A stretch of 64,000 nucleotides of DNA from Bugula neritina (Eukaryota > Bryozoa > Gymnolaemata > Cheilostomatida > Bugulidae), in contig OZ037767.1 of assembly GCA_964035545.1 (NCBI GenBank), positions 1,616,680 to 1,680,679 of the forward strand, written 5' to 3'. The position numbers and the translations under genes are program-made. The notes below the pieces were generated by a model. It worked only from the letters and a program-made list of their open reading frames with translations, was not told where the DNA came from and did no database searches. Shown here one piece after another: positions 1 to 64,000 of this stretch; positions within the stretch are counted from its first letter, which is position 1; each line of letters opens with the position of its first letter.

Positions 1-65
1 TGACTAACAGTAAAATCCCTTTCATTTCACGACATTGGGACCAAACCCACCTCACCACAACTCAC

Positions 66-98
66 CTGGGAGAAGCCTACCTCACCACTACACTCACC
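66..98 (-). repeat. Duplicated 5' splice site downstream of the last visible ATP13A1 exon
   Basis: The donor CCTAG|GTGAGT that ends the exon at 98 is followed 32 bp further on by a near-copy, CCCAG|GTGAGT, in a diverged two-copy repeat. Using the second copy would read into a TGA just after the first donor, so the first is the functional one by reading frame. Confidence 0.6.
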
Positions 99-3000
99 TA
101 GGAGGCATCCTCGTCTGAGCCTCATTTGCGAGGTATATAAGACTAGCAAAGTGGATGGAGAACTGGAGCACCACTGAGCATATAGTATAGAGATTAAATA
201 TGTTGGTTAAGGGCCTCTTCTCTGACAGGGTCTTCAATGGCTACAAATTGAACAGTAAACTTCTGCTTCTACATTGCTTCACACGAGTTATGAGTACGTA
301 ATTCATTGTTACTAGCATCATTACCTCTTATAGAGACTTAAGCTTAAAATCACAACTAAACCAGGTGGCTGTAGATAATGCAGCATGTACAGCAGAGATA
401 GAGCTACGTAAGATACATGTATTCATCAGTGTACATTTACCTGTGACCTAGTTATAAACAGGAAACAGCCGGCCAGCAAGAGACCTTGAACTGTAGCCTG
501 TGTATCACTAAACTTGATGCCATCCAGAAAGAGCACACTTTGAGTATAGGCTAAGATGAGAGCATTGAGAGCCAGTATTTTAAACATCTGTAGAGTTGTG
601 ACAAGAGTGCATCTGCCTTGCTTGATGATGTGACACACTAGAATATATTATTATAGAGGTAAATAGAGAGAGTCTATAGTAAACACATAGAGGTAAATGA
701 AGAGTATATAGTAAACATATAGAGATCAAGGAAGCAGGTACCTGACTGTATGGTAGAGTACTTAGAGGTAAATGGAGAAGCTATGCTAGCATCTCCCAGT
801 TTAACCACAGTACTTTCTGCCTCTTCCATTTCCTTCATCATTTTCTCCATCTTTTCCATCCTCTGTCAGACACAAGTGTATACATATGTTACCATGGGAA
901 CTGACGCGTTACCATAGCAACCATAAGTGACATTTAGCAACATTTCACCAGGTAAACCCCAACACATTCATACAACTAAATGAGGCTTACATTAGCTGAG
1001 TTTCAATATGTTGAAAAGTGGAGACTATAAAACAGATATTTATAATGTGCGGTTACTTAGAATACAAAGTAAGTATATACACTACCTGGTAAGTATATAG
1101 ACTACCTGGTAAGTATATAGACTACCTGGTAAGTATATACACTACCTGGTAAGTATATACACTACCTGGTAAGTATAAACACTACCTGGTAAGTATATAC
1201 ACTACCTGGTAAGTATATAGACTACCTGGTAAGTATATACACTACCTGGTAAGTATATACACTACCTGGTAAGTATATACACTAGCTGGTAAGTATAAAC
1301 ACTACCTGGTAAGTATATACACTACCTGGTAAGTATATAGACTACCTGGTAAGTATATAGACTACCTGGTAAGTATATACACTACCTGGTAAGTATATAC
1401 ACTACATGGTAAGTATAAAAACTACCTGGTAAGTATATACACTACCTGGTAAGTATATACACTACCTGGTAAGTATATATAAAACCTGTACAGTAGTAAA
1501 CACACACACGTACATTAGCAAGCTGATTTGTCTCCCCAGCTCTGGCAGCGGCAGCTCGTCGACTCGGTGCCCGGACAGCAGGTGATGGTTTGATAGCCTT
1601 AGCTGTAGCGCCGTTAGCAGAGAGGGTGTCAGTGGAGGACTCCCCATCCTTAGGAGCCTTTGGTTTGTGGACATGAGGCTTCTTCATAGCGGAGAGTAAG
1701 GCCACACCCACGTGGGCGTGTTTGAGAGCCGCGACGTCATTGGTTCCATCTCCACACATGAGTGTAGTGTAGCCCAGTTCCTGCGTAGAAAGGAGATCTG
1801 ACTCTATCAGATATTTAATGTGAATATTCAAAGCTTTGCATCTATTCACACGGAGATATTAACATCTGCTTTACAAAACAACCCACCATCCAGGGAACAA
1901 GACAACCAAATTTATAATATAGCAAAAAGGAATCTAGCTTTCCCAGCACACAGTAACGTGATAGCTGTTTCATATTTGAATATACGTTTAATATATAAAT
2001 CACACTGAGTTTACGCTGTCCAAGAGATGAGCTACCTTCTATTGAACGATGAACTTATAAAGATTCCATAATTCATTCCAAATAATATATCAATTGAACA
2101 GCATCACTGCTTAGTATAAGTATGCATATGTATAGCTTATAATATACATATATAAGGTGATATCTACAGCTTATAATATACAGATATAAGGTGATATCTA
2201 CAGCTTATAATATACAGATATAAGGTGATATCTACAGCTTATAATATACAGATATAAGGTGATATCTACAGCTTATAATATACAGATATAAGGTGATATC
2301 TACAGCTTATAATATACATATATAAGGTGATATCTACAGCTTATAATATACAGATATAAGGTGATATCTACAGCTTATAATATACAGATATAAGGTGATA
2401 TCTACAGCTTATAATATAGAGCTATAAAGTGATATATATATAGCTGCAGAACGCACCTTCATAGTGGTGATAACCAACTCCTTCTGTTTAGGTGTAACTC
2501 TGGCAAATACTGCAGTGCAAGGGATAAGTTTCTTAGCCAGTCCGAGGGATTGCAGGTGAGTTAGACCCTGTAACATATGCATATGATATGATATATATGA
2601 TAGTCATAGAGTAATATATACACATTATATGCATATATATGATAGTCATAGAGTAATATATACACACTACATGCATACATATGATAATCATAGAGTAATA
2701 TATACACATTATATGCATATATATGATAGTCATAGAGTAATATATACACATTATATGCATATATATGATAGTCATAGAGTAATATATACACACTACATGC
2801 ATATATATGATAATCATAGAGTAATATATACACATTATATGCATATATATGATAGTCATAGAGTAATATATACACATTATATGCATATATATGATAGTCA
2901 TAGAGTAATATATACACACTACATGCATATATATGATAATCATAGAGTAATATATACACACTACATGCATATATATGATAGTCATAGAGTAATATATACA

Positions 3001-6000
3001 CACTACATGCATATATATGATAGTCATAGAGTAATATATACACACTACATGTATACATATGATAATCATAGAGTAATATATACACACTACATGCATACAT
3101 ATGATAGTCATACTGGGTGAACTCAAGTTTCAGTGCAGTTGTTCACTTAATGACTTTACCATAAACCTAGCCTCAGGGAATCACATTGCACCTACGGGGC
3201 GTGCATAATTCATCACAATACGCAGTCAAGGAGAAGAGGATTCAAAAGCTAATCACAATGAAATAGTTCACTGTTCAACCTATACAGTCTATGTTAGAAC
3301 AGAAGTGGACAAACAGACACAATCCACATGATAACCTTGAGATACAACTACTGCATGAAGTAACATGTCTTCTTATAAAACACAGCAGACGTAATAGCAC
3401 CACAAACCTCTCCAGTGATACATAAATCATAGGACTTGAGTTTAGACAGAGTTTCCGTAGAGACATCAAACACCTCTGCACCATCTACCGACTCCCACCT
3501 CCAGCCCTGAGACTTGGAAGGTTCAGTGGTGATGAGGGTGTGGGGTTTCACCGTCATCTTCAACTCCTTCGCTATATGACAGGCCGTCAGCGGGTTATCA
3601 CCGGTTATCATGCATGTCTACAGAGCATAGCAAACAGTAAATAGAATTGATATATCAATACATAGGACTGATATATCAATAAATAGGACTAATATACCAA
3701 TAAATAGGACTAATATACCAATAAATAGGACTGATATACCAATACATAGAACTGATATATCAATACATAGCACCACTGATCATGACCAGCTCTGACACTC
3801 ACATAATGAGAACTCTCTTGTATCTCCTTTATGGCGTGTTTAGAGTCGGGTTTCAGCGGACAGGAGAGGGCAATAAACCCAGCAAACATGAGGTCCTTCT
3901 CCACATCACCTCTACTCAACTCCCTTATCTGCTCAGAGAAGACGAGTCATTTAGTTTTAAACTATTTACAGCTAGAAATATGTGAGCTGCACTTACTTTT
4001 TTATCTTATCTGTTATATCTTTGCTATTGATGTAAGATAAACAAAATATGTAAAATCATTCAAATTTCAAATATTTTAACCTTTTTTATTTATATAGAAT
4101 AAATGAAATAAAAAACGAAACATTTTTTATAGCAGAGTTGACTTAATAAATGAAATAGTATAAAACCTTCAGAGAGATTGCTATATTAACACCAACTCTA
4201 TCAACACAAAAGACAAAGCACTTCTCTCACACTCAGTAGAGTACAAGGTACACACACCTGGGAGTGAGCGAGACGCCCCAGTGGTTTGTATCCCAGGGCT
4301 ATAACTCTGGCACCGCGTCTTGCTAGAGACAGGTAAGTCTTTTCATAGTACGTAGGCAACTCCTTGAACTACAAGTAAACACAATAAGTCTATCCTTGAA
4401 CTACACAAAGTATTTGAATAAAAATAATTTATTGGACTAGATTATAAAATAAACACAATAAACTTCAGACACATAAGAAACTCACTTGAAGCTCTAAATA
4501 AAGCCCTAGGCCCTAGACTAAACAAAGCCCTAGGCCCTAGACTATACAAAGCCCTAGGTCCTAGACTATATAAAGCCCTAGGTCCTAGACTATATAAAGC
4601 CCTAGGCCCTAGACTATATAAAGCCCTAGGCCCTAGACTATATAAAGCCCTAGGCCCTAGACTAAACAAAGCCCTAGGCCCTAGACTATACAAAGCCCTA
4701 GGCGCTAGACTATACAAAGCCCTAGGCCCTAGACTAAATAAAGCCCTAGACCCTAGACTATATAAAGCCCTAGGCCCTAGACTGAGAGACTCACCATGTG
4801 TTGGAGGGTCTCCGGAGCCCCCTTAACAGTCACCAGAATCTCATTCTCAGTAGTCCCCGGGGGCTGGTACCCCGCCACTACACTCATCCTCTTCAGGGCG
4901 CTGGAGAAGTGAAATCTGTGGAAGATCTTCATAGCGTTTGCCTTGACCTTCGTAGACTTGTTGGGACACACCCCATCATCTGAAACGATTGTATCAGTGG
5001 TTAAACTTACACAGCTTCAAACGTAAAATACAACTAAAATCACAAAGAAATGTCACAAATAATGTTACACAATAAATCATTACACAATCAGTTATATGAA
5101 AAAAATTTTCAATGTAGAAATTCTGAGTCAATGTGATATTAATAAGCAGTATAAATGTTACTGTTGTTGACTTAAAAGTAGATTAGTAAAAGCTTGTTAG
5201 TTTACCTCTTTCATCCTTTTGAGGTGAAACAGCCAGAATGATGAAATAAAATATAATATAATATTATGCTATAATGTAATAATTTAATATACCATATTAT
5301 GTTATAATGTAATATGTTATAATTTAATATACCATATTAGAATATAATATATTGCAATGCACTATAACAATATATAATAATGTAGTATACCCTATTATAA
5401 TAATATAATGTATAATAATATAATGTATAATAATATAATGTATAATAATATAATGTATAATAATATAATGTATAATAATATAATGTATAATAATATAATG
5501 TATAATAATATAATGTATAATAATATAATGTATAATAATATAATACAGAATATACACACTTTTCGTGGGTTTCCAGTTAATAGCCTTGAGAGTTGCCTTC
5601 TCCAGAGGGTCACCTACCAGTTCCCCATCATCCAGCACCACCAGCGCTTGACAACTGGCCAACACCTGAATAGTCTCAACAGGTGCCCTCTCTACACTCT
5701 CCAGTTGGCTGGGATTTTCTCTGATAACAGAAAATCCACAAAAACTCAGTTAAAGAAGATACGTCATCACCTTGTATGACGTCAGACCGGCTATACAGTT
5801 ACCTGGTAATACAGTTACCAGGTAATACTGGTATGTGTTACCAGGTAATACTGGTATGTGTTACCAGGTAATACTGGTATGTGCTACCAAGTAATACTGA
5901 TATGTGCTAACAGGTGGTGAAGGACATACAGTACTTCCAGTTGCTCAGTACTGCATCAAACAAAGCTGCTAGAAGCTACATAATTAATGGCCCCCAGCCA

Positions 6001-9000
6001 TTCCGACCCACTCAACTCAGCAGTGCAGTGATTATTCAACTGAAAACTCTGCAGTCATTTGGGAATTCCTTACAGCACAAGAACATTGACTTTTGACTCA
6101 ACATCTAAAGTTGTATGAGCATAATTTAATAAATATATCAATTGAATAAACAATACCCTCCCAGCTGCCTGCCTGGTATGTAAGTACAGCAGTGAGTTAC
6201 TTCTTTAGCTTATGCTTCTATAGAAGTCTAACTTAGCTGCTGTATTTCACAAGTAAATATAAAGGTTACTAGATGTTTTTATTTTGGCTGCTTTAAAAAT
6301 TTTTTAAGATACTTTAACTGTAGTCAAATACTTTGCCTCAATAATTCAACCAATTTTTATTATTATTTCAATAATAACTCAATGATACTCTATTAATATC
6401 TCAATAATATTCTATTAATAACTCAATGATACTCTATTAATAACTCAATGATATTCCATTATTAACTCAATGATTACCCGACTCCTGCAATTCCCTCCAC
6501 AATGAGGTCATCACTGGTGAGAGTGCCAGTCTTGTCAAAGCAGCAGATGTCTATTTTACCAGCGAATGGGATTCTGAATGGCTCAGTGCAGTAAACACCT
6601 AAAGTATTATATTCAGTACAGTAAACACCTAAAGTATTACATTCAGTACAGTAAACACCTAAAGTAATATTAAACACATGGAGTATTGCATCCAGATAAT
6701 GCCAGTGATGATGCAGGCTAGAAAGTATGTTACCATACAGTAGAAGCAAAGAGATGAGTGGCTGAAGAAATGTGATAAACTCCAAAAAGTCTGTCGAGTT
6801 TAGAAGAGTTGGGAGTTGTCAGAGCATGGCATTAAGAAGGAAATAGTAAGGGAATACTCACATAGCTTGACAAGAGCCATGAGAGAAGAGTTGACAGCCA
6901 ATGAGAGTTCAATGGGTAATTCAGGAGGGACAACTGATGTTAATATCAGAGTACACTCCAGGAACAGTTTGTATCTGTTTCTGTTTGGGTCTTCTGTGCC
7001 TACATAGGAAATAATAGCTCTCTCACACAAATGAGTATAGTTGGTGTTGAATTCACAATACAGATCTGGCATATAGCATATAGTCTCATATCTCTATATA
7101 ATATAAAAAAATACCTAAAATGTGAAGAACAAAAACAGAACAGAACTTTCAACTGCTGGGTTTCGTGGCTGAAACATTAGTTGTTCTTGTTCTACCATAC
7201 TTTATACGACATATGCTCAAATTTCTTTTGCAATTTTATTTCCAATTAAAAACATTTGACCTTCACCTTTAATCCAGACGTAGGAGGAAGCAGCTACTGC
7301 AAACACGAGTAAGAAGAGAATGAAGAGGAAGGCCTCCAGGTTGTTAGCCGTGACTCTCTTCACACTGAAGAGGATGGTACGTAGCAGAGTGCCCTGCGAG
7401 GAGTTGAACCCTGTCTTGAGAACATAGCCTATGCAGCCGTTATCTGGAGCTGTGGACACTGCGTAGAGATACAGCAGAAAAAAGTGCTAAACCTTATTAA
7501 ATGTTGTACGTTGTAAATATATACGAGTTGAGATTTTAATCTAAAAATTCAATTCATTTGAAAATAAACTTTCACTAAAAATTAATTTATTATATAATAT
7601 TCTAACATTTCAGCAAAGTTACAAGTTATTATTCGAGTAAAAGAGATTATAACTTAGGACTATTAAAACATCTCTACAGAATAAACAAAGCAAAAATTTA
7701 TCATTAAAGAAAACATACTCTATGATTAAACATGTTGTAGCAATGACTCCTTTACAGAACAATACATGTTAGGAGGTCATGACCTATTATTAGCAGCAAC
7801 AGGTGAAGCCCTCGAGAAAATATAACATTGACTTTAGCAAATCTCATGCGTTGATAAAAATCCTTAGCCAAGAATAACTTCCAACAATGAAGGACAGAGT
7901 AGCTGAGGATATTAAGGGCTAACCTTTGGTGATTGATGTGGCCTTTGGAGGGGGGCTGTGCTGAACTATCCTGGTGCCCCCAAACAACACTCTCAGCTTG
8001 CTGTCAGACGCTAAGTCTAAGTTATCGTTGGCTGCAACGTATTCAGTTAACAGGAAGCATTAGTAACTCAAACTGAATTTATGTTTTCATATCTGTTATA
8101 AATTCAACTAAGATACTTTAGTGAATTCAATAGTATATATTTACATGTCGCATAAGACAATAAAACACAAACTTGACTGCAATTTTAAACACCAAGCAGC
8201 GTGGAGAGCACAAATCCTATTTTAAATAAATCTTAAAAACCCTCCTGCCTTTTTTTATTGTTTTGAAGTTGAAAAAATTCCTTTCCATATATTATATAGT
8301 AGCAGTATTTATATAAACTCTTACCACAAGCACATAGCTTTTGCTCTAAGCAACGTGTGTTTATATTAAAATATAGCTGAATCATGTTCTAACCAGTTAA
8401 TAGAAACTTCTGAGTTATTTGGGAGTTGCCCACTCAGCATAACGCTTACTCTGTATATAACACAGCTGTTACAGCTGCACATCTACATATTAACATATAA
8501 ACAGCAGAAACAAACTTCTACCTTCCAAATCTTCAACAGACTCCTTCATCACTGGAACGGATTCCCCGGTGAGCATAGACTCGTCTGCTATACACGAACC
8601 TCTCACCAGCAGCACGTCACACGGCACCGGTCTGTCATCCTTACTCCGACCTGCAGGGTAAAGTTCAGCTAGATGTCAGCGCCCGCTCACAATGACTCAT
8701 TCGACAGCAGAAGTAACAACAACTTAGAAGAAAGGAGAACTAACCTATGGAGACCAGGTCACCCGGCAGAAGGTCAATTGTGTTTATAGACATCCACTTC
8801 CTGTTCCTGTATGCCTGCAGCAGATGTGAAACTCTCCGGAATTATTATTACATGTATATTATTAATAACTATAAGTATGATAATTCCTTTATAATATATT
8901 ACTTGGATTATACAGTATATTGGTTAGACGTTCTATATCTGTGACAAAGCAATGATGACTAATAAGAGACCAACACTGCAGTTACTTGTTGTAGTATACT

Positions 9001-12000
9001 CACTAGGATATTGTAGGGTTTGTTTCCCATCTCTCTAATCATAGCCATGTTCCTGATCTGTTGGTGCACCAAAGTGGCTTCGAAGGTGGCAAGCATAAAC
9101 AGAGTGAATATGCTATAGTACCTGTAACATCACATAATATATATACGCTATAGTACCTGTAACGTCACATAATACATATATGCTATAGTACCTGTACCAT
9201 TACATAATATATATATGCTATAGTACCTGTACCATTACATAATACATATATGCTATAGTACCTGTACCATTACATAATACATATATGCTATAGTACCTGT
9301 AACATCTTGTAATAAACTACCTATATTGTCTTGTGATAATTTTCCGAATCATAGTCAAAGGAACGATGAATCCTTTTACATATCAGTATTTCATTATTAT
9401 TTTGTCGATTAAATGACATACTTAAAACCTTCAGCTATCCATTTTATTGCAGTTGAATTTAGGATTTCAAAAAGGATCAATGAGTAATATTTTACTAACA
9501 GAAAGTGATTTTCGCATCAATATGATTTCAGTAAAGCTATAAAATGGTGCTCTTAGTGAGATTAACTGGAACTCAGTATTTAACAATATTCCACATGCAG
9601 CTGACTAATTCCACATGACACTGGATATTTAATGAGTGGAGGTGACAACTGACAAACCTAAGATCATAACATTTCTTTACCCCTGTGGTAGGGTGGGTAG
9701 TAGAGTGAACACTTACCAATACTCATCCAAACACCAAAGACCCACACAGAAAACTTGAAATACGAAGAACGGGGCCGTAGCTCTTTCGATAAACAACTCT
9801 AAAAATGGTGGGATGTCCATTTGCAATCTACAAAGTAGAAGAGAACTTGCAATAATACTACATCAGGGCATCTCTAGTCAAGAAGGTGCTATAAACACTA
9901 TTACAAAGTTCTTTAATTGTAGATGACAAAAATACAGGAAAAGAACTCAAGAGTTAATTATGTGCCGAGTGTGACGACAATTCTAGTTTTGAGCAGCATT
10001 CTACCAGACAATTGCTACACGAATAAAGTGCATATTCTGCACTCTTATGGAATACTCTGGAAGAATATTATGCTAATCACTCAGAAAAGTCGTGGGAGTT
10101 TTGGCCCCAACAGTGATGGTGATATAGAGTTACAGTTACAGCTATACGCAAGTACCCTAATTTAGTAATGCACTCGGTTATACTGCAACGCCCACCATAA
10201 CATTCATTAGCTAATAACATATAAATAACATATCAAGTATATGATAAAGTCAATAATAGTATACATCTAGCACTTCCTAAACACAGCCTGGACGTGCCTG
10301 TAAGCAAGTTCTGCACGAGCATCAACAACTGATAGATGACTGAGAAGCACAACTACTGCATGAAATAGCCATAAATAACATATTTCCCTTTTATTTTGAT
10401 ACTTATAGACCCTTTTCCAATGCACTTGATTCCCAGCTTATATTTAAGAGTTGTGCCTCCTCCGCAAGTATATACAATAATCAAGCTTTCATTAACTAGA
10501 GTGGTGGCAGCCATCACAACAAATGATTAATGGGAGTTATGTCACAGCTACCACTGCAGCACTTCTCAATAAATAAATGATCATAAAAATGCTTTTAAAC
10601 TATTATTTTTTATAAATAGATACTATTAAATAACTTTTCAAAATCCTAATGTATGTGTATATTTATTTCTTAAAAGAACAGGTATATAGCATAGTTTAGG
10701 TTTATGTAACAGTCAAACTTAAATTTTTTAAAGAGAGTGTTCTATATAACAAGGTACCTGCTAAGGGGGCATAACTCTTAATTTTAAAACTAGTGACAGG
10801 GAAATTGGAAAAGTGCCTATTGTTGTCATCTTCAAAGTGACAGCATAGAGCAGGTATTCTTACGCATTGTCATTGTAAACCATCTTGGCCTTCACAACTT
10901 CCATATCTTCCAGCCCTTTACTACTGTTGTATACAGAGAAGGGCTCGGCAACAGGGAACTCCACCGCAGCAAACTGCTTCTTCTCTGACAGATCACACAT
11001 ATACTTGATCTTTTGGAAGATGAACCAAGCCTTCTCGCTCTACAAACATCCATAAATATTACCAGCTTCTCAACTTTCACATGTATATTAGTGCAACCAC
11101 CACTAGAAGTACAAGAAGGGAGCAGCCGTAGTCTAAGAGTTAGAACACTGGCTTAATCCTAGAAGTACAAGACTATGAAAACAGCCACTGAATTTCTATT
11201 TTGCTACAATTAGAAGAAAAAAATATACTGACAGATTAAAGTCAAGATACAGGAGAATAGGATACAGTATCAATCATGCTAACTGACCTTTTTTTAATGA
11301 ATTTCAATTTTATAACAAATTAAATTTTGAAACTATTAAAATATTTCAACTAATGTAACCATAAAATCTTGCTGGCATAACATTATGCAATAAAACATGA
11401 TTCAAAGCAATAAAGTGCAAAGTAAATAATTCAACTATATAAGTACTAGTATTCAACTTCATTTCTACAAAAGCTGCTAAATACAAAATAAACCAGAGGC
11501 AGAAAAGATTGAACTGTGAAGGTTTTTACGATACACAATTAACTGAACCATATTAACTGGCTCTTGCAATATTCCCTTACATTTAATCTATGTTAATATA
11601 ATAAAGATATAACATCTTCAATACCCCTTGATAAATGGTGACAATCTCAGCACTGCCATTATTGGCAGTAGGAATAACTTTAGCAAAGGTTGCATCCGTG
11701 ACTTCTTTGACCTAAAGAAATAAACAAGTGTCAATTTAAACTCACTATAATTAGGTCACATGTAAATATATAGGTGAGCTGTTACAGTGTCTCAACTGTC
11801 AAGCAGATCTAGCAATAACCTAGAACTACCTTATAGGCACACAACAAACAAAACTCCACTCTGAAACTTAACCTCCAGTAGTTTTTAAATACCAATTAAA
11901 CCACATTATTTTATTCACTTTTTGGACATTTAAATTCAGAAGTTTTAATAACTATCGATCTTTGTTTTACACTTAAGTCACTCTAGCCCTTCTGGCTTCT

Positions 12001-13244
12001 GCTTACATACCACACTTCATTGATAATAATATTCTAATACCACTTATAAATGTAAAAACCACGAGCCATTTTCTAATAAGTAACATAAACGGTAACTCAC
12101 AAAGGGTAAGTCTAACTGCGGAACAAATGCCTCCTAGCCCTTACGTAATGCATAATCAACCTACGTATCGTTATGCTTATTGATTACTCATAATTGTAAA
12201 TAATAATGACAATTACTATTACTATTAGTAGCATTAGCTATTACTATGTCTGTACTATTAATTCTATACTAATAACTACAACAAATACAAATAATACTAT
12301 GTATATCATAATCATAATGATAATCATAATTACAAATATAATAAAGTATAAATTATGAAGCATTATCCCATGATTGGTGATCACAATGATGAATCGAATG
12401 ATCATCATCACGACATCGTGATGATCATGGGCGATGACCATGATAAGCTGATCATTGTCATTATGATTATGTTTTTTTCATTTTACAGTGATATTTATAA
12501 TTATAAACTATAGGTATTAGTAATAGTTTACTAATATACATAGTTATACTAATAGCAATACTGAATACTAATATACATAGTTATACTAATAGTAATACTA
12601 ATACTAGTACTAGTAATAGCAATACTAAGTCTAATAGTAGTACTTAGTCTTATACTTGTACTAAAACTAAGAGCACGAGTATCAGTAATACTAATAGTAT
12701 TAGTCTAATAGTAATACGTTAACTCAGAGTTACTATTAGTCTCACACTTAATCCGGATTGATAGTTAACAACTATAACTAAAACTATAAGTATAAGTTAT
12801 AGACTTATATTATATAAAATTAAATATATATAGTTAATACATGATTGTTGAAGGTAAAACACTTAAACAGCTGTTATTTAAGCGAGTTTTTTTTAACAAC
12901 AAATCTCATACACTTAACATCAACATGCATTATTTTCTTTTAAAAAGAAACGCATAATGATAATGACTTACTTTTCGCGTTGTCAGTTTTGCTCTAATGT
13001 GAACAGACCAGTAACAACTAAGACAAACTAGAATGTGAATTATTCCAATAGCAGCTAAAGCTATCAGCCCAAGTTCCCAATACTCATCTATACCATACAC
13101 AGCAGTCCACAAATACAGCCATGTTGCATAAATCAATACGAATGGAAACACATAAAAATGCCAGAGAATTGGAACATTTTTATGTAAAGAAATGGATTGA
13201 ATATTATGATCAATGGGGGCTGCCATCATAAAATTGACATCCAC
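98..13244 (-). CDS. ATP13A1: P5A-type transport ATPase ATP13A1 (3' end off window)
   Basis: ER-membrane P-type ATPase of the P5A class, known as a dislocase that removes mis-inserted transmembrane helices. Coding exons in transcript order: 12972-13244, 11625-11711, 10864-11039, 9717-9827, 9004-9121, 8745-8814, 8522-8650, 7924-8031, 7267-7458, 6862-6999, 6478-6598, 5560-5720, 4795-4979, 4258-4368, 3803-3928, 3408-3617, 2457-2567, 1514-1780, 742-862, 441-637, 98-240. All reading phases join. About 1,050 residues are visible; roughly 130 C-terminal residues are missing compared with the vertebrate protein. Seen: two N-terminal hydrophobic helices; LTGESVPV (actuator, near residue 307); the P5A signature [22 protein letters not shown] (phosphorylated Asp near residue 485); [33 protein letters not shown]. 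The usual AD in the ALKxADVG segment reads AH here. The start is the only ATG that opens the two-helix N-terminus. Introns are rich in minisatellites. Confidence 0.96.
1073..1483. repeat. 20-bp minisatellite, about 20 copies
   Basis: Tandem array of a unit close to ACTACCTGGTAAGTATATAC in the ATP13A1 intron between exons 1514-1780 and 742-862. On the plus strand, antisense to the gene, almost every unit contains CTG|GTAAGTAT, a near-consensus 5' splice site. Confidence 0.95.
2137..2440. repeat. 34-bp minisatellite, about 9 copies
   Basis: AT-rich array in an ATP13A1 intron, just downstream (in transcript sense) of the donor at 2457. Each unit contains GATATCTACAGCTTATAATA. No coding signal. 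Confidence 0.9.
2585..3112. repeat. 42-bp minisatellite, about 12 copies
   Basis: Array in the ATP13A1 intron upstream of exon 2457-2567. Units share CATAGAGTAATATATACACA. Because 42 is divisible by three and the unit lacks stops in several frames, it produces long repetitive open frames on both strands; these are not genes. Confidence 0.95.
3655..3775. repeat. 21-bp minisatellite in ATP13A1 intron
   Basis: About six copies of a unit close to AATAAATAGGACTAATATACC, filling most of the short intron between exons 3803-3928 and 3408-3617. Confidence 0.85.
4368..4412 (-). repeat. Duplicated 3' splice site at ATP13A1 exon 4258-4368
   Basis: The acceptor plus first exon bases, TTGTAG|TTCAAGGA, recur 32 bp upstream as TGTGTAG|TTCAAGGA. 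A 32-bp spacing is out of frame, so the upstream copy is probably a decoy. Confidence 0.65.
4490..4790. repeat. 24-bp palindromic minisatellite, about 12 copies
   Basis: Unit close to TAAAGCCCTAGGCCCTAGAC plus TATA, beside the donor at 4795. The core CCCTAGGCCCTAG is partly self-complementary, so single strands could form hairpins. Confidence 0.92.
5395..5545. repeat. 15-bp AT minisatellite, about 10 copies
   Basis: Perfect array of TATAATGTATAATAA beginning about 15 bp past the ATP13A1 donor at 5560. It carries meaningless open frames on both strands. Confidence 0.95.
5800..5915. repeat. 23-bp minisatellite, about 5 copies
   Basis: Copies of TACCAGGTAATACTGGTATG plus TGT in the ATP13A1 intron upstream of exon 5560-5720. 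The core CCAGGTAATACTGG is near-palindromic. Confidence 0.85.
6598..6668 (-). repeat. 30-bp repeat carrying three in-frame copies of an ATP13A1 splice acceptor
   Basis: Read on the minus strand, CTTTAG|GTGTTTACTG occurs three times at exactly 30-bp spacing. The copy nearest the exon is the family-consistent acceptor (exon starts at 6598 and continues [11 protein letters not shown]). The two upstream copies stay open in the same frame and would insert 10 or 20 residues of type [10 protein letters not shown] just before the conserved segment that precedes DKTGT. Confidence 0.85.
9113..9312 (-). repeat. 35-bp repeat carrying about six copies of an ATP13A1 splice acceptor
   Basis: The junction TTACAG|GTACTATAGCATAT at 9121 is repeated upstream every 35 bp as TACAG|GTACTATAGC. 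35 is not divisible by three and the repeat has stops in the relevant frame, so use of an upstream copy would disrupt the protein. Confidence 0.85.
10405..10820. mobile_element. Imperfect inverted-repeat element (MITE-like) in ATP13A1 intron
   Basis: The left end ATAGACCCTTTTCCAAT matches the reverse complement of the right end ATAGGCACTTTTCCAAT. Similarity continues inward through AAGAGTT(G/A)TGCC. No coding capacity is visible in 416 bp. Probably a non-autonomous DNA transposon; target duplication unclear. Confidence 0.6.
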
Positions 13245-15157
13245 AATACGGTTTCTAGCTATGATGTGTTACTTTGTTGTTCTGCACTTCACGTATGTTT
13301 ATAAAAATATAATGTTGCAACAATAAATGATATTTTTAAAATATTAAAACTCTAAATAACTTATTTTGAAAAGTTATAACAAAATTATAAATAAATATTG
13401 TGGAGTGTGCTTAACAACAAAGCATTGACTCGCTAAATTTCATAGTTTCTATGATAATGTTTAACCAATAAAAATAAGTAACATTTGATCTCAGTTGCTG
13501 TGATAGTTTTCTTATATTTGTACGTCATTACGGTTACCTTTATCGTTGTAATTGTTCCCATTACCATTACACTGTGTGCATTTTATGTATATCTGTATGA
13601 GTAAGATTTGGCCGTTAATATATTCCTATTTATCCTAAATTGCATGTTAAAAATAATGTAAATTTCCTCATCAGATAATTATAATTATAATAATAATTAT
13701 AATATTTATATTAATATTATAATTATCATTATATTTATTATGAATTAAAATATAAAATTAAAACTAAATATTTAATTTTTACTTTTATTTTATATTTATA
13801 ATTAAACAATTGGTTATTTCGAATTACTCTTGAATTACAATTAGTATTAGTGATCTAGATAAAGTTTTTTACGTTCTTAACTTAAACGTATACTTATACT
13901 TATAGTTATAGTTATACTTACAGTAGTTATAGTTGCACTGTTATTTTTACTATCACTATCAGTATCATCAGTATCTAACAGTAACACTAACAGTAACTAG
14001 CTTGAACTATAAGTATACTGTATATTAATAACAATATGAGTATGTATAAATATAGTTAAACTTAATGATTATATTTATAATATCTACTCTACGACTACTC
14101 TATTACTATCAGTGTGTGTAAAAACACCATTATTTTTGTTATCCTTGTTTATAATTATTATGATGACAATACTAATTAGTATTAGTGCTAACTGTTAATG
14201 TGTTATGGTTTTAAAGTTGGTGTTTAGCTCCAAATTTAAGTTAAATAAACTCGACACAAAAATGCCTATATTTATTGTGAATTGAATTTGATATGATATC
14301 TAAATTGAGATTGTTCTCTTAGTCTGCACTCTGATAGTGTGTTTAAAATGACTCCTTTTTTCTTTTGTAAACCTAATTTCTTAACAGGGGGGGGGGGGCA
14401 GGAGTATTTTACTTATATATCTTTTTTCATAGTTAAAGAATAACTATATATCTAGTTGTATTCTAATAACTCTGTAGTGCAGAATTTTAAGTCAAATACT
14501 CAGTCAATATGTGTAGTGAATTCAATCAGCTCTTTATTAATGCTTGTCACAAATCTTTATGGTAGTTGCTATCAACTAGTAAATTCAACTCTTCAACTAT
14601 TGTGTAGCAATACTGGTGTTAAATTGGTGTTTAAAGTTTTATAAAGTACAACTCATTTTGATACCAACCTTATAACTGATACACTCAATGAAACAATCTC
14701 TCCTTACCCGTCCTTCTCTTCCTCAACTTCTTGGACAACATAAAAAAGTTTTATCAACTAACAACTAATATTTTTTAGCTGCTCAGCTTTTTTTAGTGTT
14801 GAAAATTAAACATTCAGCTTTATATTGAAGTAAAATTTTTCAGCATTACGGATGCTTGTATTGAGAACTGTTTTCGGCCTTATAGTTACTAGAATGTCTA
14901 CTTGGATAACTGCACATTATGTTTTCTGTGCTTGTGATTTTGCTTTAGTTTTGTAATAGTCAAAGTACTGCGTAGAGGTGAAACACAATTTACTGAGGTA
15001 TTTTATTCTGCCTAGGCAATATTCTAAAGACATTTTGATTAGTTAGTCTAGTATACTAGCTGAGAAAGGCTTGTGTGCAGTATATATTGTTATACATTGT
15101 TTTAGCTGAACAAAGAGGTAAGACAGAATGTCCGGTAAATAGGATAGAGCTATCATC
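13245..15157. promoter_or_regulatory. Shared divergent upstream region of ATP13A1 and PPP2R5
   Basis: 1.9 kb between the start codons of two divergently transcribed conserved genes; both promoters and 5' UTRs must lie here unless upstream non-coding exons exist. It is AT-rich, with degenerate simple sequence at about 13670-14200 and an 8-9 G run near 14390. I see no TATA box or coding sequence I can defend. Confidence 0.5.
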
Positions 15158-18100
15158 ATGCCTACAAAGCCAAAAGATAAAAAGGTTTCTATTAAATTCA
15201 TATATTGCAGCAGTTTTATTACAAACTAGTTCTTCTTCCACTTGAGTTATGCAGTACAGTTATTACGAAATTGCTATGTACAATAGAATTCCTTCTGATT
15301 GAAACACATTTGTTTATAGAATTGTTTCAAGTTACTAGAATTTTGTAATACCTTGCATAGGGTGATGGAAAATGTCCACAAATCACACTTAAGTACCATT
15401 TATCTGCATTCGCTGATAGACAAACTAGCGGGCTAGTAGCTTCACTTGGCACATGTCCAAGTTTACTTCAATATTTGCAGTAATAATTGCGATCAATAAA
15501 ATAGAACCGCATGCCATTGTGTACACTGACTGTCACGTGGTGATTAACCCTGCGTCTATTAGTCAATACTAAGACGCAACTACTGCACTTCATGGTGTAC
15601 TGTCAGAGGTTGGTGGGTGGTCACCTTGGTTATTGCATAACTTAATGTTTTAAGATTAAATTAATATTTTTCTAATGGCCACACCACCTGTGAAATTTAT
15701 GGATTAACCGGTTTGACCACGACTGTGCATGTAATCCACCATATGGTTAAAGAAATATAAGAAGATCTTAGTTTATTGCCTTCTGGGCATTAGAATTATC
15801 ATCTAGTCATTCTAGTGTATTATATTATGTCCCTTTCACAAATGGTGGAATATTCAAAGTGCAATCAAAACCAGCCATCATGTTGAGCTGTGTTCACCAT
15901 CTACCCTCCATTATTCTTCAACTTGCTGTTGCCTTAGCAACCATCCAAACAATATACCAAATCCTGTTGTAGAATACCAAGCCTGCTGCCAGCAAAGCTT
16001 CAAAAGAGACACCGTCTACTGCTGCCGGGGAACCTGCTGCCGACAATGAGGTAATTTGTGTGTGTCAAGGTCAACTGTGAGTGTGAAGGTCACCCTCCTT
16101 ATTATATAATATAGGCTGAGTGAATGCTGGTATGTTAATGTATAGGACATGCTTTATGGTCAAATTAATGTAACATATATATATTATTATATAATACATC
16201 CTTTTTGGATGTAAATGGCGCAAGTCATGACTCATCCTTTCAAGCTGAGCTGCTAAAAGTGTTTCATTTCACCCTCACTCCTACAAGTGTGATACAGTAG
16301 TGACATTTAATACTGTTAGTGTAACTCGTAATGCGAGTGAAGTGGACATATTTCACACACGATTATGATTATCTTTCTCGGCTTTCTTGTAATGAAATAT
16401 TATGTAGATAACTGTATTTAGAGTGTTTGTTTGCAGTGTTTGCTCAATATTAGTCGGTGTAGCTCAGAAGGCCTGGAATTTGTTGCACTGTTTAAATAGT
16501 CTCCAGTGATTAGTGTGGTGATAACTGAGTGTACCTAGTTAGTAGCCAAGTGATACTTGGTTTACCTAGTTAGTAGCCAAGTAGTACTTGGTTTACCTAG
16601 TTAGTAGCCAAGTAATACTTTAGATTGAATATTATTTATCTCAGACGTGCTACCCATAGTTAATATACAAGATCCTTTACACCGTCACACTGTGCTCTCT
16701 TAGCACTCTGTACTCTCTCTATACTCACTCAACAGTTCAAGCTCAATTATAATTTACTAGCCTATATTGCAATCACAGTTGGTTGATTCACTACTTCTAA
16801 CAGTTCAAAAATGTAATAGCAATACTTGGCTAAATGACAAACCAAATCAAGGAAAGGCAATGGTTTAGCAGCCCCTGCAGGCTCGAAGCTTCTTTTCTGT
16901 GTATCACAAAACTTAAAACATTTAGTTTCTCCGTTAATCAATTTTAATAATATAACAAAATAGCTGTGTTAGTTAGACATTAATTTTTAATATAGATTAT
17001 TGTATAATATTACATTATGAGACGAATACTAATTTAATATCAATTGTATTATTCACGCTTGACGTGTGATTATACATTACTGTTTGGTCGTGCTGTGAGA
17101 TTGGGGGAGATTTCAGGGGACAACAGAATTGACTGCATGTTCACAGTGAGGCTGTAAATGCTGACTCGGAGTGGGTCTTTGGAGAAGATGAAAAATCAAT
17201 CCCAATACTAATTCCTCTCTCATCATTTGCAATTCATTTACATTTGAAGGAAAAGTGGCCTGGAGCTGTAGAATATTTCATTAACTCTCCATTTTAACGA
17301 TTAGCAACACACTCTGTATATAATGTATATACTATACACACTGTATATACTGTATATACTGCATATACTATACACACTGTATGTACTATACATACTGTAT
17401 ATACTCTATATACTGTATGTGCTATATATACTGTATACTCTACACACTGTATGTACTCTACACACTCTATATACTATATACACTCTATATACTATACACA
17501 CTCTATATACGTAGCACGCTAAGTATGCATAATGATTTCAGCTAAGAATGCAGCTGGAACTGAGTGGAAATTAAAGGAAATTGTGGTGCTATAAGACACC
17601 ACACAGGAATAACTTTATTGCACAATGTCAAATTGTAAACACTGTGTTAATGTTCATTTAATGGAGTAAGCCCTCCCATTGTGTCATCCATAAAACACCA
17701 TAAAATATAATATATTATATATTGATAAATGTTATGACCATCATAAATGACCTTTCAATGTCAAATTTTATCATGTTTAAAAATTCTTTTACTTTTAACT
17801 TTTTCTGTTTTTGTTGGCCAGTTCATCAAATTTTGGCACATCGTCACTTCACTGTCTCTAATATGTCACATCACTGTCTCCAATATGTCACATCACAGGC
17901 CCTTCATGTCACTCTAAGTGCAGGATGGTTGTGACTCATTAGTAACTGGGCAACTGGCCACCAAACTGTTGGCATACTGCTTTATTATGTAGCAGTTCAA
18001 GTCCAGTACAAGACAAATCCTATTGAATATAATAACAGCTCTTTGGTGTGCTAGCTGCTAGTCAAACCAGTAGTTAATTTATTAAATACTGTATTTCAGT

Positions 18101-21100
18101 ATTTAATATGACAATTGTATAACTATATTATGTAACACCTCATTGCTTCAATAGATGAAACTGTTCCTTCCTTACAGGGCAGCTGATAGAGTAGTAGTAG
18201 TTACTAAAACTATATTTACCCTTTGCAGGCATATAAATACCTTTCTGTTTACAAAACAAAGGTTTGTGACATTTTTAAACCAAGTATCAAATGGCAAGTG
18301 GATATGAATGAAACATACCCCTGTGGAGTTATATCTACATGAATACAATAATACACCAGGGTAACAAAACACTACATAGTAATACTTGGCACAGCTAAGG
18401 GTATATTTTCACTAGCAACAAGGGTATGTCTGACAACAATTCTGCCTGTAGTCATCGTGTTAAGGCCAGGTCATTCATCTTGAGCTACATCGTTCACTGG
18501 TTGTACTATTTTTTATGCAAACAAAACAGAGTTATGGCATTGCATGGGCTATTTAGCCCATGGTAGCTGCAGTTAGCCGTGCAATCTATTGTGTTTCCTT
18601 AATTTGCATCTCGTCATGTGTAAATAAGTAATTTATGTAAATCAATTAGAAGTTAACTGTGTGGAGATCAATTATCCCCGCAATGTAATGAAATAATAGT
18701 GAAGGTGTGTCTAAGAGAACTTACTGAAACTTACCAAGTTTACTCATGATCTGCATGTTGTATGAACATCTTCTAGCTATGTTCTATATCTATAGAATAT
18801 ATGTGTATCATAGATAATTATTATAAAGATGGTCTATATATTTCACTATCACATTATCTGTATTCTCTATAGACAGTCTACATATTTAGTTACTTGTGGT
18901 TATCAGATTAATTGATAAACAGATGTGATATTTGTATTCTTTGTTGATGGGATTATTGATAATAGCATTATTTGGCTTGTTGTGATATGTTGGCATAAAT
19001 ATCACCTTTTCCCATCCATCCACTCCTTTCCCCCACACCTACTCATCTCTTATCCACTCCTACCATCCATCCCCCTCTCTCCCACCATATTGCCATATTT
19101 CATACACATATAATATAATTATATTATATTATATATTATATATATAATATAATATAATTATATTCTTGGAATAACCTATGTCTATTTTGTTGTAGAAAAA
19201 AAATGCTTCAAAAAACAACTCAAATGCATCAGGCGTAGCTAATCATGCAGCCCATGGGCCTGGAAGTCGGGCATCAGACCACCCACCCGCAGTACCACTG
19301 GTGAAGACTCAGTACTCCGGTGTCTCCCCTAACATCAGGAAAGACAGAAGGCAGAACTCCTCCAACTTTAATATTTCCCAGAACAGAGAGCTGCAAGCCT
19401 TGCCTCTATTTGCAGGCAAGTTACCCACAACATATAATATTACTGTAGAATTCATCTATTATATTATAACTATATTATATTATCTTATAATAATTATTTG
19501 GTGTAAATACTAGAGTTATCTTCACCCGTCAACTCCTGAGCAATTGACAATAGTGAAGGGATTTTTATATGCCTTGAAAGATAAAACGTAGTTGACTACC
19601 CCTCAATCAAGTTGTCAATTAAATCATGTAACCCACAGTTGTTAGACAGCTTTATCCACCCCTGGAATATATCATTCTTCATATTATATTATATTATATT
19701 ATACTCTATCATATTATATATTATATTATACTATATTATATTATATTATATTATATTATACTCTATCATATTATACTATATTGTATTATATTATATTATA
19801 TTATACTCTATCATATTATATTATGTTGTATTATGTCATACTCTATTATACTATATGATGCCCTGCAGACACTGCAGCCAATGAAAGGGAGGAGCTGTTC
19901 ATCAAGAAGCTGAGACAGTGTCTGGTACAGTTTGACTTTGTCCAGGACCCCCTCTCTGACCTCAAGTGGAAGGAAGTAAAGCGGGTAGCCCTCCTAGACA
20001 TGGTTGATTACGTCTCCACCAACCGAGGGGTCATCACCGCAGAAATCTACCCGGAAATTGTGGCCATGGTAAGCAGGGCTTGTTCCATCAGTTAATTAGA
20101 TTGTCCAGAATTGGTATAAATTCAGTAATTTAACTTCTGATTCGCTAGCTTCAACCAATTCATTTTTTCGTACAATAGCAAACTATATCATGAAATAAAG
20201 TAGGAAAACTAGCATTTACAAAATAATATATGATTTATCTTTTATAAAGCATTTATTGAATGCTTTGCACTCTTATAAAGAACTTTATTTCCCTATAAAT
20301 CACGTAGAATCAGTACAGATCACATAGTCCAAGACAAGGCAAAGCACTCAGCAGTGTGATGTCATTTCCTGTCCTGTTACAGTTCAATGCCAACCTATTC
20401 CGCACGCTGCCGCCGTCCTCCAACCCCACAGGAGCTGAGTTTGACCCCGAGGAGGACGAGCCGACCTTGGAAGCCGGCTGGCCGCACATTCAGGTCATCT
20501 ACGAGCTCTTCCTTCGCTTCCTCGAGTCTCCCGACTTCCAGCCAAACACAGCCAAGCGCTTCATAGACCACAAGTTTGTCACCATGGTGAGGGACATGGC
20601 GTGCTATCCCCTCCCTTGACTTGTGGTTGTCACGTAGAACCCTAAACTAAACTGTGCTTTTATCTTGAGTCGTTATCAGCGCTGTAGTTGTGGCAGCTGC
20701 CTGTTTGTTTACAGTGAAGTATATAGCATTGATTAGACGCCAGGGGATCACTTGATTGTAACACACAGTTACCAGCTATTGTGATTATTCTCACATTTCT
20801 GTTCACTCCTTTCAGGCTCCTCCTATGTTATGTTATTTATACATGTTTGAAGGATTGTCTTCACTTTAATTCTGGTTGACGTGATCATGCTTTACACAGA
20901 TGAGGTGCTCTGTAGGATTGGTATTGCTGCTTCACATTGAACTGATAGACTTGCTATTGCTCTGTTACAGCTACTAGATCTCTTCGACAGCGAAGACCCG
21001 AGAGAAAGAGACTATCTCAAGACAATACTTCACAGAATTTATGGCAAGTTTCTGGGACTTCGAGCTTACATACGTAGACACATCAACAACATATTCTATA

Positions 21101-24100
21101 GGTATGTCAGAGGTGTCAACTATGCTCTATATAGGGTGTCAGCTATACTCTATATATAAGGTGTCAGCTATGCTCTATATAGGGTGTCAACTATACTCTA
21201 TATAGGGTGTCAACTATGCCCTATATAGGGTGTCAACTATACTCTATATATAAGGTGTCAACTATACTCTGCAGAGGTGTCAACTATGCCCTAAGGAGGT
21301 GTCAGAGGTATCATTACCCTGTCTCTCTCTTGTTGCAGGTTTATATACGAAACAGAGAGACACAATGGAGTGGGAGAATTGCTGGAAATACTCGGTAGTA
21401 TTATCAACGGTTTTGCTCTTCCTCTCAAAGATGAACACAAGTCATTCCTCCTCAAAGTGCTCTTACCTCTGCACAAAGTACGAAGTCTTTCCGTCTACCA
21501 CCCGCAACTAGCTTACTGCGTCGTTCAGTTCCTGGAGAAGGACCCCACGCTAACCGAACAGGTATATTCCTCTCTCACTCTTTCGCTCATCTTAGTTGTA
21601 GCCTAATATTCACAATATTCCCAATATCACAATATAATCACATAACTGCGCTATTTCTAGGTCACAGTGTTATTATGTAGCTGTGCTATTTCCAGGTCAT
21701 ACTTAGCCTCCTGAAATACTGGCCTAAGGTCCACAGCCCCAAGGAAGTCATGTTCCTCAACGAGTTGGAGGAGGTGCTGGACGTCATCGAACCCAACGAG
21801 TTTACAAAAGTCATGCAGCCTCTGTTCCGTCGCCTCGCGCAGTGTGTTTCCAGTCAGCATTTCCAGGTACACAGGCTAAGAGTAGCTCCTGGATAGACTG
21901 AGAGTCTGTTTGAACTGCTCACCCAGCTTGCCCTTCTTTCAGTCAGCAAACAGTCTCAGTTTAGCTGTTGGCTGTCGGTCTGCTTGTTTTGACATTCAGA
22001 CGAAATATTCACAACATTTTTCTGTGAGACATGAACCTGTTGGCTTTAGTAATAAATCATGTTGGAAGTTAGTGCAGTTTCATTGAACGAATCCACGTAA
22101 CATGTGAATATTTCTGTATGTTCCCATTTCTCAGAAGTATAATTTCTTACTATTGGCTCTTCCTAAAGTGGTGAATGAAATGAAGTGTGAAACTTAACCT
22201 AAATATAACTGATCATATCTGACTTGACTAACTCACTCCGCCAGTAGTATAACCAGCATTATACAGAGTCATGTGAATTTAGTACTATTGTTGGGCAGTT
22301 GGTTGTGGTGCAGATTGCACTTTGTTATAGAGATAGCTATGATGTTGGCCTGTCTACAGATTACAGTTGTGGTGTAATCCATGTTACATATTAATCTGTT
22401 TTAGGCAATTTCATGCAAATTATGCTGTGTTTTGAAAATTACTTCGATACTGTTTACGATTTGTTTTTAAAGTAATTGTAATGCAGATTTTACCTTCTTA
22501 TATCGAACTGTAACTTTATTTTCAATGCAACTGTGACGCAGTTTACACTTTGCTGTCAATACAGCTGTGCTGCAGTTTACACTTTACTTTCCAGGTAGCC
22601 GAGAGAGCCCTTTACTACTGGAACAACGAATACATATTGAGTCTAATATCAGATAATGTCAGCTCCATCCTCCCCATCATGTTCCCTGCATTGTATAAGA
22701 CCAAACAGCATTGGAACAAGTTAGTCTTCTTGTGTTTTTGTTGAATTTTATTATTTCTATTTGTCTAATATTAGCCACAGAGAGATGTGGTAGTTTCAAC
22801 TGTAAAGATACTGTTGCTTTCTCTTTATTAATATTTGAAGTTAATAAAATATGTACAATTTCTTATTATATGTTGCGTGTTTATTCTGTCAGCATGGAGT
22901 CTTTATAGAGCTTTTTGCATGTTACTAAATCTCTATTTCATTGAAATGGTGTATGAACAATATTCTTATCATTGACATCTAGTTGAGTCTTTACCTGCAG
23001 ACTAACATATATCCCTGTTACAGGACTATACATGGACTAATATACAACGCACTCAAGCTGTTCATGGAGATGAACCAGAAGCTGTTTGATGAGTGCACAC
23101 AGCAGTATAAACCTGACAGACAAAAGTAATCATTCTGATACCTTGTAGCATTAGTATAATAATAAATTCTACTTCATAACATTATATAATAATTTATATA
23201 ATCTGAAATCCCATAAGTCTCAAGGTCAAATCAGTTTATGAGTGAATTTTATCGATTGATGCTTTTAAAGCTTCTCTACTTTTATTGGCTAATTTATTTT
23301 ATTTTTAATATTTATTTTTGTTAGGTTCATTTGTTTTTATTTATTTCATCACCTGAGATTTTTACAACTCAGATACAGAATGCAGGGTTGTTCGCAGCCT
23401 GCTGTTTTCTACAATGTTGTGTTTTCAGTTTTATAAAGTTGACAGTAACTTATTTTCAAGTAGTTGCTAATCAGAATGGTAATTAAAATTTATGCTAGCA
23501 AATCATAGAAAACCAGCACTGAAGTGTTGTGTATATCACACATTGTCTGTTGCAGTTTGTGCCTCGTGGTATCGTTATTCCATTTTTTGTAGAGAAAAAG
23601 AAAAAAGTCGGGAGAGGGAGGAGCAGTGGTCAAAGTTAGAAAAAGTTGCATCCACTAACCCTCTTAAACAGCAGTTCCTAAAAAACGGTTAGCAATATCA
23701 ACACTATAAGCAGACGGCGTGTAAATTGCCTTATTCAACTTGTGACGCTAGTTTCTGTTACTTCATAAACCTGCCAACCTTTTTGCACTCGTAAAGTTCT
23801 ATTAAAGCAGCAGAAATCATTTTACTTACTATAGTATCTTAGCTTTTCAGTGTAAGACTCGTCTTCTTTTGACTGCTACTTTCTGTACCCAGGTACTTCT
23901 AGCGAAGATGCTTCAAGTGTTACTGACTCCAGTGCGGCACCAAGTAATGATGAACCTGTCACAGAGGGTCTAAATCATCTACAGCAGGAAGCTGGGGAGG
24001 TGAGTCTACGCCCCGTTTAGTCAAAATATTCAAAACAATAAATTTTATAAACTTATTTTACATACTTTGTTTTCTGTTTCTCCTCATCCTTTTTTCGTTT

Positions 24101-24285
24101 CTGTTACTTCTGGTTACTAGTATTTTGTGGTTTCTCAGCTGAAGACTGTAGAGTCTACCTCTACGGGCACTAGGAAGGTTTTGGTGAGACGAAAGTCGGA
24201 GTTGCCTCACGACAACATCACCCTGAAAGCTCTGGAAACCCACAAACGCAAAGAGGATTACTTGTCAACCATAAAGAAAGATTAG
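15158..24285 (+). CDS. PPP2R5: PP2A regulatory subunit B56 (delta/gamma-like)
   Basis: Substrate-selecting B' subunit of protein phosphatase 2A. Exons: 15158-15184, 15973-16050, 19196-19415, 19869-20068, 20383-20586, 20971-21101, 21339-21561, 21696-21866, 22595-22719, 23024-23125, 23593-23687, 23893-23999, 24121-24285. Phases join throughout, giving about 615 residues, close to vertebrate PPP2R5D. The Lys/Ser-rich N-terminus is variable; the HEAT-like B56 core runs from NRELQALP to the [12 protein letters not shown] helix. Recognisable stretches include [77 protein letters not shown] and [14 protein letters not shown]. The C-terminus keeps VRRKSELP, the delta-class basic motif with a phosphorylatable Ser. 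Exon 3 ends in a GC donor (GCAAGT). The last exon could also start 18 bp later at a second in-phase acceptor. Confidence 0.97.
16505..16625. repeat. 31-bp repeat, 3-4 copies
   Basis: Copies of GTTTACCTAGTTAGTAGCCA with its 11-bp tail, in PPP2R5 intron 2. The rest of this 3.1-kb intron (16051-19195) holds AT-rich unique sequence and the TACTG/TATA array at 17315-17515. Confidence 0.85.
17315..17515. repeat. Degenerate TATACTGTATAC-type array
   Basis: About 200 bp of imperfect 9-10-bp units such as ACTGTATAT and ACTATACAC in PPP2R5 intron 2. The continuous open frame through it is Tyr/Leu/Ile repeats only and is not a gene. Confidence 0.85.
19416..19417 (+). other. GC-AG intron 5' splice site in PPP2R5
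   Basis: The exon ends TTTGCAG| and the intron begins GCAAGT. No GT is available that keeps the conserved protein in frame with the next exon (19869, AC ACT GCA). GC donors with this strong flanking match are a known minority class. Confidence 0.85.
19678..19858. repeat. ATATT-type low-complexity tract
   Basis: AT-rich array (units like TATATTATATTATACTCTATC) filling the end of PPP2R5 intron 3 up to the acceptor at 19868. Confidence 0.85.
21102..21300. repeat. Diverged minisatellite resembling the adjacent exon-intron junction
   Basis: Units of about 21-24 bp such as CTATATAGGGTGTCAACTAT follow the PPP2R5 donor TTCTATAG|GTATGTCAGAGG. The shared word TATAG followed by a GGTGTC-like hexamer suggests the array grew from the junction, but the match is short. 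Confidence 0.6.
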
Positions 24286-26763
24286 ACATTCTCATGCACC
24301 TTGTCTCTTAATTCAAGTCTGTGATTCTAGCTGTAAAGCGCCAAGTTTAAGCAGAGACTTGAAATACCAAGTCACGGAATGCATGCTGCCTTGGTTGGCA
24401 TATTTTCAACCAATGTTAATTTTTTTTATTTGTAATTATTATTCAGAGTGTTGTGGACGAAACAATTCGTATGTGCCTAATGTTGCCAGCAATTAGCAGC
24501 ACTTGTTCTTAGTGTCACTATCATTATGACACTTGCTACTAGTGTCACTTAGATTAAGACATTGTAAGTATTAATTGAGTAATTGGTGGTCAATTTCACT
24601 ACAACTCTGATTTCCATGATGCTGCTTTAGGAATATCTGTGCTAGCACGCTACAGCTTCTCCATTCACTCGGGTCTAGTGGTGTGTGTTTTTTATATTGG
24701 CATGCTTCGTCACATTAGCTTTTATGGCACCAATTGACAGCGTTATACATTTTTCTTTCCTAATATTTTACTAAAAGTTGCATGAAATTCAAAATCTATT
24801 AGTTAGATGTACACAGTCACTGTTTTAGATGATTTTTTTATCTTACTATTTCATTTTATCTTTACAATAGTAATTGCTACTCGGCTTCGGAAATTCCATT
24901 TAATTATTCTCATGAGAAGTTGCCCAATCAATCTGAGACAGACTAAGTTTTACTTACTATTAATTTGTTCCATGCAGCACACAACTTATGAATAATTTTG
25001 TTCTATATTATAATAAATATTTAATTGACATGAAACAGCATTGTTAAATTTATAATGATTAATATCTTTTCTTGTATAATAACCAGAATTTGAGTTATAC
25101 CATAAAATTGAATCTCTCAAACTTGTGTATAACTTGAGGGACCAACTGTCTTGGCAATATCAAAATTTTGGGAATTGAATTCAGTAGTATTTTAAAATAG
25201 AATAATATCTACACATGATTTCTTTATAATTGGTGGTGCTGAAGTAGACCTGAAAGTCTGCTATGCTTTTAGAACTAAATTCACTCAAATCTATTTAATA
25301 AGGAATTGTAATAACCTACATAAAACTCTGCCATTTTGCATTGCCTACATGAAGCTTGCCATACAACTGCCGCAACAAAATATTATTACCGTATATATAT
25401 AGAAACATTTGTGTGTTGAACAAATCTATAATATACCATATTCAGGTTTAATAGTCAAAGATATGTTTAAACTTTCATCATAAGGGTTATCTTAGTCAAC
25501 GACATTATTTATATTGATTTTAAACTACCTATATTATAATATATAGTTATATAATGTTAAACTTCTGCTCTCACAGGGATTTGAACCACAGACCTTCAAC
25601 TTGCAAGCTAACATGCTTACTACTATACAGTATGAGGCTCCTGGAAAATCTTAACATTATATTAACTATATTATTATCTATAACAACCTGATGAGATGGA
25701 AAGCTCATTATGATATTTTCAAACTTTTAATTATGAGAAAATAAAATATCCAGCTGTGCTGGTCAATCAAAATTTAAATGAACCAACTAACAATTCAAGC
25801 AGATTGTTTGTGCATAAAGAATATAAATCGATATTCTACTTTAAAAATATTGCTTTGAAATTTTGCTTTATATAAATAATCGTGTGTCTCTTGAAAAGTT
25901 GATTTCCTTGACATTGATGATCAGGTTTCAAGTTATATCATACAAACTTGAAGGTTGGCCTAACAAATACAATATTATTACTTTCATATTTAGAAGGAGA
26001 TCAATAACTACCACTTTGAGACCGGTGATTAGAATATAAACTCATTTAATAGATCAATCCGATTAATAGCTAGAAGTGTTAATATACATCACAGAAGCTG
26101 TTGAGATTTGAATTCACCATGGCTAAGGAATCGTGTTATCATAACTTGAAGCTAATTAGTAAGTATGGCGCTATAAATAGGCAATATAATATATGTATAT
26201 AAGAATATCTTGTCACTATTAATATGTTTCAATTATAACTAAATTGGGAATAACATTATATTTGAAACTTAAATGCCAATAAAAATTAAGGTTTGTAACT
26301 TTCTATAAGTTCTATTCAGGTGCTTTGATAATGTTGTAGTGGCCATTTGTGTGTTATGGTGTTTATGGTACTTTATTGGAGCCGTAAGTTTTGACTGATG
26401 CCATAAGGCAACGTGAAAACTATAATAGTAATGTATAAAACAGCATGTTAGTAAAAATATGCAAAGATGTGTAATAAGTCACCAAGTTATTGCCAAACAA
26501 TTGAGATTTCATATTCTAATGAAAGGCAGAGATATTAGTAATTATTAAGAATAACTGTATTACCTGATTAGCTCTACTAGTTCTATAAAACGACTGCACT
26601 GGTCATGGCTCTAGCACTTGACTAGCTACCATGGCTAGGCCAAGTCTAGAACGAGCACATGTGCAAACTACAAAGCCTTATATAGCTAGCTAGTTTACAA
26701 GATGTGTTGGCTAACATAACAGCTCAAAACAGCTGCTAATTCTATAGAAAACAAATACATAGC
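24286..26763. other. Gene-free interval downstream of PPP2R5
   Basis: Presumed PPP2R5 3' UTR, with a candidate AATAAA at 25012-25017, then AT-rich sequence without supported ORFs. A degenerate tRNA-like segment lies on the minus strand near 25568-25648 (see rejected items). Nothing else recognised. Confidence 0.5.
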
Positions 26764-26767
26764 TTAA

Positions 26768-27538
26768 AGGATTGCTCTATCTTGTCTAATAAATGGCCAT
26801 TTAGGTCAAACACACATAATATTGTGTTTTTCTAAGCATGCATTGACAAAAAGCATTTGACCAAAGGTAGAAAAAGTTAGTTGAAGTTGAGGGTGTAGAT
26901 TGGTAACAGCCAAAACGCCGATTTTGAAATGAGCTGGGAAATGTGACGTAACAGCGCCAGCATTCCTGCTGGTCACGTGACTATACAAATGAATAACTAT
27001 AGAAATATGACTGTGAGATGTGATCTTTCAGCTCGTAATTTGTATATTTATAGAAGTGCAAATGTGAATTATCTCAATCTATAGTTTTTTGACACGTTAA
27101 ATAACATGTATGTGATAACATTAGGCCATATTTTGCTTGTAAGCATAGAAAAAAGCATTGCAAAAACATGCATTCTTTAGGATGAATGCCTGCGATCGAT
27201 CTAAACTAGGTCAGATTGTGCAATGTTACGGGCGCACCAAAGCTGACCTATATAGCGCACTGTAACTGCTTGAGCGTTATTGGTTGATGTTGCGCTCAGC
27301 AACCTTGAATACTAGCGTTATAGTTAGCACGTGCAGCATAGTTACTGCAGGCGTTCACACGTCACGTATTAGGCTATTCTTTTTCATGGCTGAAAATTTT
27401 ACCTCCCTCAAAATTGGAATTTTGAAAAGCTGTTTTCTAGGCATATATCCCTTTGCAAAGTCACAATTGTTTGCATACACATTAGATTATAGTTCATAAT
27501 TATAATGTGATTGTAATAAACTAAGATAGAGCAATCCT
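26768..27538. mobile_element. TTAA-flanked inverted-repeat element (piggyBac-like MITE)
   Basis: The left end AGGATTGCTCTATCTT is exactly complementary to the right end AAGATAGAGCAATCCT. Both are bordered by TTAA (26764-26767 and 27539-27542), the target duplication typical of piggyBac-type elements. The 771-bp interior has no transposase-like ORF, so it would be non-autonomous. The piggyBac assignment rests on the TTAA site only. Confidence 0.75.
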
Positions 27539-27892
27539 TTAAGGTTAATGACAATAGGTTTGACAAACTAAGTATAACTAATTTATGGATGCATTTTCAA
27601 TACTTGGGTTTCTATTTATTTGTACTAACAGGATGAGTTACAAAAAGGCCATGCTGGCCGTTACGAATATATTTAAACTAATGAGCTTAAAAAAATTGAA
27701 AAGATTGCTATTCCATAAGTTTTAGCTGTGGCAAAACAGTAATTTTATTTTAATGGATAATAATAATAATAATAATGCAGCCAAGATAATGTAGCAGATG
27801 AGTCTAATTAAAAATGAAAAAGCACTTGATAAATAGCATGTGAAATAAATGGAAAATTTTTGGTATATATAAAAACATTAAATATCAGGTTA

Positions 27893-28007
<115 letters not shown>

Positions 28008-28102
28008 AAATGAGTGTTTATAAAACGTTACTAGAGTGCTCTATAGAAATAAATCTAGAGCATAAACATTAGAAGAAATAAAATGAGATTTTATTAATAT
28101 AA

Positions 28103-28165
28103 TGGCATTTATTACTAGTAGTTTCATACACAAGAACGATGTGCACTCATCAGATAAATTAGCCA
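28103..28165 (-). ncRNA. Type I hammerhead self-cleaving ribozyme
   Basis: Minus strand, 5' to 3': stem I strand ending AUUUAU; core CUGAUGA (28147-28153); stem II GUGCACA/UGUGUAU, seven pairs including G-U, closed by a 7-nt loop; core GAAA (28122-28125); stem III ACU/AGU around a 3-nt ACU loop; cleavage triplet GUA with predicted cleavage after A at 28113; then stem I AUAAAU, which pairs perfectly with AUUUAU and continues GCCA/UGGC after a 2-nt bulge. Every invariant core nucleotide is present and all three helices form. The very short stem III is typical of retroelement-borne hammerheads, which often work as dimers. Confidence 0.88.
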
Positions 28166-28218
28166 CTATGATTGCTTACAACTATAAATAATGTAATATG
28201 TAAATATACACAGATTAA

Positions 28219-28302
28219 AGCTAGAAGATCAGAATATAACAAAGAGGTAGCATTGGAATTAATTCCAATGCTACCTCTTTGTTATATTCTGATCTTCTAG
28301 CT
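28219..28302. repeat. Perfect 84-bp palindrome (42-bp arms, no spacer)
   Basis: The two arms meet at AATT|AATT (28260/28261) and are complementary at every one of 42 positions, starting AGCTAGAAGATCAGAATATA. It could extrude as a cruciform or fold as a long hairpin in RNA. Confidence 0.97.
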
Positions 28303-28360
28303 GTTATTATTTACTCTGCTCTGCACTGCATTGAGCTCTCTTTAGTGGTAAACTATACAC

Positions 28361-28364
<4 letters not shown>

Positions 28365-28428
<64 letters not shown>
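28365..28428. repeat. (TA)n microsatellite, second tract
   Basis: About 32 TA dinucleotides on the right side of the element, mirroring the left tract. Confidence 0.97.
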
Positions 28429-28431
<3 letters not shown>

Positions 28432-28540
28432 TATATATATTTGCGTGTGCGTGGGCGTAGGTGTGTAACCTGATATTTAATATGTTTTTATATATAACAA
28501 AATTTGTATTATATTGTTTTATATTGCTTTGCTTTTTACA

Positions 28541-31500
28541 ATGTTTGTGCCAGCAGTGATGATACTCATGCTGCTAGCAATTGACAGCACTTCAGGATCT
28601 GAGGAAAACTGCCAGGTGACTGACTTTGCTACCATCCCAGGATACCAAATTTACGCCATTACCCCTCACCCGAGTCTTTCTGGAACCTTCCTTGCTGGTA
28701 CTTCGAATGGCTTGCACATGGTTACCCAGGGTGCACCTTCTTCAACTGCTCTTATAAAGTTCGCTTTTATTAGCTTCAGTTCTTACTGTGTAACTTGTTG
28801 TTGAATATGATGAGTTTAGGTTATATATGATATTTGTGCTTTTCTGTTATGTGTTTTATCAATAGCAGATGCATATGGTTAAAGCCATCTGCATAATGCA
28901 ATCATTGTTTGTTTAAACATGAGCTTTGTAAAACCAAGCCTGTTTTGTATATATTTTATTTTTTTATTTTCATTATTACTTTAAAAACAAACAAAAAGCA
29001 AAACATAGCTATTAAAGTTTTAAAAAATGAAATTTTACCAGTTTCTTTCAATGATTTTCTTTTCCGTTCTCGATTTTTCAGTTCAGGAGAAATACATGGT
29101 GTGGAGACAACTTCAGATGGTTTTATCCTAATCAGTGCCAAAGCAGAAAACTGCATCAAGTCTGCTGATCCTACAAGTTTAGCTACAAGCACCTGGGCAG
29201 GAGGATGTTCATCCTCGGGATATGTTGATGGTGAGTCACTTAGCACCTGACACCTGACACCTGACACCTGACACCCGACACCTAGCACCTAGCAATTGAC
29301 ACGTAGCACAAAGCACATGATATACTTAGCACCTGACACCTGACACCTGACACCTGGCACCTGACACCTAGCACCTAGCAATTGACACCTAGCACCTAGC
29401 AATTGACACCTAGCACCTGACACCTGACACCTGACACCTTAGCACCTGACACCTGACACCTAGCACCTAGCACTTGACACCTAGCACAAAGCACATGATA
29501 TACTTATAACACTTGATACCTGACACCTAACACCTGACACTTATCACCTGACACTTAGTACCTGACACCTGAGATCTAGTCTTTGACACTCAACATTTAT
29601 TACCTGAAATCTGTCCACATTTTACATCAGCATTGTTCTTAGCAAACTAGAGGCATGTTATGCTTGTTTAAAAATGCTTAAATAAGCAGAATTTTCTGAA
29701 AATTACAGATTAATTATAAACATTAAAACAAATTATTCCAATACCAGCAAGGTTTAGCAAGTGCTGTGCAAAACACCCCTCTGTTGAAAATGTTACTATC
29801 CCTATATGTTTACTTATGTAATAGCTGGTTTCAACAGCAGTGGGTTTCACAAGAAGCCTTCCAACTGATTGTCATACTGACATAACATATATATGTTAAA
29901 AGTTTTGTTATTTTGTATTGGGAAAAATATTTATAATAAATGCATATATCGTCTCTATATATAGAGTATAACATAAAATAAATATTATAACTTAATATAA
30001 TATAATATAATAGTGTATAACATAATATAATATGATATAACATATATAACAGAATATCATATAGGTAATAAAATATAATATAGGTAATAAAATATAATAT
30101 ATAATGTAAAGGTACAATGCAGAATGCCAGATTCAACGAGGTTTTCTCATTGGCTGCTGATGAGAACAAAGAGAAGTTTTATGTAGTGGATGGAACTCGA
30201 CGAATACGCATGATTGAACCAGGTAAGTTTCTCATGTATATCTCTAGTAATCTCTTTTTCTCTTCCTACCCATATCCTTTCTATTAATATTTTTCTAATT
30301 ATATTCTTTCTAACAATTTCCTTTTTATTATTATATCCTTTCTGTTGATATATCCTTTCTAACATGATCTTTTTATACATATACGCTCTATTAATACTCT
30401 TTTTAATATTAGTTTATTTATTAATCTTCTTTCAATTTTTATTTCTAATAATATTTCTTTAATTAATATTTTTATTATCATCCTTTCTATTAGTAAGTTT
30501 TTATTCTAATATTTTTGATAATACTTTTATCCCTAATACTTTTTCTAATAATGTTCTTTCTATTATAACATTTTTTAATATTAATCTTTGTATTAGTTTC
30601 CTCTCAATTATTATTTTTATAAATATGAATACTTTTTTTTACTGAAATCGATGCGTTATCCCACCATAAATGTTTAAACTGCCAATATTGCTATATTCTG
30701 TGAGAAAATCTTGTAGCTCATCATATAACGCATCCTCATAAGAAATTATTATATTCTAACTATCATTTGACTTATAAATTTCTTATTTTAGGTTTGCATC
30801 AGTTAAGCTGAAACAGCGTTTAATTTGCTAATCACTTGCATTACATTCTACTTCACTATATTATAGGCCTATTACATTATACTTTAATTCATTATAATAA
30901 CATGATGCTGTCGTATTGTATGATATTTTTTACATTATACTGTACAACAAATTATATGACATTACCTATATACTTTATTATATCATATATCAAATTATAC
31001 TTTAATAAATTATATTATATTATCTAACATTGTATTATATTATACTTCATTGTATTGTATTAAATATTACATTGCATTTTACTGTATCGTATTATATTGC
31101 ATCATGGTATCTTATATTGCATTATATCATATTAAGTTACATTATATCATATCGTATTACAGACACTAATACTGTTAGTACAGTAGTTAATGACTACGAA
31201 AGAGTCTCCTCTATGACCGTGGACAACTTCTCAGGAGATCTGTATTTCTCAGCCGACAGCGCTGTCTATAAGTATGACATCTCGGTTGGCCAGATCCAGC
31301 TGGTGGCCGGAGAGGGAGGCACTTCAGGTGACACGGATGGAACTCTGGAAGAATCTCGGTTTAATAGAATAAAAGTGAGTTATTTATTACCGTGACCTGA
31401 GGTTAGATATGGTGCTACCTGAGGTTAGTTAGGGTAGTCTGTAGCTACCTGAGGTTAGTTAGGGTAGTCTGTAGCTACCTGAGGTTAGTTAGGGTAGTGT

Positions 31501-33619
31501 ACAGCCACCTGAGGTTAGTTAGGGTAGCCTGTAGCCACCTGAGGTTAGTTAGGGTAGTGTATAGCCACATGAGGTTAGTTAGGGTAGTCTGTAGCCACCT
31601 GAGGTTAGTTAGGGTAGTCTGTAGCCGCCTGAGGTTAGTTGGTTAGTATTGCTTAGTAAAAGTCAGACAAGTTTTTTTAAGTTTGATTTAAAATAGGACT
31701 GTTGGGTGCTGATTTCATGCAGTTGAAATGTAGTAGTGATCCGATTCGCTGATCATTATTTAGCGAGTCCACTTTTCGAGGTTCATTTTATTGAGAGGAT
31801 CGATCGAAATTTTAAAATAGAATAATTTGTAACATGTGGCTTAAGATTTGCTTCCCTTGGCAACGTATTGTGTGGGCAGATAACTCCAGAGGCAGTGGAT
31901 TTTAACTACATGTGAAATTCCTCTCTGCTTTGATGCCAAATTCTTACCTGCTGAAATATAAGTTAATGCAATTTCAGGAAATGTCTTCTACTTTGTGTAT
32001 ATAGTTGTATGTACATATATTTGTATATATTTATATATAATATTTGTATATATTTGTCTGTCTACTCGTTATGCATTCTTATAGACTATTTCATGAAATA
32101 TAGGGCATGGCATCCTTTAGAGCTAATGTAAGGCTAGTAGCTGCAGACACTCAAAACAAGAAGATAAAATTAATTGACACCAAGGAAGAAACTGTGACTA
32201 CATTATGTGACGGAAATGGTTAGTCAGAAATAATACCTAAAAGTTGATTTAATTTACGGAATATGATACACGCATGATGCATTTAAAAATAATTATATTA
32301 GCATTTAATTAGTGACAATAATAAAAGTTCAGCTATACAGAAACAATGTTTATTACTAATTATCAATATACATAACTGTTTAAATATATGAAATATAATT
32401 CTAATTTATAAAACTTATTAACATGGTAAATTGTAAAGTGTTGATATGACAGTTAACTGATGCTTCCAGTTTTTACACTTAAGTATCAACAAATTCAACA
32501 AAAATCAAAAAAATTTTATCTATATTTTAAACAAATTTATTAGAAATAGAAAAACTTGCATATATATTTTTTTAAAAAACTGTTGGTGTTATATTCAAAA
32601 ATGTTGGTGTTTAGGAGTCTTCAAGAGTGAGTAACAACTTAAGGTGTAAAAGTGATAGTTTATACTAGTTACCAACTACAATGTAGACCCCATAGCAAAC
32701 TGTTACTATAATATCAACTAATAATGTTTTTGCAAATCTTAAACTCAATATAATATAAACTTTTTAGATGTACTTATAGATATCCAAAAGCTGAATACAT
32801 GCTTTTTGAATAGTTACAGATTATACGAGTAACATTTGTGTGACTCGTTCTTCCTTTAGGGCTTTTTTTAATTAGGTCTGTTTTTTGCACACTGATTGGT
32901 AGATTTTGTTATACTTACTTCAACATGCAGCCGGCTGTGACATCAACACACCTTCATCAGGGCTATTCTCAGAAGATGGAGACTTCCTGTTTAGTGACAA
33001 CGATGCCATCAAAAAATTATCTTGTTCAGGTAACCTACTTCTCTATTACAAGTATCATTTATTTCTCCTCTCAAAGTAAAACACAGGTAAAAGAGAAATG
33101 AATATTTTAATAATTTGCTACAAATTTACCTACGGCTTGCAAAATAAATTTATGCTTTGTAAAATTTACACATATTTCAAACTACTTGTAACATTGTTAT
33201 GTAAGATTTAAGCATATTTTTTACATTGTATTTCAAAAGAAGTTACCGCTACTACCGCTGCCACTACTACCGCTGCCACTACTACCGCTGCCACTACTAC
33301 CGCTGCCACTACTACCGCTGCCACTACTACCGCTGCCACTACTACCGCTGCCACTACTACTACTCCTTCCCAGTTTTTCATACCAGAAATTACTACAAGT
33401 CCAACTAGGAGAACGACCACAGCTAGAGTCTTCAGTGTATTAGGAGACCGTCAGCTAAACTCTATGATGTTGAAGTTACAGGCTCTGAGCTGCAAGGGTC
33501 GACAAATCTTACCTTCCCAAAAGATGTATTCCGACATTCTGTGTTGTATCCACTGTGTCATCCACTCCAACTGCGTGTGTGTAGAAATAGCTGACCAGGA
33601 GTGCTCATTGTTTGACTGA
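28541..33619 (+). CDS. Secreted NHL-repeat protein with Thr/Ala-rich segment
   Basis: Exons: 28541-28758, 29082-29230, 30112-30222, 31163-31374, 32104-32218, 32931-33029, 33240-33619; phases join and the frame ends at TGA 33617-33619, about 427 residues. The N-terminus MFVPAVMILMLLAI looks like a signal peptide. Exons 2-6 encode a propeller-like region; GTMQNARFNEVFSLAADENK followed by FYVVDGTRRIRMIEP is a clear NHL repeat, and a second DGTLEESRFNRIK follows. Exon 7 opens with eight or so TTAAT-type 5-residue repeats (mucin-like, likely O-glycosylated) and ends in a tail with seven Cys. The donor of exon 1 (AAA|GTTCGC) is weak and was chosen by phase. No transmembrane segment is seen. Exact function unknown; an extracellular scaffold or ligand-binding role is inference. 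Upstream in-frame TTG at 28514 is not a plausible start. Confidence 0.85.
29232..29585. repeat. CACCTGACAC-type minisatellite
   Basis: Mixed 8-10-bp units (CACCTGACAC, CACCTAGCAC, and similar) starting directly after the NHL-gene donor at 29230. Confidence 0.9.
31392..31645 (+). repeat. 30-bp minisatellite with repeated donor-like sites, about 8 copies
   Basis: Unit close to CCTGAGGTTAGTTAGGGTAG plus TCTGTAGCTA, beginning about 18 bp after the NHL-gene donor at 31374. Each unit contains GAG|GTTAGT in the sense of the gene, a usable-looking 5' splice site, but a stop codon precedes the array in the exon frame. Confidence 0.9.
33246..33360 (+). repeat. 15-bp coding repeat (Thr/Ala)
   Basis: About eight near-perfect copies of ACTACTACCGCTGCC at the start of the last NHL-gene exon. 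It encodes a Thr-Thr-Ala-type stalk; copy number is probably polymorphic. Confidence 0.93.
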
Positions 33620-33821
33620 CTTTGGCCCCTAATCTTATAGTACTGTATTCCAATCCTTATTGTTTTACAATAGGGGCCCCTAACTGTTCACCCCACTCTT
33701 TGTTGTTTGATGCTATGAGTTCCTAGCCTAATGTTATTGTCATTGCTGTTTGTCAAGTTGCCATACAGATTGTATTTCTCAGCATGTTTTATACATATGA
33801 CAGAATATGGCATACAATTTT

Positions 33822-33827
33822 AATAAA
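33822..33827 (+). other. Candidate polyadenylation signal of the NHL gene
   Basis: AATAAA about 200 bp past the TGA, in an AT-rich 3' flank. Confidence 0.6.
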
Positions 33828-36747
33828 TTGTTCTTATAAATTGAAACACTATGTATACATGTAGCTGTATAAATTGAGGTAATGTTATGTAGCTATGTTA
33901 TAATGCATGCATGTCAATATGATCACACACTACCACATAGATATTACAATATGTCTGTTTTTGATTGAGCAAAGCATTGATTAGGTAGCAGTGGTCGTAT
34001 ATTGTTTTAACTGGTAAATTCTATTTCATCAACTTTATTATTTGTGAATAGACCGACTTACAAACTCTTATGAAATTGATAACCAATGATTCATAAAATA
34101 TATTTGTAACCACAAGGTGAGATTATTGCGATACATGAAATAATATTGCATAATGTTCATGACAAGTGTTTGTAGTACAATTATGTATCAGTGTTTATAT
34201 TATCTAATATTTTGATGTTTCTGTCCGGTGTTCAGTTTATGTAGTTATATAATTTGTAAACTATATAACGGTATTTTTATTATGCAGAGTATATAAGAGC
34301 ATCAGATTTAATAAAAACCTGCGTACACATAAACATTATGTTAGGCAACTTCATGATATAAATAAGTACAACCTTTGACCTATGATTCTACGCTGCAATG
34401 CGTAGCTGGATGATAGTGTATCACTATTGCACATGTTTCTAGTACATTGTAGTATACCAATGAGCTATATGTTGGGGAATTCCAGTTACTATGGAAACAG
34501 TTAGCAGAATCCTCTAGAAAATGAAGGTTAATGTCAACACACTGTACTTGTAGTCAAATATAAAGTGCAACAAAAGTCACTATTAATTGTATTCAATTAT
34601 ACCAAGTGTTGCAAAATTCAACCAGATAGTCTTTGAAATTACTTGCTTATCATTATTATACATTTTCCTCTGATGTAGTTACGGGTTTTGACCCAGAAGC
34701 CTTAAATGTATCTCATTTTGCTAACAAATATTTAGTGGAACTTATCCAAATCATTATCCAGAGCATGCTTGTATAGTAGGCCTATACACCCTCAAGTTTG
34801 ATTAACTATCATGGTATAGTTATATACATGTAACCATCATGATATATTATTATAATGGAATATAATTATCATGGTATAATATATCATCATATTAATTCCG
34901 ATATTTTATCCTAATTGATACATACTCTGCTAGTAAAGAAATTATCAGTTTCATGAGCTTCCGTTAAATTAGACTGCTATTAGCTAAGAAAAGCAGTATG
35001 CAACTGAAAGCCGTATTGCCAGCAAACTGTTCACAGTTGGACACAAGATGGGAGTTATAGACTAAAAATAAAATAGTTGGGTGTGTCATTTTATTTAAGA
35101 TACACCTTTAATGTCAAAGGGAATAGCTTTTCTAGCTTTTGATAAGCTGCAATATGTTGAAATAACAAACAGATTATCCAGTAAATATCTAAAATGTGAG
35201 CGACGGGAAAGTTGACCGTTTCCCAAAATTACTAACAACTACGCTCAACAACATAACTTTGTACATAAAAGTTTTGAACATTTCAAAGTAAATTAACCCA
35301 AATACTTATTTGTAAAACTTATTTATTTTATGCAGCTTATGGTAATGAACAGAAAAAGACCATTTTTTAGCCGGTAAGAAAATTGAGTTGTTAGTACCCT
35401 TTGCATATTAAATAGAGCAATGTAATCATATTCCACTATACCATGTGATACACTGTATACATCATATAATATGCAATATGCATATAGTACATGATATTAG
35501 TAGTGTGACAGCCTAAATAAGCGCTACTACATACATATCATACAGGGTATAACTAAAGAGGAAATGGTGTCACACACATTTTTGTAGCATGCTCTTTTTA
35601 ATAAACATTTACTCTTTAGAATTGCTTGCATTTATATAATTCTTACCAACATTTTCAAAAACCCCAGTATGGAATAAATTAATGTAAACCATAATTTTAC
35701 ACGAACTGAAATGTAGTGTGAAGCTTGTTATAATGTTGGGAAATCCCAAAGTTAGTTCGACGAAGTTGGGAAATACTTTCATCATGCCACGCAATTCAGC
35801 TCATGCGGGATGGTACTTTAAAACAACAATGAACAAGCAAAAATTTATAGAATAAAATGGACTATCAACTGCGCACGGGTGTAATGATTTAATTGCGCAA
35901 TAGATAAAGCTAACAGTCCGTGAATCACAGCGTGACCTCATTGAACTGTATCGGAACGTTTATAATGACCAGAATGAGGTCTGTACTTATCAGTTACCTA
36001 GTAGCTGGTGTGATAGGAGAGTCAAACCACCAGGATAGTTGATGCAGTATTTGGTAAGTAACTTTAATAAAAACAATGACAATGTGTCTATCTTTCATAG
36101 TCGAGATTTTTACATTCCATTACAAAATTTTAAACGGAGGATCATAAGATGAATGATAGTTGTGTTCTAAAACCATTTCCAATTCTTGAAAGTAGATACA
36201 GCACAGTTGTGCAGAGAAAGCACAACTGCAAATAAAAATAATTTAGATTCTACATTATAAAATGGTTATTAGGTTTAAGGTGTAGTTTACGTAATATCCC
36301 AATGAACAAGATATACTTTATATATAATTCATATAGTATTAAATGATAAACTATGTTAATACATCCATGAACTATGAGGAAAACAGAGAACATGTGTAAT
36401 GGTTAGGGGAAGTATACCCCCAGTACCCCCTGCTAAACATAACTCAATAGATTATAGTCAGGAACGGCAACTCCAAGTCATGCCGTATCTCCATGCGGTG
36501 CCATACCAGTAAGCAACTGCAGACGACACCGCCGGAATCTTGTGTCGTCCAATCAGGATCGACTACATGTATATAAGCAATGCCTTCCGGCACCCACAGA
36601 CAGTGTTAGTAGCTACTAGGATAACTATGTGTAATTGCTTCAATTATTGTATATTTTCTCTTTTATATGTATCATACTTTTATCGTGTGTAATTGATTCA
36701 ATACAGTTCTCTCGTTCCATGATCAACTCGTTTGGTCCTTCACATAA
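33828..36747. other. Gene-free interval between NHL gene and MITE
   Basis: AT-rich unique sequence. I see no ORF with protein-like composition and no strong repeat. Confidence 0.5.
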
Positions 36748-37170
36748 GGGTCATTTTACTTAATTTAATAGACACTGGATATCTTCAGTTTTTAGTTATT
36801 TTTCATCATTTAACTGCTACTGGACATGGGTTTTTGATCAAAACTAGTAAAACACTAATATATATACACCTAAATAATCAAAGTTCTTTTTCATTTCGCT
36901 TCATTTCCCATGTTTTTTCCTAATTATTCAGCTACTTTTGGTTGCGGACCGCTACGGTTTTTTCCGTAACTATCTGCACTCCTAATAAGCTAAATAAATA
37001 AGAAAATACATGGGAAATCAAGCAAAATTAAGAAGAACTTTAATTAATCTGGTGTATTTATTGGTGTTTTATTAGTTTTGGGTAAAAAGCCATGGTCATT
37101 ACCATTTAAATTGTGAAAAATAGCTAAAGACTGAAGATTTCACTGTGTACTAAACTAAGTACAATGACCC
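36748..37170. mobile_element. Long inverted-repeat MITE, copy A
   Basis: The left end GGGTCATTTTACTTAATTTA and the reverse complement of the right end GGGTCATTGTACTTAGTTTA start a shared inverted repeat of roughly 120 bp, with words such as TTTAG(T/C)TATTTTTCA in both arms. It is bordered by ATAA on both sides (possible 4-bp target duplication). No ORF. Same family as the element at 43926-44408. Confidence 0.8.
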
Positions 37171-39247
37171 ATAACCTCACTGTGGATATGCAGTAACACC
37201 CAATCTAGTAGTGCACAAAACTACAACACATACTTGTAGAGCATGGCTAGATTTGGGAGAAGTGGACAATGCTTTAATAAATGACAACAGGGAGCATTGG
37301 ACCCATAAGTTGAGGCGACAGAGTGTGTTTTCTTACAATAAATTTACTGAAATATAACTCCAGCTCTAGTTCAATCAATGTACATCATTTTTAGAAGCTT
37401 TACAATTTTAGCAGAGTTGTAATTAAACCACTTAACGCCTGATACAATTCTGAAAGTGTATAGTTTATATCAAATCTTCACACTAGGCCTGGCAGCTTTC
37501 AATGTCTTTTATGTAAGCTAGCTAGATACTACTAATTATTAAACTAAATTATGAAAAGATGAAAGAAGTTAGGTTTACTTTTTACAAAAAGTGTTCCATT
37601 ACATAATTCTGTTAAATTATTGAAACACAGTAACTTAAACAAAAACACTGTAAAATTATTTTTACAGCAGTACATGCAAGCACTTATTTGAAACAATATA
37701 TTAAAGAGTTATCTTCTTAATTTTTTAGGCCGTGTTTACTTACTGCGTAGTAACTTTCCGCTTAGCAAATCATAGCATGCGATCTATTGGCCCTTTACGG
37801 TTAGCCATCTTTTCCAGCTCAGTGCGGTTAACCGTTTGAGATTTGTGATAGTCATAATCAGAGTCCCTAAGCTAAAAGCAAATAGGACATTTTCACTTTA
37901 GCAGATCTGGATTATTATTATAATTATTACCACTTTAAAAATATAAATATAAATATTCACGGTTATAATACTTTGTGATTGCTACTTGAACTTATACTTA
38001 TAATTTTTACTTATTTCCGTTAGTAATATTATTAATAGTATTAATACTATCAATATGCGTTATAATTTATATTGTTGTTTTATAGTCTTACAGTTACAGT
38101 AACAGTGACTGTTAGTGTTAGTGTTAGAGTTACTGTTAGTGTTACTCTTAGATATACTTTAACATTTAGTTTTAGTATAAGTTTAACTTTAGTTTATAAG
38201 TATTACTATTAGTATTGCATCTAGTTTTACCGTCGCACTCACAGTTTAAGTTACACTTACGCTTTACAGTTACTGATAGTGATAGTGTTACCGTTAGTGA
38301 CTGCAACTGACACTGTTGCCGTTAGCGGTTAGTGTTACACTTACTGTTACAAATGAAAATACCACCAATATCACAATGATTATCACGATGATTTTAATCA
38401 ATATCAATCCTATAGCCATAAATCTATTCGCATTGTGATTTTCACTTAGATTAATTCATTATAATTATTGGTTAGTGTATTAATTGTCTCGGAGTATGAC
38501 TAGTCATAGATCTTCATTATTATTATAAATAATATAATGATTGCGGCTATAATATTGATTCTCATTTTCATTGGTTTTTATTGTGATTATCATTAGGATT
38601 ATTAGTCTGTGTATCAAATTCAATGTGTGGTATCCCAATCCATGACTGTGAAAAAAATAATCAGTAGTGATTCTCAATGTCATTTATCATTATGATTTTC
38701 AATCTTTCAATTAAATTTGAATTAAAATAGTTTTATTCAATTCTTGAATACCGCTACTGTGGAATAAAATAGTTTGTTAAGTTTACTGCTGCCATTTAAT
38801 ATTTAATTACTCACCATTGATTTATTGAGTACTTATGTGAAGACAGCTGTGGGATATTTGTCCTAGTCATGTGACACCAAGGGGTTCCAATAACATTAAC
38901 GGAAACTTTAAAACATGAGTTTTCTTTGAAATTTTAAGGAATTTTTTAAAATTTTAAAAAGGTTTTTAGCCCTTCAACATGTACAATGACAAATGTTTAA
39001 ATAGTAAGTCCACTACTCTAATAAGTGTAACCAGCTACAAGCTATATAATTTATATCTACATAAATATTAAACACAATACACCTTGAATGTCAAACTATT
39101 ACTAAATATAAAAAGCCATAAATTTTGCTGCTCAAGGATTTAGCATAATGTCTGTAAAAAATGAAAAAAGCTGTAACTAACAAGCACTCTACGTAGTACC
39201 ACAACTCTCTATTCAAGTTTAGTTTATTTTATTTATTTTTAGATAAG
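37171..39247. other. Gene-free interval with degenerate simple sequence
   Basis: About 37900-38600 is a degenerate tract built from words like GTTACTGTTAGTGTTA and ATTATCATTGTGATT, similar in style to tracts near 12160-12850, 13850-14200 and 61730-62850. The remainder is unremarkable AT-rich DNA before the next gene start. Confidence 0.5.
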
Positions 39248-43088
<3,841 letters not shown>

Positions 43089-43434
43089 CACCCGTCGGTT
43101 TCCTGGAGCACAGGCTACCTGAAATAAGAACCTCATCTCCTCGTATAACTATGAGTCCAAAGTCTACCCAAAGCATCTGAGTACATTGTGTATAGTGTAT
43201 TCTTCATCTACATATATACATGTAGATTCTACTATGTATATCTTAATTGACTAGGAGGTGTTGATATCAGTTTGTAACTTTCTTATCAAACTGGTTAGAA
43301 AATGCTTGCAAAGAACTTAGTTTAACAATCGACTATAATTAATTCAGCCAAGTTGATGATAACATAACAGTTGATGATGCTTGTGCTGTGTTAGTTACGT
43401 ATCATATTCTGTTTTCACACATCTCGGAGCATAG

Positions 43435-43675
43435 CTTTACTCAGTCAGTCATTTTCTACTCTCTGACTCACTCACTCACTCACTCACTGACTAACTCACT
43501 CATTGACTCACTCACTGACTAACTGAATAACTAACTCACTCACTGACTGGGTAACTCACTCCTTCACTGTCTAACTCACCGACTCACTCACTAATACACT
43601 CCCTGACTCACTAATTCACTCACTGACTAACTGGCTAGCTTACTCACTCACCAACTCACTCACTGACTCGCATGC
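43435..43675. repeat. Degenerate ACTC/ACTG tetranucleotide tract
   Basis: Imperfect CTCACTCACTGACTAA-type sequence downstream of the orphan gene stop, possibly in its 3' UTR. Confidence 0.85.
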
Positions 43676-43925
43676 ATTGGCTTACTTTCTGTCTGTAGTT
43701 GCGTTAAAATGTCGTGTGTGTGTGTGTGTATTGTTATCTTTGACTAACGTTCTTGTACATTACTTAATGTTACGAAGCAGCTACATATGTGCCAATCAAT
43801 AGAATTGCTCATTACCATGTTTTGCTGTGCAAGGTTCGGCACTACTGATAGTGTACAGCATTTTAGAACCAGTAGACACCACACGTCTTTTTGGTCTCAC
43901 TTCACTGTGTTATTTTTAGCAGTAT

Positions 43926-44408
43926 GATCATTTTACTTAATTTAGTACACATCAGCCAACTATGATCAAAAATTAAAGTTTGCTCAAATTTTCTTATAAA
44001 TTTACTCTATGGGGTTAAATGGGGTAAATTTACGTGCTGATTCTAACTATGCATAGCAAAAAAGGCTGGGAGGAAGTTCTGTAACATCAAAGTGCAACGT
44101 CATTGTCATATGAACTAAATCAATATGTGCGACCTATTTCATCACGCCACACATGCCAATTTACTAAAAAATTTTGGGAAAAAAGCATAGAGACTCAAAC
44201 AAAATTATACCAAACTGTGATTATTCAGCTGTAGGCTATTTGTTACTATTTTTTATTTTAGGGCAAGAAACCATTTTTTTTCCCATCTATCTCCGCTTCG
44301 TCCTGTTAGGATAGCGGGACAAGAAACCATTTATATTATCAGTTAAATTGTGAAAAGTAGCTAAAAATCAGAGATCTCAAGTGTGTACTAAATTAAGTAA
44401 AATGACTC
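43926..44408. mobile_element. Long inverted-repeat MITE, copy B
   Basis: The left end TCATTTTACTTAATTTAGTA and the reverse complement of the right end match for about 20 bp exactly (TCATTTTACTTAATTTAGTACACA region), and internal words (TTTTTAGCTA, CACAATTTAA, ACCAT) match copy A at 36748-37170. No ORF. Confidence 0.75.
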
Positions 44409-45437
44409 AATATTGGACTTTATCAACTTTCTATTATATTTCATAATCAAAAAAACTCAAAACTTGTATTTTGTTTGCCAGATATTCAATCCTACTTTGA
44501 TATTTCTACTTACATAATATGTCAGTACTATCAGTTATATTTTACTTAGCTATATAAAATCTCTAGTTTTTTCATTCAAAAATTGTCTTAATTTAAATAT
44601 ACTTCAAATAAAAAGAAATGCAAACTGCACAGCAAACTAGAAAGAAATTTTTTTCTGAATATGTTGCAATTTTACGATTTATATTTTAATATGCAATAGC
44701 AATAATGTTGAGCTGCTTTGGGAAATTTATGTATATAACTTACTATAAATATGGTGTGTTCTATTTTATTTTTTGTAATATAAATTATAAACAATTGACC
44801 TTCAGAATTAAAAAATGAATAAAATAAGGAAAATCAGTAACATGACGAATACAGTTAACAATTAAAATGGTTTCCTTTTGACAGATGAAATGAAAACCTG
44901 CATCTGAGAAGGCTGGCTATCTCGGGATATTTTAACCCTCTTGAGAAATTACTACCAGTTGTGTATCAGACATACATGTTTCTTTAGGTTCAGGCAGCAC
45001 CTACGGCTGATGCCGATTGCGTGTGGAAAAGCTGAATAAACACTGAAGAGTTTCATTTTCTGACTCATTAGAACCTTAAAATTTGGCAAGTCTTACTATA
45101 AAAACATGTACTTATCCACAAATAAAGTTATATAAACTAGGCTATGCACAACCTTGGTACATTGAACTTATCTGTAAATTTACATTTGCCTATGAAGCCT
45201 AGGTTAAACAAGAACAGCAATGAAGTAACAAATGTAAAGTGATTATAGATAATGAATTAATCCAACATAATTTTAACATGTGAGCCTTAACTTGTACAAA
45301 TCAAAGTCAAAACCTATTCTAATAGCGTTCAACAGAATTTGTTTGAGACGCATCACACACTTTTCAACCTGATCGAAGCACTCTAGTCTATGGTGAACGC
45401 CAGCTTCTCATTGGACACTGTGGTGAATGCTGGCTTC
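44409..45437. other. Convergent intergenic interval
   Basis: Sequence between the ends of two convergently transcribed genes. AT-rich; no ORF or repeat recognised. Confidence 0.5.
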
Positions 45438-48400
45438 TCATTGGACATCAGAATTTCTTTTCCTGTGAAGGCTGTGTCTGTGGAACCAGATGTAAGAAGA
45501 TATGAGGACGATTAGTATGACTCCGACGATACCATAATTAGCAGCTATCACTCCCGCCAGCTCCACCGGAGTCTCCCCAGCTTCCACCAACACCGCAAAT
45601 GTAGCAGTCAGATCACAAAAACTGCAAGTAAAGCGTCATATTACAAGACCTCTAGCGATAGAAACACAGTCTAGTATTCTCCATCAGCTCACATGACATT
45701 GTGACCATTAGCTTGTGTTCCACAGTTATTGATTATATTGACATCATTTACAGGAAACTCAAACAAGAAGTAACTTATTTAGAGAAATAACTTCCTGTTA
45801 TCCAGAGTTTTACAATGCCTCAGATGAAAGACATCGGAGGGGGTGGTAGACATTAGAACATATGCTGACCTATAGTCTAAGTCCACAACTCTCGCTTTCA
45901 ACACATAGAGTGCCTGGTAACTGTGGTGAAAGTATATTTGATTGGCTCCTGAATGGTTTAGAACTTCATAATTCAGCTCATGAACATGTCCGTCGTCTTC
46001 TGCATGAGACGGGTCAATAGAAAAACATGACTCATAGTTGTTAGCTGTCCAAATTTGGTCGGGTGGTAGTGAGTAGTTGGCTGTTTCCCTGTAACACGGG
46101 AAAATATGAGGTTGATCATGTGACCAGTTTACAGAGTGGGGATCATTCCTACTTGTAGATGAAGCAGAGAAAGTTAGAACACTGCTGGTCGTTGATGGCA
46201 TCACTTTTAAGATGACTTGTGTAAGTCTATGATTCTAGCCAATAGGCAACGGCGACACAAGTTGGTTTAAATACAGCCAATCAACTCACAGACACTGATA
46301 AACGTACTCTCACCTCATGTGAGACCAGGTCTGAGCCGGTCTGAGACAATTGACGTCTTCAATGCTACGAGTAAAACTGTAATCTATTTCACCTTTGATG
46401 TCCCACACTATAAAGTTAGCGTCTATCAGTTTAATGAACTTGTTGTGGTCGTAGAGCTCAAGAACTGGTTTATATTGATAAATATTACTGCGCAACAGAA
46501 CAGTGCAACCGATCTCTACAAAATATATGCAACATCTATGTCTCTGATAACAGCTACACATTTCTATGTCTCTGATAGCAGCTACACGTATCTATGGTAC
46601 CTTCTGTGTTTATGTAGAAAGTTTTATCATAATCAGCGATCTCTCCCGTAGTGAGATTTCTCCATCTTCCAGACTTCACCAACACTTCATTGTCGGGATA
46701 GTATTCCGTCAAGTTAACACAACTCTAAATCAGAACAAACATTTGCGATTTCTTTGGCTTATGATAGCTGCTCAACCAGCAATGAAGAAACTTTTACAAT
46801 AAAATAAATAAATGTTACATAAGGATCAAAGCATTTACTAAAAACATTTAGAAAATTTGACAGTTTTTGATTATTATGGATATAAAGAACAATCTTATTG
46901 TTGCAACAATCAAATGAAACTAAAAAAACTGCTTTTGTTGCATTCCATAAGAAATTACTTGGAGACAAGCCTGTAACTAGATTTTTCTATGTACTCTAAA
47001 GTAGAACTATGAGCTGAAGTAGACTTACAGTTGTGTCTGGTGTACGTACTCTCATATGGCGCCCAGCTGGACAGCCAATAGAAAGGTAAGTTATTGCATT
47101 GTTAGGCTCTGGACACAAGAGGTTAGCGTGGTGAGGTCTCAGCTCTATTAGTGCTGTGCCGGTCTTATCTTCTTCCTCTGCATCTAAACTCTTCTTGTTG
47201 GCAATCGTAATTGTCTGCCCAACAGAAAATAGTAGAGTGTGTGTTAGAGGGTGTTATGTGAGTGTGTTGTGTATGTGTGTGTTGTGTGAGTGTGTTATGT
47301 GAGTGTGTGTATGTGGTGTGCGTTCAGAAGCGGCGCAAAATAAGCAACTTGTTAAAACTCAAAAATTAAATGTGAAATTATGTTCAGCCACTTCAATTAA
47401 GGATTTACAGTTACTCAATCTCTAACATTATTTATACGGCATGATCATTTATGTGAAAGACTACTGATTGACACCAACCAAAGTTTGGCCGGACATCTCG
47501 CGATACTGCTCTCTATCTATCACACTCGTGTACTGCATTACATCACCCATATCACTGATGATCAGGTCTAGCGAGTTGGGCTTTGATTCGGGAAAGATCA
47601 GACGACCCCAGATTGTTAATTTTTCTCCTTTGTCCAATTGATACACCTGTAGAGAAATTCAATATGAGCATGATGCTTATCTCTATATAAGCATTCATGT
47701 GTGCATATATGCTAACATGCTTATTAGCATTTCCTAACATGCATAAGCACATGTAAAGCGTTTATTAGCATAAAATATGAAATCATATAATAGCCTAGAT
47801 TTTTCTCTGGGATACGTTGGCCATTTCTATATATTTACTGCAAACCACCACAAACTGCTTGACTACAAATTGGGGAGCACAGACTACTGAGTGTCAACTA
47901 TGCTATTAACTTAAGTTCTCATTACCATACTGAGTAATACTTGGTATGCAGTCTATTTAAAAAGAAATAATTTGGAGTTGTGTCAACTTGACTGATTTCT
48001 AACCAGCACTTGAATGGTGATTATTAAAGCTGAACTGTGGAGAAATTATTTAGCCTGTGTATCAGCTAGTCATAATCAAACTGCAAGGTTCTAGAACTTG
48101 CTATTATGCTCCACTAACTGATGTCAATACAATTAGATTATGCAGCAACCAATTTAAGCCCAATCACTGTGCTGATTAAATTGGCAAACTTCCAGAACAT
48201 TTCAAAAGCTAATAATATCATTTATTAACATTTGTAACAGAATAGAAATAAAAACCAATAAAGGAGTTAGTCAATTATACAGCTTATTATTTCCTTAAAA
48301 AGTTGACTATTTAATTCAAAGAACTCATGCTATTATTAGTAGAGTATGAGCTTGCATATTTGAGCAGCGGCCATATTGCAGTATTGAGCTTGAACTATTG

Positions 48401-51400
48401 GACTTAGAAATGAGTGAAATAAAATCCACAATATATAGCCAGTAGCCTTTTATTAAAATTCTAGAGTTATAAATAAAGCAAGTTTTATGTAATCAAAAGA
48501 GGTGTTGAAAATAAACAGCATACGGTTTAGTAGTACAGTGTGTTAGGCACCGGATATGATAGCTTTGTCAATAAACTTTAGAAAATCAACTTAAAAGACA
48601 AAGAAGACTTTAGCTAAAGCAATTCAGCACAAAAATTATCGGCATAAAGTTGGCAAAAACACACAACTTTATGTAAAAATGACTGATAACAAAATAAACC
48701 ATAATTTCAATTGCAAAAATGCAATAACAAAATAAGGTATTATGAATAGAAACCAACAGCATTAAACAAAAATGAAGTCAAAAGATTTCATACAGATTTG
48801 TGTCACAGGGTCTTGTTTTGACAGCTTCATAAGAACAAGTGATGCTTTGCTGAGCTTCGGCATTCTGGATTCTGCAGCCTTTTATTTGTGTCCTGATGAC
48901 GTGACATCCTGTGAGCCACTCGAACAAATAGATCATAAATGTTGGTTTGGCCGGTGGGCAGAGTAAATTCTTCTCGGATGGCAGAGACAAAGTGATTGCG
49001 GTGGGCGGTGCTATCGTACAGAGTCGACATCAAAACAATGCAATTCTTAGCTCTTAGAATCATATGGTTGGAGTCATCTTTCTCAGTTACCAGCACATCT
49101 TCCAACTCTCTGTGTTCCACATCACTTCTGCAGAACGAGGACACCGGAGAGAGAGCTTTCTGGCAGGCTTGCACAATTATGAGCTGAAATATAGACCCAT
49201 TCATGTTCAACGAAATTTTTTATATGTATAGACTTTGGTATGTGTTGAAATTTTCATTCCCATTCAAGACACAAATATCTGAGCATTTAAAACTAAATGA
49301 GAGTGCGACTTACCAAAGGTATCATAGCTGGGATAGCCTTCCTTGTCTCATCAATGATCTCTGCGATTTCACCGCGTGAATTATTTTCACCAATCAAATT
49401 ACCTCCGAATCCATGAGACAGCAGACAGACTGATACTACAGAGCACCGGCTGTGAACCTTGTTAGTTCTCTCCACCAACCAGTTGCGCAAATCTCCAAAG
49501 CATTTCCACTCTTTAAGGTCAACAATGAACCCCTTAGACCGCAACACTGCGGCAAGTGTTTCAGCCTCTCCTAAAGCACCTTTTCTTTGTACAGAAGTAT
49601 AGCAAACAAAAGCGTATTTTCTAGCTTTACTCTGAACAGGTGGAATAATGAAATGATCGCTAACTGAGGACATGACTCCAATCACCGCGGTGGACATGGG
49701 GGTATTGCACAAATTTATAAGTAGCCATCGCTTTACGAGTCTTGGGAACCAAAGACAGAGCTCTTTGACTAGTGCTAAATTGTCAGACTTAACCGCCATG
49801 CTTACGATAGCAGAGACCAGCGAGTTCTGTGTACTCTTACACAGGATGGGGCGTACCAGTGAAGGAACATGGGAGCGGATCAGTTGAACCGACTTGACAT
49901 CCCGAGGAGTCTCACCATACACATTTGTTTGTCTCCTCAGCCTTTTCATGACAGCAGAGTCAATGAGTGAATACAGAGTATTAGCAATGTCCACACTAGG
50001 AGTGAGTGAAGCAGCCAAATGTAGCAAATTCTCCCCATGCTTGTCTGTAACTTGACAGACTGTGTTTTTGTTAGTTTCTGACAAAGATGATATTAAACGC
50101 TCAGTCAATCTGCTATTATTATTGAGAAGAGCATATTGTATGGCATTGAGTCCTTTATTACTTGTGTGACCAATCAATTCGTCAAGAGATTCGCTGTGGA
50201 ACTGGTTAAGAGGAAGCAACTGGAAGACTAGGTTCATGTTATCAGATATCACACACTGCTGCAACACATTGCATCCCTTGCTGTCAGTCACACTAATCAA
50301 ATTGATTTGCTTGCATATATCAGTCAACTTGAGAAGCGGAGTTAGAGGGCAGATGCTATCGAGTGGGAGGGCACACTTCGGAAGCTCAGATAACCAGTTG
50401 GCTGAGTTCTTCCATTCATCAGATAGATTAAACAGAAGCGTGAACAATATATCCATATTGTGACATTCTAATGCGTAATGAAGTGAGTTTTTACCTTGGC
50501 AATCTCGATGGAAAATAAGAGTATCAACTGCGGGTTGATGCAACTTGGCAAGTGTTAGTAGATGGGAGACAAACTCCAGTTTGTTGTCGATAACAGCACG
50601 CTGAAGAGAATTCCTTCCATAGACATCTTCTACTGATACCAAATCAATTTGAGTACAAATCTTTCGCAAGGTCTCATAATTACCTCTTCCATCCTCTGTG
50701 TTACACATCATCAGTTGAAGAATATTGAGCCCAATAAAACTGGTCCTAACGAATGACTTATGGCTTATGATGATAACTAACTTCACTCACTGCTATCAGT
50801 ACTACAGGCTGCGTGAATCTAATTTTCACGTTTCTACCCACCTATTGATAGTAAGACTAGAGATAAACTTAACTAATAACAATATGAACAAAAAATACCA
50901 TCACCTCAGATATCCTACTGTAAAACCCCAATACTGCCCTATGATTTGTATTGCAGAAATACAATTTCACAAGAAAATTGGTGGTAGTACATTGCATTGT
51001 AGAGTATTTTAGCTGAAGTATGTTTGAAGTAGATAGCTGACACAAAACTGTCAACATACAGCTAAACCGACAACTCAGTCTTAACTCTAAAGGTTAGGGA
51101 AAACCCCAGCATTAGTAATTAAATTCCCCAAACTTTTAGTTATTACGCAGTGAAACTGCATTCCATCATCAAGTCAGTAACAACCAACTGTAATTGTTGG
51201 CTGTTGTCCTGGCAACTTCAATGAAAGGAATTTCTAGTTACAGACATAGCAGTGTTATGCTTTACTTGGGCTAGTATTGGTGCATGCATAAGAAACTAAC
51301 TCAAAAACCTTCTTTGTATGTCATAAGATTAATTCTGATAGTTTGGAATACAAGCAGGTTACTTATATTATACATATTTCTTATTTATGAAACACTTGAG

Positions 51401-54400
51401 TCTAAAATCATAACCACAAGTACAGTCTCAAGCACACAACAATGAAACTCAATGATAACTAATAACAAGGCCACACTACAGCAGCAAAGGCCACATGACA
51501 GAGCGTTTCCATTATTCCAAGGTTTAGAAACTTTGAAAACAGCTGACAACTCCCTTAGGAAAACTATTTCAAAGGGCAAACAACTCTACAACTTCAGACT
51601 TTAATTGCATGTTTCTCTATCTAACATAATTGGTGGAGATTTGGTGCATGTCTAATTTCATTGGTTGAAAACTAGGCCATGATCACATTAATGAAAGCTA
51701 TAGACAAAAGTTCTAGTAGTTTCCACACAGTATAAAAGAGTGAGTTGTGTGATATTTCTTTCGACTTCCTTTTGTTACATATTCTCATTAAAACTGGGAC
51801 TATAGACTGAGCACCTAGACTAGGAACAAGGAAAGGGGTATCACATACCTGGTCCTGTACGTTATGAGAGAAGTGTCTGTAAGGACAGCGACTATACACA
51901 CCGAGTGCATTGTGAAGCTCATCTGCTACAGGGTATCGTAACTTCTCCACACTTCTATCACTGCTCACTACAATATCATGTCTACATGAAAAGTGGTAAT
52001 ACAGTAATACAAGCATACAGTAAGGAAGTATAATAACCATAGCACCGTAATACAGTATGATAAAGGCAGCATTATGAAGATATGTTCAAGGGGATATTAT
52101 TTAGTTTATACTAGAGTGATACTGCAAATAAATATTGATTATTTGTTTAAGAGTCGAAACACACTGCGCCAAGATTCAGCTTGAGTCATCCTTAAAGTGA
52201 CAACTAGCTTCAATTTTTCATCACTGGAGCGAGTGAGTGGGGCAAGTGAGTGAACCGAGTTAATAGAGCGAGTTATTAGAGCGAGTTATTAGAGCGAGTT
52301 ATAAGAAAAAGGAAACTCAACACATTACCTGTGACGAGCCACAGTTGGTTGAGGTCATCAAACCAGTGAACCGTATCGGCAGTACCAGCGCTGTAGAATC
52401 CTCCCAGCTTGGCCAGCTGACGCTGTTTCACCTGTAAAAGGTCACCTGTTATATAAGAGTCAGATGGCAGCATTGTTTTGCATATTTGTATAATTTGATG
52501 TGTGTTGATGACTTATACTTTACTACAATATACCACATGACTGAGTAATTCATGATTCATCTATTAATCAATAAATTATATTCATTATATTATACAAATT
52601 ATTACTTTCACTAATTATATTAGATAAATTATAATTAGTATATTGAATAAATTTATTTTGATTATATTGAATAAATTATATTGATTATAATAAATGAATT
52701 TATATAAATTATATTAAATAAATATAACTGAGAGTAGAAGGATAAAGGGTTAAACTAGCATCACAACATTGCTATAAAGTATAAACCAAGATACCTGGAG
52801 AGAATAGAAAACTCCAGGTTGTAACAACTGATAACATACTGATTATAATGTAGCTTACTTTTCCGTAGAGTATTTGATGATTACTGAGAAGTATAGACAA
52901 CTCCCCACTTTTAGTAACAATAACGTCTCTTATTACATTAGGACTCGGGGCCAGTTCTGTGGTATTCTCATAGACGTACTTAATGCCATAACTACTGCTG
53001 TCGTCATAGCTACAGATAAACATACTGCTATCGTCATAGCTACAGATAAACATACTGCTGTCGTCATAGCTGCAGATAAACATACTGCTGTCGTCATAGC
53101 TACAGATAAACATACTGCTGTCGTCATAGCTACAGATATCAGGTTATTCTACACTCACTAACACAATTATTCTAAGTTCTTTTGCTAAACTATCGTAAAG
53201 TTACTTTGCTATAACTGAAATAGTTTTTTTACAGTTAGTCTTAAGCTGTATATGAATAATGCCAGTTCCACATAAGTCATGTACATTGTAGAATGAAATG
53301 GAATTTTCTAGACTATTTTACCGAGAGTATAAAAGCAGATGCCTTGTTTATGTATTTTAGTCTAGTAATAAAAGTTGCATAAACCACACAGCTCAATAAT
53401 CAAAGACTATTATATTACGACAAGTCATCTAATCTCTAAAATTCTGGTAGAGAAAAGCGATATTTTCAGACAACAGATAATCTTAAAAGAACCATCATAC
53501 GGCATTCCAATTTTGTGACAAAAACAAATTTAATAAATATGCATGTTTGTTTGTTTGTTTGTTTGTTAGTGAGTGTAATCACCTGTAGAAGAGGGAGTGC
53601 TGGTTGCGGAAGAAGAAGCCAGTCTGAGCGAGACCGAGAAAGAACAAGCTAATACGTCCAGGATCGTCTTTCTTGAAGTCCACCCAGAAAGGTGAGAAAA
53701 CCCACGTGTCTTTTAGCACGTCGTGAATAGGGAAAATAATCTGCAATAAACATACATAGAGAACATGAAGAACAACTCTGATAAACAAAATGATGGCATC
53801 TTTAATACTACAGCTACAGTCTAAAACTATAAGAGAAGTAGAATGCCATAACATAGTCTATTTAAAGTGATTTGATACCAGATATTTATTCTAGTGACTA
53901 TTGAATATAAGCTGTTGCCTATAATCCCGCCCTCCTTCCTATCTTGTAGGGGCGTGTGTTCACCCTCTATTCACAGGTAGTAAAATACACAACACTTACC
54001 CCCTAGACACACTTTGCTGTATCACAGGCCGCAAAAACAAATATCAGCTATTTTTGAAAATGTCTGCGCTTCCCGTACGACGCTACGGTGCGTCAGGATA
54101 AAGCACTGCTGTGTCGGGCTCCCATTGGACAGAAAGTGAACTTTGAGAATTTCAGCCCAGACACATTAAAAATGGCTGACATGTAACGTTACGGCTATTG
54201 ATACGGTAAAGTGTGTCCAAGGGGTATGTCTCAGCCAATCAATTCTCTTCAGATGTGAATCATTGGGCGTAGACTGAATACCTTGTTTTCTGAGTCTATG
54301 GTGAGTTTGATAGCGAGTCCAAGCCGCCCCGCCTTGATGTCAAAACTAACATCATGGATCTCAAAGGAGTAAGGTTTACCACCAGCCAAATCTGCAATCT

Positions 54401-57275
54401 GCTCCACAGGAAGTAGAATTTGACGAGCTGGTCCGAGGTTGTTAGATAGCCAGAGTTCCTTGCCATCAGTCATGGCTAGAAGGTCAAGGTTACTATCAGT
54501 AAACAAGCCTTCAATCAGCCAATCCTGTGAGGCGATATAAATCGGGCTGAAACCATCTGGTGCTAGAAAAGAACCAAAACTAACAGCGAATATAATATAA
54601 TAGCATCTAAACAAGATGTGAACAGTAATCCTTCATTACACTAATTCATCCGTAAAGAAAACCTCTGTATATTACTACATAAACTAAAAACTGACAATTT
54701 GAAATTTTATGCAATTTTGTGAAAATGTTGTGCAACAGACGCATGATAGTTCAATTAGTGGAGGGATATTTCTATTGCAGATTTAAGAACACCTACCTTG
54801 ATAAAGTTGAAACTGTGAAGAATTGGTGCTAAGATAGTAAATCTTGTTTGTTGTATCCAAGACAACAATGTTGTTGTACATGAGAGCGAGAGAGATAACT
54901 TTAAGGTTAGCGGTCACGCCCTCGGGAGCAGGAAGTAGATATAAAGACGACAAGTGATCTTGAGTGATGTAGAGGCTCCCGTCTACCCCCACTACTGCGA
55001 CATTACTCTGTATGACAAAGTTATTATGTATGACTATTTCATATAATATACTCACACATAATATATTATACTCATACATAACATAGTATAATATATCAAC
55101 ACATAATATATTATCTTCATAAATAATATAATGTACACCCATGTAATATATTACAATGTACAGACACACGACATAATTCAGTTTAGTTTTTATTTAACTT
55201 GAATTTACAAGAGGAAAGTTTACAAGAGCCCTCAAGAAATTCAAACACAAAAAAGAGAAACGTCGACATAAAAGGAGTTTTCCCCACCTGTCCAGCGTCG
55301 GCATATATAAAGAGAGTTGGGTTGGAGCTTTCGATGGTCATGTGATAGCTGGGTGTCTCAGTACTAAGCTGGGTGTACTTTGGCAAAGAGTACGGCTGAA
55401 CCAAGTCCCTAGTGTAAAGAGTATGTAAGATACACAGGCTATGTGACATATAGGGGTGATAGGAACTTCTTCAACTAGAAAAGGTTGACAACTCCAAAGT
55501 AGATTGTATAAATTGTGATAATTTGTGTGCGAGTTCCAGACTAATGCTATAGCATTATCAAAATATTATTTAACTCGCCACTTACTTGATGAAGCAATTA
55601 AACCTGGCCAGAGACTTGCCCGTGACTACGTATTTAGGAACTGTGGTGTTCCAGTGCTCTTGTATGACGCTTAGACTCAGCACCCAGTAGCCTATATCTT
55701 CATCAAAGTGGGACATCACAGCGTCCGTCGTTTCTATGGCGTTACCATTTCTATACTTTATCTGAACAGTGGGCTTCTGACCCAATACATAGTTTTCTAC
55801 TGTCAGCAGACGAGAGTCCTGTAGAGTATACAGGAAGTAGTAGAAGGTTTATATACAAAGAGTAGAAGGTTTATATACATACAGTAGAAGGTTTATATAC
55901 AAAGAGTAGAAGGTTTATATACATACAGTAGAAGGTTTATATACATACAGTAGAAGGTTTATATACAAAGAGTAGAAGGTTTATATACATACAGTAGAAG
56001 GTTTATATACATACAGTAGAAGGTTTATATACATACAGTAGAAGGTTTATATACATAGAGTAGAAGGTTTATATACATAGAGTAGAAGGTTTATATACAT
56101 ACAGTAGAAGGTTTATATACATACAGTAGAAGGTTTATATACATACAGTAAAAGGTTTATATACATACAGTAGAAGGTTTATATACATACAGTAGAAGGT
56201 TCCGTTGCCGATCCATTCAGTTCAGCTGGACTTGCCTTCAGGTTATCATAAACCCAGACGTGGAGCAACTGTTCGTCTCTCTGTGTAAATATTCCATAAA
56301 TTCCAAAATTATTTTGAAACTGATGGCTTTCATTTCATTAAAAATAATAAATAAATGTCTTTTTTTGAGCTTTTTAGTTACACCATTAGAGTGGCGTACT
56401 GTAACTAATATATATAACAATGTACAGCCCACCTTTCATATAAAATACAATAATAAATAGCGGGTACAATATATCACAATGTAATTATATACTCAGCTAT
56501 TTTTATACCGAAGTTTAGCAAAGTAAGGTTCACATACGATGCTGTGAGTATACTCGTCAGTAGAGTTTGGGTTCTTAGCAAGATCTCGTATTGCGATGTA
56601 CCAACTGTAACAGTCGTATGAAGCAGTAAATCGCAGGCGTCTAGATAAGGTGCTCTGATTGGCTACATTCAAGGAGATCTCGTGAGCTCCTTCCTTAGTA
56701 CACTGCAGGTACACTAACTAAAAATAGAATATATGAGAATAATTTCCCATTTCTCCGGGTACTAGTGATTAGAAATTAGAGGCATACAAATTAATTTTGG
56801 TAATGTTTTCATAAAAATAATATCCGTATACTTTGGAAGCTGAAACTCCTTAAAAAGTGGTAATATTTCACATAGAAATCAGCATATTTTTGCTTTGTTT
56901 TCTTTCATCAATAAGTGTAATGAGAAAGTAGAAAATATGGGATGTCACCCAAAAGGAAGTATTGAATAAAAACATTTACTAGCATATTCTTACTACAACT
57001 ATTACTACAACTATTATTATGAGGATTAACAAGTTTGTTACCTTTCCATGCGAACGACTTAGAGTGCAGTTTGGTGCAGACCATTGAAGCTGATCATCGG
57101 TTATGTTGGAGAGCGTAGTAATGACTTCGAGTTTGAGCAAATCGCGAGTTGTAGCTCTCCCACTGTGACGTTGTAAGTTAGTGTAACGCCACAAAACCGA
57201 GTTAGTGCCAGAAAAATTAATAAAAGACAAGCCAACTAACAAACTTACAAAAAATGAACAATTATTCAAGCCCAT
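45438..57275 (-). CDS. CatSper auxiliary subunit, delta/epsilon-like
   Basis: Single-pass auxiliary subunit of the sperm flagellar CatSper Ca2+ channel. Exons in order: 57042-57275, 56538-56717, 56191-56280, 55586-55818, 55288-55408, 54797-55007, 54282-54562, 53583-53740, 52859-53009, 52329-52431, 51849-51967, 47479-47646, 47029-47214, 46601-46724, 46314-46464, 45870-46088, 45438-45621. About 970 residues: signal peptide, large ectodomain with propeller-like blades (NVAVVGVDGSLYITQDH, LVLDTTNK-type strands), then the CatSper-type C-terminal stem (LSIGCPAGRHMRV, LELYDHNKFI, CLRPAQTW, ANNYESCFS, DLDYSFCDLTATF), one membrane helix (IVGVILIVLISSYIWF) and a short basic tail. Family call rests on recalled stem motifs; delta and epsilon share them, and length favours epsilon. 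Two junctions were chosen by phase: 51967 (another acceptor lies at 51981) and 46464 (another AG lies upstream). Intron 11 hosts a caspase-like gene. Confidence 0.82.
48449..48454 (-). other. Candidate polyadenylation signal of the ankyrin-caspase gene
   Basis: AATAAA on the minus strand about 375 bp past the stop codon. It is inside the CatSper intron, so premature polyadenylation of that transcript is conceivable. Confidence 0.4.
48827..50745 (-). CDS. Ankyrin-repeat protein with C-terminal caspase domain
   Basis: Exons 49314-50745 (5' end uncertain) and 48827-49183, phase 0 at the junction. The N-terminal half is ankyrin repeats (for example GKNSLHYALECHNMDILFTL, GENLLHLAASLTPSVDIANT). 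From about residue 355 a peptidase C14 fold begins: RKYAFVCYTSVQRKGALGEA, then LLSHGFGG with the catalytic His, and IIVQACQK with the catalytic Cys 40 residues later, as in caspases. A p10-like tail follows (HFVSAIREEF, DLFVRVAHRM) and ends QNPECRSSAKHHLFL, the usual place and form of the caspase C-terminus. The usual QACRG reads QACQK, and the SWR substrate-loop region is shortened to AHRN. The frame opens at a TGA near 50789; translation may start at ATG 50711, or an upstream exon may join at the acceptor before 50745. The gene lies wholly inside a CatSper intron on the same strand. Confidence 0.85.
53009..53140 (-). repeat. 30-bp repeat carrying five in-frame copies of a CatSper splice acceptor
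   Basis: On the minus strand, TTTATCTG(T/C)AG|CTATGACGA occurs five times at exact 30-bp spacing (exon starts 53009, 53039, 53069, 53099, 53129). All join the previous exon in the same phase, and all intervening repeats are open, encoding 10-residue blocks of the type SYDDSSMFIC. The copy at 53009 gives the shortest product. Confidence 0.88.
53999..54224. mobile_element. 226-bp TA-flanked inverted-repeat MITE in CatSper intron
   Basis: The left end CCCCCTAGACACACTTT is complementary with few mismatches to the right end AAAGTGTGTCCAAGGGG. Similarity continues through GTATCA and GCCG. TA borders both ends (53997-53998, 54225-54226), as expected for Tc1/mariner-type insertion. Higher GC than its surroundings; no ORF. 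Confidence 0.75.
55833..56198 (-). repeat. 22-bp repeat carrying many copies of a CatSper splice donor
   Basis: Exon 56191-56280 ends CCTTCTACT|GTATGT, and the intron consists of about 16 tandem copies of GTATGTATATAAACCTTCTA plus CT, so the exon's last nine bases and the donor recur every 22 bp. Several copies have CTTTGT or CTATGT in place of GTATGT, which removes the donor. The 22-bp spacing shifts frame. Confidence 0.88.
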
Positions 57276-57984
57276 CCTTAAATTTAAAGAGCAAGTTTAG
57301 TAAAACCAACCATCTGTTGCAATAACGTCTGTTGCAATAACGTTAAGCAATAGCGGAGAGTTATGCTTAATGCAAATCACAGTATTTAAACCGTAAAGTA
57401 AATTCATTGTGTAATAAGGAACTTTGATATTTTGTTACGAAATCTTTACAAAACAACTTTAACATGTCTTTCTTTTACGCGATTTGAAACCTTTTCTTTT
57501 ACAAATTAAATATAGAAAATATTTTTGCAGATTCAGGTAAACTTTCTGAAATTAGTATTTAAATTATTCAAAGTTGGCGGGTCTTCACAAGAAAAATAAT
57601 GCAAAAACATCATCTTTTGAAAGAGACGATTTTCCACGGAAAGAGGGAAAATATAACTCATAAATTTCAACGAACTTGCAAATTTAACTTGACTTTTTAT
57701 ATATATTTAAAAACCAATTGCGTATAAAAATTAATAATTGAAGGTATCGACATTAAAACAAAGTTGATCGAAAATAAACCTCGATGGGTAAATAAGAACC
57801 TCGCAATAAAAGCCATTCTTAAGCATAAAAAAATAAGAAAAAGTGATAAAGCTTATACAATACTGGTGTAAGGGGGAGAATAGTGTCACAACTATCGGAC
57901 TCATGCAACCAAAATAGCTGGGAGATGAGTAAGTAACAAGTGTCGCTGTAAGTCGTATAGAATGTAAGTAGTATAGAATGAACA
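57276..57984. promoter_or_regulatory. Compact interval between Kelch gene stop and CatSper start
   Basis: 709 bp that must hold the Kelch 3' UTR and the CatSper promoter, both genes reading on the minus strand. AT-rich; no specific motif identified. Confidence 0.4.
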
Positions 57985-58322
57985 TCACTGATACTCGTCT
58001 GAAGATGACTTTCTAGTTGAGAGTTTTCTCTCCTTGAAGTAGTACTGATCATGACAGTTGAGATACAGGAAGGAGGCGTGTGCGTCAGTCAGCTGGTATC
58101 GAGAAGGTAACTCGTAAGCTACCCTATTGTCAGTTATAGTTAGCGCATTCAAGTCATCTAGTGTAGCGGCCCATATCTAAAATAAACGTTTTGAGTGAGA
58201 AATGACCGTATTTGTTTTAGTAATGGTAGTAGTAGTAGCAGTAGTAGTAGTAGTAGTAATAGTACTAGTAGCACTAGTAGTACTAGTAGTAGTAGTAGTA
58301 GCAGTAGTAGTACTAGTAGTAC

Positions 58323-58366
<44 letters not shown>

Positions 58367-58397
58367 CTAGTAGTGCTAGTAGTAGTACTAGTAGTGC

Positions 58398-58453
<56 letters not shown>

Positions 58454-58484
58454 CTAGTAGTGCTAGTAGTAGTACTAGTAGTGC

Positions 58485-58547
<63 letters not shown>

Positions 58548-58589
58548 CAGTAGCAGTAGTAGTAGCAGTAGTAGTAGTAGTAGTAGTAC

Positions 58590-58672
<83 letters not shown>

Positions 58673-61253
58673 CTAGTAGTGCTAGTAGTAGTAGTAGTAG
58701 CAGTAGTAGCAGTAGTAGCAGTAGTAGTAGTAGTAGTAGTAGCAGTAGCAGTAGCAGTAGTAGTAGTAGTAGTAGTAGCAGCAGCAGCAGCGGTAGTAGT
58801 AGTAGTAGTAGTCGTAGTAGTACTAGTAGTGCTAGTAATAGTAGTAGTAGTCACAGTCATACCTCATTATCATTAGCATCATAAAACTCGTGTCCGACAG
58901 AAAAGAGAATCTTTGGCATGTGAGGTAGAATCACAAAATGACCAGTTGATGGCCCCTTCAAGCTGACAGCAATGGTAACATCGGACCACTGGTCAACTCT
59001 GGCATCATATAGCTCCAAGGGAATTTCATTTTTTCTTCCCGCACTACAACATGCAGTCACTTTGCATATATATTGGACTCATTTTTACACCTTGTAACCA
59101 CCAGATACTCATGTGTAAATTATCAACTATAAAACAATATTGGCCAACAAAATGCATCTTTTATCTCTATACATGTTTTCAACATGCTCTTGTTGTAAAA
59201 CAATGCTCCAAGGTTAAAGGCTAAAAGCATCATCAGGCCTTGTAAAGAGACCAACACTACAATAGTAAAACAAACAGCATCAGGGGGGATAATGACTATA
59301 TTTATTCTCTTGCAAGCTAGAATGTAAAGTATATAAGAAGACTGTGACAATAAGACACCCACCTGGCATGAAGTCCTCCACACACAAGCAGATTACTGTC
59401 GCCAAGAGGAAGCATAGAGTGACGTCTCCTACCAGTCCTCATCTTAGCCTTAGACACCCATGCGTGTGATCCTGCAAGGAATTGTAGGCTAAAACTTAAT
59501 CAAATTCCGTTCAGAAAGAAAATATCAAAATTAAATCTTTAATGTGACAAGTATTTAGGTAAATAGGTCATATTACAGCAACTAGGTCACATTACAGTAA
59601 CTAGGTCATATTGCAGTAACTAGGTCATATAACAGCAACTAGGTCATATTACAATAACTAGGTCATGTTACAGTAACTAGGTCATATAACAGTAACTAGG
59701 TCATATTGCAGTAAACAGGCTGTCATAGACACACGGAATCATTAACCTTGACATAATGCATATACAGCATCAGTGATTATGGTTTCCCTGGAAGGGCCGT
59801 AAGAATGTCCCCCGCTGACATAGAGTGCCCCAACCTGAGAGGCAGCAGCACAGCCATCAGTGGGGGAAGGCAAGTCCACCACAGTCTCCCATGTTAATGT
59901 ATTCAGGTCTAAGGCTTGGCAGTTTGTCACAAATGAGTGAGAATAAAGGATATCTTGACCGCCACACAAATAAAGGAGATCACCCAGCGCAGCTACGCCT
60001 ACAATTACAATGGAACAACAATTTGCAAAGTGACTGCTACTTTTGCATCTTAAAAGCACGCTTGATTTCAGAAATTAAGTTTAAAAAGCATAATTTCAAA
60101 TAAAAATGCAACTATTGAAATGAAGTTCAAGTGAATTACCCGAGGGAGCAAGCTGAATAGGTGGAGCTGGTAGTAGGTGTGTCTTTTTAGATGCGGAGTC
60201 ATAACAGTGGACACTCACAACAGAACCATTTCCACTATAAAACCCTCCGTACTCCTTTACAGTCACAAAATATAAACAGCTCTGTACGGTGACAATACCG
60301 CACACTTTGAGGGATGATTCGTGTCCAGATGCAATAGTGAGTACGTTAGTACCGCCAGTTAAAGGGCATTTGCTGCAGGCAACAAGTTCCAAGCATTTAA
60401 GTGGAGTATTTCTCAGCATAAGTACAATGCTGGGTTCTACACTACGAGGACGTCTTTGAATTTCACTGACAGCCCATTTTTTAGAAAAATCAGTGTGATA
60501 TTCATGCGCGGCATTAATTAGTCGAATAATCGCGTCGGGATAGTTTTTCTGTAACAGAATCTCAAGCTCAGATGAAGACATCAGAGCGTATCGAATATGA
60601 GGCAAGAACTTAGTGGTTAGAGCTACTTGGTCTTCTGAATCTGAAAAAACTTTCTCAATCCACTTTTCAACTCTCTTCAGTAAAATAAATTCTGAAGAAA
60701 CTTGTAAACAATTTTTTGACAGAATTGCCATCATGTCTTCAGGTTCTATCCCCTCCATTAAAGTCATGTCTTTGCTAATGGCTTCGAAGCTTTTAGCCAA
60801 GTTTATGTATAAGCCATTTATTGCACTGGTTAATGAATACTTTTTTGCTAAATTCATTAGAAATGCATAACTTGTTACTGTGTACTGTTTACATATCCAG
60901 TCTGATAAAAAATTAATAAGATGCCCGATTTGTAGATGACTACAAGCATCCACAAACCCCTCTATGTTTTCTGAAGTCAAGTGCAAACATCCTATACCTT
61001 TGTACATATATTCAATTAAAGGTTTCACAACTTCAATGTCTAAGCCTTGCAAATTAATTTTATTTTCTTGCGACTCCAACATTCGAGTTTCGCCATCAAA
61101 AAGAATTTTAAAATAATCAGAATGTTTAGATAAGACTGATTTGTGCACTTGGAAATCATATCCGTCGCAAGTCACAAGAAAATCAACTTTGTCGCCAATT
61201 TTTTTAACAATTTTTATGGGTGGTTCATCGCTTCCCTCCTGAAGATCAGCCAT
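57985..61253 (-). CDS. BTB-BACK-Kelch protein (KLHL-like)
   Basis: Exons: 60140-61253, 59747-59998, 59363-59471, 58863-59043, 57985-58176; phases join, about 615 residues, the usual KLHL length. The start ATG at 61251-61253 precedes MADLQEGSDEPPIKIVKK. BTB at about residues 25-125 (DFLVTCDGYDFQVHKSVLS, YFKILFDGE, VKPLIEYMYKG), BACK to about 235 (FLMNLAKKYSL, RVEKWIEKVFSDSEDQVALT), then degenerate Kelch repeats (ALGDLLYLCGGQDI, GALYVSGGHSYGPS, NLLVCGGLHA). Such proteins usually recruit substrates to cullin-3 ubiquitin ligases; the substrate is unknown. The last repeats lack some GG doublets, so the propeller may be divergent. A 650-bp (AGT)n tract lies in its last intron. Confidence 0.9.
58215..58855. 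repeat. (AGT)n microsatellite, about 640 bp
   Basis: AGT/AGC/ACT triplet array in the last Kelch-gene intron. It is open for over 220 codons on both strands (poly-Ser, poly-Val or poly-Thr), which is purely a consequence of the triplet repeat. Confidence 0.97.
59565..59712. repeat. 19-bp minisatellite, about 7 copies
   Basis: Units of TAACTAGGTCATATTACAG in the Kelch-gene intron between exons 59747-59998 and 59363-59471. Confidence 0.9.
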
Positions 61254-63017
61254 AAGAAGAACTTTAACTAGATCTACAACATCAGCAATAGTTATTTTAA
61301 CAAAGTAATAGTAAAACTCGTACTGGCATTGCGCAAGATCGCTCAGCTAAGTTTGGAATTACTAAACACATATGTTATGAACTGTGAAAAAATATTTTTA
61401 TAAAACTGGGTAGTGAGACGACAAAACACAACTCATCAAATTATAATCATAAAACACAACTTGCAATTTCTGCTTTACCAAAAGATGTTAACACATCATT
61501 TACTGTATCAACTCTCTGTAGTCAATATTTTCTATTTTGTGAGCAGGTTTATTATATATATTACTCAGCACTTATTACCTAACTTGCATTCATCAATTTT
61601 GAGCAGTTGGCGTTGCCATTTAAACAAGTTCACCTTTACATCAGATTGACATTTTTCTTAATTTCAGCATTGGCAAATCTTTTTTGTAACTTATTCATCA
61701 GTTAAAAAAGTTATAAATACAGCTTAGTATCACTGTCAGTATAAATATCAGTATAAATATTAGTCTATAGCGCCAGTATCACTGTGACTGTATCGGTGTG
61801 AGTATGAGTAGCGCTATATGAATAATAAATATCATTATCATAGATGATCTGATGATGATAATAGTTACTAATGCTGCTAAAAAATATGAGTATCACTATC
61901 AGTGTCAGTATCACTAGCGTCTAGCAGTGTGCGTATGACTACGACTATGACTATCACTACAACTCATAACTAACTCTAACAGTAACTGGTAAGTTTCAGT
62001 GTTACACTTAGTGACTTACTGCTAGATATAGTCACTAAATTACTATTAGTATTAGTGTATCAGCATCACTATTAGTATCAGTATCAGTATGAACTATAAT
62101 CAGATTGATCAGGATGAGGATTAACCTAAGTAAAGAGTAAGAGTGAGAATATCAATATGGATGATTTGAAGTTTACAATTTGAATTACACTTACAGCAAA
62201 TGCAACAAATACCATTACAATTAACATGCTTAAAATTATCATCGTATAATAATCACTTGAAGCTAAAGCCAATAAACTATGGCGAATAAGTCTAACTCAT
62301 ACTGTAAGTGTAACTAGTGTGCATCCAATGAACTTCATTGTGATTGTGATTGTCATTGTGATTACTTAAAGTGTTCTAGTATAAGTAACATGTTTATTGA
62401 TAATGCCGAATATTGCAGCCTAAATACTTGCACATAAAAACTTAAACACCGAGTTAATTCATATCGTGCCCAAACATATTAGCTAAAGCAAGTACCAAGT
62501 ACGGTCAAGGTTGATTCCCGCAGCTGGATTATATACATTTGTAGACACACACGACTACACTATGAGTATAACTATAAGTATAAGTATTACTATTGCTATT
62601 AGTATTACTAATAGTAATATTATTACTATTAGCATTACATTTACTGTGAATGAAACCCTGTGTTTTTGCTATCACTATCAGTATGAATATTAGTACTATT
62701 ATAATATGTATGTTTATTAAAATAACTATAGTAATTGTTAAATAATTAATTATTATTTTATCGATAATTAAAATTGATATTTCATAATCATTTATTGTCA
62801 TTGTGATTGTGGTAGTCACAATTTGAATTGTCACTTTGTGATGGCAATTCAAATTTTATTTCAATTTGTATAGCCTTCCTTGAACATTAATACTTAGGAC
62901 TAGGTTAGTATTAAGTTTAATTATTTCTATTTTGCCTTTTTTCTTAAATTAATAAAACTTCCATTGTAAAAACTTTCATTGTGATTGTAATACTAATTGA
63001 ACTCATATTGGTTTTAG
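61254..63017. other. Upstream region of Kelch gene and degenerate simple sequence
   Basis: The first few hundred bases beyond 61253 are the likely Kelch promoter. About 61730-62850 is degenerate simple sequence (words such as AGTATCACTATCAGTATCAG and ATTGTGATTGTCATTGTGAT). No supported ORF. Confidence 0.5.
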
Positions 63018-63832
63018 AAACTCCTGTCAGGCATTCGTAACTTCCATGATGTTCAGGTATGATGACCTTATAACCTTATGACCTCTTATTGTTCTCTAAT
63101 AAATTAAAACTGCATAATTTCAACATAATTTTAACTTATAAATTAAATGTGAAAAGTCAAGAGCTGAGCATGATGTTTTCATCAAAATTTCCTTAAAAAG
63201 AACGAAATCAACTTGAAAACAAACATTGGTGTAGTAAAACCAAATGCCAAAGTTTTAAAAAATAAATAAATTTTTGCAGTTATATTAAGTGAATTGCAAA
63301 AATGAAAGCATTTTCAATGCAATTATTTAAGCTGTGTCTTTCTCAAAACCTGTAGTTTTACTGATTGATTACTAATAATTGTATAAGCATCAACAAACGA
63401 TTGAGACAATAGTATAAATAATTGTCACCAGAAGAATAATTGTTTTTTAATTTTTGTGTCTATGTTTAAAAGATAGATTTTTTATTGAAATAGCCTGTTT
63501 GTCAATAAAGTAAGCACTTGATAATTTACAGGCTAAAAGCTTGGACAACTGCCCTCATCACTGTAGTAATACTGAAAACAGCCTTTCTACTGACAAAAAC
63601 AATAACTCATCTAAACTAGTACTTTTTTAAAACGTATTTTATTGTTTGACCATTTTATCACCTCTTGGAGTTATCCCATCATTGCTGTTTTTCTCCCTCT
63701 TTCAGTGTAGTTTGGCAAATGATAGGGAAGGTTGTTCTAGTGATTATACTAGTTCTTCCTCCACTTGTTTTCTCTCTTTGGATGTTGCTAAGAGCTGTGA
63801 GAGACTACAGAAGGCGAATGTGTCGCCGAGAG
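63018..63832 (+). CDS. Possible partial membrane protein, two exons, continues right
   Basis: Candidate exons 63018-63056 and 63706-63832. With phase 1 in and phase 2 across the junction they read NSCQAFVTSMMF then SVVWQMIGKVVLVIILVLPP and a basic segment RDYRRRMCRRE before a GTCAGT donor: one hydrophobic helix followed by a cytoplasmic-type positive patch. The second exon is also open in another frame with several Cys, so the frame is not certain. Family not recognised. Confidence 0.35.
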
Positions 63833-64000
63833 GTCAGTGGTAACCAGTGATCTCTCCTTTACTGTGCCTACCAACCTCTGAGCTCAGGAATAATATTCTT
63901 ATTACAAATCATATGCATGTTTTAAAACTTGGAGTTGTCATCTATTGTGTTGAAGGGGCGAATCACTGTTGGGTTTTTCCATCCGTATTGCAACGCAGGC

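Follow-up and report, generated by a model that had tools for sequence, protein, structure and literature searches.

Does the minus strand of the 64-kb window (the whole stretch of DNA that was analysed) carry a type I hammerhead ribozyme, and what kind of element would have brought it there? According to our analysis, the locus is best explained as a type I hammerhead, or what is left of one after slight decay, within a dispersed, non-autonomous repeat of an animal genome, a reading to which we give a probability of roughly 0.6. The identity of the motif as a hammerhead is, taken by itself, highly probable, due to its low expected frequency by chance and to two relatives in which the codon-fixed core positions are retained. 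The host unit may be of retroelement or of DNA-element origin.

Architecture and predicted folding of the motif

The first-pass annotation had described a complete type I hammerhead with CUGAUGA and GAAA cores, a seven-pair stem II, a 3-bp stem III with cleavage after 28113, and a stem I formed by AUUUAU/AUAAAU and GCCA/UGGC. All of these parts were found on the minus strand where they had been placed (Table 1), and the outer part of stem I proved longer by four pairs. The motif agrees with the consensus CUGANGA / GAAA / UH with A15.1-U16.1, all core positions being present, and its three helices, with stem I at the open end, can be drawn with standard pairs throughout. On the minus strand, stem II joins GTGCACA (28146-28140) with TGTGTAT (28132-28126) across a loop of 7 nt, and stem III consists of the pairs A-U, C-G and U-A (28122-28120 with 28116-28114). 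Stem I is made of an inner helix of 6 bp (ATTTAT 28159-28154 with ATAAAT 28112-28107) and an outer helix of 8 bp (TGGC/GCCA and four further pairs out to 28169/28099), separated by a 2-nt UA bulge (2/0) in the 5' strand.

Table 1. Positions of the motif, of its host unit and of the stretches shared with two relatives, in window coordinates
Feature	Position	Strand	Details
Type I hammerhead motif, including entire stem I	28099..28169	-	sequence and pairing
Core CUGAUGA, C3 to A9	28147..28153	-	CTGATGA 28153-28147
Stem II	28126..28146	-	7 pairs, two of them G.U; loop UCGUUCU; base pair 10.1-11.1 is G.U
Core GAAA, G12 to A15.1	28122..28125	-	28125-28122
Stem III	28114..28122	-	3 pairs, loop ACU; self-complementary except for the middle C (read from the sequence)
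A17	28113	-	precedes the predicted cleavage point 28113/28112
Left inverted repeat	27864..27893	+	close match; alignment starts at 27835
Right inverted repeat	28465..28496	-	close match; alignment extends to 28528
(TA)55 array	27895..28004	.	inside left repeat
(TA)37 array	28366..28440	.	inside right repeat; 94% matches
Palindrome	28219..28302	.	perfect, 84 bp
Stretch common to P0002	28044..28208	-	tblastn
Stretch matched by P0003	28163-28053	-	tblastn

The description as complete is justified for the core and the helices; it does not extend to the canonical G-C pair at 10.1-11.1, which is absent and replaced by G.U, to stem III, which is weak, or to the minimum-energy fold, which is not the hammerhead. 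The pair 10.1-11.1 is described as the most conserved hammerhead pair after A15.1-U16.1, and natural hammerheads with U.U at this place still cleave (PMC3088659); the axolotl HHR_Amex2, which is mispaired at 10.1-11.1, was 22% cut in one hour as a monomer (PMC7229834). The U at 11.1 of the window motif may be a decayed CpG (ACG to ATG). The UA bulge in stem I and the 7-nt loop II are both present, and, in comparison with animal retrozymes, no loop-loop contact could be assigned between parts of the window motif.

In the minimum-energy fold of the monomer (-16.3 kcal/mol) part of the core is paired and stem III is lacking, and the hammerhead fold (-14.5 kcal/mol) is less stable by 1.8 kcal/mol. 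Pair probabilities were at least 0.82 for outer stem I and stem II, about 0.4-0.55 for inner stem I and 2-3% for stem III; the stability of the motif against shuffled sequences gave a z of -1.06, with 27 of 200 shuffles as good. The motif is probably weak as a monomer. Amphibian hammerheads with a weak helix III have been described as poor monomers and better dimers (PMC7229834). Since the stretch from A15.1 to U16.1 is nearly self-complementary, as read from the sequence rather than computed, two copies of the window motif could share a stem III of 4 + 4 pairs.

A transcript of the minus strand, if one is made, would be expected to form stems I and II and to self-cleave between positions 28113 and 28112 by the usual hammerhead reaction. 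With three pairs in stem III and a G.U at the base of stem II, a lone copy would be expected to cut slowly; two copies joined through the shared stem III, with its 4 + 4 pairs around a C.C mismatch, would be expected to cut better. Such a ribozyme may help to produce RNAs of the repeat that are one unit long. For this particular copy, self-cleavage is a tentative prediction, and a somewhat doubtful one.

Chance expectation and covariance scores

The expected frequency of the motif was estimated with a descriptor that required the exact core, with N7 free, on an order-3 Markov background modelled on the window; its stem lengths were chosen after the candidate had been seen. When at least 6/3/5 pairs were required in stems II/III/I, 1024 Mb of Markov sequence gave no match. 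At the looser setting of at least 3/2/4 pairs there were 142 matches in 4740 Mb, three of them with at least 16 pairs, and the probability of the core with 16 pairs is about 8e-5 per window, both strands included. At the same setting, the single match in the window itself is the present motif, with 16 pairs. The bare core pattern is not rare (three occurrences in the window, 1.1 expected). An outer extension of at least eight pairs occurred in 3081 of 200,000 random trials when any bulge up to 5/5 was allowed, and in 114 of 200,000 with the 2/0 bulge seen here. Multiplying 8e-5 by the former fraction, we arrive at a chance on the order of 1e-6 per window with the outer stem included.

The covariance scores are less favourable. 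In a search with a 91-nt stretch, the Rfam family Hammerhead_1 (RF00163) reached 21.6 bits, under its cut-off of 34, with an E-value of 0.002 over 4227 families, the lowest among the four families listed for this stretch. Rescaled to the whole window by our own arithmetic, the E-value becomes about 1.4 for all 4227 families and about 3e-4 for Hammerhead_1 alone. No match was obtained in the whole window at the Rfam gathering threshold, and none of the 17 matches of a permissive Rfam search of 1401 nt was a hammerhead. A covariance score below threshold is one of the outcomes that had been named beforehand as speaking against the motif. Another, the lack of other copies that retain the core, is contradicted by two relatives that keep its codon-fixed positions.

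Relatives and host unit

The 44-codon frame that runs through the motif resembles no gene. Gene callers leave such non-gene frames in databases, and with this frame as the query the one candidate obtained was accepted: P0002, of 60 aa, on a jgi contig of 1272 bp (88% identity over 95%, E 6.9e-14). An alignment of the window frame with P0002 retrieved P0003, of 80 aa, on a jgi contig of 1044 bp (E 4.9e-19); two of 25 candidates passed in this search, one of them being P0002 again. Both P0002 and P0003 are spurious ORFs of metagenome contigs. The match to P0003 starts inside outer stem I, of whose 5' strand only the last two bases are included, and the part of P0003 before the match gave nothing significant in the window.

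G5, A6, G8, A9, A13, A14 and U16.1 are fixed by their codons in both relatives and all agree with the consensus, as does C3 if serine is encoded by TCN; the relatives are read from protein, and U4, G12 and A17 are left free by their codons. By the fewest codon changes, P0002 differs in four of 22 motif codons. Its single core change falls on N7, a position that tolerates any base, its change of M to T yields the canonical C at 11.1, and one inner stem I pair is broken. A change of A to V, found in P0002 and P0003, turns an outer G-C into G.U. In P0003, two of the 20 motif codons of the matched stretch differ (G at 11.1 and one G.U), as do both codons before the stretch; by the same criterion of fewest changes, the G at 11.1 leaves the basal pair of stem II unformed, and outer stem I is mostly lost. 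In the 3' flank, one of 20 codons differs in P0002 and one of 17 in P0003. The motif codons are no better kept than this flank, and therefore no constraint on the ribozyme is visible. These alignments show that the motif is part of a repeat, or at any rate that its sequence occurs at three places; one of the two relatives could represent this very locus in a closely related species.

In the window, inverted repeats delimit a unit of about 630 bp that contains the motif (Table 1); the repeats align with a score of 34, compared with a maximum of 18 in 2000 shuffles. The best reading of the unit is that of a degenerating copy of a mobile, non-autonomous repeat. When 27791-28560 was compared by BLAST with the window, the matches were its own arms and palindrome, together with weak matches, and no second copy was found; the best match outside the unit (E 0.003) lies at a TA array. 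One motif is present in the 64 kb, with no tandem copy, and no clear target-site duplication was seen by eye at the unit ends.

The exact patterns of the inverted repeat, the motif and the palindrome had no match in viral contigs, and those of the inverted repeat and the motif had none in the genome contigs of a prokaryotic collection; in both collections little is expected for an animal repeat. In an alignment-based search of the viral contigs, 50 stretches were matched by pattern and none was confirmed. Five plasmid records matched the query at its TA-array end with 70-76% identity; these matches were disregarded.

Read along the minus strand, the palindrome precedes the motif by 49 nt, and its RNA, from either strand, would be a hairpin of 40-odd bp. 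It may be a nested insertion. P0002 could lack the palindrome or contain it, the back-translated sequence scoring 27.6 against the joined flanks and 25.4 against the sequence filled by the palindrome, with at most 26.0 in 100 shuffles. The palindrome also drew Rfam matches (mir-577 with 46.2 bits, its cut-off being 100, and others), which were rejected as generic long-hairpin matches.

An ORF on the plus strand (28481-28804) has an ATG at 28541 and what we read as a start resembling a signal peptide; by the same reading, it begins 45 bp past the right inverted repeat. Due to this proximity, the element may sit at the 5' end of a gene.

Origin of the repeat

In the literature consulted, most animal hammerheads are tied to retroelements, namely retrozymes, Penelope elements and Terminons (PMC7229834, PMC7761336), and the first-pass annotation had proposed a ribozyme-bearing retroelement as the host. 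Our analysis does not show this: the unit carries inverted repeats at its ends, the motif is the only one in the window, and none of the eight window ORFs scanned with Pfam, four of which gave matches, encodes a reverse transcriptase, only one of the 34 ORFs of 22000-34500 being among the eight. In a more specific form of the explanation preferred here, a small circular RNA would have been made by hammerhead cutting and reverse transcribed, and the 360-bp segment between the TA arrays (28006-28365) would be one monomer of it, inserted into a TA tract of an older inverted-repeat element. The flanking arrays on both sides agree with this, as do the 360 nt and the low GC content, published animal retrozymes having about 170-400 nt and a GC content below 45-50% (PMC7229834). 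The motif shares with animal non-LTR retrozymes the type I topology, the short helix III, the low GC (PMC7229834; Cervera and de la Pena, 2020) and the setting in a non-autonomous repeat of an animal genome, and one axolotl retrozyme class has a U.U mispair at the base of helix II, comparable to the G.U of the window (PMC7229834). In contrast to animal retrozymes, however, the window unit forms no tandem array, has one motif, ends in inverted repeats and includes a long palindrome; the match to P0003 begins only at 28163, and the segment, folded as a circle, gives a z of -11.9 with the palindrome and is no better than shuffles without its 84 nt (z -0.62 on the minus and -0.94 on the plus strand; 60 shuffles each). 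We regard this more specific origin as rather unlikely. A fragment of a Penelope-like or Terminon retrotransposon as the source of the hammerhead is very improbable. These elements do carry type I hammerheads with a weak helix III, dispersed in animal genomes (PMC7761336, PMC6155905), but their hammerheads are described as minimal, usually without helix III, and the Penelope ones as standing in tandem within pseudo-LTRs, a setting with no counterpart at the single, 3-bp stem III motif of the window; the likeness to Penelope hammerheads that had been drawn from the short stem III is therefore loose.

The hammerhead might also be a built-in part of a MITE-like family of DNA elements with terminal inverted repeats, which we consider unlikely. 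Non-autonomous DNA elements of the MITE type are short units with inverted repeats at their ends and a palindromic interior. The window unit shares all three features; a clear target-site duplication was not seen by eye. To our knowledge, no MITE with a hammerhead has been described, and searches of a partial open-access library turned up no hammerhead in a MITE or inverted-repeat DNA transposon. If this reading were true, a self-cutting RNA motif would have been spread by DNA transposition and not by reverse transcription. It is quite improbable that the motif is a chance product, that is, a repeat whose hairpins happen to fit the hammerhead layout. The Rfam score under the cut-off, the two pairs broken among the relatives and a motif kept no better than its flank all agree with chance, as does the choice of descriptor stem lengths after the candidate had been seen, the number of windows first screened being not known; against it stand the low per-window probabilities given above, before and after inclusion of the outer stem. 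We retain a hammerhead in a non-autonomous dispersed repeat as the preferred reading.

Type I hammerheads in animal repeats are known already, and the inverted-repeat setting is what could add more: if a type I motif lies within a unit that ends in inverted repeats, the generality of the tie to retroelements can be put to the test. The W-elements of Schistosoma are likewise animal repeats with hammerhead sequences, for which functional evidence has been reported; these are satellite-like elements of a flatworm, and they are likened to the window unit by description, not by sequence (PMC8490949).

Elsewhere in the window, the Pfam domains are animal-like and comprise BTB-BACK, ankyrin repeats, a caspase domain and a piece of a P5A-ATPase. 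Such genes, together with the minisatellites described below, would fit a sponge as host, which is a guess; the partial open-access library yielded no paper on hammerheads in Porifera. The ankyrin repeats (49293-50783, minus strand) are followed just downstream on the same strand by a caspase-type peptidase domain (48827-49216), and the two ORFs are possibly one gene. The BTB-BACK protein (60096-61343, minus strand) has a single database relative, on an lgn contig, and the 91% identity between them indicates that sequence exists from a species close to the host. The window also contains many minisatellites with units of 20-44 bp, for example at 1069-1479, 2591-3112, 42407-43023 and 55839-56201 (91-95% matches in these four), and a TAG-type array of 634 bp at 58218-58851.
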